From contig PUDQ02000032.1 of the NCBI GenBank assembly GCA_002964805.2, positions 868,001-932,000 on the forward strand: a DNA stretch of 64,000 nucleotides, given 5' to 3'. Below, in pieces: positions 1 to 64,000 of the stretch (the first letter of the stretch is position 1; the number at the start of each line of letters is the position of its first letter). Source of the DNA: Trametes villosa (Eukaryota > Basidiomycota > Agaricomycetes > Polyporales > Polyporaceae). The position numbers and the translations under genes were made by a program. The notes under the pieces are model-generated. The model ran no database searches. It was given only the letters and a program-made list of their open reading frames with translations, and was not told the DNA's origin.

Positions 1-1870
1 GCCGACCGACATCGACTGCACGACCGCATCCAGCACCACCGGGTACCTACACACGCATCGCATCAGCATTCCAACCCTATCCTCACCCCAGCACACCAGT
101 GCACGCCGCAAACTGCACTCACCAGTTCCCGAACCGCTCGGCGGTGCGCTCGCCGGCGTGGTCGACGCGGAGCCACCCGCGCTCCTCGACCGCGCCCCAC
201 CACGCCGCGTCCTTCTCGTCGCCGGTCATGACAACGTGCGAGACGTAGATGCCGTGCCGCAGGCGGACCTCCTCCTGTACCTCGCGCACGCGCCGCGCGA
301 ACGCGCCCAGCGGCGCAAAGCACTGGTCCCGCGGCACGTCGCCGCACCATCCGAGGAAGTCGCCACGGCGTGCATGGATGGCAATGTACTGTGTGCATAA
401 TGGCGGATTCAACGTGGGAGCGGACGGGGTACGCGAAATGGTGGACATACGGGAGGGATTGCAGCGCCGTCAGCGAGACGGAACATCCGGCGGAGGTATC
501 CGCGCGCGAGGTCTTCGAGGGTCGGCGTCCAGTGCGCGTGCACCATGACCTCACGCCACATCGGGCTATAATCCCTCTCGAACTCAAAGGGCTGCCAAGT
601 CACAGCGTCAGGAGGATACGAATACCGGATAAAAGGAGAAACACTGACATCCAGCGCGCAGACGTAGTACAGGTAGTCATAGCACACCAGCTGCTCGTCC
701 GGAGGCAACATAACCCTATTCCCCTCGGACGGACGCGTCGGGTTCTCATGCGGTACCGCAAGCGCGTCCGCGCGGCCCTCCGGGAACGCGAGCTTTGCAA
801 GCGCCCAGAACGTCGAATGCGAGTCGTGCTCGAAGTTCGGGATGAGCTTCACCGCCGCGGGCGCGCGCGTGTACGAGATGTCGAGCCCGAGCAGGACGGG
901 CGTGTAGCTCCCGCGCGCGCCGCTCGCCTGGAAGTTGTCGACCTCCCAGATGTTCCAGCAGCCGAGCTCGTCGCGGCTGTTCTGCTCGTGCGCGCGGTCG
1001 AGGTCCTTGACCATGTGCCACTCGAGGATGGGCGCGTTTAGCGCGAGGACCATCCGCGGGACGTCGAAGATGTCGGAGAACGCGAGCGGGGAAGCTGTCT
1101 CGCCGATGTGCGAGGTGAAGGGCGGGATGATGGGGACCCGTCCTGAGATGTGGGCAAGGTAAATGAGATTCCCCTGCGGATATGATGGTGTTAGCACAGT
1201 TGCGTTCGGACAACACAAGCTGCATGCTAACCATGGTAATTTGGTCGTTCGCTGCAACAAGATGTCAGTAAGAGCGCTTCTTCATACTGCAGACCTGGAC
1301 CTACTCCATCCTGCCGAGAGAAAAGAGGTCATGTAGCCCGTGTCATTCCGAAGGCTGTCTGCGGCGCTATATTTGTCAAAGCCCGGCGATCAACGCGTCA
1401 ATGTACTCACCTCTAAAATGCGGCGTAGCCGCCACCCCTTCCAGGTATGTGTCCGGTCTCAGGTGTAGCGGGAGCCCGTCATCCGACCATTCATCCTGCG
1501 CGTCCTCAGGAATTGATACCTCTACTGGTGGTAGTGGGACTGGCACGGGGTTGAAGCCGCCTGACTCGGGTGTGCGCTGCACCTGATGCGAATTCCGGGT
1601 TGACGAAAGCAAGAGGGGTATGCAGCCAACCGTCGCGAGCGCGACGATCGAGATGAAGAGCCACCTCCGCCTCACCACTGGCGGGAGAGCGAAACGCGTT
1701 GGCCAGACGGGCGATTGCGGCGACGAAGGCAGGAACTTCTCCTTGAAGACGCTAGGACTCCAGGCGTGGAAGGGAAGCAGGGGTACCCGAACGCTCTGCC
1801 CATGACGTCCGTCCTCGAAGCTCGACTCCGATGCCGTATCTTCCTCCGGTCCAGAATATGGTGCCGCCAT
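1..1870 (-). CDS. O-fucosyltransferase-like type II membrane protein, partial (3' end beyond window)
   Basis: Exons read as 1870-1411, 1358-1305, 1251-1232, 1173-451, 388-123 and 46-1, then off the left edge. Frames stay open across all junctions; the 20-nt third exon completes the SAGWTNDQ stretch. The N-terminus is acidic and cytosolic-looking, followed by one membrane segment at about residues 70-88 and a Ser/Pro-rich stem, as in Golgi type II glycosyltransferases. The late IAIHARRGDF motif matches the conserved GDP-binding HxRRGD-type motif of the GDP-fucose protein O-fucosyltransferase-like fold, and the early GNLIYLA...RVPIIPPF segment fits fungal members of that group. Inference: a Golgi/ER glycosyltransferase using GDP-fucose or a similar donor; the acceptor is unknown. 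The C-terminus is missing only because of the window edge. Confidence 0.75.
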
Positions 1871-1900
1871 CCCAGTGAACTCGAGCGCAGAAAGTGAAGC

Positions 1901-3685
1901 CTAGTGAGATGGAAAGCAAAGGAGAGTGGAGGCAAGAGCGAGATATGGGGCGACCGGGGCGAGGACAAAGGGGGGAGAGAGGAGATGAGACCTTCGGGGT
2001 CGGAGGGGTAGGGCGGATATGTCAAAGAGAAACGTCGGTCCGCCGGGAACGCTAGCCCCTCCAGGAAGCTTCAGGCTTCCGGCGTGGGCTGACGTTAATG
2101 CAGCGGGCATATCGATAGGCGGCCTCGAGCCGAAAGAGAACGCCCCGCGGCGAAGATTGGCGATGGATGCTCTCCACGCGCGGAGCGCATTCCCCCCTCA
2201 ATTCAGGGCGAGACGTCCTCCGTCGGTCCAGGTCGGTCTTTACCTCCGCAGGCACCGACGCGGGATCGCGATCGACGCGGGCGGCCCGTCGGTGCTAGCC
2301 ACGTTTTTGATCGAGAGTCGTCCCAGAACCTGTGCTGCATCGGGCAATTATGTTCTGCACGTCCCTGTCTTCAATTAACGGCTTCCACACATTCACGGCT
2401 TGGGTATACGCGAGACCGCAGCGAGGGGCGTCCTGGTTGTCTCAAAAGGCACCTAGACATGGAAGATTCTTGGTCGGCGTATTGGAACACCGATGTCCAC
2501 AGAATGATCGGGGCTGTCAGTCACTCCAACGCAAGATAGGGTTGACAAGACGACATCTGCCTTGTGTTTCGCCATAGACTGTGCCACAGAGCAGAGCCAG
2601 TAAGACCGAGGGGCTAGGCCGAGAGGAGTTGAAAGCCACAACGCTGCATAGTCGTCCGCAGGTAAATCAAGGCGGCCTTTTCGCGCAGTACCCGGTTATG
2701 CAGGTATTGGCGTCCGAGTCGGTCATGGAGGCGTCCGCGTTCGTTTCGGGCGTCGACGGCGTGTTGAGGGCACCTGCAAGCGACGGATGGCAGGCTGAGT
2801 GTGTTTGTACTTATGTATGATGCGTGTACTTACCCCATTTCGCGATCGACGCAAGTCTTCTGAGCTTCGCAAATGTCGAGAAAGAAGCATCTGTCCGGAT
2901 CCGTCTACTGGGCGGACACGGCGCCACAGAACAGAAGCGCGAGAGTTGTCCCGAAAAGAGCCGCATAGCGACGGTGCTGAAAAGAAGCACACGTCCATGT
3001 AGACACAACGCCACAGGACAGAAGCGCGAAAGTTGATCCGGAAGAGAGCAGCAGAAGAGCCTGTGGCGTAACCTGTCATCGGATCCGCGGTACCGTAAAT
3101 GTCTTCTATTCTTCCAAGTAAACGCGTGCGCATCGCGCGGACACGCTCTACCGCCGACGCTCATGGGCATACTACTCGTCGCATTTGCCGGGGGTCACCT
3201 TTCAAACCACAACTCACCTTCTTCACTTTTGACCTCTATGAAATGCGTCAGGATTCCGCTGAACAACGCTCAGCATCTTCCTTGTATGATTCAGAGGCTT
3301 GGAATTGTCTGGTGAGCCGGTGAGTACTTTCTTGACACGGTAGACCACGTACATAACAACTGCCTGAAAGTCCTGCTAATTAGCAGCAACTGCGATAGAG
3401 GAGTATATCAAGATACAAAGGCGAGCTCAAGAAAGGTTCACCGACAAGCAGTTGGTGGAAGTGCATCGGGGGAAACGTGCCTCCATAGCAACAGCCAAGA
3501 TCGTTCAAGAGTCTCGCCGACACGCGCTTTGGGTTTGAGGTGCTTCCCATTTCCAACCGCAGATTTTACGTTCTCCGCACGAAGCACACCATGTCACACT
3601 TACCGCTCTGGATAACTCAGTATAGGCTGCTATATATCAGGTACTTGCACAACATGTGTTCGTACATTCCGCCACAACCACCAAC
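1901..3685. other. Gene-free region with a diverged tandem repeat
   Basis: No ORF here shows splice-consistent coding structure. It holds the promoter of the glycosyltransferase-like gene, the 3' flank of the PNPOx-like gene and a diverged two-copy direct repeat at 2879-3055. Confidence 0.6.
2879..3055. repeat. Two diverged tandem copies of an approximately 80-95 bp unit
   Basis: GAAAGAAGCA...GCGCCACAGAACAGAAGC (2879-2965) is repeated as GAAAAGAAGCA...ACGCCACAGGACAGAAGC (2979-3055). Both are followed by GCGCGARAGTTG and a GAARAGAGC-like tail. The best-matching core is about 40 bp long. It does not fall in a recognisable gene. Confidence 0.6.
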
Positions 3686-4796
3686 CTAAGGGCCTCCGGC
3701 AACACCAAACGGCGCACCCCTCGCGAAGCGCTGCAACCCCTGCCCATACACCGTCGCAAGCACCAGCCCCAGCACAAACACGCACACCAGCCTCGCCGCC
3801 TCCGCCCCGCTCCCCGGCAGCAGCTCCCGCACGCCCAGCCCTGCGCGCGCCTTCGGGACCCGGTTCCCCAGAATCACGACGCTCCCATCGCTCGGCGGCT
3901 CCGCCTCGCCACGCACGGGAGCAGCAGGCGCGAGCGGCGCGTCGGAGAGGTGCGCGGAGCGCAGCCCCTCGAGCCCGTCGTGCGAGCGCCGGTTCAGGCT
4001 CGCCCACCACGCCTTCATCCCGCCCTTCGCGTACACGCGCGGGCCCGCCTCCGTGTCGAGCGTCACCGTCGGCACCGCGGCTTCGGCGTCCACCTCGTCT
4101 TGGGTCGCGGCGAAGTGCGGCGGGAGAGCCTCGTCGAGCTGTTCCATCTTCTCCGCCCAGTGCGTGAGCGCGCTCCGCTCCGCCTTGAAGTTGTACAGCG
4201 GCACCGCGTACCCGCAGGACTGGCGAGCCGGAAGGACTTTAGCACGTCGTACGCACTGTGCTCGAGCTGTGCGAGCGCACGCACCGTGGTGACCTTCACG
4301 ACGTCGATGACGATCGCCGCGCGCGAGCTGGGGTGGCGCGTCCCGGGCGGGACGAGCGCCTCGTACTCGGGCGTGCCAAACTCGTGGACAGTGCCGCGCC
4401 CGTACAGGCGCAGGATGCGCGCGGGGCCCTCGACCGCGCAGAACATGACCGTGATCCGCCCGTTCTCGCGCAGATGCGAAATGGTCTCGACGCCTAGAAC
4501 GCGAGGGGAAATGTTCAGCGCGCCGCGTGCATTGAACGGAAAAAGGTGGGGTAGCGCCGGAGGTATGCGGAGATACGGGAGGAGAGAGGGGACAGGGGTA
4601 GAGAGAGGGACTCACCGCTACCACTAAGGTCCTCATACCACACGCGGTTGGGGTTCACGATGTGGAATGTCCCGTCCAGACCCTTTGGGGAGACATTGAC
4701 GTGCTCGCCGTTCATAGGAGCCGTAGCGGTGAAGAACATGTGCTGCTTCTTCATCCATGCCGCATGGCTGTCCGGGATCTTTTCGTAGACCTTCAT
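3686..4796 (-). CDS. PNPOx-like (pyridoxamine-phosphate-oxidase-fold) protein with C-terminal membrane segment, copy 1
   Basis: Three exons, 4796-4616, 4493-4285 and 4219-3686, give 307 residues. The N-terminal half has the split-barrel flavin/heme-binding pattern of pyridoxamine 5'-phosphate oxidase-like proteins: FFTATAPMNGEHVNVSPKG, then a VWYEDLSGSG turn and HEFGTPEYEAL. The C-terminal half is lower-complexity and ends with one hydrophobic stretch (ARLVCVFVLGLVLATVYG), suggesting a tail anchor. Its closest relative in the window is the gene at 7077-8011. The two share the last intron (before SCGYAVP), but each has one intron the other lacks. Cofactor and substrate are unknown; a flavin-dependent redox role is only the fold-level expectation. 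The start was chosen by alignment with the paralogue. Confidence 0.75.
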
Positions 4797-5272
4797 CTTT
4801 TCGTGGTACGCTCGGTTTTGACGTATGCCGTGGAGGGGATGGTGAGGGGAGAAGCAGACGCACCGCGAAAAGCGAGATAGCGTTTGAGACCGGGGTGGAC
4901 TTATAGGGAAGCGGACGTAAACCCCGGATGATGAGATCTGCAGGCGCCACAATAGAGATAAACGTCGACTGTGCACCCACTCCTCGTCAGACGTGAGAAG
5001 GATGTACTACGGGGTAGACCGGTGTGTGTGGTAGGGCCGCAGCTTGCTGAACGAGTGTCTACCATGTGCACAGGTCGCAGTAGGGGGATGAATGACGGAA
5101 ACGACGGATCCGAGTGCATGTTTACGAAAGGGAAAGTGGAGAGCACCTCTATTGATGAGACGTCAGTGCACTATGGATACATGGGCTGAGATAGAACAGG
5201 TATTAATGATGGGGATAGAAGACACATGCCGGGTGCGCGGAGAAGGTAATCATACGCGTCCGTAACCGCCGC
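4797..5272. other. Intergenic spacer, no gene seen
   Basis: Spacer between the PNPOx copy 1 start and the ISA1 stop codon. ORFs here lack homology-like features or a consistent splice context. It should contain the PNPOx promoter and the ISA1 3' UTR. Confidence 0.5.
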
Positions 5273-6189
5273 TCATGCACCGACGGTAAACGACTCTCCG
5301 CACCCGCAGGCATCCTTGATGTTGGGGTTCTTGAATGCAAACTTCGCGCTACAAAAGCATGAGATTGAGTGACCAAGCAGAGGCTTTCCGACGTACCTCA
5401 GCGCGTCCTCCTTCCAGTCCATCTCGCTCCCGATGATCGAGAACAGCGCCTTGCTGTCGATCAACACCTTCACCCCGTCCTGCTCTACCACCTCGTCGAA
5501 CTTGCCCGCCTTCTCGACATACTCCAGGTGGTACGAGAGCCCTGCGCAGCCCTTATTCCGCACACCAATCCGAATCATTTGCGGGGTCGGGCTCTTCAGC
5601 AAGTTCCGCAAGCGCTCGACGGCCGTTGGCGTCTACAGGTCCCGGGAAGCGGTGCGTCATGTCAGTGAAAACCTCAACGGACAGCGGCCTCCGCGGTGCG
5701 TACCAGGGTGATGGCAGCCTTCTGCGCGCGGATCTTCGGACGGGCGCGCTCAGCCTTGGGTGCGGGAGGAGGCCGTGCAGCGACCTGCGGAGACGCGGCA
5801 TCCGGGGAGAGGGTGCGGGCGGTGGGGGGCTTAGATGGCGACGGAACGACGACTGGCGGTGTCTCTCCCAGTGTCGGAGTGGAGGACGTCGATGCTGCTG
5901 GTGATGATGAGGACGTCGAGGCCGTTGGTGGGGGTGCGGGTCGGTCATGAGAGAGCGCGGACATCATCGCATGGCGGTGACTGGGGAGGTAGAGCAGACC
6001 GCGAGACGAAGAGTTGTAGAACGTCGTGTGCGCTGTCGCGCGATGCAAACGAGCGAGTGCAGAGGACATGCTAGGTCTGAGTGTCGAGCTCGACGAGGTG
6101 GTGAGTGTGGCGACTGCAGGGGTCGTCGTGGTGGTCGTCGACGAAGTTGAGGAGCAGACTCGCGAGATATCCCGAAATGGGTTTGTCAT
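5273..6189 (-). CDS. isa1: Mitochondrial Fe-S cluster assembly A-type scaffold/carrier, ISA1-like
   Basis: Exons 6189-5704, 5632-5397 and 5348-5273 give 265 residues. Starting at the second good ATG (6069) would give 225 residues and place a basic, Ser/Arg-rich mitochondrial-presequence-like N-terminus first. The C-terminal ~105 residues form an A-type Fe-S protein: IRIGVRNKGCAGLSYHLEY carries the first conserved cysteine and the end ACGCGESFTV carries the CxC pair, the three cysteines that bind iron or a cluster. FKNPNI before the CGCG is diagnostic of IscA/Isa1. Family knowledge: with Isa2 and Iba57 it makes [4Fe-4S] clusters in the matrix for aconitase and lipoyl synthase. The long Ser/Thr/Pro-rich linker between presequence and domain is typical of fungi. 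Confidence 0.88.
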
Positions 6190-7076
6190 GGAATCAGGTC
6201 ATAAGTGGTTACATAAGTGTGGGGTAAGCAAAGCTGGCCAATCAGGCGCCTTTGGTTTGGGTTATCGACTCAGTCTAGCCGCCGGTCTCGGTGAACTCTA
6301 GCGTCATCTAGGCTTGCGTTTATCACGTTTACTATAGTGTTCTATGCCAATCAGCACCCCGGGAAAGCTAGACTTATGACCACTTACTTACCTGTGGTCA
6401 CAACCTACAACGATCCTCTAGCTCTCGAACTGCAAGCTCAGTACTACGCGCTCTTTGTCTCCAACCATGTGGTTCTACTGCCTTTCTATCGCTCGGTCTT
6501 ACTGTGCGGCTGCCATCTCAAAGCCTTGCAGTGCTCACTTCTCGGGCAATCTCGAGGAGGACTTCCTCTGGACTCCTCAGCATCGCCCTGATTCTGATCC
6601 CTCAAGTTGTGACTGGGGTCAATCTGAATTCACCTCAACTGAATAGCTAGCGACTCGATCCTGGCGCCTCGCCTGCGCCAACTTTGACCCCGTACATGGT
6701 CGGTGGGAGTTGTCGTGCGTCTGGGAGTGTCCGGAAGGCGTGGTGCGCACTGTATGCTGTAAGAAGAGCGGCGCATAATAATGGCATATGCTCATCTGAC
6801 TACTCGATGACGGAGTCAGCGTCTACAACCATTCTACAGCCTTGAGGTATCGCATCAGTCTGCATAAGCCTCGAGTTTCTATCGCAGCGCGCATCACACG
6901 CCCTCAGGACGGTAGGAGCTTCAAAGTTAACCAAAACTGCATCGGCCGATCCACTCGGCCGTAGCAACTGCTCCCTTGCATTCCCCCACCGTGCCCAGAG
7001 GAGTCATCAGAGCGGTCCCACCATCGACCGGTATACAACCAGCACACACCGCGACTCCTCCGGTTGCTGCGACAAC
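6190..7076. other. Divergent promoter region, no gene seen
   Basis: About 0.9 kb between the divergently transcribed isa1 and PNPOx copy 2 genes. The short ORFs at 6337-6646 are not supported by any motif or splice structure. It presumably holds both promoters. Confidence 0.5.
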
Positions 7077-8011
7077 ATGGGCAAGTTCTACGACAATATC
7101 CCTCCCGAGCTTATCCCTTGGCTCCTCAAGCAGGAGGTCTTCTGGGTTGCGACCGCACCCCTGAGTCCCGAGGGACATGTGAACGTCTCGCCCAAAGGCG
7201 TCCGCGACTCGTTCCACGTCGTATCCCCCACCCGGGTCTGGTACCAGGACCTGAGCGGTAGCGGCGTCGAGACCATCTCGCATGTGCGCGAGAACGGCCG
7301 TGTCACCCTCATGTTCAACGCGTTTGATGGGCCACCGCGCATCGTTCGTCTCTTCGGAACAGGTGTGTCCTCTCATTTTGCCAAGCGATGCAAAGGCTTA
7401 TATCTCGTTACAGGAACCATCCATGAGTTCGGCACACCGGAGTACGATGCTCTGATCACACCCGAGAACCGTCGCCCGGGCTCGCGCGCCGCTATCGTCG
7501 TCGATGTGCACAAGGTTGGCTCAGTGAGTGTTCCGTGCCCTGTGCCCCGTGCTTTGGGTTGCATGCATGCTAACAACATCTATAGTCGTGCGGGTATGCT
7601 GTGCCGTACTACGAATTCAAGGGCCATCGCCAGGTCCTGCTCGACTTCTTCGACAAGCGCGAAGCAGCGGACCAGTCCGACCCTACCGCGCACGCCGAGA
7701 AAGGCCTGAAGGCGTACTGGGAGGAGAAGAATATGCGGAGCATCGACGGGCTGCCTGGCATCGCGCACGGGAACAAGGTCGAGCGTGTGCCCGCCTGCCT
7801 CGACGATATGAAACGCGCGGGTATGTCGGAGACCAGAGAGGCGCGAGAGAACGGCGTTAAGGCTCGGGCGAATGGGTCCGCCGCTGCAAACGGTGGCGTG
7901 CTGACGAAGACGGCCGGGCTCGAGAGAAAGCGGGTGGAGGAGTGGGCGGTTGCGTTTGCACTCGGTCTCGCCGCGGCCGCGATTTACGTGCAGATCGTGC
8001 ACGTTGTGTAA
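7077..8011 (+). CDS. PNPOx-like protein with C-terminal membrane segment, copy 2
   Basis: Exons 7077-7362, 7414-7523 and 7586-8011 give 273 residues. It is colinear with the gene at 3686-4796: FWVATAPLSPEGHVNVSPKG, VWYQDLSGSGVETISHVREN, TIHEFGTPEYDAL and SCGYAVPYYEFKGH. The C-terminal tail ends in a hydrophobic helix (VAFALGLAAAAIYVQIVHVV), so a tail-anchored membrane protein is likely. Family knowledge: PNPOx-fold proteins bind FMN, F420 or heme; no residue seen here fixes the cofactor. The split-barrel core is much better conserved with copy 1 than the C-terminal linker, as expected for an old duplication. isa1 lies between the two copies. Confidence 0.78.
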
Positions 8012-8308
8012 TACCTGACGCCTAGGTTTGTGTTGTACAGTAAGGAAGGTCTTGTTGTATGCGATGCTCTATCGGATGATATGAAATTGAAGCCCAGGAT
8101 CGACGTCGGCCGCTCAGCGCTCGGGACACGCACCGCATCTTGCCGTAACCCATGCATTGTCTTCGTTCCACTCATCAAGAGTCACGGCCTACAGCACGCC
8201 AATTGTCCACCTTCACCCCTTTCGTACGGTAATGTCATCCCCGTTGCAGAGGAGTGATAGAGCACTGACTTTACGAGCAAAATCATACTCCAGCATTCAA
8301 CGTTCAGA

Positions 8309-9553
8309 ATGCAGTCGTCACGGCTCCCCATCGAGCTCTGCGAGGCTATCATCGACGCCATCCGCCCGAGCTGCGACGACTGGTTCCGCTACCCCGAACA
8401 GAGCCGCACCCTCCTCGCCTGCGCGCTGACTTGCCGCGCCTGGCGTCCCCGCGCACAGTTCAACCTCTGGAAAGCAGTGTTCTTTGTGCACAGCGAGCGT
8501 ATCGTCCCCCAGTTCCTCGTGGCCGTACGTAGCGCCCCGCAGCGGCTCGCGCCTCTGGTGCGCACGATGTGTATGCATCCGTTCGGGGAGAAGGTCCCCC
8601 TAGAGCTGTTCATGGGCCCGGCGCTTCCGAATCTCCGCTCGTTGACCATGGAAGAGGTGACGTGGGTGCCGTTCCCGCCGCGCGCGTCGCGCATGCGCTT
8701 GCCACTGCTCGCGAGCGTGGTCGACCTCCGGCTCAGCAAGTGCATCTTTCACAAGGTGAAGGACGTCTTCGATATCGTGTGGGCGTGCGCAAGCCTTGTC
8801 CGGCTTGTGGTGCTGGACTGCACGTTCACGACGGAGCGGTTCACGGAGGCGGACGCGGCACGCCTAAGCGCGATCAGAAAACGTCCGGGCGCGTGCGAGA
8901 GACTGAAGGAGCTCAAGCTATATGTGGGTCCCACTTTTCTCTGTTAGTGTACCTGGGCTGGGGTTGAGCTAAATCATGTCATACTTAGGGGCACCCGTTC
9001 GACCATCAATTCGCGCCTTCGGGTAGTGTTTTTGGGTCAGAAGTTACCGACTTTGACATCACCTACTACGACCTTGCTGCCTCCCGTACGTTCGACAACT
9101 TGCCGTTGTATGCCTCGTATATTAACCTTTCGTTGCATAGTTCAACTCCATCGCATCGTAGCCTCATTCCGCTCGCTCCAAACCCTCACCGTCACCGGCT
9201 TCCTTTGGGACGCTGAAACCTGGACAGGCTCCGGATCCGCTCTCCTTCCCTCGCTCGCCGCAGCTCTTCCCAATCCCGCTGTCCTTGGGGTGCTCGTCCT
9301 GCATATTGAGACTAGCTACTCGACAAACGAAGATACCATTGACGCTCTCTGTGGGCGAGAGGCGACCGAGACGGTAGAGACGCCGTCACTGCGAACAATC
9401 CTCCGTGGCTTGCGCCGTCTCGAGGTGCGCATCGCTGGAGAACCCTTCGACGCCGAGGAGTGGTGGGCGGCGCAGATAGCAGAGCGACTGCCTAGCATGC
9501 GGAGCGTGCTTTCAGTTACCATTGCGAATATCCGAGAAGGCGGTCTCTGGTAA
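8309..9553 (+). CDS. F-box protein with LRR-like C-terminus (not of the tandem family)
   Basis: Exons 8309-8923, 8989-9085 and 9141-9553 give 374 residues. The N-terminus LPIELCEAIIDAI...TLLACALTCRAWRPRAQ is an F-box, the Skp1-binding helix bundle of SCF ubiquitin ligases. It is followed by leucine-rich, strand/helix-alternating segments (LPNLRSLTMEEV, SVVDLRLSKC, FRSLQTLTVTG) that would form an irregular LRR substrate-binding surface. It differs from the 18-62 kb family: the F-box starts at residue 4, there is no 10-nt micro-exon, and the C-terminal EYW signature is absent. Target unknown. The middle exon is inferred from splice sites and an open frame. Confidence 0.72.
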
Positions 9554-9855
9554 ACTCGAATGTCTCGCCGGCCAGGGGACTCAAGCGCACAAGTAGCTTC
9601 TTGCGCCGACCACGTGTATCCCGCGTTCTGAAGAAGCGTCCTACGCAGTCACGATGCAGAGCGAGGGCAACTTTTTCAGCTTCGCGTCCTCCTCCTCCAA
9701 CTTCAGGGCTGTTGATTCCGTCGAAGACCGCACGTACGTCGTGCAATCTTCTCACCTCACTAGTACTAACATATCTTGCGCTTCAATTAGCCCGGCAAAC
9801 GCATTGGACCAACTGCAGACAAGTCTCTACCTGGTCCACGCACACGCAAGATATC
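9554..9855. other. Promoter/5' region of first HET gene
   Basis: Contains an ORF-like stretch with an ATG at 9654 and a plausible intron near 9734-9790. The only obvious splice joins it out of frame with the HET domain, so it is more likely 5' UTR or a uORF than coding. Confidence 0.4.
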
Positions 9856-11508
9856 ATGGCCGCGGCAAGTCAGCGATCGACGGCGACTACGCCTTCCACT
9901 CTCATCTTGGAGCTGCCCTTGAAGGTCGCCTCGACGAACGAGGTAGACCTCTCGTCTGTCGCCACACCCGAGCGCTTCCGACTTGTCGATTGTGTGGCTC
10001 TCTCCGACCCTGCGAATCCAATTCTCCGAATCCTGGAGTACGACACCTTCGGTAACTCCCGAGTTGGTTTTTGCGCCATCTCGTACATCTGGAAAGGGAA
10101 CCTTCCTCGCGAGCCGCCGGGAGGAGGGGAACCTGAGGGTTCCATCGTCGTCGAGGGAGCGAGGGACGGGGACCCCATAAGCCTCGACGTCCTGCGCCAC
10201 GCCGCCATCGCTATCATCGGCGAAAACCTGCGCTACCTGTGGCTCGACCGGCTGTGCATCATGCAGACCCATCGCGACGACAAAGCCTGGCAAATCCAAA
10301 GGATGTTCGAAATCTACAAGCGATCTTCCCTGTGCCTGGTCTTGCCCGGAGGGGTCAGCAGGCTGGTGGGCTTGGACGAAGAAACCGAGTGGACCCTCCG
10401 TGCGTGGACCTTGCAAGAAGCGATCGTTCCTCCCACCACACAGATCCTATTCTCGATCGCTGGTCTACCCATCCCTCCGGAAAGCACGATGGCCGTTCTA
10501 AACATGGACCGCTCGCACCCGTTCGGTACCTGCATAGCGAAGTACGTCGTTCCAGGGCTCTCAGCATCGGTCGTCTTAGGGGGGCTACTCCGAACGATTC
10601 GTGTCCCTTCCACAAACCCCCGTTTCGAGTTCCACCCTACCGACTCCTACGTGCCCATCACCCCTCGCATCTTGGGCGCGCCCGACACAAGGCGACGGGA
10701 ACTCTTCGCTCTTGCTGACGCCGCCGATACCATCTGGTCCGGCGGTAATTGGTCGCGTCAGGCTCTCTGGCAGTCCTCGTTCCTGCGCACCTCGAAGCGG
10801 CCCGTCGACATGGTCCTCAGTATCATGGGTCTCTTCGGGATATCCCTCGATCCGCGCCGCTATCGCTCGAGCGACCGCGTTTTTGCCACCATCGCGCTCG
10901 CGCAGGAGTATTTGCAAAGGGGCGGGCAAGCAGAGTGGCTGATCGCGGGTTGGAACGAGCCTCCCGACAGGCGCCTCTCGTCCTTCCCGGAGCTCCCAGA
11001 GACGACGGTCGCTGCCCCTCCCCGGTTCTCCGCGTCCAAGAGGGACATCTCCCATGAGGCGGACCGTGCACACCTGGACATCCGGCTGCGCTTCTCGTCC
11101 CAGCAGGCACCCGAGGGCAAGATGGACGACGAAGGGTACTTTCACTTCACAGCTCGCGCCGTCCGGGTCGTGGGGTCCTCTTCACCACCACCGCCCTCTG
11201 CATCGCATTCCGCGAGTTCCACCACGATTGAAGCCTTAGACGGTACCCTTTGGACAGCCTTCCCGGACACAAGCTCCAACGAACCGCAGCCGGAGACACC
11301 GACAGACAATGGACCCCTGTATGCGGTTGTGCTCGGGGTCGGGAGCCGCAGGAACGAGTCGAGTTGGGATAGGTTTGCTAGGGCCGTGCTGCTGCGGCAA
11401 CATGCGCCCGTCAAGTACCACCGGCTTTCCGTATTTTTCGAGCTGGAGCCGTCAGTCGCAGAAAGCTGGAGGATGATGAACGTGAACATGGGGCCAGTTA
11501 TCGACTGA
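9856..11508 (+). CDS. HET-domain (heterokaryon incompatibility-like) protein 1
   Basis: A single open exon of 550 residues. The three hallmark HET motifs occur in order: FCAISYIWKG (about residue 75), LRYLWLDRLCIMQ with KAWQIQRMFEIYKRSSLCLV (about 125-160), and LRAWTLQEAIVPPTTQILF (about 180). Family knowledge: HET domains trigger programmed cell death after non-self recognition during hyphal fusion; a TIR-like fold is proposed. The C-terminal ~300 residues are unassigned and end in a Ser/Pro-rich stretch plus a compact domain. The frame stays open upstream to 9601 without a better ATG, so the start at 9856 (MAAAS) is the simplest choice. It lies tandem with a second HET gene 0.7 kb downstream. 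Confidence 0.8.
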   Translation: MAAASQRSTATTPSTLILELPLKVASTNEVDLSSVATPERFRLVDCVALSDPANPILRILEYDTFGNSRVGFCAISYIWKGNLPREPPGGGEPEGSIVVEGARDGDPISLDVLRHAAIAIIGENLRYLWLDRLCIMQTHRDDKAWQIQRMFEIYKRSSLCLVLPGGVSRLVGLDEETEWTLRAWTLQEAIVPPTTQILFSIAGLPIPPESTMAVLNMDRSHPFGTCIAKYVVPGLSASVVLGGLLRTIRVPSTNPRFEFHPTDSYVPITPRILGAPDTRRRELFALADAADTIWSGGNWSRQALWQSSFLRTSKRPVDMVLSIMGLFGISLDPRRYRSSDRVFATIALAQEYLQRGGQAEWLIAGWNEPPDRRLSSFPELPETTVAAPPRFSASKRDISHEADRAHLDIRLRFSSQQAPEGKMDDEGYFHFTARAVRVVGSSSPPPPSASHSASSTTIEALDGTLWTAFPDTSSNEPQPETPTDNGPLYAVVLGVGSRRNESSWDRFARAVLLRQHAPVKYHRLSVFFELEPSVAESWRMMNVNMGPVID

Positions 11509-12225
11509 GTGGGTTGTTGAACTCTTCCCCAGTTCTGAGAGTGTACTCATTGAATCGTGCTCACCGGCCCTCACCGGTCACCCCGCATGTCCATACGATG
11601 CCCACCGCGCTCAGGTTAATTTCCGCGATACTGCGTAGATCGTAGAACCTGAAGAGTCCTACTTGAAGGCATGTCGTACTTACCCCGCGATGCATACGCC
11701 ACACGAGACTTATGAAGACAAGTGGAATTCGAGTTCCGCAGGACGGCAGTTAAATTTCCGATAGCAATACTGCTGAACTGCGCTGCGCCTGGTTTACGCC
11801 GACTATCGACTTGAGAATAACTTGTTCAGTTCTTCCACAACGTCCACTACTGGACACGCACTCAACGTCTCTATCAGTGCGTACTGAAGTTCAGACATGA
11901 ATAGACAGTATTGGGGGCTTTCAGCGTCGTCTGGGGATGGAGCGGCACGGAGTCCGACAAGTTGACATCTGCACTGCTTGCAGGCTTGATGCGGCAGGTT
12001 GACCGCTTTTCACTGCGGCCCTGACATGATCTGCTAACACCTCTCTTTCGTATACCCTTGGCTTCAGATCTTTGCTTCATACCACACCATCATCCTGTCC
12101 GTTTCTCGCGACAGTCGAACTAAACGGCGAGTGGTGACAGACAAACGAGCAGGTAGCGGGTTTACCTCATGCCAGCGACTTGTCGCACGACACTGACACT
12201 TCTGCCTACCCAACTAAAGCTAATC
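11509..12225. other. Intergenic spacer between the two HET genes
   Basis: AT-richer than its neighbours. No ORF with family features was seen. It carries the 3' UTR of HET1 and the promoter of HET2. Confidence 0.5.
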
Positions 12226-14343
12226 ATGCGTCTGCTGAACACGAAAACCGGCGAGTTCAAGTGGGTCGACAATCCCGAGGACATCAGATACGCGATCCTG
12301 TCGCATACGTGGTCTGCAGCCGGAGAACAGACGTATGCGGATATCATCGCCATCCAAGACCAGGTGCACGCGGAGCGCGATCGCCTCCGGGGCACACTGG
12401 GAGGAGTCCTTCCAGATAACGAGGTCCCTCTCCGGGCTGCCGACAAGATACGGCGTGCGTGCGCATATGCTCTCTCCGAGGGATTCGAGCACATCTGGAT
12501 AGACTCCGGCTGCATCGACAAGACCAACAGCGTCGAGCTCTCCGAGGCGATCAACTCCATGTACAGATGGTACAGCCACGCCGCCGTCTGCTACGCCTAC
12601 CTCGCGGACGTCCCCGGCGCCTCGGACCCTGACTCACCGAACTCGCACTTTCGTCGCAGCCGGTGGTTCACGCGTGGATGGACACTGCAGGAGCTCATCG
12701 CGCCGCGAGCGCTGCTCTTCTTGTCGCGGGAGTGGGAGATGATCGGCGGGAAGGACGGGCTCTCGGGCGTCATCGAGGAGATGACGGGTATCGACGCGAA
12801 GACGCTCCTCCACGAGCGCGCGCTCGGCGAGTCGAGCGTCGCGCGCCGCATGTCCTGGGCGGCGCGCCGTGTCACGACGCGCAAGGAGGACGAAGCGTAT
12901 TCGCTCATGGGCATCTTCGGGATCCACATGTCGACCATCTACGGCGAGGGGCGGCTCGCGTTCGTCCGCCTGCAGGAGGAGATCCTGAAGGAGATCCCGG
13001 ACCAGAGCATCTTCGCGTGGGAGAACAGCAGGGGCGCGTGGGTGACTGACTTCGAGCACTACGAGGGCGAGCACCCGCGGACGCTGTTTGCCGCGTCGCC
13101 CGCGGACTTCGCGAACTCCGGGGACGTCAAGATGCTCTCCAAGACGTTCTTCTACACGAAGTTCCTGCCGAACCGCATCAGAATGGCTTCGCCGAGCTAT
13201 CTCATCACAGCCTACGGCCTGCGCGCCGTCTTCCCCATCCTCACCATCACCCATAACATCAAACTCGCGCTACTGGCATGTGCCAACGAGAAGGACCGTG
13301 TCATCGCGCTCGTCTTGCGTTGGGATCCCCGGGCGGATGCGTATGTCGTCGGAGAGCCCCTCCTGAGACACACCGACGCCATGTGGTACCGGGGGAAGGT
13401 ACTCGGCGACAACCCGCGGGGCCCGCCTCCTTGGCAGCGGTTCTGGCGCGACTTGACCTCCAAGTTTCCCGCCAGCAGTCGAGGCGGACATGCGCGTGTA
13501 GTTTGCCTGTCGCCGGAGCCCGTGTGGGCACTGCTGCGAGGGCCAAAGTCATCCGGCTTCCAACACCAGGCGAATCTCTTGGCGGAGGTCGAGCTCGCCG
13601 AGGTGTGCATTGCGCATCGGCCACGCTTCATGTCCCTCATCAGGGGAGGATACAGCGGGCTTCGGAATGTTGGGGCAGCTCTGGCGGGTGGCGTCGACCC
13701 TTCCTTCAAGATTACCGTTCCATCTCGCTGCCGGTCGCAGCTCAAGAGCTCGGGGTACTCTCTGTTCCTCACCCACAACAGCTCTAGCCAAGATCCGAGC
13801 TCAGAATCTCTTCCCCCAACGACACCCTTCCTGCCTATGGCGTCGTATCCGACCCCTTCATACACGGTGCGGGTCGTCGCAGACCGTGACGTCCAAGACA
13901 CGCCGGAGGTCGCCATCCACGTATATCCCTATACTTGCGACTGTGGGACGGAGGACTCAAACGCGTGGTTCATCTCCGTGCAGGTCGTCTCGTCAGCCGG
14001 AACGATCTTCGACATCCCTACCACCTCTGGCAGCCACAGTCCTCCGCGGACCTCGCGCTGCCGCGAAGCCGACTCACACGTGCAGAGCTGGGACGCCACT
14101 TTCTCGGGCACGTCGTCGCTCTCGCTGAAGCAACGCTGGAGGGTGTTTTTTCTGTCTCACCCTGGCACAGTCACCGATTCGGACACACCCGCCGACAGCC
14201 TCAAGGTCACGCCGCTGCGGCTGACCTTCGTTCGTGAATGCGGGGGTAACAAGATGTATCAAGACGTGTATTCTCTCTTCGTGGAAGTCCTGCCGGAGGA
14301 GACGCAACTTCGGAGCGAGCTCCAGGGGGTCTATCGGGCTTGA
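12226..14343 (+). CDS. HET-domain protein 2 (HET-E-like N-terminus)
   Basis: A single exon of 705 residues from ATG 12226. This start gives MRLLNTKTGEF, the usual beginning of HET-E-type proteins; an upstream in-frame ATG at 12169 is less likely. The HET motifs are complete: YAILSHTW, FEHIWIDSGCIDKTNSVELS, YAYLADVP, RGWTLQELIAPRALLFLS and EDEAYSLMGIFGIHMSTIYGEG. A long unassigned C-terminal region (residues about 270-705) follows, as is common in basidiomycete HET proteins. No NACHT or WD40 repeats are visible, so it is not a full HET-E NLR. Expected role: cell-death effector in allorecognition or defence. It is more diverged from HET1 than recent duplicates would be. Confidence 0.87.
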   Translation: MRLLNTKTGEFKWVDNPEDIRYAILSHTWSAAGEQTYADIIAIQDQVHAERDRLRGTLGGVLPDNEVPLRAADKIRRACAYALSEGFEHIWIDSGCIDKTNSVELSEAINSMYRWYSHAAVCYAYLADVPGASDPDSPNSHFRRSRWFTRGWTLQELIAPRALLFLSREWEMIGGKDGLSGVIEEMTGIDAKTLLHERALGESSVARRMSWAARRVTTRKEDEAYSLMGIFGIHMSTIYGEGRLAFVRLQEEILKEIPDQSIFAWENSRGAWVTDFEHYEGEHPRTLFAASPADFANSGDVKMLSKTFFYTKFLPNRIRMASPSYLITAYGLRAVFPILTITHNIKLALLACANEKDRVIALVLRWDPRADAYVVGEPLLRHTDAMWYRGKVLGDNPRGPPPWQRFWRDLTSKFPASSRGGHARVVCLSPEPVWALLRGPKSSGFQHQANLLAEVELAEVCIAHRPRFMSLIRGGYSGLRNVGAALAGGVDPSFKITVPSRCRSQLKSSGYSLFLTHNSSSQDPSSESLPPTTPFLPMASYPTPSYTVRVVADRDVQDTPEVAIHVYPYTCDCGTEDSNAWFISVQVVSSAGTIFDIPTTSGSHSPPRTSRCREADSHVQSWDATFSGTSSLSLKQRWRVFFLSHPGTVTDSDTPADSLKVTPLRLTFVRECGGNKMYQDVYSLFVEVLPEETQLRSELQGVYRA

Positions 14344-14909
14344 CAGGCTTGAACGCGGCGCGGGTAGTCGTTGCGAACAGCGGAGCTGAGTGTACCGGGT
14401 AGCGGCGCGGGACAGGCGGACTTCGACGCTGGGCGGTGGCTTCCATTTTCTTGCGGCACTGAGGATGGTCCTGCTGCGGGCGGCGCCGGCGTGCGCATCG
14501 CGAAGTCATCTTCCGATGCGAAGAGGCGCTTCGTCCTCGCCCATGCGTTAACCAAGCTTCGCAGGTCCTTGGCAGCCTATACGGCGGCATTTGACAGCCA
14601 ATTTTGACACTCGAATGGCGCCTGCAGCGGCGCTCCCTTGCTCGCAGCGGAAACTGCATATCGGCTGCTGTTTGCGCACAGTGGTAGACTACTAGTCACT
14701 AGAGACATTCTCAATCAGAAGCACGACTGTTGTACATGCTGAGTAAAAACCACCGCGATCGTACAAATCAACGCGCGGGCGGGATGAGATGTGATTGACA
14801 TTGGAAAGTACGCGGTCAAGAAATTCAAAACAAACATTCCGCCGCGGCTGAGTGACGGGCAGCTTCTAGGTTTATGTTAATCAGAATCATGAGCGCGTTT
14901 TCAGTGGCG

Positions 14910-14990
14910 CGTGAAGCTTACGGAGCCGTCGTACGAGGTTCAGGAAGCCCCCGCCTTGCGCTTCCTGCTCTCGAGGTCCTGAGCTTCACG
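14910..14990. repeat. Nested imperfect inverted repeat (hairpin)
   Basis: Outer arms CGTGAAGCT (14910-14918) and AGCTTCACG (14982-14990) enclose inner arms CAGGAAGC (14941-14948) and GCTTCCTG (14961-14968). The result is two perfect stems separated by an asymmetric internal loop. It sits in a gene-free stretch. Confidence 0.7.
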
Positions 14991-16526
14991 AAATCTTTTC
15001 TTCCAGGGTAAAAGGGGAGGTGAAGGCGGGAGACAGGTGGCCTCGATCTCTCGGATCTCGGCGTAGAAATTGTCGGTGTTGAGCTACCCGCTTAGATACT
15101 GATAGGTCATAGCTGCCTTGATCGAAACCAGCTGGGCTCTGCGGAGACAATATTTATTTTATGCCAGCGGGACGAGTTCGTCGTGTGCATAGTAGTATGC
15201 GGGGTGGATGATGCCTTCGCACTTGCCACTTTTGCCAGTTCTTCGAGTTCGGACTTCGCTTCTTCCGAGCCGTCCTTTATGAGCAGGGGACTGGGAGCTG
15301 AAAGTCAGATCGTGAATGTTAGCAGTGCAACACCGGGTTCGAACACCCTCTAGCTCTGCGGATGCCTCAGAATCATCAGGGAGAGTGGCAGATGCAGCTT
15401 CAGCCGCACGCGAGGCGTGGCCCTCGTTGTCCTCAGCAGCGAGCTGATACATATTTGAAGCTATTGAGTATGTCGTCCCAATACCCCGGGCGGATTGCCA
15501 GTCGTTCCGAGATGACGCTAGCACGTGCCAGCTTTGCGAGATGCAGGGCCCGCTCTGTAAGTACTTACTCGTTGCCAAGTCTGGCATCAATCTCGGCGAT
15601 TCATTCGACCTTCACTTCTTCTTCACTATCCTTGCAGACGAGCCTCGGTATGGTGTGTCGCTTGCGCCTGCCACTTAACTAGGCCCCCGTTGAGTCGGAC
15701 TCTCGCCTACTCTCGCGGCGGCTAGAAATCTTGCCAAACACCTCCAAACACCCTACCGGCGAAGGCCGTTGCAGAGTTTGATGCACCGCGAATTAATGAG
15801 GCCTGAGGCCTGAGAGCCTTGCTCTGACGAGCAAGGGATTGGGAACTAGGTTAATCCATCGGGAAGTCAAACCTGAACTGCTGCGGTACGCGATCCGTCA
15901 TGTTTCTGGTGTGCGCCTCGTCGCCATACTTACGCGGATTAATGACAGCCACTTGCGCAATCCACAGCGCTCAGAAGGCCTTGCGACAAGTTGCAAACAG
16001 GGTTCGGACGCCGCGTGTGTTGGAGCGTCCGTAGCTAAATGCGAGCACGGACCTGGAAGGTGGACCACGGCAGGCACCCACAAGCGCCGCTGACGCGGAC
16101 ACGTGCCATATGACGTCGCGTCATTCGACGCGTTTCTTCCGCTCTTCCCCTCCTACAGAGCAGCGAATTCCCCTGAAATAGACCCGGCAGCGGTCTAGAA
16201 CACCTTCGAATGGGCACCAGGCAGCGGTACTGACGGAGTAGGCCGGTGCGCTGTGAGGGCGTGCGGGGAGAAGCGGTTCCGGCGCGGCATCCGCGTTGCA
16301 TCGCGCCTGGAAGACGTCGCCACCTGTGCGCGATCGAAGAAGACCGGGTTGACGTCAGATTGGACGGAGGACGAGGCGCGGATCTTCTTAGGTCTGCGTT
16401 CGATCAGGTTCTGTGCCCGAGAGAGGAGCATCTCCTGTCAAACTGAAGCTCGCTCCGCCCAATGGCGAACACGCCCCTTCCCCGCTCGGCACCTTCCCTG
16501 CGCTCTGCCCAACCTTCCCCGCCAGC

Positions 16527-16534
16527 TATATAAA
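16527..16534 (+). promoter_or_regulatory. TATA box of the fasciclin gene
   Basis: TATATAAA lies 84 bp upstream of the ATG at 16618, within a pyrimidine-rich leader. Few genes in the window show such a clear TATA element, which suggests an inducible or strongly expressed gene. Confidence 0.6.
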
Positions 16535-16617
16535 CCCGCCTCCGCTCTCTCGACGCCAGCTTCTCGCTCTCCCTCCCTGCCCGCCCACGCTCTAACGACG
16601 CCTCGACGATCCTCACG

Positions 16618-18084
16618 ATGCGCCTTTCCACCGCCTCTCTCCTCGCCCTCGCTCCCGTAGCGCTCGGCCAGAGTAACAACACTCTCACTCAACTCATCCA
16701 GGCCCTCAGCAGCTCTGGGCACACGCGCCTCATTACCATCGCCAGCCAGCTGAACTCCACCTCCGTCGGCCAATCCGTCCTCTCCCAGCTGGCGAGCGGC
16801 ACCCCCTTTGTCCTCTTCGCACCTACGGACAGCGCATGTACGTTTAGCACACTACCACCTTCTTATACGCAGCTTACACCTTTCGATAGTCAACAGCGTG
16901 CCGTCGAACATCACTTCCAACACAGACCTCCTCGCCGACGTCATCGCCTACCACGTCGTTCAGGGAAACTTCACCGGTACTTCGACGACCTATCCCAACA
17001 CCACTCTCGGCCGCACTCTCCTGAGTGACCCGACCTACGTTCAGCTGGAGGGTAACAAGAGCCAAGTTGTCGCATGGGCAACCCGCGCAGACGGGAAGGT
17101 GCACGTTCTGAACCAGAGGTAAGTTTCACAGACACGATTACATAGACTGTAGGCTTACACATAGCGGCAGGAACGACTCTATCGTTACAAACACGACTAC
17201 CGTCGGGAACATCACGATCAACACTGTCGACCATGTCCTCAATATTCCTGAGTCCCTCGCGGCGACCATTCCCGCGGACAACGTCTCCCTGACGGGCGTC
17301 GAAGACGCGCTCCACTCCGTTCAGCTCCCGACGCACGACTCGAGCTCCAACCAGACTACCTCTGCTGCATTCTTCGATATATTGAACTCTCAGCTGCACG
17401 GCTTCACGTTCTTCGCGCCTAACACCAGTGCCATCCAGGAGGCAGCCAGCCAGATCTCGAGCCTCCAAAGCGGCAACACGACTGCGCTGCAAGCCGTCTT
17501 CCAGAACCACGTGAGTATTTCGCATATGCGGCCTGATACGAAAACTGACTTGCTTTATTAGCTCATCAATGGATCTACCGTGTACTCGCCCCTGCTCGCG
17601 GGCCAGAACTTCACCTCCGCCGCCGGAGAGCCTCTCAACTTCGTCCTGAACGCGACCGGCCACTTCATCACCTCCGGAAACGTCACGGCACAGATCATCC
17701 AGCCCGACGTTCTCCTCCCCAACGGTGTCCTGCACGTCATCGACCGCGTGCTCCTGAACACCGACTCTGATTCGGGTGCTGCCAGCTCTGCGTGAGTTCT
17801 CTTCAGCTTCATATTCCTCGGTAATCCTGACGTTGCATCCGTCAAGTGCGTCCTCTGCGAGCTCAGCCGCTACTGAGGCTACGTCTGCCACTGCGCCCAT
17901 CGGCTACTCCGCCACCGCAACCTTGGTCGGCCCCGGCGGCAGCGCTCCTGCTGCGAGCGGGTCATCCGGTCCTGGTAGCAACGCTGCTATCGGCGGCTAT
18001 GCTGCCCCGAGCGTAGCGCAGGTCGTCAGCGTCGGTGTTGCCGTTCTTGGTGTCGTCGTGGGTGGTGGCCTCGTTCTGGCCTAA
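16618..18084 (+). CDS. Two-domain fasciclin (FAS1) cell-surface protein, GPI-anchored
   Basis: Exons 16618-16837, 16890-17118, 17165-17510, 17562-17791 and 17847-18084 give 420 residues. A signal peptide (MRLSTASLLALAPVALGQ) is followed by two FAS1 domains. Domain 1 has TPFVLFAPTDSAF and VHVLNQ; domain 2 has HGFTFFAPNTSAI and GVLHVIDRVLL. A Ser/Ala/Gly-rich stalk and a terminal hydrophobic segment (VVSVGVAVLGVVVGGGLVLA) preceded by small residues indicate GPI attachment. Many NxT/S sites predict N-glycosylation. Family knowledge: FAS1 proteins mediate cell adhesion and wall organisation. The third exon has two in-frame acceptors 6 nt apart (TAGCGGCAG), so 418- and 420-residue forms are possible. 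Confidence 0.9.
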
Positions 18085-18833
18085 GCCACGCTAGCATAGT
18101 ATACGATATCGGCCGCGGACTAAGACTTTTGTCGCGCTTTCATGACGATGTTATGTTTTGTACTACGATTCGATACGATATTGCTTGTTAGCATCTGTAC
18201 CTATCTTTTACACATGTTGTATTGATTTTCTGTCCGTTCGATGTTGAACACTTTGATACACGCCGAGTCGAGCATGAGTTCAACGTTGTGGTGGATACTT
18301 AGTTGACGAGTGCCCTATAGGGAGGCGTGACTGGTACGTCTGTCACCGACGGCGATAGCGACGAAATATGCGGCCGTGAGTTGCGACGTCTCCGCGACAT
18401 CCAGTCCCTGACAGTAGACACGCGTCATGACTTCAAGTTACTTAATTAGCCGCCACCAGGCGTTGTTTGCATGTGTGTACCAAAGGCTTCCGAATCTAAC
18501 ACGCACAAACAATCTGTCCTGAAAAGAGCCGACCCGCAAAGCCAGCCACTGCGGAGTTCCAAACATCCGTGCAGTCAGAGGCATGTCTCGATATCATACC
18601 GAAACCTGCCGCTTGAGCCGCTTCGGACGGAATCTGCTGTGTATACGCCGCCTGCAAGTATCACTAGACCGCTGAAGCTCACCGCAATCCGCTGTGAGTA
18701 CGCATATATCCGGCCCCAGTCTCAAGACACCCCAGGCCGTTCAGGGGCTCGCAGGATAGGAGGTACCCACATTTTTGGAGGCGTTTGGTTAACTACAGTG
18801 CTAACCGCTTGCCCCCAGAATTTTGTAACCGAT
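18085..18833. other. Intergenic region with an orphan F-box 3' hairpin element
   Basis: Holds the fasciclin 3' UTR (AT-rich to about 18250), an isolated copy of the F-box 3' hairpin element at 18468-18519, and the promoter of F-box paralogue 1. No gene was seen. Confidence 0.5.
18468..18519 (+). repeat. F-box 3' hairpin element, orphan copy
   Basis: Shares the core CAAAGGCTTCCGAATCTAAC with the copies at 20782, 40350 and 42938. It is flanked by arms TTTGCATGTGTG and CACGCACAAAC that can pair. No F-box gene lies just upstream, so it may mark a lost paralogue. Confidence 0.65.
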
Positions 18834-20772
18834 ATGGAGAAAGTGTCTCCGGTCGAGCAGCTTTCGTTCAGCGCTCTCGTGGCATCTCTGCGGGGTTCGC
18901 TGCGTCGGGATTTAGGAATCGAGAGGTGAGACAAATTATGCGTTTTCGTTTCTTCCGGGCTATATTGATATTTCAAAAGGCGAGAAGACGTGCGTCACAG
19001 ATCGTGAACGCGTACGCTCAGGCTGTGGGCTGAAGTCAACCCTCTTGTAGCTCGTAGAAGCCGATGCGGCCTTGACGAACGTGCTCGTCGAGCTTCGGCA
19101 AGGTCTCAACGCCCGCACGCCTATCGACAAACTCCCCCCAGAAATACTCGTGCAGATCTTCGAACTGGCCCTTCGACTTTCGGGCTCGCACGACACCCCC
19201 AAGCTCCACCAGCCGGCCGCTGCGCGCGCGGTGCGGACGCGCCCGCTTCTCGAGCTGTCGCATGTCTCGAGCAAGTGGCGCGCGGTCGCGCTCAAGACCG
19301 CAGCCCTGTGGACGCGTGTCGACAACCACGACGAGGCGCAGCTAGAGACGTTCCTAGAGCGCTCGCAGGCGATGCCGCTGTCGTTGCACCTGCTCACCAA
19401 GGATGCCAGCTCCTTCGACCGCCTTCTGAAGCAGGAGGGACACCGGATCCGGCGCCTCGAGGTTACGGAGTATCCGCATTGGGTCCATCCCCCGGCGCAT
19501 TTACAGGTGAAGCTGCCACTCCTCGAGTGCTTCACCCTCTCGTCGCAGTGCGAGCCCGTCCGGAATGACGACTCCGAAGCGACCCCGATCCTCTTTGGGG
19601 AGCGCGTGTGCGAGGTGCGCGCGTTCGCGCTCAAGCCGCTGTACATGTGGATCCCGGGCAACCACTTCCCTTTCCTGACGCACCTCTACTTGGCAACGTT
19701 CCACGGGCGCATGCTCTACGACGACACGATGCGCTACCTGACGGGCCTGCTGTCGAACACCCCGGTCCTGGAATACCTGTTCCTATCGGGTGTCCAGGCG
19801 GCGGCGGTCATCACGGAGACCTCTACGCGGGCCACTCTCCCCTGCCTCCGCGCGCTCACATGCGTGGACAGCGACCTCGCTGCCGCGCTCCTACTTCTGG
19901 AACGAGTCCAGCTCCCCCAAGACGTGCTGGTGCGCCTCGACGGCCTCTATTGCCATAACTCAGACAACCCCAACGGTGACGAGTACCTCCCCCGCCGGCT
20001 GCCCTCTGAGCGCCTCCTCGCGAGCCTCACACGCCTCGAGGTCGTCGCAGACGACACAGCGCTTCACCTCGTCGCGGAGGGCGCGCGCTCCGGGCTCTGG
20101 ATCCGCGCGGAGTGCACGGGCGACATGCCTGATCAGTGGGCGCCGTGGCTCGCAGCGCTGCACCGGATGCTCCCGCTCGAGTCCATCCGCAGGCTGCACG
20201 TCTCCCTGCTCGTGCCCGACCTCCTCGCGGACCACCTCCTCGCGCGCATGCCGAGCCTCGTCGAGCTCGGCGTGCGCATCCACCCGGACTTCCACATGCA
20301 CGACGAGGGCCCGTGCTGGGCGCTGCTCGCCGACCTCTATTGGGCGCTCGGGCAGCCGGAGACGGAGGCGCGCCCGCTGCTGTGCCCTGCGCTCGAGCGG
20401 CTCGGCGTCGAGATCTATGGCGGGGACCCGGAGGACTTCCGCCTCCCGCCCGCGTCGGAGGTCGTCCCGCGGATGGTCAAGGCGCGCGCGGCCGCGGGGA
20501 AGCCGCTCCGCCGCCTCGTGCTGCAGCCGCACCTGGAGCGCGACCTGAAGGACGGTGCGCCGGAGGTGGCGGTCGTGCGCGAGATGTTCCGTGCGGCGCT
20601 AGAGCCGCTGGAGCGGCACGTCGACGTGGCGGAGTTGGCGATGGACAAGGAGTCGGCGGTGTGCCCGTTGAAGATGAACGAGATGTGGAAGGTGGGCGCG
20701 TTCGAGCAGTATTGGGCGCTGTCGGACGACGAGCGGGCGCGGTATCGCGTTCAACCGTGGACGTATGAGTAG
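18834..20772 (+). CDS. F-box/LRR-like protein, tandem family paralogue 1
   Basis: Exons 18834-18925 (92 nt), micro-exon 18980-18989 (10 nt) and 19051-20772 give 607 residues. The long exon alone has no good ATG, so the upstream exons are needed. The F-box lies at about residues 60-110 (LPPEILVQIFELALRL, then LSHVSSKWRAVALKTAALW). Leucine-rich segments follow (LPLLECFTLSS, FPFLTHLYLATF, LPCLRALTCVDSDLAAALLLLE), and then the family's C-terminal signature EMWKVGAFEQYWALSDDE. Expected role: substrate receptor of an SCF ubiquitin ligase; target unknown. First of three head-to-tail copies; a family 3' hairpin lies about 10 bp after the stop. Confidence 0.82.
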
Positions 20773-20781
20773 TCGGAGTAG

Positions 20782-20833
20782 ACGCTGTTTGTATGTCTTT
20801 ACCAAAGGCTTCTGAATCTAACATATACAAATA
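20782..20833 (+). repeat. F-box 3' hairpin element, copy after paralogue 1
   Basis: Core CAAAGGCTTCTGAATCTAAC is flanked by TTTGTATGT and ACATATACAAA arms, starting about 10 bp beyond the stop codon, so it is in the 3' UTR or at the terminator. Confidence 0.7.
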
Positions 20834-20902
20834 AAGAACTCATGCGCGCTCTGCTACTGTACTACAACTGGCTTCATCGTGCGCACATCTAGCGTCACTG
20901 GC

Positions 20903-22896
20903 ATGGCTCAGGGATCGTCTCCTACGACAATTTCGAACGACGCCGCAACATTCACCGACATCAGCGACTCGGAGATGCTGGAGCACTCGGCCTCGCTTCA
21001 CGATGCGCAAACCACCAGGTGAGTACCTCGTTGAAAACTATTCATCAACTGGGCTTACGTTCTCTAGGCTAACGAGCGGCTTGCATAGCTACGAAGACGT
21101 GAGTGGGGGACGTTCATTGCAAGAACCACAGACGCTGACCATCCAAATCTTAGCTGTTATCGGAATATGGCACCATGGCCGACATCCCCACCCAGCTCCG
21201 CCGACAGCTCAACACCCTCGTACCAGTGGCAAAACTGCCTTCCGAACTCCTTTGCTGTATATTCGAAGCGTTTACGAAGCTGTCAGAAAACCGTGCAACA
21301 TTCACCCCACACCCCATCCAGCAGACCGCCGTGACGATACCTATTGCCCCACTGGTTTCCCTCACTCACGTCTGTCACTACTGGCGTTCCGTTGCTTTGA
21401 ATACCCCTGCTTTTTGGACGCGCGTCGATTTCCAACGGCCTGCAGAACTAAGGGAGATGTACCTGCACCGCGCGCAATCTATACCTCTTTCCTTGGTCGT
21501 CGATATAACGCGCCTTAGCTGGGTGGTCGAGAGCTATGGTGCACGCCTGCGCAGATTGGATATCCTCCTCCCCGAGAGCACTGCGCTGTCCGCCCACCGG
21601 TTCCACGCGACATGCAACTTCCTCCCCCTGCTCGAGTGTCTCACGGTCAACGCGGAAGGTGATCCATGGCCAAATGACGGCATCCTGGAGGCTGACCAAG
21701 TCCCGGCCCCGGGCCAGCCAGTATCGCATCTCAAAGCACTGTTCCTTCGATATAGGCATCCATGGCGGCCAGTCAACTCCTTCATTAACCTCACGCACCT
21801 CTACCTGGACTGGTGGACCCGCGCTAAGGAAGGGTGGTCCCCCAATGTAGACTGTTGCCACTACCTATCGGACTGCCTCTCTCACACGCCCGCTCTGCAG
21901 TATCTCCATCTCGTCCACCTGGGCGATCAAGTTGAAGGCGCGGAGGCCCATCATATATCACCACCGCCCTCCCCAGTCCCCCTCCGTTCTATCCGCATGG
22001 TGACGTGCGTCATCAGCGACATGGCGACAGCGATTCATCTCTTGTCTTTCCTGGAGCTCCCAGAAACCGCGTTGGTGCGCTTGACCAACCTAGAGCGCGT
22101 CCTTCCATTACAAGCAGACTTTCTACCGCCCACGGCTTCGCCGCGCCTCGCAGCTAGCTTCAGCCGCGCTCAGATCCTGATGGACCTTGAATTTCTCACG
22201 TTTTGTGCCGAGGGACCTCAATCTGGCCTTTGGATCGACGGAGGGATGTATGTATTCTACGAGAGCGACCCCGACTGGACTCCATTCATCTCCTGGCTCG
22301 GCCGTTTGGACCTCCTCTCGTCTCTCCGGTCGTTGCACGTAGGCGTCGGGGATGACCCTGCAGCAATCCCCACACTCCTCCGCTATACACACTCCCTGGA
22401 GAGCCTCACCGTGACCCTCCGAGAGTCAGGCTTGATAGAGAGCCGCACCATCACCCGTGAGGCATACGCCGCCCTGAGCGATCCCGCCCGTTGTCCGCAG
22501 CTCCGCTCTCTGGTACTCCTGTGCCGCCCGTCCGACCCGGAGCAGCTGTGCCCTACAGAGCTTGTCGATATGCTGGAGGCGCGCGGGCGGGGGGCACGTC
22601 CACTTGGCCGCCTCACTGTGAAACATTGGCAAACAACCCCTCGGGATCCTGCACAGGCCAGGGAGGAACGCGATCTTTGGGACCGAGCTCTCGAGGCCCT
22701 GTTTCCGCTCGCGAAGGAGTACGTCGACGTCGTCGACGTTGCAGACGGCGAGGATATTCAACCATTCGCGTCGCGGCATGCGTGGAGGGATGACGGGGCC
22801 GAGGAATACTGGGACATTCCGCCTGAGTACCAGAGGAGGTACTGCTCGCCATCGTACTACTGGCCAACCGCCGAGGACGAAACGGCGACGGAATGA
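20903..22896 (+). CDS. F-box/LRR-like protein, tandem family paralogue 2
   Basis: Exons 20903-21018, micro-exon 21089-21098 (encodes the SYED junction) and 21154-22896 give 622 residues. F-box LPSELLCCIFEAF and LTHVCHYWRSVALNTPAFW lie at about residues 63-120. Repeated leucine-rich strands follow (FLPLLECLTVNAE, FINLTHLYLDW, LRSIRMVTCVISDMATAIHLL). The C-terminal signature is GAEEYWDIPPEYQRRY. The start MAQGSS was chosen because it keeps frame through the micro-exon; there are no internal stops. Only 130 bp separates it from paralogue 1. No family hairpin was seen downstream. Confidence 0.82.
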
Positions 22897-23313
22897 GTGG
22901 GCCTACTTCCTAAGCTACGGATAGTACGCTATATTTGTTCACCCTGTCTTCATCGAATCCTCGGCTAACTTGACGATCTGGGGCCGCCGCAGCCGAGAAC
23001 TCGAGGCGCCACGGTTCCACCTCCAGACAGGTTGAGCGTATCGGACTCCGCGGTGCTGAAGATTCAGGAGACACGGCTTGGATGTTAGCCTCGCCCACTA
23101 AGTATTATGTACATCAACTGTTTAGATCATGGAGGGGCGGAGAGAAGTCGGGGTTCTGTGTTTCTGGGATAAGACGTAAGTGAGCTCGTGGCTTCCTACT
23201 ACGTGTGTTGTCGGGATTGAAGATCCGCACGCAGATGTTCAACACGTTGACACGGCGTGTATGGCAGTGAATCGATCAAAACATCGCGCGACTCACTGCT
23301 GAAGCCAACTATC
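22897..23313. other. Intergenic spacer, no gene seen
   Basis: 3' flank of F-box paralogue 2 and promoter of paralogue 3. Short ORFs have no family features. Confidence 0.5.
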
Positions 23314-25246
23314 ATGGCGAGCAGCACCTCCGGATTCATCTGGACCGTTTCGGGGCTACAGAAAGAGTTTGTGCGCGATGTACACGAGACGAGGTGAGGA
23401 ATATTGCGCAGTCACTCATCCTAAGCTCACCTTCCGTGTAGATACGAGGATGTATGTCAATGACTTCGTGCAGGAGCTTAGTTGACCGTCCCGTCCACAG
23501 CTGTTGACTGCACATGCGACCCTAGCGAGTGTCCTTGCTCAGCTCCGTCGCCATCTGTATACGCTCCCACCCGTCGGCAAGCTACCGCCCGAACTCCTCA
23601 CTCGGATTTTCGCGTTGTTCATGCAGCGACCTGAGGATAGCCTGGTATTCCGGAGTCTGCAAGATCCCGAGCCGAGCAAATCAGTGCCAATAGATGCAGC
23701 CCCGCTGCTCACTCTCACTCACGTCTGTCACCATTGGCGCACCGTGGGTCTAAATACGCCCGCTCTGTGGACCCACATCGACGATCGATGCATCCCGCGG
23801 TTGGAGGCGTTCGTTGCCCGTTCGCAACCCATGCCTCTTTCCATGGTGGTGGGTGCAGACCGCCTTGGCACAGAGGTGCTCCCACGTTGTGGACCACGCC
23901 TACGCAGGTTGGATATCCTCGTACACGACGCGGTGGCATCAACCGCTCTCTCGCTCGGCTCGGTTCTTAGCCTCCCTCTGCTTGAATGCCTCACTGTCAA
24001 GGCGCAGCACCCCTTCAGCGTGGGCGAACATGCGGAAGCCAATCAGATCTCCTTTGAACATCCCATCTCGCATCTCAAAGCGCTAGCCCTCAGTCCCGTT
24101 CCCCCGTGGCCCCTGAACTACCAATTCCCTGGCCTCACGCATCTCAACTTGGACTGGCGGGACGATTCAGCACGGATTCCCAGCTCACAATATCTCCATG
24201 AATTGACCCCTCTCCTAACATGTACGCCTGCCCTCCAGTATCTCCACCTCGCGCACATGGACATTGGCCAGGACTCGGAAGGACTGCGCTATCCTGGATT
24301 TCCGCCCTCACCCATCCGTCTCAGCTCCATGCGTGCACTGACATGTGTTCTCAGTAACATGACCACTGCGGTCTACCTGCTCTCCCTGCTCGAACTCCCC
24401 CCCAATGTTCTTGTGCGTCTGGACAGACTGCGGTGCAGATCTCCATTGGAAACCGACTTCTCGCCGCATACGGCCGCTTCTCCCCCATTCGTATCAAGCT
24501 GCAGCTCAGCCCAGCTTTTTATGAACGCCACAGCCATTTTCCTGCTCGCCGAAGGCCCTGAATCAGGCCTGTGGATCCGGGCAAAGAACACGGCCATCGA
24601 GAGACCCGCCGGAGACAGCGGCCCCTGCTGGCGCTCGTCGATATTCGGGCTGGAGCGTTTGCATGTTCTGCCATCCATCCGGAGCTTGACCATGAGGCTG
24701 AGGGGCGGGGACGAGGATGCCTTCCGCGAGGTCCTGCAGCGGATGCACTCTTTGGAGCGCCTTACCGTCATTCTGAAGCGTGGATGCGGGCTGGATACGC
24801 GGGCCAACGCCTGCGGGGCCTTCGCCGCGCTGCGCGATCCCGCAAGCTGCCCGCGACTGGACTCTCTGGTCTTGCTATACGGAGCAAAATATCCTAGGAG
24901 CATTTCTCCCCGGGAGCTGGCTACGATGCTGCAGGAGCGCGCCAACCGGGGTCAACCGCTCGGCCGTCTTGCTATGCAACAATATTGGTGGTCTTCCACC
25001 CCCGGCCGAGGCCCCAAGAAGCTCGAGGCGGGGCGACAGCGCTGGATAGAAGCGTTTGAGGCCATCTTTCCATCTCTGAGGCAGTACGTCGGGGCCGTCG
25101 AGATTGCCGGCAGTGATGATACCCGTCCGTTCATAAAACGGAGCATCTGGGGGGTGGACAAGGCGGGAGACCACTGGGCGATCCCGCCGATGTACCGGCC
25201 CATAAATGACCTACCCGAAGGATGGCCAGCCCCAAGGGAGAGCTAG
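23314..25246 (+). CDS. F-box/LRR-like protein, tandem family paralogue 3
   Basis: Exons 23314-23393, micro-exon 23442-23451 (RYED junction) and 23501-25246 give 611 residues. F-box LPPELLTRIFALFMQ and LTHVCHHWRTVGLNTPALW. It is closest to paralogue 4 on the other strand (36093-37991): both have an 80-nt first exon, LLxxxATLxxVLxQLRRHLYTL after the micro-exon, and GLERLxVLPSIRxLxMR in the LRR part. This implies duplication between the two F-box arrays. The C-terminal signature is SIWGVDKAGDHWAIPPMYR, with the usual Tyr-Trp replaced by His-Trp. It is convergent with ABC transporter A, 190 bp apart. Confidence 0.82.
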
Positions 25247-25436
25247 AATGTGTCTTGGGAGCGAGGAACCCCAATGGTAAGTAGGCATCCACAAGTCAAA
25301 CACATCGGCTGCGACTCAGCAAACCATCAGTATAGCTCATGCGCAATCCTATCAGGACATCGGACGTTGAATAGGAGTATCGGTAGTTTAGGCATCGTTA
25401 GGGATAGCAGCGCGGGGGCAGTGACGGTTCCCGGTA

Positions 25437-28412
25437 TCATAGGAACGCTTGCGCCTGCAACATCCATAGACGAGCGTACTCCCCTTGTCGCTTCAGCAGC
25501 TCCTCGTGCGTCCCCGCTTCAACGATGACAGAATCGTTCATATACCTGCATATCGTACCCAATGGTCAGACACTACTTTGTGAGGGCGTGAATGCGGGAC
25601 TTACAGTATGAGATCCGCATGTCGCGTGAGGTTCCCAAAGCGGTGGGACGAGAAGACCATCGTCTTGTTCCCTCGTAGCTCGCGCAGCCGCGCGAAGAGA
25701 TCTTGTGTACTAAAGTCAGTGCGGCCATTGGAGAGACTATGAGGCCTCTACATACCGTGCTCTGCTGTCGGGTCGAGCGAGGCACTCGGCTCGTCGAACA
25801 GAAGCAGCCCGACCTTCGCGTCCTCCGACACCACGGACCGCATAAACGTCCTCGACCTACGTCTCCCCGTCAGCCCCACCACTCCCTCTGAACCGAGATA
25901 TATGCACTCACACCGCTAGCCTCTGCATCTGCCCGCCACTGAGCGCCGGCCCGCTGCGCGCAGCCATGCCGCCCGCGCCGCGCACGCTCGAGTAGTCGAT
26001 GTTCCGCCCGAAGAGCGCGGTCGTGCCCTCGGGGATGCCGGAGAAGTAGTCGCGCACGGGCCGCTCGAGGTACGTGTCGAACGCCTCGGGCAGGCGGCCG
26101 ACGAACTCGGCCGCGCCGCCGAGCTCCGCCGCGCGCCGCACGCGGGCGTCGTCCCGGAAGTGGGCGGGGTCGCCGAGCGCGATGTTGTCGCGAATCTGTG
26201 GGGGTGTTAGTAGGGCGCGGGAGAGGAGGAAACAAGGGACTGACGGAAAGGGGGAAGTGCGTGTAGTCCTGGAAGAGGACCGAGATGGCTTGGCGGAGGT
26301 CGAAGAGCCTGAGCGTGCGGATGTCGTGTCCGTCGAGTAGAATCTCCCCCTCCTCCACGTCGTAGAGGCGCGCTACGAGCTTCAAGATCGTGCTCTTCCC
26401 AGACCCGTTTGCACCAACGATGACCTGCACGAAGGTGAGCGCGAGGGCACTACACGCATCGAGGGACACCTACGCAAAGTTGTCCAGCGGCCAGCTTGAA
26501 CGACACATCGCGCAGCGCATACTGCTCCGACCCCGGATACCTAAACGACACATTCCTATCCCCACCGCATCAGCACACCCCCTTCCTCACACTCTCCACG
26601 CCCTCCTCAATAATCACTCACCGGAACTCGAGCGCGACGCCATGCCGGATCTTCTGCGCGTCCTCGGGGAACGGCACGCGCCCATCCGGGATACGGTTCG
26701 GAATGTGCGCGACGTCGTACAGGCGGCGGACCGTCGCGAGCTGCTCGGTGACGGACCCGGTCTGCTCGAAGAAGCGCCACAGCGTGTACGAGAACTGGGA
26801 CGTCGTTTGTTGGAGGAGGTTCAGCGACGCGAGCGAGACGGGCATCGAGGCCGGGTATTGCACTGCGCGGAGGGTGAACACGATCTGTTGGAACGAACGT
26901 GATAATTATGAGTGTATGCGCATGTACGGGGCTGGGGAGGGCGAGTGAGGGCGGCGCACCTGGGGAAGCTCGCGCAGGGGGTCCTGCACGAAGGTAAGGA
27001 AGCCGAAGCGCTGGCGGCCGCGCGAAATGCGTCGCATCTCCATGAAATCTACTGCGTTGTCTGGCCCGACGCGCTGCGAGATCTCCTTGAACTCTGCAGA
27101 GTACTGACTATCAGAGAAGTTAAGCGGAACACGAGAGAATTCCGCCGCACCTGACGTCATGAATTCGGAAAGGTTGCCCGCGATGAGCTCTTTGCGATGC
27201 TCTGTATTGTTAACGACATGTTTTAGGCCAACCATGCGAATATAGTCCTTGTCCTTGGTCGTGGCGGCCCATACTAAATAAGAGTGTCAGCATGAGAGAT
27301 CTGCTGGAAAACGTGGTAACAACCTTGCCCGTTCGCGAGCACCGTCCAACGCGTAACCCAGTCGCTCAACGACGCAGAGAAGCTCAGAATAGCGAGCAAC
27401 ACCCCATCCTGCTGCGCCCCAAGTACCTGCGCCAGCACCGACACCTGCGACACGACCTGTATCGCGGTCGACACGATGCCCGACGCCATGACGAGCGTGT
27501 CCCACGCGATGCTGCCCGAGGTCGACGACGCCTCCTCGAGCTGGCGCTGGACCATCGGGTCCTCGAACGTCGGCAGGTCGAGGCGCGCGCGCGCGTGGAA
27601 GAGGTGGAGCGAGTACTGCTGCTTGAGCCGCCGCGAGAGCGGCCCGCGCAGCTCCTGGAGCGCGTGGTTGAGCAGGCGGCGGCCGAGCGTGCAGGCGATG
27701 CGGCCGAGGCAGATGCGGAAGAGCTGGTCGCGGTCGACTGTGCGCGATTCTATTGCTGTTTGTAGCTGCGAAATGTTAAGTTAGATAGTTTGTCAGGTTG
27801 GTAGGGGACCGTTTCGTGGCCTCGCTCTTGCACGACGTGCGGGTGGGACGCGTTGTTCAAGTGGTAGGGCTCATCTGCTGTCGAGTTTGGCTCAAACGCA
27901 TAACTGACACCGAGCCCTCCGTTCAAAAGCTCATTTATGCGCCCATCGAACCAGAACCACCGGGGGTATTCACCCGCAGTGGGGGCCTCACTGAATATAC
28001 GCTTGACACTGAACTGTGAACTTACTATATTGATTAGTTGTCCGGAATACCTAACGGAGGGCTCAGCACGCGTCTTCAGCATACCAATAGATTAACATTT
28101 GTACCATAATGTCGCAGCAGGAATCAAAGAGTGCAGAAAGTCTGCCGCGAGGTACGCGACAAGGAGGAACCAGCAACTCCGGATGGATAGGATGTCCCGG
28201 AGCATGCGCAGCAAGTAGGGTAGACACGCGTACGCCTCGAGGTACTTCTCCAGCCAACTCGAGCCTGGTATATGCTCGAAGTCCGGGTTCTGCTCCTCGT
28301 AGAGGTCCCAGACGCCGATGCGAGTGTGCTTGACGCGGCGGGTGTCATCCGGGTTGAACGTGCCTTTCCGTTTGCTGCGAGCCTGTCCCCAGCGTTTTCC
28401 CGAGCGAGCCAT
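25437..28412 (-). CDS. ABC transporter A (half-size, membrane domain plus ATPase)
   Basis: Twelve exons: 28412-28105, 28050-28026, 27765-27324, 27273-27151, 27093-26960, 26884-26622, 26555-26474, 26424-26245, 26195-25912, 25856-25756, 25701-25605 and 25545-25437. The product is 715 residues, the same length and splice phases as transporter C. The N-terminal half has hydrophobic segments ([42 protein letters not shown]). The ATPase half has Walker A GANGSGKS (about 463), signature ALSGGQMQR (about 605), Walker B GLLLFDEP (about 632) and the H-loop SSHRFG. It is an exporter-type subunit expected to dimerise. Substrate and membrane are unknown. The N-terminus is short and basic. Confidence 0.85.
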
Positions 28413-28692
28413 AGCTTGTGTGTTAGCAGGAGAAAACAATAAGCAGGGCCAGTCGTGGAGGTCGTAAATCAAGCAGATAGCGTGAGCTCGTCAGGTCGCG
28501 TCGGGCAGGAGGAGAGGGGGGAGGAGGAGGATGTGGCACAAGGAGCACGCGCCCACAGACGCCCATATACGCGTTGCCTTTTCCGGCGAAACTGACGCGT
28601 CCTGCGAACGCGTCCTCGCGCGCCTCTCCTTCTCCGAGCACTACCTCCACCACCTCCCTCGTCCTCTCATTCACTTCATCAACGAACATGGC

Positions 28693-29400
28693 ATGTTGAG
28701 CGTATGGGGATATGCGGGGATACAAGACTAACCAGTAAACTCGCAGGACTCCCTACGCATCGTACCCGCTCGCGAGGACAAGCCCGCAACGACCCAGGAC
28801 ACGAGCAACAGCTTCGGTCTTCACGACACCCTCCAGTATGGCCCCCGGAGTCTTGCGACTGAGATCTCGAGGAAGACTGTAGTCAAGGAACGCCTGGAGG
28901 ACGTACGTCTGCCAGAACGATCACTATATCCGGGTGCTCATGCAACGTCTTGCTCCTTGTCCCCTCTCCGAATGCTCGGATACCTCGTATGCTCTGGATA
29001 TACCCCCGTGCTCTACAGTGGGAGGCAACTCAGGACAACCTGAAGCTCAACATGCAGCGGCAACTCTTCGGTCTGCACATGCCCATGCGCATCCTCATGG
29101 AGCGTAAGCTCGTCAGCCAGGTGCGTCCACAACCCTACGCACATCCCGCACCGTCCTTATGCACGCCGCGTGTGCTTGCAGAACTCGCACATGCCCGCCA
29201 TGCCGCAATCCAACCTCCACCTCGACATCCTCATGGGTCGCGACGAGACGCTCGAGTGCCCAGACTTCATGACGCCTGGTACGTACCCGCTACTGCTCGC
29301 AAGGTCATAGAGTACCATACTGACAGTGAACCTCCCAGCGTCTGAAGTGCAGCAACCCATGGACATCCACGCAGACATGGAGAAGAAGCTGCGCATGTAG
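28693..29400 (+). CDS. ump1: Proteasome maturation factor UMP1
   Basis: Exons 28693-28701 (a 9-nt coding exon, MLS), 28747-28902, 29019-29120, 29182-29278 and 29327-29400 give 145 residues, the usual UMP1 size. Diagnostic segments are FGLHDTLQYGPRSLATEI, WEATQDNLKLNMQRQLFGLH and MRILMERKLVSQ. Family knowledge: Ump1 is a chaperone of 20S proteasome assembly, bound inside half-proteasomes and degraded on maturation. The tiny first exon is inferred from the ATG, a good donor and correct phase; an ATG at 28689 would hit a stop. It is divergent from ABC transporter A across 280 bp that must hold both promoters. Confidence 0.9.
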
Positions 29401-29858
29401 ATTGTCTTTGGAGCGGAGACTGTGTCGTAGCCATCTTCCCGCTCGCGACGCATCTGTATTGTATTTTACGTCTATCGCCTGATCACCCAGACCCTCCGAG
29501 TCAGAACCCCTTGCCCCGCTCGACGCTTCCCGACGCACGCCATCTCCGCGCGCCCCCTCCGGGCGCGAGGCGGTGCCCAAAGGTGACTCGCGCCGCCCAC
29601 CTGACCCCGCCCTATGCCCATATCAGGCAAAAGCCGCCGCGGCCGCGCCGTGATGGGCGCGGCGCGACGCGGGCGCGGGCTCCCACGTCGCAAGCGCCGG
29701 CGCGGCGCGCCCGCATTTAAGCCACGCGCACGCGCGATCACGCCGGGCAGCCACACCCCGCGTTTCCTTCTCCACAGGCCCCTGCGTGCTGCGTCCTGCT
29801 TGACTTCGCACCACCACCATTCACTTGACCACCAGATTGACTCTAGTTGCTACTCAGA
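29401..29858. other. Very GC-rich promoter region of the PARP gene
   Basis: Strongly GC-rich (29590-29750) with many GCGCG and ACGCG words and one ATTTAA motif at 29714. No gene seen. Several ACGCG words resemble G1/S-type (MBF) sites, but that is speculative. Confidence 0.4.
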
Positions 29859-32800
29859 ATGCCCCCGAGGAAGAAGGCTGCTGCTGCGACCGCCGTGGAC
29901 GGCGCAGATGTGAAGCCCGCCGCGACGCGTGCGAGCGCACGCACTCGTGCCCCGTCCGCGAAGGCCGCTGCTGTGACGGCTGCCGCGGCGCCCGCGCCCG
30001 CACCTGCGCCCGCTAAAGCAAAGGCGAAAGCCCCAGCTAAGGCCAAGGCCGCGCCGAAGGGCAAGGGTAAGCGGGCGCGCGAGGAGTCCGACGAGGAGGA
30101 TGCTCAGGAGGATGCGGAAGAGGACGAGGAGGAAGAGGACGAGGTGAAGAAGCCGAAGAGCAAGCGGGCGCGGAAGGACGCGAGCGCGGATGCGGACGAC
30201 GATGCAGACGACAAGAAGAAACCTGCGAGTAAGGCCGCGAGCAAGCCCGCGAGCAAGGCGGTGAGCAAGGCGGTGAGCAAGAAGGGCATTGAAGTGGCAG
30301 ACCTGCCGCAGAAGATGGTGCGTCGAGTAGTCAAGTAGTGCTCGCGACAGCATATGTCTGAGAGGGTAGCTTGTGCTAAACACTCTCTTTGACTAGGTCA
30401 CCGTGGTGAAGCGCGGTGCGGCTCCTGTGGACGCCGTGTCCGGCCTCGTCGGTCAGTAAATCCTACTGCCAAGCTGTAGCCAACGTTGAATCTAAGGTAT
30501 GCGTCACAACAGACGCTCATGAAGTTCTTGTTACTCCCGAGGGCGTCTGGGACGCAATGCTCAACCAGACTGACCTCGGCAAGAATGCGAACAAGTACGC
30601 CACCACCCGTCCACGCGGCCGCTATGGGCTACCTTTCTGACACCTACGACGCGACAGGTTCTACGTCATCCAGCTCCTCCACCCGGTGGGCAACAGCGCC
30701 CAGTGTGTCCTACATACGCGCTGGGGGCGTGTCGGCGAGAACGGCCAATCTCAGAGGAAGGTATGTATCTCGTGTTGGTATTTTGTGAAGGCTGGGTGCT
30801 GATGCCTGCGGTGTCGAAGGGCCCCTGGGGGCCCGCCGTGGCTGTCAGCGAGTTCAAGAAGCAGTTCAAGGCGAAGGCTGGAGTTAACTGGGAGCAGCGC
30901 GTGGGCATGGCGCCCAAGAAAGGTACCTTACCATGCTCGCTCGCGATGCCTTGCACATTTACTGATTGTTGCATGCGTATAGGAAAATACGTATGGCTCG
31001 GTAAGTCTTGTGTTCGCCACAGAGGGCAGCCACGCTCATGTTGTGATTCCAGAGCGGTCGTATGAGGATGAGGATGAGGCCGAGGACAAGAAGGGCGGCT
31101 CCGGGAAGAGCGGCGAGTCGAGCAGCCAGGAGGAAGAGAAGATCCCTGACTCGACCCTGTCGCCTGAGATCCAGGTGCGTCTCAACTCTACGCAAATCCC
31201 GCTACATAGGTGACCTAACCGCACTTCCAATCGCAGACCCTATGCAGGCTGATTTTCAACTCCTCGTAAGCCAACTGTTATAACGTGAATATAGCAAGCT
31301 GACTTTCCGGAAGCCTGATCGACGCCCACTTGTCGTCGATGAACTACGACGCGAACAAGCTCCCGCTCGGTAAAGCCACATCTAAGCCTGCTCAAGCGTT
31401 CACCCTCATAGCCACCGTTCTCAGGAAAACTCGCCAAGTCTACCATCTTGAACGGCTTTGCTGCGTTGAAGGCACGACCCTTCACACTGCAATTATTTCG
31501 TGGCACTGACACCCTCCGTAGAAACTCTCGGAAGTGATTGCCCAGCCCGACAGCGACCTCGCCAAGGAGTTCGGTACCTTCCGGAACGCCGTTGAAGAGC
31601 TCACTGGGCAGTACTACTCGTACGTTCTCCAGCTCTTCACGACGAACGCCTGAGCGTTGACAGACTGTACGACTAGGATCATCCCGCATGTGTTTGGTAG
31701 AGATCGGCCCATTGTCATCGACAACCTTGATAGGCTGAAGAAGGTAGGTAGCCTCGTCATCGTTCAGAGTACGTGCTTACCCAAGGTCTTCGCAGGAACT
31801 CGAGCTCGTCGACGCTCTGGGCGACATGGTACGCTCCCATCGTCAGTCTTATTCTTATTATGCCGCTGACCCCTCCTTTCCCCCGCGCCCTACAGGAAAT
31901 CGCGTCGAAGCTCCTGTCCTCGTCGATCCCGCGGGACGCCAACGGACGCCCCGTGAACCCGCTCGACGGCCACTTCCGCTCGCTGCAGCTCTCCCGGATG
32001 GACCCCGTCGCGCGCGCGAGCGCCGAGTTCACCGCGCTCGAGACGTACACGCGCGACACGCACGGCGCGACGCACCGCCATTATGGGGTCGAGGTGTTGC
32101 ATGCGTTCCGTGTTGAGAGGTGCGTAGTCCCGTTGAGGCTTGTTGGGTGCTCGAGTGATAGATGGGATTTGTCTGCAGAGAGGATGAGACGGCGGCGTGG
32201 ATGAAGGCGGGCTACGGGAACCTTCCGGACGGGGAGCGGTTGTTGCTGTGGCATGGGTCCCGCACGACGAACTTCGCTGGTGGGCTCAGGTATTTTAGAC
32301 GTCCGATGGCTCGTGTGCTCATGTAGCCGTCCTTAGGTATCCTGAAGCAAGGTCTGCGTATCGCGCCCCCAGAAGGTGAGCACCTCCATTGAGTCCCATC
32401 TCATCAATTGGTCCTGACTCCGCATGTCCTAGCGCCCGTCACCGGTGAGCTCCTTTGCGGCTGCTGTATCTACCAAAGTTATTGACATAACTCAGGATAC
32501 ATGTTCGGCAAGGGTGTCTACTTCGCAGATGTGAGTCTCTCATGTGATGGCTATGTGTCTATATGAACTGATCGCCGCTTGCCTCTACAGATGATGTCCA
32601 AGGTATACCTTACCGCTGTTCCACTGCAATTACAGGCTGACCTTTTTTCAACGCGCCTAGTCTGCGAACTACTGCCATACCCAGTAAGTGTACTCACATA
32701 AAGCCTGCCCTCGCGCTGACCGCTTTCTCAGCCTGAGCAACAACACCGGCTTGCTCCTCCTCTGCGAGGTTGCCGCGAAGCCATTCTACGAGCAGCACCA

Positions 32801-33178
32801 GGCCAACTACGACGCCGACGCCGACTGCAAGAAGGCCGGTGCAAGGTAATGTCAAGCTAGTACGGAACTGAGACCTCGGTATTGACGAGTCCGGGGCAAC
32901 GTTACAGGGCGACGAAAGGCTTGGGCCGCTCGCAGCCTGGCGACTGGCAGGACGCCGGCGCGGCATTGAACCATCCCGAGCTAAGCGGCTGCCACATGCC
33001 GAAGGGCCCCGCCGTAGACGTGAAGGACCCGCAAGGGTGGCTCCAGTACAACGAGGTGCGTCTCGCCCTCCGTTCTTGTGGATTGACTAGGGGCTAACAC
33101 GTGCGGCTTGGGCAGTACATTGTGTACAACACCTCGCAGATCCGCCTGCGGTACCTGTTGATGGTCAAGATGGGTTGA
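29859..33178 (+). CDS. Poly(ADP-ribose) polymerase, PARP2-like (WGR, regulatory, catalytic)
   Basis: I resolve 23 exons giving 680 residues with consistent phases, several tiny (30983-31000, 32433-32444, 32591-32602). N-terminus: basic Ala/Lys-rich, then an acidic low-complexity stretch, nuclear in character. WGR domain: WDAMLNQTDLGKNANK to HTRWGRVGENGQSQRK. Helical regulatory domain: LPLGKLAKSTILNGFAAL to EELTGQYYS. Catalytic domain: LLWHGSRTTNF, GKGVYFADMMSKSANYC and YNEYIVYN, supplying the H-Y-E triad for poly-chain formation. No zinc fingers or BRCT, hence PARP2-like. Expected role: DNA-break-activated ADP-ribosylation using NAD+. One intron (31472-31521) uses a GC donor. UMP1 and MFAP1 flank it on the same strand. 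Confidence 0.92.
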
Positions 33179-33463
33179 CGAATGCTTGCTATCCCTGTTT
33201 CTGCTCTGACTTGCATGCTGTCGTTGTTGCACTACTATCGTATATATCCCCAAGGATGGCCCGTCGGGCCACGAATGAGCATTGGCGTTGAATCACATGC
33301 CGTTGAACATGCATGCTTCACTATCTGAAATGCCGCAAAGTGAAGCAGTGACGGGTTGCTTTACCAGAGCAGCTTGGGTCCGGAGCAACAGGAAAGACGC
33401 TCCGAGAAATACGGAGACTCGAACCCAGTATCCAAGCGCCCATACTGGCCTTTCGCAGCCACC

Positions 33464-33905
33464 AGGACCCACGCCTCTCCACCAAAGGTTTGTCCATCTC
33501 GACCCCAGATTTTGGCCTCAAATATGCAATGATTTCGCCCTCAAATATGCAAAACCGGACAGGGCCTGTCACGTGAAACAGTCACGTGATGCATCAAAAC
33601 GCGCTCTTTAGCAGAGTTTTGCCGCAGTTGAGACCTCCTGGGCACCAAATCATGCAGAACATCATTTTACACCTCGAAAACCACCGTAACATAGGTTCAG
33701 GAGCTGCTCGTTACTGACCACCTTGGGTTGTGTTCCACACAGTGGCCTCCGTCATGCAATAATGCGACAAGGGTTTGGGCGCTTACCGGGCGCCTATCCC
33801 ATTTTGGGAGGTTATTCATGCAATCACGGACAAGGCTCATTACCATATCGGGAAGGTACAATATGCAAAGTTCGGACAAACCTTTGGTGGAGAGGCGTGG
33901 GTCCT
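33464..33905. mobile_element. 442-bp non-autonomous DNA transposon (MITE), hAT-like
   Basis: Perfect 32-bp terminal inverted repeats (33464-33495 and 33874-33905; outer end AGGACCCACGCCTC) are flanked by the 8-bp direct repeat CAGCCACC at 33456-33463 and 33906-33913. No transposase ORF. An 8-bp duplication is the hallmark of hAT (also some P-type) elements. It ends 71 bp before the MFAP1 start codon, so it may contribute promoter or 5' UTR sequence. Confidence 0.85.
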
Positions 33906-33976
33906 CAGCCACCACCACCTGCTCCCCTCCCGTCCTCCCTGCTTTTGTCCTCCAAGTCTTGCTGTAGCCGTGTAGG

Positions 33977-35914
33977 ATGTCCTCTGGAGCGCGCAAGCCT
34001 GCGGCACGTCTCCCGCGACCCGCCGCGCGGTACTGGAAGGGCAAGGCACCCAAGGGCGCCGATGCCGCCGACTCGGACTCGGATCTCGAGGAGGCAGAGG
34101 AGCAGGTGCCCGAGGAAGAGGGCGACGAGCTCATACGGGACGTCGGCGAAGACGATGAAGAGGAAGACGAGGATGGGCTGGAGGTGCGGAAGGGGACAGT
34201 GGGCAGGCAGGCGCGAGGCGCGATCAACGTCGCGTTGCGGGACGTGAACATCTCGCGGGACGGGAAGGTTATTGTGGCTGGGAAAGAGGAGTCGGGGAGG
34301 ACTGCCGCTGAGCTGGAAGAGGGTGCGTACATTTCAGGGCTCGCATTTCGTACGTGAACTCATGGGCGGTCAACATTACAGAGGAATCAGAAGAGGATGA
34401 AGAGGAAGCGGGGGAAGAGGAGGAGGAAGAGGTAAGACCTTTCCGGTCTGTGGTATGCTAACTAATGTTTCTCATCACTCTAGTCCAGCGAAGAGGAATC
34501 CGAGTCAGAAGAGGAGGAGAAGCCCAAGCTGCAGTTTCGTCCCGTCTTCGTGCCAAAGTGCGTTCGATTCCGGGAGTGTACCTTCTACGCGCTTACAGCG
34601 ACTGACTTGTGCTCTTGCAACCCATAGACGCGCTCGTGTAACAATTGCTGAGAAGGAGGCTCTCGCGGAGGACTCAGAGGAGGCCATCAAGCGGAAAGAG
34701 CAAGAGGCGGAGGAGCGCAGGAAAGCCAGCCACGACATGGTCGCGGAGAGCATTCGGAGAGAACTCCTCGAGAGTGAGTATTCTACGGCACGTCATCACG
34801 TTCACTGCTCATCCACTTATTTCCAGAGGAGAAAGAGGAGGAAGTGCCCGACGTTGACGACACAGACGGGCTCGACCCCGAAGGGGAGTTCGAGGCGTGG
34901 CGCCTGCGCGAGCTTGCGCGCATCAAGCGCGACAAAGAGGCCGCGCTTGCGCGTGAACTTGAGCGAGAAGAGATCGAGCGGCGGCGCGCGCTCCCGGAAG
35001 AGCAGCGGCTCAAGGAGGACTTGGAGCGTGCGGAGAAGCTGCGCGCCGAGAAGCCCAAGGGCGCGCAGAAATTCCTCCAGAAGTACTGGCACAAGGGCGC
35101 GTTCCACCAGGTGCGTTCTGTCTTTCTCCCCTAAGTGAATGCGTGTCTTACCCTACGGATGCGTGTGCGGTAGGATGACGAGGTGCTCAGGAAACACGAC
35201 TACACGGAGGCGACGGAGTCCACTATGGACGTTTCGCTCCTGCCCAAGGTTATGCAAGTCAAGAACTTCGGCAAGCGCGGCCGCACGAAGTACACCCATT
35301 TGCTCGACCAGGACACCACAGCCAGTACTGGTGGGTTCGGCGGTACAGGGTCTCTGAAGGCCGGTGGGACGTCTACAGCAGGCGGGGGGTGCTTCCTGTG
35401 CGGAGGGCCGCATCTCAAGAAAGGTTCGTACATCCTTTCACCAGTCAAACTCGGTCATACCTGACCCGTCATGGCTACCGTAGACTGTCCGCAAAATGCA
35501 CACCTGCCCCCTGGGCAAGCCGCCACAGGCGCGAACAGCGCACCAACCGGCACGCGTCAATGGGGCCCACGAGACGACAAGCGCGCCGCGCCGCGCCCCG
35601 ACGACCGCGACGACAGGCGCACATACGGGGACGCACGCGACCGACGGAGAGACGACGACGAGCGGCCGCGCGACCGCGACCGCGAACGCGCGATCGACAG
35701 GGAGCGGTTCTACCGAGACGACCGGGATCGGGCGCGGGACAAGTACGACGATCGGGACCGCCACCGGGACCGGGGTGGGCGGCGGTACTCGCGCTCGCGC
35801 TCGCCGCCGCAGAGGGATTGGAGCCGGAGGGAGGACTCCCGGCGGGAGCGGCGGCGGTCGAGGTCGCGCTCGCTCGACCGGCCGCGGGAGGAGAAGCGAC
35901 GGCGGGTGGACTGA
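33977..35914 (+). CDS. mfap1: Spliceosomal protein MFAP1-like, with extra zinc knuckle and RD-rich tail
   Basis: Exons 33977-34322, 34382-34431, 34484-34557, 34628-34773, 34827-35110, 35174-35423 and 35484-35914 give 526 residues. The first part is acidic and coiled-coil-rich. The MFAP1 core is clear: [30 protein letters not shown] and [20 protein letters not shown]. Family knowledge: MFAP1 is a component of the spliceosomal B complex that contacts Prp38. After the core, where human MFAP1 ends, comes a [13 protein letters not shown] zinc-knuckle-like motif (Cx2Cx3Hx4C, split by the last intron) and then an Arg/Asp- and Ser/Arg-rich tail typical of splicing factors. A MITE sits just upstream. 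Confidence 0.9.
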
Positions 35915-36092
35915 TGATTTGGATGTTTGTTGTATTGTCTTGGTCGATCTACTGCTGCTATCCAGGCTGATTAAGAATGTGCATGAAGGTCACAAGGCAT
36001 GCAGGGTAAGTCCGTGGATGGCGATGAACCCCACAAGCTCTGCCGAAAATCAGAAAAAATCATGCTATCGAAGCCTCAGAACTCACCCCTGC

Positions 36093-37991
36093 CTAGCTCT
36101 TGGATGTAGCGATTGGCCAGTGCGGCGGCAGACGGTATGCGGGCTGGTAAGCTGACGGGATCTCCCAATAGTCCTCCGCCCCGTCCACATTCCAGATATC
36201 ACGTTGAACGAATGGCCGGACGTCCTCTCCGCTCGCAAGCTCGACGACGTCAACAAACTTCCCCATGCGCGGCAAGATGGATTGGAACGCGGTATCCCAG
36301 TGCTGCTGCTCCACCTCGAGCGCGTGAGGGTCTTTCGTGGAAGTCCACCACTGCTGCAGCGCAAGACGGCGCAGCCGCTGGCCCCTGCCGGCGCGCGCTT
36401 TCAGCATAGCAGCCATCTCCGCAGGACAGGTGCTCTTCGTGTTCTTCGTGCCGTACAACAGGACGAGGGTTTGCAGTCGCGGACAGCTTGCAGGGTTGCT
36501 CAGGGCCGCGCAGGCCGCGCGGGCGTTGACCTGGGTGTGCGGACTGTGCCCGCGCTCGATGATAATCGTCAGGTGCTCCAAGGCGTGCGCCCTAGAGAGG
36601 ACCTGGACGAAGGCGTCCTCCTTGTCGTCTATCCTCATCGCCAGCCTCCGGATGGACGGTAGCACGTCCAGACGTTCCAGGCCGGACATGAACGATCGCC
36701 AGCAGGTGTCGTCGCCGACATCTATGACCTGGTCTCTGCCCTGGATCCAGAGGCCGGACCTGGGGCCTTCGACAACGAGAAAGAGGGCATCCTCGTCCAT
36801 GGTGAGCTGAGCGGAACTGCAGCTCGCCGCAAAGCCCGGCGAAGCCGTGCGCGGCGAAAAGTCGGCCTCCATGGGGGATGTGCGCTCGAGTGCGTCCAGG
36901 CGCACGATTGCGGTGTCTGGGAGTGCCAAGAAGGAGAGGAGGTACAGTGCGCTGGCCATGTTGCTTTGGACGCACGTTAGCGCGCGCAAGGAGCTGAGAA
37001 GGATGGGCTTCGGTGGAGAGCCGTGGTAGGACAGATCTTCCTCGAAGTAATCCATGTGCGTGAGATGGAGATACTGGAGAGCAGGCGTCTGTATAAGCAA
37101 GAACGCCAGTTCATAGATATCGTGTGATTCCGCATCCTCCCTGGAGTCACTCGGCCAGCCGAGGTGGAGGTGCGTGATGTCGGGGAAGTGGTACTCCGGG
37201 CGCCATGAAGGAGCGGGGATGAGGGCCAAGGCTTTGAGATGTGATACGGGATGCCCGAACGCCATCTGGCCGGGCGGCACGTCTGCCCTGGAAGTGCGCC
37301 ATATGCCCCTTACGGTGACGCATTTCAACAGAGGAAGGCCGAGCACCGAGCGCAGTAGGGGCACGATCGACGTGATACTATCGTTGATGAGGATATCCAG
37401 CCGGCGCAAACGCGATCCGCACTGCGCGAGCACTGTCGTGTTGAGGCGGGACGCGTCCACCACTACGGAAAGCGGCATGAGTTGGGAGCGAGACACGAAC
37501 GCCTCCAGTTGCGCGGCATGCCGATCGTCCACGCGGGTCCAGAGAGCGGGGGTGTTGAAAGCGACAGACCGCCAGTGATGGCAAACATGGGTGAGGGTAA
37601 GTAGCGGGGCTGTATGCACAACTTGCTTGTACGGATCCTGCAGGCTGTACGCAGAGCAATTTTCGGGGAGTTGCATGAACGATGCGAAGATCCGGCTGAG
37701 GAGTTCCGGCGGCAGCTTCGCGACCGGACGGAGCGTGTACAGATGTCGGCGGAGCTGAACGAGGACATGCGTTAGGGTGGCATCGGCAGACAACAGCTAG
37801 GGGCGGATGGTTAATTGGGCTTCTGAACACCGATGCTGTCGACGCACGTCTTCCTGTCTACACGTATGAGTTTTAGCGTTCGACATTCGATTAGTTCCCA
37901 GTTTAACCAACCTGGTACCCTGTACGTCACGCACGAATGCATGCTCCAGGCCTGCAACGAGCTCGGTGAAACCTGGCTCACTGTTCGACAT
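36093..37991 (-). CDS. F-box/LRR-like protein, tandem family paralogue 4
   Basis: Exons 37991-37912 (80 nt), micro-exon 37857-37848 (RQED junction) and 37796-36093 give 597 residues. F-box LPPELLSRIFASFMQL and LTHVCHHWRSVAFNTPALW. Leucine-rich segments include LLSSLRALTCVQSNMASALYLLSFL. The C-terminal signature is DIWNVDGAEDYWEIPSAYQ. It is most similar to paralogue 3 and opens the second F-box array, all four members on the minus strand. MFAP1 converges on it with a spacer of about 180 bp. No family hairpin was seen downstream. Confidence 0.82.
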
Positions 37992-38192
37992 GGTGGTTCG
38001 GGCAGCGAACGATGCCAATGACTCAGGATTAGTGTTTGTGATCATCGATTAGCTTCCATAGATGTCGCATAGGCGTGTGAAACTAGGCTAAGCATTTACT
38101 GCGGTACCTGCGCGTGAAAGCGTTGTTAGCACCGGGGAGCTAGATACTGCCCTCGCAGACGTACGCAAGCAAAAGCCAGGGACTCACATGTT

Positions 38193-40096
38193 CTACTCCC
38201 ATGGAATGCGGTACGAGGGCTGGTCGTTCTCCGACATCTCCCAATAATCCTCAAAACCACCCACTTTCCACATCTCCCTCATGTCGACGAGCGGCGTGCA
38301 CAGCAGCGGCTCCGGCTCCTTGTCGTCCAACACTTCTACGCGCGCAACGTACTGCCTGAGCAGGGCCAGAGGCTCCTCGAACGGCTTGAGGAGCTCAGCG
38401 CGCGGCGTGGCGGACTCCCAGTAAGGCTGCAAGGCAAAGCGGCGGAGCGGCTTGCCCAAGCGTGCGCGAGCTTGTACCATATCCAGCGCCGTGTCCGAAT
38501 CTGCCGAGCCCGGAAGCCAGAAATCGCGCGTGGTCGCACCCCAGACCTCCACGCCGAGGAATTCCAGTTCCGGGCAGAGGAGAGGTTCTCTCCCGAGGGC
38601 GATGTAGACATCGCTGACCAACAACCAGCACCGCTGATCGTCGAGTTCCAGCAGCCCCGGGTTGATGAACACTGCAAGCCCTGTGAGACCAGACATGTGC
38701 GGCAAGAGGTCCGGAACTGTGTATGGCTCGGTGACGGAGGCGTATAGCGTGTTGATGTGGTGGAGGGGAAGCATGGTGTGTAGCGTAGAGACCCAGTCCG
38801 TCCAGATTTCTTCCTCGAGTATGCTGGTCCCTCGGATCCATAGACCTGACCGCGGGCCTTCCGCTACTAGATGGAGCTCCCTGTCGTCGACTATCAGGTT
38901 CAAAGTTGTGAAGCTTGCGAGGAGGCGCTCTGAAGGTACCCGCCGCGGGTGGATCGAATTCGCCCCCGCGTGATGGCAGAGCAGGTCGTCAAGGCGCACC
39001 AGGGCATCTTCCGGGAGTTCCAGGTGCTCGAACAGCAGAAGCGCGGCGGCGAAGTCACTTGAATGGCAGGTGAATGCGCGAAGAGAGTTTAGAACAACTC
39101 GATTTGAACGCGCGAGGGCCATCGTAGATGCCGGCAGGAGCCCCGAGATGTGGCAGTATTGGAGGATCGGAGTGTTCGAGAGGAGAGCTGTTAGGTGTTG
39201 TATGATCTCGGGGCATATCATACGGCGGCCAAAGTCCGACAGATGGAGGTGGGTGAGGTGTGGGAATTGGTTTCCGGGGAGCCACATATACACCCGTTGC
39301 AGACCGAATGCTTTCAGGTGAGAGATGGGCTGGTCGAAGAGGAGAGGGGTGCGCGTATCGGTGTCGTTCTGTACGAACTCGCCTTCGCAAGAGACGGTGA
39401 GGCATTCTAGGAGAGGTGCTTTAAACTGGAGGTGTGTCGGGAGATTTACCCAACGCGGGTATTCCGCGATGTGTAGCTGCCGGAAGCGATGGCCCTGCTC
39501 CTTCAAAAGCTGATCCAGACGATCTATGTCCTGGGTGACCAGATGGAGGAAGAGTGGCAGGGATTTAGAGCGCTCTAGGAATGCCTCGAGCTGGGCATGG
39601 ACATGATTGTCGACGCGGACCCAGAGAAACGGCATCTTGAGCAGGATGGCCCGCCATTTGCTGGAGACGTGGGTCAAAGTCAGGAGCGGGCGCGTCCTAA
39701 CGCGGCTTATTCCCCTCCTTTGAGGGCTGAGCGAGCAGAAGCGCCCCGAATGAGGAATGACTTCACGGAAGATCATGCCCAGGATTTCCGGCGGGAGGAC
39801 GTCGATCGGCGCCAGAGCATTGACGCGGTGACGAAGCTCGACGAGTACTTGGGTGAGAACAGAGTCTGATCGTACAAGCTGCGGGGGCCGAATCAGTTAT
39901 CTTGAGTAGCTCAGGACTGATCTAACGTTGACGCACGTCTTGGCGCCTAGGAACTAACTCAGTACGAGTAACTCAAGCATTAATGTGAGACGGCCTGAAA
40001 ATACCTTGCGGGCAGCGAGTCTCGGAGAAGGGCATCTTGCATAAGATCAACTAGGTGGGTGAATGGACTGTTTTCTCCGGGCGTGTCCGCGGCCAT
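38193..40096 (-). CDS. F-box/LRR-like protein, tandem family paralogue 5
   Basis: Exons 40096-40005 (92 nt), micro-exon 39946-39937 (RRQD junction) and 39878-38193 give 595 residues. The F-box, LPPEILGMIFREVIPH and LTHVSSKWRAILLKMPFLW, falls partly upstream of the first long-ORF ATG at 39776, so that ATG is not the real start. It is closest to paralogue 1 (shared EYPRWVNLPTHLQFKAPLLECLTVS-type block; both first exons 92 nt). The C-terminal signature is MWKVGGFEDYWEMSENDQ. Frame is intact. Expected SCF receptor. Confidence 0.82.
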
Positions 40097-40349
40097 TTGC
40101 GTACTACTATGTTCTCAAATCTAGGGAAAGTGTATGAATGCACATCAGCATATGATGGTAATTGTGTACTATGCGACGATCCAAGTTGCATCATGCACGA
40201 AAGGGAACATGCAAGCCGAACGTACCGGGTTCCAGTATTCTTAACTCGCGTGCACTTGAGCCTCTGCAGCGACGAGGAGTATCCTTGTGATGAATCGAGG
40301 CTGTTGAATCCACAGAACCTTTGTGTCACGGAGATTTTGCGAGGAGGCG

Positions 40350-40405
40350 GAGCTACTATTTGTACATGTTAGATCCAGAGGCCTTTGCCAAACATACGCA
40401 AGCAA
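40350..40405 (-). repeat. F-box 3' hairpin element, copy after paralogue 6
   Basis: On the minus strand it reads CAAAGGCCTCTGGATCTAAC between arms TTGCGTATG and ACATGTACAAA. It starts about 95 bp beyond the paralogue 6 stop codon, in the same orientation relative to the gene as the copy after paralogue 1. Confidence 0.7.
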
Positions 40406-40500
40406 CGCCAGCAAAATCCCAGCTGATCCTAGCGGCAATGTCCTTGATTGGCCTGACGCAGTACTCGGTACATCGACGGGTTATTTTACGACTAGAACGT

Positions 40501-42518
40501 TCAGTCCCATGGTATAGAATACTCCGGCATCTCGGCGACAGGCGACAAACCCCAATACTCCTCGACCCCATCCACATTCCACATATCTCTCATCTTGAAC
40601 GGGCATAGCACAGACTCGCTATCCTGCACCAACTTTACGTGCGCAACGTGGGCGTTGAAATCTGCAATGGTGCTCGCAAAGGCGTCCAACAGTTTCGAAT
40701 GGCATTCGGGACCGTCGTCACAACGCGGCTGTATCGCGAGGCACTGCAGCGGCTTTCCCGCCTCCGCGCGAGCCTCCGCCATCCGCAATGCGTAGCCTTT
40801 GCTCAGCGATGGTGCGCCCGGTGCGCAGAAGTCCTTGAATATCTCGCTCGGCAGGTCTATTGCAAGGCCTTCCAGTTTCGGGCAGCAGAGCGCCCCACCC
40901 GCCGAGTCCGCGAGGGCGCGGTACAGCCGGCTGAGCAAGGCTCAGCACGGCTGCCACTCGCAGAGCTGGGCGGTGCCTGGTTGGATGCGCACGGCGAGCT
41001 CCACGAGATCGGGCAGCTGGGGTAGCAGCGCGGGGAGGATCGTCGCGTCCAGCACGGAGATGTGCAGCGTCTTGATGGAGGCGAGGGGCAGCATCTCGTG
41101 CAGCCTGGTAATCCACGGCGACCAGAAATTTTCCGTGTGATCGTCAGGGTCCCCCTTCATGGTGTCCGCCCTTACCCAGAGCCCCGACCGCGGGCCCTGC
41201 GCTACGACGTGGAGCGCATGCGCGTCTGCGAACACCTCCAGGTGGTTGAAGCTCGCGACAAAGCTCTGCGAAGGCAGCGCGCGAGGCAAGTGGCCTTCCT
41301 CCGAGTTCGGATCGTAGTGGAGTAACCCATCCAGACGCACAAGGACATCCTCGGGAAGCTCCAGTAGCTCGAGCAACCGAAGCGAGGCGGCCAAGTCGCT
41401 GTTGAGGCATGTAAGGGAGCGGAGCGACGTGAGGGCGATCGGCGTGTCGACAGCCCAGGTGTTCACCGAATCAGGGTATAAGTCGGACAGATGCAGGTGC
41501 CTCAAAACCGGGGTAGCTGATAAGATGGAGGTCAGGTAATGGATGGCGTCCTCGTTGTGTGTGCGTTCGTGGAAGGGGGAGAGATAGAGGTGCGTGAGGT
41601 GGGGGAATGTATCGCCTGGAATGGCCGTACAGATCGGCTGAAGCGCGAGGGCTTTCAGCAAACAGACGCCGTGGACATTATTGATAGCCTCGTGCTGGTA
41701 GTCCCAGAGCCGATCGCAGTCAGACGAGACCGTTAGGCAGTCGAGGTTGGGCAGAAGATCGGTCGGAGGGCAGTGCTCTCGGATCACTCTATGCTGTTCC
41801 ACGTAATCGAGCCTCCGAACACGGTGGCCGTGTTTCTCCAGCAGCTGTTCCACGCGCGCGGTAGGGCGGACAGGTAGATGTAGAGTCAGAGGCATCGAGG
41901 CCGAGCGTTCCAAATACGCTTCCAGCCGCTCGACGTTGCGATTGTCGACGTGCGTCCAGAGAGTGGGCGTCTTGAGGGCGATGGCGCGCCACCGCCTCGA
42001 CACACTGGTGAGAGCGTGGACCTGGCGCAGAGATGGGATGCGCTCGACAGCTTTCCAGCAGCTCCAGAAGGTGCGGTCGTCAGATGCCTGGACGACGAAC
42101 TCGAAGATGTAGCGGAAGATCTCTGGCGGGAGCCTGTCGATCGATGCGAGCGCGTTGAAGCGGTGTCGGACGTCTGCAAGCACTAGCGTAAGGGCGGCGT
42201 TCGAGTGTGCCAGCTACGAGGGGCATAGTACTTGAGCACAAGTGTGTCAGAAGGAGTAGAATAATAGACGTACATCGTCGCGTCTATGAAGTTCGTCAGC
42301 ATAGAGTAGTCAAACACAAGATATGGTATCATACCTCTGACTCAGCTCATCCCGCTGTAGAGCCTCTGGCAGTAGCGCGAGCAGTTCGCGAAAAGAAGGT
42401 TCTTCTGCGGGCGTCGTCACCGTACTGCGAGGTACTACCTGCTCGAACGGAACTCTGGGTCAGTGCTGTACTCCGGAGTAGTCGCCGTCTTGGTATACTA
42501 AGCACGTACCTGACCCAT
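40501..42518 (-). pseudogene. F-box/LRR-like paralogue 6 with an in-frame TGA
   Basis: Exons 42518-42510 (9 nt, MGQ), 42438-42335, micro-exon 42283-42274 (RRDD junction) and 42213-40501 form one frame of 612 codons interrupted only by a TGA at 40944-40942. At that position paralogues 1 and 5 have Trp in a CW(A/L)L context, so a single TGG-to-TGA change explains it. Downstream the frame continues through ALADSAGGALCCPKLEGL to MWNVDGVEEYWGLSP. F-box LPPEIFRYIFEFVVQ and LTSVSRRWRAIALKTPTLW are intact. It may be a young pseudogene, a truncated 450-residue protein, or a read-through or edited transcript. Paralogue 7 has the same 9-nt first exon. Confidence 0.75.
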
Positions 42519-43130
42519 CGGCTACTATCTTGGGGGCAAAATGATGGAGAATATGGGGCGGTGGTGGTGGATATGTCGTCGAGACGTCAGGCGTGAGGAT
42601 GGGGCGTTATAAGCAACAGAGCGGGCTCCATCTTATAGGATGCGGCGGGATCAGCCCTGCAGTCTCAACGCAAGGATATTTGGTATCGAATGTACGCGGC
42701 ACAATGTGAGATGTGGCGTGGTGACGACTCCCTAGAAAACGGAGAGTTCAATCAAGGCGAAGATCCTTTAGCACGCCGAGCGTTCCTCGATGGTCAAAGA
42801 ACTCACAAGTTCCGCTTACAACTGTCCCCACCCGACGCTCACTCCGCTCGCAAACGGGAATAAAAGAACACATTGTAAGTAGCCTCGATTAGAGGCTTGA
42901 AAGTTGAAAGCAGCCTCATGAATCGACGTGGCCCTGCTACTATTTGTGCGTGTTATATTCAGAGGCCTTTGCCAAGCACGCGCATACAACTTTGCTATGA
43001 AAATATATCCGTGGTACAGTGTAAACCCGCCAAGCTGTAGTCAAGGATGGTGTAATACAAAACGATACATATCCAACGATCAGTTCCACGGGAGCAGATA
43101 TCGCGGCCTCTCGGCGGACGACAGCTCCCA
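42519..43130. other. Intergenic region carrying the 3' hairpin of F-box paralogue 7
   Basis: Promoter of paralogue 6 and 3' flank of the paralogue 7 back part. Apart from the hairpin element at 42938-42993, no gene or repeat was seen. Confidence 0.5.
42938..42993 (-). repeat. F-box 3' hairpin element, copy after paralogue 7 back part
   Basis: Minus-strand core CAAAGGCCTCTGAATATAAC between arms TTGTATGCGCGTG and CACGCACAAAT, about 140 bp beyond the (premature) stop of the paralogue 7 back part. Confidence 0.7.
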
Positions 43131-44540
43131 TTACTCCTCCGCTCCGTCCACATTCCACATATCCCTCATCTTGAAACTTGAGCGCAGCGCAGGGTCGTCG
43201 TTTCCCGCCACCTCGACGTGTGCGACGTGCTCCTCGAGCACAGCGAGAGTACTCGCGAATGTGTCCAAAGTCTCCGGATTGTGTTCGAGGGCACCGGCGT
43301 CACAACGCAGTTGCAGCGCTAGGCGACGTAGCGGCTTTCCTGCCTCCGCGCGAGCCTTCGCCATCCGCAACGCGTGGCCGCTGCTCGCCGAGGGCGTGTC
43401 AGGTAGGACCAAGCCCTCGTAGATCTCGTTCGGGAGGTCCATCATCGCGAGGGACTGCAGTTCTGGGCAACAAAGAGCCCCGCCAACCGAGTCCGCAAGT
43501 GCGTGACAGAGCCCTTGGAGCACCCCCGCGCACAGCTCTACAGAGGTTTGCGGGAGATCCTGTTGGAAGCGCACGATGAGCTCGACAAGACCGGGAAGTC
43601 GGGGCAATAGCTCGGGCAGGATTGCGGCGTCAAGGCTAGAGATGTGTAGCGTCTTGACGGAGGTAAGGGGCAACATCTCATGCAGCGCACAAACCCACGC
43701 TGACCAGAATGGTGCGCGGGCGCGGGCGTGGTCCTCGTAGGTGAACGGTACAGTATCCGCCTGTATCCAGAGCCCGGAACGTGGGCCTTCGGCCACTACG
43801 TGGAGCGTACGCATGCCCGTGACCACCTCCAAGTGTGTGAAGCTCGCGACGAAGCGTTGCGAAGGCAGGGGGCGAGGGAGATGTCCTTCCCTTTGAGGTT
43901 CCTCACCCTCATACCATTGACGGAGGTCATCCAGGCGTACCAGGACGTCTTCGGGAAGCTCGAGCAGCTCTAGCAACCGAAGCGCAGCGGCCATGTCGCT
44001 GCTCAGGCACGTGAGGGAGCGAAGCGATGGGAGGGCAATTGGCGTCACGGTAGAGGCAGCCCATGTGTTGACTGAATCAGGGTATAACCCCGAGAAATGC
44101 AGATGTTGTAGGACCGGGGTGATCGAGAGGAGCGATGTCATGTAGTACATCGCATCGTCGATTATTGCGCGTTCGTGGAAGCGCGAGAGGTAGAGATGTG
44201 TGAGGTGCGGGAAAGACGTGCCGGGGATAAGCACGCAGAGAGGCTGGAGCGCGAGCATGCCGATAGTGCGTGTGGCGTCGTGCTCTTCGTTTTCCACCCG
44301 GTCACAGTCTGAAGCGACCGCCGTGAGGCAGTCGAGTTTGGGCAAAAACCTGTCCGGAACGCAGTCTCCATCAGATGTGAGTTGCTCCACAAAGTCGAGC
44401 CTCCGAACGCGGTGGCCGGCGTGTTTCTTGAGCAACTGCAGCGTGCGCGCGGTGAGCGGGGCGGGCAGATGCAGAGTCACCGTCATCGAGCCTGAGCGGT
44501 CCAGATACGCTTCCAGACGCTCGTCGCTGCGATTGTCGGC
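43131..44540 (-). pseudogene. F-box paralogue 7, back part (cut at its 5' side by the inversion)
   Basis: Open frame from the breakpoint at 44540, beginning ADNRSDERLEAYLDRSGSM, to a TAA at 43133-43131. It lacks the F-box, which lies at 56218-56804 on the plus strand. Leucine-rich segments are well kept (FPHLTHLYLSRF, LPSLRSLTCLSSDMAAALRLLELLEL). The TAA replaces the Tyr of the family signature: MWNVDGAEE is followed by TAA and then TGG, where paralogues read EEYW. About 16 C-terminal residues are therefore lost as well. The part upstream in this orientation belongs to ABC transporter B. Most similar to paralogue 6. Confidence 0.85.
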
Positions 44541-44541
44541 T
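44540..44541. other. Left breakpoint of the 12.26-kb inversion
   Basis: Left of this point lies minus-strand F-box coding sequence (...GATTGTCGG); right of it lies plus-strand ABC transporter coding sequence (CTTAGCGGAGGGCAG = LSGGQ). The two halves join with no filler sequence. One base (C/G) is ambiguous. Confidence 0.85.
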
Positions 44542-45702
44542 TAGCGGAGGGCAGATGCAGAAGCTCGCGGTGTGAGTGTTTCTTTGCTCTATCCTATCTC
44601 TTTCTAGGCGACGAAGTGCATCGGCTGAGTCAATGTATCTATGCAGAGCCCGGACGTTCATGCGCTCCATAGTAGCAGACGAGCCGAAGGTTGGCATGCT
44701 GCTCTTCGACGAGCCCAGCGCTGCACTCGACCCCTTGGCCGAACACGGTGAGCTTTGAGATCGCCTACAAGTACTACTCCTGCCATGCCATACTAACCGG
44801 CCTTCCCAGATTTGTTCAACCGCCTACAGGAACTGCGAGGCAACAAGACAATGATATTCTCCTAGTGACTTGCAAAGCCCGGCCTCAGGCCGTTAGGCCG
44901 CCAGGCCGAGCCCTAAGTAGGCCGGGCCGAGCCGGGCTTTGACAAGGGCTTACAACGGCCTCAAAGCCCGGCTCGAAGTGGCATGGGGCCGGGCCGAGCC
45001 GGCAGGCCGGGGCTTTGGCTGCTATGAAAGGTTTGCCTCCAAAACGCGCGTATTTGGGTGTCGGTCGGGTTTGAACTGAGTAAAACATGGTATGATAGTC
45101 AGATAGATGCAGTTTAAGCGTATATGTGTGCTAAAGTCACCTTTCGACCGCGTCTGCAGCGGCGGTAGGAGCGTCAGTAACAAGCGCCCGTTATCCGGCC
45201 GCGGTTGCGTGCCCCGATTTAAGCACAACGAACCGGTATTCTCGCCTTCAAACAGTTCGGGACACCCACAGGTAGCTCCATATTGGGTAAACTGATCCCA
45301 AACAGGTATTTTGAAGCGTGTAGCCATACCACCCAAAGCCCCGGCTTAAGCCGAGCCGGGCCCTAGCCGGGCTTGAGCCGTAACATAGGGCCCGGCTTGC
45401 AGGCAGCTCAGGCCGGAGCCCTTGTAAGCCGGGCCCGAGCCCCGTCTTTCAGGCCGAGCCGGGCCCTGCAAGTCACTATATTCTCCTCGCACCGGTTCGG
45501 CAGACTCATGCGCAAGGCGAATCTCATGATGTCAGTGTTTCCCGAGCACTGAGTCCCCGTTTTCAGAACTCGTTGCGCTAACCTGCTTGATAGACACATG
45601 AACGACACTGCCATTGTCGAGTCGGGCACTCATGAGGAGTTGCTGGAACGACGAGGCAAGTACGCCGAGGTATGGGCCCTTCAAGCAGAGGCATTCCTCT
45701 GA
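44541..45702 (+). pseudogene. ABC transporter B, back part (inverted, with transposon insertion)
   Basis: Begins mid-exon inside the ABC signature (LSGGQMQKLAV). Exons 44541-44571, 44647-44747, 44810-44862 plus 45479-45522 (split by the transposon) and then from 45594 follow exactly the splice pattern of transporters A and C. Walker B reads [15 protein letters not shown]. The H-loop SSHRFG is cut by a 616-bp element whose first three bases create an in-frame TAG. The end [19 protein letters not shown]...QAEAFL matches A and C. The Walker A and membrane parts are at 56805-59082 on the other strand. It cannot encode a transporter as it stands. Confidence 0.88.
44863..45478. mobile_element. 616-bp hAT-like non-autonomous element inserted in an ABC transporter exon
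   Basis: Terminal inverted repeats begin TAGTGACTTGCA at both ends (44863 inward and 45478 inward) and continue imperfectly for about 20 bp. It is flanked by the 8-bp target-site duplication TATTCTCC (44855-44862 and 45479-45486). Both subterminal regions are packed with GGCCGGGCC/GAGCCGGGC-type repeats, while the centre (45010-45340) is of ordinary composition. No transposase ORF. Removing it with one duplication copy restores the exon frame exactly. Confidence 0.93.
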
Positions 45703-45991
45703 CGAGGCTCTTGCGCATGAGATATGCGCAGGTTTGGCGCTGTCACGGACGCGACATCCGCTTGCCATGCATGATACGGAGAGGCACTGTATATATGCCA
45801 AGGAATTGGGGAGTGCGTCGCGATACATCACCTGGCACTACACTGAAAGCTCGATTTCGACTCGAATACTAGTATCCGTGTACATGAACACTTTGACCAT
45901 TCCCATTTTACCCTGCATCCCCTTGTCCGTATGTGCGGGAGCTCTATGTACAAACGATGCGCCTAATCGGTACAAGATTGCCCCGAAAGTG

Positions 45992-48800
45992 TCACAGGAA
46001 CGCCTGCGCCTGCAGCTTCCAAATGTTAGCGTATCCCCCATCCCGCTTGAGTAGCTCCTCGTGGGTTCCACTTTCGAGGATCACCGAGTCGTTCATATAC
46101 CTATCGACTCTATCAGCGCCGCAAAGCCCCACACGAAGACGAGACCCACAGAATCAAGTCCGCGTGGCGCGTCAGGTTCCCGAAGCGGTGCGACGAGAAC
46201 AGCATCGTCTTGTTTCCCCGGAGCTCGCGAAGGCGGTTGAAGAGGTCTGCGCCACCGCACAAGCGTCAGTACGATGGAGTCGAAGCCAGCAATGGGGCCG
46301 GGGGAGAATCGGGGAAGCCGAGAAACCCACTCACCGTGCTCCGCGACGGGGTCAAGTGACGCGCTAGGCTCATCGAAGAGCAACAGTCCCACCTTCGCGT
46401 CTTCCGGCACCACCGAGCGCATGAACGTCCGCGCCCTTTTCCAAAATCCTCGTCAGCCTGCGTACGTTCCGCGCCCCGTGGGCGTGCGCGCAGAGGTACT
46501 CACACTGCGAGCCGCTGCATCTGGCCGCCGCTGAGCGCGGACGCCTCGGACGTCTTCATGCCTGCGGCGCCACGCAAGACACCATAATCGACCTTGCGCC
46601 CAAAGAGCGTCGTAGTGCCCTCGGGCAGGCCGGAGTAGTAGTCGCGCACGGGGCGGTCAAGATATGTGTCGAACCCCTCTGGCAGCTTCTCGATGAATGC
46701 CTCTGCACCGCCGAGGCGCGCAGCGAGCCGCACGTGCGCGTCGTTTCCTGCCGCGGACGGGTCGCCGATGGCGATGTTGTCGCGGATCTACATAGGTGCG
46801 GGCAGTGTTCAGGGCGGAGAAGTGGAAAAGGGGGGCACGAGGGACGTACGGAGAGGGGGAAGTGCGTGTAGTCCTGGAAGAGGACTGATATGGCCTGGCG
46901 GAGATCGCGCAGGCGCAACGTGCGGATATCGTGTCCCCCGAGAAGGATCTGCCCCGCGTCGGGGTCGTGCAGGCGGACGATCAACTTCAGGATCGTGCTT
47001 TTCCCTGAGCCGTTCGCGCCGACGATCACCTGTATGCGGCGCGCGATGAGCACAGCCTCGAGGACAGGGCGCACGCACGTACGCAAAGCTGCCCGGGGAA
47101 TATCTTGAACGAGACATTCCGGAGCGCGTAGTTCTCGGCGCCGGGATACTTGAAATAAACGTTCCTGCACGCATATCAACGACGTTTAGACAATTGAATG
47201 CCGGGGCAGACGTGATGCTCACCTGAACTCGAGCTCCACTCCGGAGCGGATCTGGGCGGTGTCCTCGGGGAAGGGAACAGTCCCGTCCGCAACCTTGTTA
47301 GGGACGCTGGCGACCTCGTAGAGCTTGCGCACCTCGCCGAGCTGTGCAGCAAACGACTGTGTCGAGCTCATGAGCTCGAATATATTGAAGGCAAAGGTGT
47401 TTGTCGTCTCCTGCACCATCTGCAGCGAGGCGAGCGACACGGGCATGCTCGCGGGGTGCTGCACTGCTCGAAGGGTAAAGAATATCTGCATGTGCAGATG
47501 TCAGGCGCGGGCACAAGTATGTGCACAATCAAATACGCAACCTGTGGGAGTTCGCGAAGGGGGTATTGGATCAGTGCCCAGAGGCTGAACCGGTCTCTGA
47601 CACCACCGTGTAGTTGCCACTGCCTGAATGCGCTGTCGGCGTCGCCTATGCGCTGCGACGCGGTCTCGAACTCTATAACGCAAATTGTTAGCCAAGCCAA
47701 TCGACGCGGGTAGTAAACTATTGCGCACCGGACACTGCGTATTCGCCTAGGTTGCCTGCTACGATTTCCTTGCGATGCGCAACCTCTTTCACGGCGCGCA
47801 TCCAGCCCTGCAGCTTCAGGTAGTCCCTGTTCGTCGTAGTAGCTGCCCATACTGCATAAAAGAAGAATTTCAGTAAAATTTGCAGACATGGCCGTGAGAT
47901 ACGTTCGATGAGTACCTTGTGCGCGGCCTCCTAGCAAGCCGGCGCTCGAGAGCCACTGTATAGTCTGCGAGGACATCGTAAGCCCAGCAAGGAGGTATCC
48001 GTCCCTCTGGCCGCGTAGCGTCTGACCAAGCACGACGACCTGCGTAGTAGCCTGTGTTGCCGCCCTTGCGAAGCCGGATATCATCTCGATAGCGTTCCAG
48101 GCGACGGGCGACATGAACGTCGTGGTGGTCACGTCGTCCAGTTGCCGCTGCACCGACACGGTTTCGTACGTAGGCAGGTCGAGCCGCGCCCGCGCGCGGA
48201 AGATGTGCTCGTCGGACCACTGCCGAACGCGCCATATGAGGCTCGCGCGGGCGCGCGCACGAACGAACTCGACGAGGTGGGAGGCAATCGTGCAGGCGAT
48301 GCGACCGCCGCAGATGGCGAGGAGGTGGTCTTTGTCTACGGTGCGCGTATCGATCGCAACTTGCATCTGCGGTCCCAAGCGTGAGTACATGTTCCGGAAA
48401 TAGGAGAGTGGCTCGCACTATGTGTAGGAGCTGGCCTTGATACCTATTTGAGAAAACGGTGTTAGCAGCGAGTCTATATATGGGACAAGGACACTTGCCA
48501 AAGAGAAAGGGCGGGCATGAACGCCTTGACGATCTCGAGGGCGAAAAATATGACAAGCAGCACGGCGCAGTAAGGGATGCTAAACACATCCCTCACCATC
48601 CGCGCGACGTAGGGCGTGCATTTAACGACCTCCGCGTGTTGCTCGAGTATGGCCAGCCCTGGCAGACGCGATGTCGATCCTACCCTTTCTTCGTATACAT
48701 CCCATACGCCGCAGCGTGTATGCCTGACTCGCCGCGTGTCGTTGATGTCGAACGGCCCCTTCTGCGACGACGTCTTCGGATATCTGCCCCAGCGTCGCAT
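45992..48800 (-). CDS. ABC transporter C (half-size, membrane domain plus ATPase)
   Basis: Twelve exons: 48800-48499, 48443-48419, 48366-47916, 47851-47729, 47672-47542, 47485-47223, 47164-47083, 47029-46850, 46787-46504, 46435-46335, 46246-46150 and 46100-45992. The product is 715 residues, exactly as for transporter A. Walker A GANGSGKS, signature ALSGGQMQR, Walker B GLLLFDEP and H-loop SSHRFG are all intact. Membrane segments include [23 protein letters not shown] and [23 protein letters not shown]. Intron 1 (48498-48444) has a GC donor (GCAAGT) where A has GT. An ATG at 48836 would add 12 residues. It lies wholly inside the inverted block, so its orientation was plus before the inversion. 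Confidence 0.85.
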
Positions 48801-48897
48801 CGTGAGGGAAGAGGAGATGCAGAAACTTGCAGACACAGCGTCTTATATGTGTAAGAATCTGATTACGACCAGTGACCACCATCCCGCAGGAACCGAG

Positions 48898-49414
48898 TCA
48901 AGGTGGGCGCGTCTTGCGACTGATGGTCCACGAGACCACCGTACGGGACCGTGGGGTTGTCAGCGCTTCGATTGGCAGGATTTCCCACCAGCTCCCGGTT
49001 AAGCCCAGATTGCCGTAGGGAGATGTGCTGAGGAGCCCTGCGAGGGCGGACCTCGAGCCGGGGCCGGTGTAGCGCGCGGAGGGCTCGTCCGCGAACAAGC
49101 TATACTTGCTGAGCTGCTTGTAGAGCTCGCCCCTGCCCGCGAGTTCGAACATGAGGGGGACCCACTTCTCGTCGTGGAAGTAGCTGTGGAGGTGCGGGCC
49201 GTGCAGGTGCCGTATGTTCCGCTGTCCCTTGCTCATGAAAGGCTTGCCCGATACATGCGCTGGGTCCGTGTCGTCTTCGTGTGCCAGATATATTCCTGTG
49301 CAAATATACTACACTGGTGTTCTGTTGACATGAATCTTCAGCTTTCCTCTGCGATAGATGAAGTTAACTGTACTTACAAACTAGTGGAGGCGGTACGCGC
49401 GCTACGTCGAGTAT
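48898..49414 (-). CDS. Unrecognised protein, His/Trp-rich; gene model uncertain
   Basis: The best part is an open stretch from about 49297 to 48898: YLAHEDDTDPAHVSGKPF, then RNIRHLHGPHLHSYFHDEK, WVPLMFELAGRGELYKQLSK, YSLFADEPSARYTGPG and NLGLTGSWWEILPIEALTTP. This looks like a conserved globular segment, not a chance ORF. A possible first exon (MILDVARVPPPLV, 49414-49373) splices to it with a TGA at the junction, so either another start is used or the gene is damaged. I do not recognise the family; HLHGPHLHSYFH could bind metal, but that is a guess. It lies upstream of ABC transporter C on the same strand. Confidence 0.4.
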
Positions 49415-50506
49415 CATGGCAGTAAGTATGCTCGAGCTAGGGACACGCGAGCCCGAGAACCTAATTCGAAGAAGACGGTGGTTACTTCAGGGACATCTCA
49501 CTGGGATGTCGGATTGCAATAAGTGTCGCGAGGGGGCTATATGAGCGCGAAATCGGCGCCTTGTAACGTACGCACGGGAACGGGGAATCCGGACGTACCG
49601 CGAATTGCGATTCCAGTTCATCTCAACCATTCCGCGGTTCAATTTCTTGCCTGCAAGGACACCATGTCTAAGCAAGTTCGATGACATTCACCACGATGGG
49701 GATATCCGCTGTCTGACTGCCATTCGTTAATGAAAAAGGCCTGCGGAGGAGGGGCTGTCAGAAGTTACTAATCGACTTGCCGTAAGCGGCCTATGTAGCA
49801 TCGTCATCCTGGCACCAGGCACAGCAGGCTCTCGGACCTTCGAGTCGTCGCGGAATTCAAGAGCCTTGGACTGACATACGTGTCCGTACGTATGTCATTT
49901 CTGTAGCTCGTGGCCAGCCGTCTGCAAGCGTGGGCTGGTGGTGGGAGAACGCGCGGCCGCAAGCTAGGCCGGCCTCAGGCTGGCGACAGCAAACGCAAAT
50001 CGCCACCTGCAAAGGCCGTGGGTCCAGATTCTCCGGCCTCGCCGCCCGGCAGCGCCGGCCACCCGGCGGAGAAAGTGCCACTTTCGGCACTCCCCCGGCC
50101 GGGGGTGTCACCAGGGGGCGCCCGATTGGCTGGTTGAGTGTGGAGACCGGCGATACAGCAGTGGCTTCGGACAACTGACGTCATGTCTGCCTAGACCGCC
50201 GAGTGAAAGTGGGTGGGGAGGCCGAAGTAATACCTTTCTTTCCTGACCTTTTCACGTTGATTCCTTACCACCATCGTCCTCATCGTCGTCGACCTCTGCT
50301 CGCCGTCGCAGACGTCCTCCAAGCCCCCTCCGCTCTTCTCCCCATCGTTCACCACGACGTCAGGCACGGCCCCCGCCCCTTCCTCCGGCCATCCGGAGGA
50401 TGCCCTCGACAGCTTTGCCGCTGCAATCTCTGCCCGCTATGCTCAGCAAGCGACTCCCCTCATCTCCCTCAACAGCCCCTCGCTCTCCCCGCCTCAGCTG
50501 TCCCTG
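49415..50506. other. Upstream region of the phosphatase gene with palindromic GC-rich segment
   Basis: Contains a 9-bp-arm hairpin (GACATACGT/ACGTATGTC, 49873-49896), a perfect 14-bp palindrome CCCCCGGCCGGGGG (50092-50105) and GTGCC/GGCAC palindromes near 50075. From 50260 the phosphatase frame is open without an ATG, so an upstream coding exon ending near 50295 is possible. Confidence 0.45.
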
Positions 50507-53500
50507 ATGGCGCAGACGACGGCGGCAGCTTCCATGGCAGCACCTCCGAGCTTTATGCCGCCGCCCATCTCCTTCTCCAAGTCTCTTCCGACGGCTGCAT
50601 CTTCCTCCGGAGCCGCTTCCTCCGTCACCCTTCCTCCGAGCGCCTTCACCGCCCTTCCTCCCTCCGCACTCAAGTCCGTGCTGTCCGATCCCTCCGCCCT
50701 CATCCTCGATATCCGCCCTCACAATGCGTACATCCAAGCCCGGATACCTAACGCACTCTCGCTCTCGGTGCCTTCTACCCTCCTCAAGCGCCCTTTATTC
50801 TCTCTGTCTAAGCTGGCCGAGATGCTACCCACATCCTCTGCTCGGGACAAGTTCTCAAAGTGGCCGGAAGCGTCGCGCATTCTCGTATACGACGCGGACT
50901 CCGCAAGCATCCCTCAGCAGACCCAGGCCAGCAATTTGCTGGGGCTGATGCGCAAGTTCCGCGGTGAGGGCTTCCCACCGGAGAGAGAGATTGCATGGCT
51001 ACGCGGAGGATTCCACGCGGTTTGGAGGGATCACCCTGATCTTGTGAGCCAAGAGCCCACTCCGGAGGAAACGGAAGAAGACGAGGGACAAGCGGAGGCA
51101 GAGGCTATTGCACCGTTGGGCAAGACGACGTCCGCGCCCAATGCAACACGTGCTCTTCGCGCGAAGCAGCTGCCCATGGCCGCGTTCACGTCTACAACCA
51201 CTATCCCGTTGCGACCCAGGGTAAGTGCACCTCGTACAGGCAGCTTGTGTCTGCTGCTCACCAGAATCTCGATCAGGCGATGCCGCCCCCGACGTCCGTG
51301 CCCATGCAGATCGTGCCCCCCACTCCTGCGATGCCGCGAGAGGACCCGTTCGCCAAACTACCTGCTATCCCACCGACACCCGCATCGGAGACACTGCCAG
51401 CGTCATTGCCTGCTCAGCGACCAGCGGAGTTCTCCTTGCGGCTACCGTCTGGCTTCGGTCGCAAGACTGCAGGCGGAGCAGCTGGCTCAGTCCCCAGAGG
51501 TCCGCTGTACAGCATGCCTACGCTCTCGCCGCAGTATACGCATTCCGGAGCGTATAATCGTGGCTCAAGTTTCTCTGTTCCGGGACGCCAGGTAAGCATA
51601 GCAGGCTCGTCGGACATCATGAAAGTGCATTAGGAGGGCGGTGATCTCGGGGCGGCCTCGGATTGCCTCGAAGTGACCCTCGACACGCCTCGCATAACCC
51701 TTGTATCACCCGGTAGAGACCTCGGGATGGATCTCTTACGATTTACCACCACGAGGCCTCGCGAGGCATCTCGAGGATTTGTTTCGCCGCCCGAGGCGGT
51801 CCAGATGCATTTTTTATTTTCTCCGACATATCTGGCTAGTCTGCTCATCAATGAGACTGACGATATCTTCAGGTTGCGTTCAATCCTTTCTTCGACACAA
51901 TCCGGCAGAACATCGAACTCGGCACTCGCGATCCGAGCGGTTCGAACGGAGAGGGAATCCCGCTCAAGCTCCCCAGGCGAGTTCGCCGACGGGTTGGTGA
52001 GCTACCGTTCGAGTGGCTTCGTCAAATTGCGAGGAAGAGTCGACACTCCACCGATACCAGCAGCACGACCGAGGATAGCGACGACTCATCCGGTAGCGAT
52101 ATCGACACAACCGCGGAGCAGCCAAGGTCACGTATGGACACGGTGACGTCGACGGTCCAATCGGCTCCTCCTTCACATCCGCGCTTCGACGCAATGGCAC
52201 GGCGCTCGCCACCGAAGTCGCGGTCTTCGTCCCCGGTGCAGCCTATTCCCATCCCCAGATCGCGCACGCGGCCAGACCGGTCATCGTCCCCCTCCAGTCC
52301 GACGCCCTCGTCGCATTCACATTCGCCTTCGGACGCGGAAGAGCTCACGAAAGCACTGGAGGCGCAGTTCTACAACATCGAGCTGGGTGAGCAGAAGCGT
52401 TTGCTTGGTGTCATGGAGCGACATAGTATGGAGAGCGGGAAGGTTATCCAAGAGGGCGGTGGAGTGCGTGGAGTCCTGGGCACGGTCCCGCCGGGGAAGC
52501 CTGCCGAGGGCAAGCCGTCGGTCGGCGCCAGCGTGATCGCCCAGAGCGATGCTCAGGCGGCCGCGGCCGTCGGTGAGGAGGCTGTGGCGTCGTTCCCTTA
52601 CAGTATCACTGCAGGCCTGGAGAAGGGCGCGAAGAACAGGTGAGTTACGGACTCGTCTCATGCAATGTGCGCCGCGCTCTGACACGACTCTCTTCAGGTA
52701 CCGGAACATCTGGCCTTTCGAGCACGCGCGTGTGAGGTTGCGGAAGATCAAGCCCGATGACGACGACTACATGAACGCTAGCTTCGTGCAGCCGCTCGGG
52801 ACCACGAAACGCTACATCGCAACCCAGGGGCCGCTTCCGGCTACGTTCACCGACTTCTGGACGTGAGTAATCCGCTTACCTTGTCCATAGCCCTCCACTG
52901 ACGGCCTTTGTGCAGCCTGTGCTGGGAACAGAACGTGCACGTCATCGTGATGCTCACACGCGAGATCGAAGGCTCCTCGGTGAAGTGCGGCAAGTACTGG
53001 GAGCCCGGGACCTACGGGACTCTGCACTTGCGTTTGCTGGAGACGAACGACACCCCGGAGCGGGAGCAGCAGCGCCGCGACAGCGAGATCAACAGCGGCT
53101 TCTTCAGCGCACACCTCCAGCAGGCGAAGCCCGCGCCCGTGCGGAAGGACAAGAAGGGCAAGGGGACCGCCGATGATGCAGATGGCTCTTCCACCATCAA
53201 GCGTGTCTTCGAGCTTACCAACTCGGCCTACCCACTTGCACCACCGCGCACCGTGACGCAGTTCCAGTACCTGGAGTGGCCCGACCTCAACGTCCCCGAG
53301 AACCCTCGTGGCGTGCTCAACCTCATTCGCCAGGTCGAAGACGTGGTCGAGCAATCACGGTCCGCCGGGCAGAAGCAGTGGGGCGAAGGCCCGTTGCACC
53401 CAAAGCCGCGTGTCAAGAAGCCCAGCCCAGAGCGACCATCAGCCAAGCTCGGGAGCACGACCGTCGCCGGATCCGACTCCTCTGCGGACCTTGTCGACTC

Positions 53501-55328
53501 GCTGACGGGCGTGAACTTGCTGGCGAAGGAGCATGCCCCGGTCCTCCTGCACTGTTCTGCTGGTGTCGGGCGCACGGGAGGGTTCATCGCCGTGGATGCC
53601 GTGCTCGACGGTGTCCGGCGGGAGATGCGGAAGCGCAGGGAGGGCAAGGTCAAGGAGACGGCTACCGCGGAGGAGGCGTCGACGTACGGCCAGGGCCGCT
53701 CTGGCACGGCGGACAGCGGCTGGAGCTCGAGTCGTAGTCGCAGTCCGACTCAGAGCAGGAGTAACAGTCCAGCTGTGATCAACCGCTCGCCAGACCTCAT
53801 GGAGGTCGACTCGACACCAAGTCCGTTCGCGGGCAGCAAGGAGGCCTCGCAGCTGACGGCCCCGGTGGCCGCTGGCGATCGCCAGGTGCACGTCCCCGTG
53901 GCCGGCTTCGCTGACGCAGTGCCGATGGACGTCGACGAGCGCCAGGAAGGGCCGTCGAGCAGCGTTCAGCCCACACCTATCCCCTCGGGCTCCGGGCTGA
54001 GGCGTCCCACTATCCCCGCGCCGCTCATGCAAGCATCCCCCGCGCTCGTCGAAGAGGTCAAGCGCGCTACCCTGCGCGCGTGGCCGAGTATGCCCCTCGC
54101 GACGCCCTCGCCGTTGACTGCACCCACGATCGCGCCGCTGGACCAGGCGATGCAGCACCGCGGCGCGTCGAGCGTCCTATCCGGGAGTAGCTACGAGTCG
54201 ACCGTGCGCAGCGGGTCCGCCTCGGCGTCTAACTCGAACTCGCGGTCGCGGTCGTCTGTGAGCCCGCCGAGCCCCCCCTCCAGTCAGGCGGACAGCTCGA
54301 CAAGCGCGATGGTTGGCAAGACGGCGCGGCTCACGATGGCGAGCCCCCCGCCGCCGGTGAAGGAGGCGCTACCCCCATCCAGCAAGCTGCAGGGCGAGAG
54401 GGATTCTTTGGGTGCGCACACCGCTCAGACCCGGCCCTCCTCTCAGTCGCGACGGCTCAACTCGTGGAGGTCAGAAGTGCACTCTTCGGACCTCGCGCTG
54501 ATAGAAGAATCATCCGCGTCGGCGCCGGCTCCGTCGCAGGCACAGTTGCAGTCGGGGAAGCCGGCGCAGCCGCACTCGCAGCCACACTCACAGTCGCAGT
54601 CGAGCTCGAGCTCCACGTCGACGTCCGCGGTGACCACGCGGCCCGGGCCGCCGTCCCCTGACCTGAAGGAGCCGAGGCGGCTACACGTGGACGCGTCCCC
54701 GCCGCTGCTGTCGTCGTACGAGGACCCGATCCGGCGCGTGGTGGAGGACATGCGCGAGCAGCGGATGAGCCTGTGCCAGAGCCTCCGCCAATACGTGTTC
54801 GTGCACCGGGCGATCATCGAGGGCGCGCTCATGATCGTCGACGAGGAGAAGAAGCGCAAGGGGAGCGTCGAGGTCGCCGCAAGCAAGGCGCCGGTCGACG
54901 CGACGCGCCCGCGCAAGTCCTCGGTCCCCATCTTCCCCGTCGAGCCCGCGCAGAACCCGATGGCCCGCCAACGCGTGTCCTCTATCCCTAGCATCTCAGG
55001 CGAGCCCGCGACCGCGCGCCTCGGGTCGCCGTTCCTCCCGTCAGATGGCGAGCGCGAGGTGTCGCGTAAGCGCAGCTACCCCGAGTTCGTCGCGGGGAAC
55101 ACGATCGTCGAGGGCGTGGTCGCGCCCGCGAGCGGGCGACCGAAGCGCGTCGGGAGCCCGGCGGAGCTGACGAAGGAGGACGTCGACGCCCATGGCGGGG
55201 TGTTGCTCACGAAGCGGCCGAGCGTGAAGCGCCGGCAGCGGCCGAGCGACGTGGGCGGGCAGCGCCCGAAGTTCGATACCATCCTCAGCGGGACGGCGCC
55301 GCCGGACGCGGGCGCGGGCGCGCGGTAG
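50507..55328 (+). CDS. Pyp1/Ptp2-type protein tyrosine phosphatase with rhodanese-like domain
   Basis: Exons 50507-51220, 51265-51591, 51873-52639, 52698-52862 and 52916-55328 give 1461 residues from the first in-frame ATG. Residues about 50-180 form a CDC25/rhodanese-like domain (ALILDIRPHNAYIQARIPNA, WLRGGFHAVW), but the catalytic-cysteine position reads VYDAD, so it is presumably non-catalytic. The classical PTP domain follows: NIWPFEHARVRL, YIATQGPL, the WPD loop FQYLEWPDLNVPEN and the P-loop HCSAGVGRTGG (Cys about 871). The Q-loop helix SLCQSLRQYVFVHRA is at about 1279, after an unusually long Ser/Pro-rich insert. Family knowledge: such phosphatases inactivate stress MAP kinases. The start may lie further upstream. 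Confidence 0.88.
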
Positions 55329-56217
55329 TCGGTAGTCGGCGTTCTTCCTGCCCAGTGGTGTTCTTGGACATTTCTGTACGTACTTATCTCCTTGCCTCCC
55401 GTCGCCGTGTTTGGACGCGTTCTCAACGGAGGTTGTAGTCACTACTTGTACGTTAACGTCTCTTGCGATCGCATATTCTGTCTGTGTCCCGCGCATCTGT
55501 TCCATATGTACCCTTGCCCATCATTAATCATCGAATTCGCATCCACAGTGTATCCGTCCCCGTCAGCTTGTGTCTGTGCCATCGTCCCCATCATCCTCGC
55601 TCTCATCCTCGTCCCCGTTCACGCACTGCACTGTCACGCCCGCACCGCCAGCACACACACGGCCGCGCACGCCCATACTCGTATACCTCCTCCCCCTGCA
55701 CATATACATCTATGCACATGCACATGTAGCCAGGCGTTACGTAGACCACATCGCGCACGCCGCCCGCCTCCACTGTATCATACCGGCATATACATACTGC
55801 TTTCGAGCTTTCGATGAACGAGAAACGTGTTGTTCTGCAGCCGGCCTCGTGCGCGGAGTGAGCGAGCCTTGAGGCGGGTTGGTATAAAGGTGAGTTCTTT
55901 GGCACACTCGTGCTAAAGGACCCTTGGCTTTAATTGAATACTCCGTCCTACTTGTTAATGCATAGATTTCCAACTGAATACTCCGTCTTGTAGGGTCCCG
56001 CCACCGAGTCGAGCGTCACTCTGTGGCGCGTGTATCCGATGCCAAAGATCCTTGCTTCAAACATGCAGGGTTGGTGCGGCTGCGCCCTTATAACGGCGCC
56101 GCCTCTGTCGCTTGTGATGTCCTTCCCGCCAAGACCTAGCGTCTCGATAACATATCCGGTGTCTACTACTCCCCCCGCCGCACACTCTCTATCATACCAC
56201 CTCCGAGAAAGTTGAGA
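55329..56217. other. Intergenic region, no gene seen
   Basis: Phosphatase 3' UTR and promoter of the F-box paralogue 7 front part. A 14-bp direct repeat TGAATACTCCGTCY lies near 55936 and 55976. The Cys/Tyr-rich ORFs at 55463-55872 look like chance. Confidence 0.5.
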
Positions 56218-56804
56218 ATGGGCCAGGTACGTGCGCGCAGGATACAGACTGCAGTTTTCGCGGCTCCCTGTACATGACTGACTGAGGATTTCCTTCGAGC
56301 AGGGAGCTTCTCACGTTGTGGCGCCGTCACTCGAGGTGGAAGAGCTTTCTTTTCATGAGCTTATTGCGGTGTTGCCAGAGACCCTGCAGCGGGATAGGCA
56401 CTGCTATGTAGGGTACGTCAATGTATGTTGTGTGCCTATCAACACTCAGCGCTGACTCACGTCGTAGACGCGAGACAGTGCGTGGCGTGCTTTTCCACCT
56501 CTATCCGTTGTACTCACCCGAGAATGGTGGCGCTCCTAGCTGGCACGCTCCGACGCCACCCTCACGCAGATGCTCGTAGACATCCGCTCTCGCTTCAATG
56601 CGCTCGCCCCGATCGACAGGCTGCCGCCAGAGATCTTTCGTTACATCTTTGAGCTTGTCGTTCAGGCCGCCGAGGATCGCACCTTCAAGACCCGCGAGCA
56701 CGCTTTAGAGCGTGTCCCGACGTTGCGCCCAACCCGAACCCTGTCCCATGTGTCCAGCCGATGGCGCGCCATCGCACTCAAGACGCCTGCTCTCTGGACG
56801 CGGG
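56218..56804 (+). pseudogene. F-box paralogue 7, front part (inverted)
   Basis: Exons 56218-56226 (MGQ), 56303-56412, micro-exon 56468-56477 (GRET junction) and 56540-56804 carry the complete F-box: LPPEIFRYIFELVVQ and LSHVSSRWRAIALKTPALW. The frame then runs into antisense ABC transporter sequence at 56804 and stops within a few codons (TGA at 56825). The exon layout equals that of paralogue 6. Joined in thought to 44540-43131 on the other strand, it yields one continuous frame of 601 codons including the terminal stop. As it stands it could only make an F-box-only fragment of about 130 residues. Confidence 0.88.
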
Positions 56805-56805
56805 C
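56804..56805. other. Right breakpoint of the 12.26-kb inversion
   Basis: Plus-strand F-box coding sequence (...CTCTGGACGCGGG) meets minus-strand ABC coding sequence (GACTGCG read outward). No filler, no flanking inverted repeat at either breakpoint, and one base of ambiguity with the left breakpoint. Confidence 0.85.
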
Positions 56806-59082
56806 GCAGTCTTCTCCGACGCCTTGATTCCGGCGGCTTGCAACACAGCGTCATGATTCATCTCAGGCGCGAGAAATGCCCTAGGGACAGTCATAGGTCC
56901 CCCGTATCGCGTGCTGATCGGACTATTCAGGTATGTGTCGAAACCGTCCGGTAGCCTCTCCATGGCTTCTTCCATACCACTGAGGCGCGCAGCGAGCCGC
57001 ACGCGGTCATCAGCCCAGGCTCCTCGCGGATCGCCGAGTGCAATAGTATCCTGGATCTACGTGGAGAATTTCAGTAGTATGCGGCGGATATTCGGGAATC
57101 CACTTACGGATAGAGGGAAGTACGTATAGTCCTGGAAGAGCACGGAGATTGCCTGCCGAAGGTCGCTGAGTTTTAAGGTGCGTATGTCGAGGCCATTCAG
57201 CAGAATTCGTCCCTCCCCCGGGTCATACAACCTCACGATCAGCTTGAGTATCGTGCTCTTCCCAGAGCCGCTGGCTCCAACGATCACCTAGAGCATACTC
57301 TTTAGCAACCGCTCCCTCCCGATGGTACGTGACCGGCGAAGGACGGAGTGCGTACACAGAGCTGACCCGGTAGGACACAGAATGACACATGTTGCAAAGC
57401 GTAGTCTGCGGCTGCGGGGTACTTGAACGACACGTTCCTATGTCGTGGCGTATTGTTAGAACACCGCTTATAACGAGTAGAAGATGTCACCACGCACTTG
57501 AATTCAATCGTCAGCCCGGACCTGATCTGAGCCGTATCCTCTGGAAACGGTTTGGACCCATCGCAGACCACATTGGGGATGGCGGCAGCAGAGTACAAGG
57601 TCCCTACAGTACTGAGCCGGTGTGCCACCGATCGTGACATCAGCCACCACCGCCGCAGATCACCTGCGGTAGCTTTCGCCGTACTCTCGATGAGATGGGC
57701 GGACGCCAGCCCCACGGGCATGCTCGCTGGATGGATCACTGAGCGCAGAGTGAAAAGAATCTATGCGAACGACATGAGCTTCGGAGGGATTTACAAATGA
57801 TGTGCCACGCATCTGGGGCAGTTCAGTGAGGGGATACTGCAGGAGGTGCAGTAACCGTCCAAGGATAGGAGCGGGCGGACTCGTTTGCCATTCTGTGAGC
57901 GCACGGTCCCCATCTCCTGCTTCTCTGAAAGCGTTCTCGTAGGCTGTAGAACGATCTCTAAGGTACCTGAACCGCAATGGGATTGTGAGAACGTACTAGA
58001 CACTGCGTGCCCTTCCAGGTTGCCTGCGATAAGCTCCTTGCGATAAGTGGAGTCTTCGATGATATAATGCCATCCGCGCATCCGCAGATAGTTCGGGTCC
58101 CTTGTAGTGGCAAACCAAACTATGTAGAGAATTTGAGTGTCTGCTCAAGCATGGATCGATCGAATACTTACCAGCATGGCTTCCCCCGAGCATTCCTGAA
58201 GTTACGAGCCATGGTAGTATCGTCTGCGAAACGAGCGTGACACCGCCTAGCAACGTGCCATTGCCTTGACTACGCAAGACTTGCGCGAGCACCCAGATCT
58301 GGGTGCTGGCTCGTAAGCTCGACGTGACGAAGTCCAGCCGGACATGCAATGTGGTGTAAGGGACGGTATTGGTGAAATGTGGCCCCAGCGATATCTCTTG
58401 CAACTGCGCTTGCACCGACCCCGGTGCCAATGTGGGGAGATCCAGCCGTGCAAACGCGCGGAAGACGTGAGATGCATTCCACAGCCGAGTGCTTCGCCAT
58501 AAATCCTCCCGAACGCGGTCACCAACGAGACGAGCGAGAAAGCTCGCGATGGCGCAAGCAAGGCGGCCCACGCAAATGTGAACTAAGGCGTCCTTGTCGA
58601 CAGTACGTGTCTCGAGAACGGTTCGCATCTACTCGCCAAGTTCAGGTTAGTGTCGGTGGCGCCTTCCACGCTGCGAAGAGTTGTACGTACAATTTGCAGT
58701 AGTTGCCCGTGATACCTGTTGGACATATTAGCTGACACGCGTGATAATCGTGAGGCAACATGGGGGCGACACACACCACAATGTCAAGGCAGGGATCAGC
58801 GACATGGCGAGCTCGGCCGCACAGTATAATACAAAAAGTCTCGGGAAGCCAGAAATCGCAAAGACTTCTTGTGCCATACGCCAGACGTCAGGGAGAGATG
58901 CTAATATTTGCCCACCAATCCAACACGGCCGTCTTCAGCCGAACGTATGGCGACCACGTCGCCGATATGGGGGATTCTTCGTACATATCCCACACACCCC
59001 GACGCGTACGTCTGATACGCCCTGGAATGCGAGGTGTGCCGTTGACGGTCGGATACACTTCAGGCTCGTCCTGAACAGACAT
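56805..59082 (-). pseudogene. ABC transporter B, front part (left outside the inversion)
   Basis: Starts at 59082 and follows the splice pattern of transporters A and C through the Walker A exon ([14 protein letters not shown], about 57287-57108) and the next exon to GIKASEKTA at 56805, just before the ABC signature motif. Exon 1 has a 2-nt loss in a CT run (58891-58898). TGA then follows, while the other frame continues with PDVWRMAQEVFAI aligned to A and C. The N-terminus VYPTVNGTPRIPG...RRGVWDMYEES matches the family. The signature, Walker B and C-terminus are at 44541-45702. A third-family-member pseudogene with three independent lesions (frameshift, inversion, transposon). Confidence 0.86.
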
Positions 59083-60424
59083 GATGAGTGCAGAGGGGAA
59101 GCTGGGTATCTATCGATCAATCCTTTGAGTGCTATAACCCATCCCTGTGTAAGGCGCTTTACCGCCGTATATTCAGAGCGCTGACAACACGTATCGATGT
59201 TCTCACCCTGATGTGCTTAGTGCCGGTGTGACCAAGGCGATCGATTAGGACGAGCTTTCTTTTCGTAGGTAGGCCTCAGCAATTCCCAGAATGGCGTGGT
59301 TCGTGCAGCATATGGAACTGGCACGGCGATATTCCGGAAGAACGTCATGATCACTCAGGAGAACGTTCAAGGGATTTCGAGGTCCGAGGGCTGCCGCAAG
59401 TCTCATTCAGTCGGTTGCAAGGCTGGTGGCAGAAAGCCCTCGAAGATATGCGATATGAGCTAGTACCAGGTGGCTGTAGAAGAAGTCGATCATAAGAATG
59501 CGAGTTGTCGGACTCGGCGAGAGTTTCTCAGGCGGGCGTTGTTTGTCCTTGTTAATTTCAGAAGCTGTCGTCAAATATACGCAAACACCTCCGAGTTCCA
59601 AATACCCACTGGGGACACCCTCAGACACCTGCCACTCTGTGGTACCAACCGCCAGTACCGCCGATTCAGAACTTCTGGCAGTCGCCACAGCTCAAGCCAG
59701 GATTCGCGCTCGTCTGATATCTGGCTTGACCCCGGATGGTGTAATTATTATCCGGCAACGATCGTGAAGATCAGCAATACTCAGCAAGTAATCTGAAGCA
59801 AGCTTGCTGCTTCTGGTCGTGGAAGGTCAGAAGATCATACTACTCTCGGCGCTCCAGCGATTTACGAGTTCAACGGGAGGAAGGTACGGAAAGCTTGGTG
59901 GACAGAGCCTGTGTAGTTTACTACCGTGAGATCGCACGCAAATTCGGGCACTAGCGTGTGATCAGGAAAGAGACATGATGTCCATTCGTGAACGCACACT
60001 CTACTACATATAAGTAATTTCGTCCAGAGATAGCGTCGTGAGGGGTGTTGAGAGGTCCCCGGGCGTGCTATGAATGGTAATAATGAATTGTCACGCCTGG
60101 GCGGCACTGTGGAGGCATGGAGATCGTCAGAAGATGTGACGAGCTCCGAGCAGATTCCAGGCGTTGCACATCCACGTCAATGAGCAAATACATGGTATGT
60201 ATAGCTCCTCTCGGGCCTAGGTGCGCTACCAGAACAGGTACTTTGGTCGATGTATCCATGAGATGATACGTCGAGACATGGGGGCAGAAGGAGGAAGATG
60301 ATGCGCTGGCGTGTGCCAACGTGTCGATCGAAATGGGCGCTTGAAAACGTCCGCCTCTTTCTCTCTGACCACGACCAAGTCTGCCTCGGGGAAAACAAGG
60401 TTACTACAAGACAGTTTCGCGACG
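59083..60424. other. 1.3-kb gene-free region
   Basis: Divergent promoter region between ABC transporter B and F-box paralogue 8. ORFs at 59407-59796 and 60068-60319 have no supporting motifs. No repeats recognised. Confidence 0.5.
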
Positions 60425-62488
60425 ATGGAGACGACCGGGACTCATAACACTCCATTTCTCGCTCTCATGGAACAACTGAAGCAAGCACTCGATAGCAACA
60501 TGCATCTCCAGCTGTCGTAAGTACACTTCAACTTGCGAGCTCTTGCGCTGGTAATCGCAGATGTTCTGACGGCTTCGGGTCGCGTTTTAGTCCCGAACAT
60601 GTGCGTGCATCTTCTGACCAATGGTTTTTCTGCGGTGAAGCTGAGACGGGATCTATAGCAATTGTTGGCAATCCACACCATGGCGGACGCGATCTTGCGC
60701 ATCAAGCGCAATATGAACTCACTCGCTCCGGTCAACAAGCTCCCCGCGGAGCTTCTTACACTCATACTCGAGTATGCCATCTCCCATGATGAGAGGATGG
60801 CTTTTTCCGGCAGGGACCCCGAGGATGCCGCGCAGCTGTACTGCGCTGACATCGTTGGAATCACACACGTCTGCCACGGATGGCGAAGCGTTGTGCTCGG
60901 TACCCCGCACTTGTGGACGTGCATTGATAACAGTTTCCCCGGTGCAAGGTTGGCAGCATTCCTGTCTCGCTCTCAGGCAGCCCCTCTCAGCCTCCGGTTC
61001 TCGAGGTCTCACTCTTCCCGCCTAGCATGTTTGGTCAGGACCTGCGGACACAGGCTGCGACGGCTCGATATCGCTGGGGTCTATGACGATGTCAAGTTGC
61101 AGCGGTCCTTACAGTTTGACGGGTCGCGCAAGTTGGAATGTGTCACTATATCGGCGGACATCGAGGAGCCGAAGCTGCCGTCGGGAAACGAGGGCCTCCG
61201 TACCGAGCTGACTGGGTTTGAGCAGTCAATCGCCTCACTGAAGGGTTTGGCGGTCTGTAACAACCGCGGCTACTGGGTGCCAATCACGCACTTCCCCGAC
61301 CTCACCCACCTCTTCTTGTGCCATCGCTTGCCAGTGGGAGCGTATGGGCGGCCGCTGCTGCGCGCTCTTGTTTCACTCCTAAGCAACGCGCCTCGGCTCC
61401 AAATCCTTCACCTTCCCGCTCTTCGTGACTCGTCCCTTGAAGTTGATCTCCCTACGAATGCCGAAGTCTCACTACGACCGGCGGCTCTCCCTCACCTCAA
61501 GTCACTAACCTTCACTTCATTCGCCGATTTACGGACATCCCTTCGCCTTGTCGCCCTGTTGGAGCTCCCCCAGGAGGTGTGCGTATATTTGGAGCACGCC
61601 AACTACCGCCCGACGGAAACACTTCTCGAATCCTGCGAAGTACACTCGATAGTGTGGCCGAACGGGATGTCCCGGCTTGAGGTGACCGTCGCCGGAAAAT
61701 CGTTGCGGATGGTCGCTGAAGGCCATCGCTCGGGAGTTTGGATCGAAGGGGAGCACGAGCCTCTCGACGTGCAGCATTGGCTGCGCCCCCTCAAGTTCGT
61801 GCTTCCTCTGGGGTGCATTCGCTCGCTCGAGTTCTCTGCCCAGCCTGGGAGGGTCCATACAGAAAGCTTGCTGTACGACCTCCTCAGCCAGCTTCCCTCT
61901 CTGGAATCAATGCGATTCCAGGTACAGCCGCGCAAGCCCGCCCGCGAACACTCCCAGTTCCGCAACGTCTCACACTATACCCCTGAGGCCGGGCTGTTCC
62001 TCGTGCTCACTCCAGGCGAAGGGGACCCGGTTATATGCCCCAGCCTTACCACGCTCTACGTCGAAGCAGGACCGAAGGAGCTCGACGGTTTGTCCCCAAC
62101 CATCATCGAGATGCTCGCCGCTCGAGCGGAAGCAGGGGCGCCGGTCAAGTCCCTCACGTTGCGGGTCTTACCGTCTACAGATACTACGCAGAGGCCGCAG
62201 AGGAAGAGAAAAAGAGATGCCGAGCCTCACAGCGAGCCCCCAGCTTCGGACGACAATCGGCGAGCTCGAGCTTCGGACGACGTTCAGCGCGGCTGGAGAC
62301 CATGTGGAGGACCTGCAACTCGAGTTCGAGTCCGCAGCATCAACTCCGAGGGAGCCGACTCACTCGATGTCAGGGACCCCATGGGACCTCTCAGAGGAGA
62401 TGGAGAACTTCTGGATCGTACCGGAAAGCGAACGCCCGCCGTGGCTCGGGAACTAACCACAGGTACAATTGTTCTTTTACCCGTATGA
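60425..62488 (+). CDS. F-box/LRR-like protein, family paralogue 8 (possible 3' frameshift)
   Basis: Exons 60425-60516 (92 nt), micro-exon 60591-60600 (SPEH junction) and one long exon from 60659. F-box LPAELLTLILEYAISH and ITHVCHGWRSVVLGTPHLW. Leucine-rich parts include FPDLTHLFLCH, LPHLKSLTF and LRLVALLELPQE. It is the most diverged member. In the main frame the C-terminus after about 62200 becomes Arg-rich and atypical, ending at 62488. The +1 frame after an A-run at 62206-62212 reads WDLSEEMENFWIVPESERPPW and stops at 62456, resembling the family's C-terminal signature. A 1-nt frameshift (real or a sequencing error) is likely. Convergent with the reductase gene. Confidence 0.75.
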
Positions 62489-62723
62489 CCGAGTATGCTG
62501 AACGCCGCCCTCTAGCCGCAACACCGAGCGCAACGTCGATGTAGACCGGGCGTGCAAGTGACGGACACCCGTTCGCAGTGTACACGTCCACAATTCCGAC
62601 TTTGTATGCGTTCAATGCGATTGTTGACTTTTCCGCCTACCCACTGCGCCTTCCTGACTACGTTTTCGCTGACACGACAAACCAGCCATAGTTCATTGTC
62701 GAAGTGATGGTCGACAGGACTAT

Positions 62724-63745
62724 TCACGCCGTAGCCCTGGAGAACCGCCGCCACATCAACCACAGCACGAGGGCCCTTGGGAGCCACAGCAGCACCCGGT
62801 ACAGCGCCGTCTTTCCGCCCAGCATCAGTTCTCGCGGCGGCCTCGGCTGGAGGGTGCTCCGCACGACACGGCGCGCGTACTCGTCCGTGGGCATGCTGTC
62901 TGCGCCCTGGCTTGCGCTGATGCGCTCGACGATGTTCGGCAGGAAGCGCGTGTAGAGGCTGTCCGGCGGGAGCGCGGCGAACGTCGAGAGCCGGTTGTTC
63001 GCGAGGTTGGAGCGCACCGCACCGGTGGTGACGGAGACGACGGCGATGTTGAGCGGGGCGCACTCCATGTAGAGCACCTCCCCGAGCGAGTGCAGCGCCG
63101 CCTTGGTTGAGGCGTAGATACCCGCCCACGGTGTTGGGCTGCGAAATTCCGGGGGGATGAGTTAGCTCGCGCCCAGAACTACCCACCCTTATGGGCGAAG
63201 GAACGCACACGTAGGCTTGAACGGAGCTGATGTTAACAATCGTGCCGCTCTTGCGCGCGGCCATGTGCGGGATGACCGCCTTGCACATCCGGATGATCGA
63301 GAACACATTCGCGTCGTATGTGCGCTTGATCTCGTCCATTGACACGTCGATTATGGGACCTACAAGAGCAAGGCGTCACCTGTTAACCTGATAGCTCTGC
63401 GTGATGCAGGCCTTCGGACCTACCGGTGCACAAGACCCCAGCGTTGTTGACGAGGACGTCGATTTTGCCTTCCTTTTCGACGATGGTGCGCACAACCTCT
63501 TGGACATTTTCCTCATCCAGAACGTCCAGAACGAGCTTTTCAACGGTGTGTTTAAAGCCGTTCATGGCCTCGAGCCGGCGCGCCGTTGCGTACACCTTGC
63601 ATCCCTGGGCGGCATACTCCTCACATCTGGCGGACTTCATCAGTATTCAATGCATCATATCCGATTTCCCTACTTACAATGCGAATCCTATGCCGCCATT
63701 AGAGCAGCCGGTCACCAGCACGACTTCGGGAGAGGCGGGCGCCAT
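62724..63745 (-). CDS. Short-chain dehydrogenase/reductase, AYR1-like
   Basis: Exons 63745-63678, 63626-63424, 63359-63209 and 63138-62724 give 278 residues. The cofactor motif VTGCSNGGIGFAL is at residues 10-22, NNAGV at about 90, ISSVQAY at about 135, and the catalytic YASTK at about 150. The C-terminus has a hydrophobic segment followed by basic residues (YRVLLWLPRALVLWLMWRRF), a membrane anchor at the position expected for AYR1-type enzymes. Family knowledge: yeast Ayr1 is an NADPH-dependent 1-acyldihydroxyacetone-phosphate reductase of ER and lipid droplets in phosphatidate synthesis. The fit rests on motif order and the tail, so another lipid-acting SDR is possible. Confidence 0.8.
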
Positions 63746-64000
63746 CGTCTAACCGCTGGCAGGGCTTGGGTGTGGTTTGAGACAAGCTACCATGTACTGT
63801 ACTGTGCCCACCAGACGTTAGGCGATGTCCCCTGTCCCCGAGGGGTCATCGCGTCGCCTATACGGGCGCTTGTCCCCATGTCCCCGGCCACCCATCGCCT
63901 ACCTGTTCCTGCCCGATTTGGTATAAATTTTGGGCGCTTCGTTCTCTCGGGCGCTTCTGCTCTCCCTAGCCAATGATATCGCCTATGTCCCCCTGTCCCC
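63746..64000. repeat. GTCCCC-rich subterminal repeats, probably edge of an element beyond the window
   Basis: The motif GGCGATGTCCCCTGTCCCC (near 63821-63840) recurs in variant form as TCGCCTATGTCCCCCTGTCCCC at the very end (63972-64000), with further TGTCCCC/TCGCCTA words between. Clustered direct and inverted short repeats like this are typical of transposon ends. It sits in the reductase promoter. Confidence 0.45.

Follow-up and report, generated by a model that had tools for sequence, protein, structure and literature searches.

Gene order in fungi is shuffled within conserved chromosomes, a pattern known as mesosynteny. The locus described here has in common with it an inversion inside one chromosome, whereas here the gene cuts can be placed at base resolution; we know of no such cuts in the description of mesosynteny. 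Among the basidiomycetes, inversions between MAT alleles were described in the Trichosporonales (PMC6730849). The common feature is an inversion in a basidiomycete, but those inversions involve mating-type regions, while no mating-type gene came to notice in reading the present locus. For inversions of Drosophila mojavensis, chromosome breakage followed by non-homologous end joining was given as the origin (PMC3355041). Break-and-rejoin without repeats is among the routes described there and genes at the cuts can be altered, which applies to the present locus as well; a difference is that both present cuts lie inside coding exons.

In the window, that is, the entire 64,000-nucleotide stretch of Trametes villosa DNA analysed here, a 12.26-kb segment (about 12.3 kb) has very probably undergone a single inversion that split two genes, one encoding an F-box protein and the other an ABC transporter (F-box D and ABC D, Table 1). 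The event is an ordinary small inversion, a known type of genome rearrangement, and gene-internal cuts would be expected in a gene-dense fungal region. The original prediction had four gene pieces meeting at 44540 and 56804, and both direct reading of the sequence and DNA self-comparison confirm it. At the left junction, the minus-strand back part of F-box D, beginning with ADNR, adjoins the plus-strand back part of ABC D (SGGQMQKLAV). At the right junction, the plus-strand front part of F-box D, ending with LWTR, adjoins the minus-strand front part of ABC D, ending with SEKTA. The frame of the F-box back part opens exactly at the junction, after a stop; the frame of the F-box front part stops at 56827, and that of the ABC front part at 56778. 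One flip of approximately 44540–56804 makes both genes collinear with their uncut relatives. The breakpoints overlap by two bases (GC at 44539–44540 and again at 56804–56805), not by the single ambiguous base claimed originally, and the three possible choices of the interval yield the same result. The inverted state is probably the derived one, as judged by the uncut paralogues and homologues rather than by the gene order in sister species.

Table 1. Features at and around the inverted segment (positions in the window).
Feature	Position	Strand	Remarks
ABC transporter A, uncut paralogue	25437..28412	-	12 exons, 715 aa
F-box paralogue B	40504..42213	-	uninterrupted at the breakpoint position; stop at 40942-40944
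F-box D, back part, without the F-box	43134..44540	-	469 codons open; best relative paralogue B, then P0001-P0008
Left breakpoint	44539..44541		2-base GC ambiguity
ABC D, rest of exon 9, signature SGGQ	44541..44571	+	31 nt
ABC D, exon 10	44647..44747	+	101 nt, equal in A and C
ABC D, exon 11	44810..45530	+	interrupted by the 616-bp element
hAT-like element, 616 bp	44863..45478		ends TAGTGACTTGC (inverted); flanked on each side by the 8-bp repeat TATTCTCC
ABC D, exon 12	45594..45702	+	109 nt, equal in A and C
ABC transporter C	45992..48800	-	12 exons, 715 aa, open throughout, inside the inversion
Rhodanese ORF and protein-tyrosine phosphatase ORF	50261..55328	+	carried inside the inversion
F-box D, front part	56218..56803	+	short exons, apparently starting with MGQ, then F-box exon 56540-56803
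Right breakpoint	56803..56805		2-base GC ambiguity
ABC D, front part, exons 1 to 9a	56805..59082	-	exon 9a = 56805-57056

The front part of F-box D (88 residues) and its back part (469 residues) were compared separately with 16 relatives, nine homologues and seven paralogues from the window, the stop in B being read as X. In all 16 relatives both parts are found in one chain. The gap between them at the cut is zero residues in 14 relatives and one residue in the other two. The front part matches the F-box family PF12937 (E = 7e-6, 26.1 bits with the cut-off of 24.3), whereas the back part alone matched no Pfam family. Paralogue B ranks first for both pieces, with 68% identity for the front and 61% for the back. 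The DNA self-comparison features the same picture: positions 40496–41947 of B match 43075–44538 on the same strand, and positions 41952–42750 match 56801–55975 in the inverted orientation. Thus homology to B switches strand at the cut, and it runs on into the upstream region. The short MGQ exon at the start of the front part is, by eye, apparently the same as in B and in P0002 of T. versicolor.

For the second gene, exon lengths were compared. The exon edges of the ABC genes were placed manually in a joint view of A, C and D, and the equal lengths partly follow from that choice. Exon 9 comprises 284 nt in A and 284 nt in C, while in D it consists of 252 nt on the right side, 31 nt on the left and one base assignable to either (252+1+31 = 284). 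Other exons of D equal to those of both A and C are 2, 4, 6, 7, 8, 10 and 12. Exon 11 is equal (97 nt) only after subtraction of the inserted element together with one 8-bp repeat, and two exons differ, exon 3 (457 nt compared to 451 and 442) and exon 5 (143 nt compared to 131 and 134). Exon 1 of D has no single open frame. Hence the expectation that the reunited genes have the exon structures of intact paralogues holds for ABC exons 2, 4, 6–10 and 12, and conditionally for exon 11, but not for exons 1, 3 and 5.

The spacing at the ABC cut was assessed in 122 subjects, namely 120 listed homologues (out of 5232 matches), A and C. Both D pieces matched in 117 of them, A and C among these, and the remaining five had no match to the back piece. 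The gap, its position being extrapolated from the ends of local alignments, is exactly one residue, the leucine with the split codon, in 93 of the 117. The other 24 relatives deviate from this value: the gap is two residues in eight, zero in seven, and takes other values (from –21 to 5) in nine. The cut falls directly before the SGGQ signature, a motif that a pattern search located in 116 of the 120 listed homologues. Taken together, the F-box gaps, the sum for exon 9 and the ABC gaps bear out the prediction that the flip rejoins both genes; the 284 nt of exon 9 and the zero F-box gap in 14 of 16 relatives likewise agree with its claim that no base was lost or added.

Both families are present in multiple copies in the window, several of them damaged, and one could imagine that there was no inversion and that the four pieces arose separately, as partial duplicates or through decay of genes, and lie so by chance. 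That would require two independent pairs to fit at the same two points and on opposite strands, which is extremely improbable, and this explanation was dropped on the joint fit of both pairs. We favour a single conservative inversion, which accounts for both broken genes at once with single-base precision and is in line with the comparisons made piece by piece.

A segment of 12.26 kb placed backwards by the assembler would produce the same picture. Misplaced inversions in assemblies usually occur between inverted repeats, but the cuts have no inverted repeats above chance, the window contains no N, and the joins in the sequence were each found once in the assembly. An assembly error is thus very unlikely. 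A different case is a true but heterozygous inversion, present in one nucleus of a putative dikaryon with the uninverted order in the other, which would be a variant of the inversion reading and not its competitor. The F-box back frame, still open over 469 codons, fits a young event. On the other hand, a search of the 46.7-Mb assembly (140 contigs) with 301 b of the left junction and 3 kb around the right junction produced no second haplotype, although a collapsed assembly would hide the second copy. We consider heterozygosity possible but rather doubtful. If it holds, the inversion might segregate between the two nuclei as a young polymorphism. In this scenario, which we offer tentatively, one event would inactivate two members of gene families in just one of the nuclei and would locally impede recombination within the array of rapidly changing F-box and ABC genes.

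Returning to the inversion as such, we consider how it could have arisen. Between the surroundings of the two cuts, the longest inverted match is 7 b within 50 b, 9 b within 200 b and 10 b within 500 b; the control medians (up to 60 random pairs) are 6, 9 and 10 b, respectively. Hence there is no inverted match above chance between the cuts within 200 and 500 b, and within 50 b the values are 7 and a median of 6. In the 1000-b surroundings the longest inverted match is 11 b, a value obtained without a control. Two cuts placed at random in the window share at least two bases in 17% of cases. No inverted duplication, the mark of a staggered break, is seen at the cuts, where exon 9 sums to 284 nt; in this the locus differs from the staggered-break cases of D. 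mojavensis, which leave inverted duplications at the cuts (PMC3355041).

These data bear on the possibility that the inversion resulted from recombination between inverted copies or was driven by the hAT-like element close by. In favour of these routes, the window is rich in inverted paralogues of both families, and 322 b separate the left cut from the start of the element. However, no inverted match above chance joins the cuts, the cuts are outside the element ends, and the search for these ends (at most one mismatch) yielded the two ends of this copy, with none near the right cut. The inverted matches, being at the chance level, led us to drop a repeat-mediated origin; a transposon-end origin was dropped in view of the 322-b distance on the left and the lack of any end close to the right cut in the search. 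Overall, either route is highly improbable.

Since there is no repeat above chance, no transposon end was found at the cuts, and the two-base overlap is within chance, two-break joining is the best fit, and two double-strand breaks followed by end joining are the likeliest mechanism. The original prediction had already noted that no inverted repeats flank the breakpoints and had preferred two-break joining to recombination between repeats; both statements stand. In the order of events that we infer, double-strand breaks would have occurred in an exon of the F-box gene and in exon 9 of the ABC gene. The released segment would have contained ABC C, the phosphatase gene, the F-box front part and the ABC back part. 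End joining would have reinserted it in the reversed orientation without loss or gain, with at most the two-base GC overlap. While the four pieces fit to the base, this order itself is a reconstruction. Both cut genes would presumably have become non-functional halves, and their loss may have been tolerated as each belongs to a local multi-copy family.

The element in exon 11 of ABC D, with its terminal inverted repeats, 8-bp target repeat and dispersed copies, looks like a hAT-like non-autonomous element. Non-autonomous hAT elements have an 8-bp target repeat, TAGTG-type inverted ends and several copies, and the exon-11 element shares all three features. Elsewhere the genome has 13 additional matches, among them cases in which two matches belong to a single copy; relatives lie on other contigs. 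The ends yielded nine genomic matches, two being those of the exon-11 copy, and the reversed control none (at most one mismatch). With one mismatch allowed, three other copies among 11 loci have both ends. Two of these three (1512 b and 359 b) have identical 8-bp flanks, which are absent in the 510-b copy. Under stricter end matching no other copy has both ends.

Apart from the cut, ABC D carries three lesions, namely the hAT-like element, a splice donor that reads AT after exon 5, and a frame break in exon 1 between 58995 and 58880, where the 94 nt between two conserved blocks are not a multiple of three. The changes by codon position are 101/81/134 on the D branch and 47/38/78 for C, and ABC D has a more relaxed pattern of change than C. 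Given the other lesions and the relaxed change, ABC D may have been dying before the cut.

The F-box gene shows a different state. In its back part there is a single stop codon, TAA, roughly 18 codons short of where the gene should end. The changes by codon position relative to the outgroup F19 are 47/46/81 for D back and 55/34/64 for B; judging by these counts, which display no sharp decay after the cut, any relaxation of D back is mild. With 469 codons still open, the frame would fit a break of recent date compared with the duplication of B and D, suggesting that the inversion is younger than this duplication. Paralogue B, to which the cut gene is most closely related, is interrupted by an in-frame TGA in the middle of the gene (40942–40944), and hence may itself be a pseudogene. 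The original prediction referred to intact paralogues: B is indeed uncut at the breakpoint, but with this stop it is not intact.

This is a small inversion at base resolution in a basidiomycete, and it can be read from one genome alone since the paralogues supply the uncut state of both genes. It suggests that expanded gene families may make gene-cutting rearrangements tolerable. The inversion provides a clean marker for work on strains and sister species, and leaves the general view unchanged.

The ABC family is predicted to be an exporter of the HlyB/MsbA type, following the names given by the source to some of the homologues. ABC C matches PF00005 (89.8 bits with the cut-off of 25), and no Pfam membrane family at E of 0.001; the four ABC exon pieces alone had no Pfam match, and a PDB search with one ABC exon had none either. 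In ABC C, the intron after exon 1 is apparently of the GC-AG type (48497–48498), and A has GT at this position.

The ABC tree comprises 37 proteins, namely a subset of 34 from the 120 listed homologues together with A, C and the D front part. The D front part groups with P0132 of T. elegans and P0142 of T. maxima (709 and 724 aa), the fork having the support of 100/97. The branches of all three are long, that of the D front being the longest (1.01), and this placement is therefore unsure. Further, among the 120 listed homologues, A and C, the best BLAST match of the D front is P0130 of T. sanguinea, followed by C. T. elegans and T. maxima may encode ABC proteins of the D type in full length, but with the longest branch and a best match to P0130 rather than to P0132 or P0142, it is unsure whether D has an uncut orthologue.

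The window proteins have their best matches in Trametes and other polypores, in line with a wood-decay polypore close to Trametes. Among the proteins of the tree, identity reaches 91% between ABC A and a protein of Cubamyces lactineus and 84% between ABC C and one of T. pubescens. The phosphatase ORF (808 aa) is 65% identical over 99% of its length to a Trametes pubescens phosphatase. As predicted, the phosphatase gene and ABC C were carried along, both being found inside the inverted interval. The rhodanese ORF precedes the tyrosine phosphatase ORF, and several homologues join both domains in one protein. Scans of the window with Rfam and for tRNAs produced no match.

Five Trametes pubescens proteins, F-box P0003 and P0004, phosphatase P0010, and ABC P0138 and P0157, are all listed with the longest contig of 121211 b. 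This suggests that the F-box, phosphatase and ABC genes are linked in this species and the neighbourhood is conserved, the listing giving neither order nor strand. The linkage of the phosphatase and ABC genes seems to be old. By eye, phosphatase and ABC homologues with matching contig sizes are seen in at least ten Agaricomycetes species.

Besides F-box D, the region has seven F-box copies, distributed over the two strands; its ABC transporter genes number three (A, C and D). The F-box copies on the left (19051–25243) are on the plus strand, and those on the right (36096–44540) on the minus strand. This layout resembles an older inverted duplication of the array. One example of an inverted match within the array is that of 23468–25186 to 37828–36156, at 67%.
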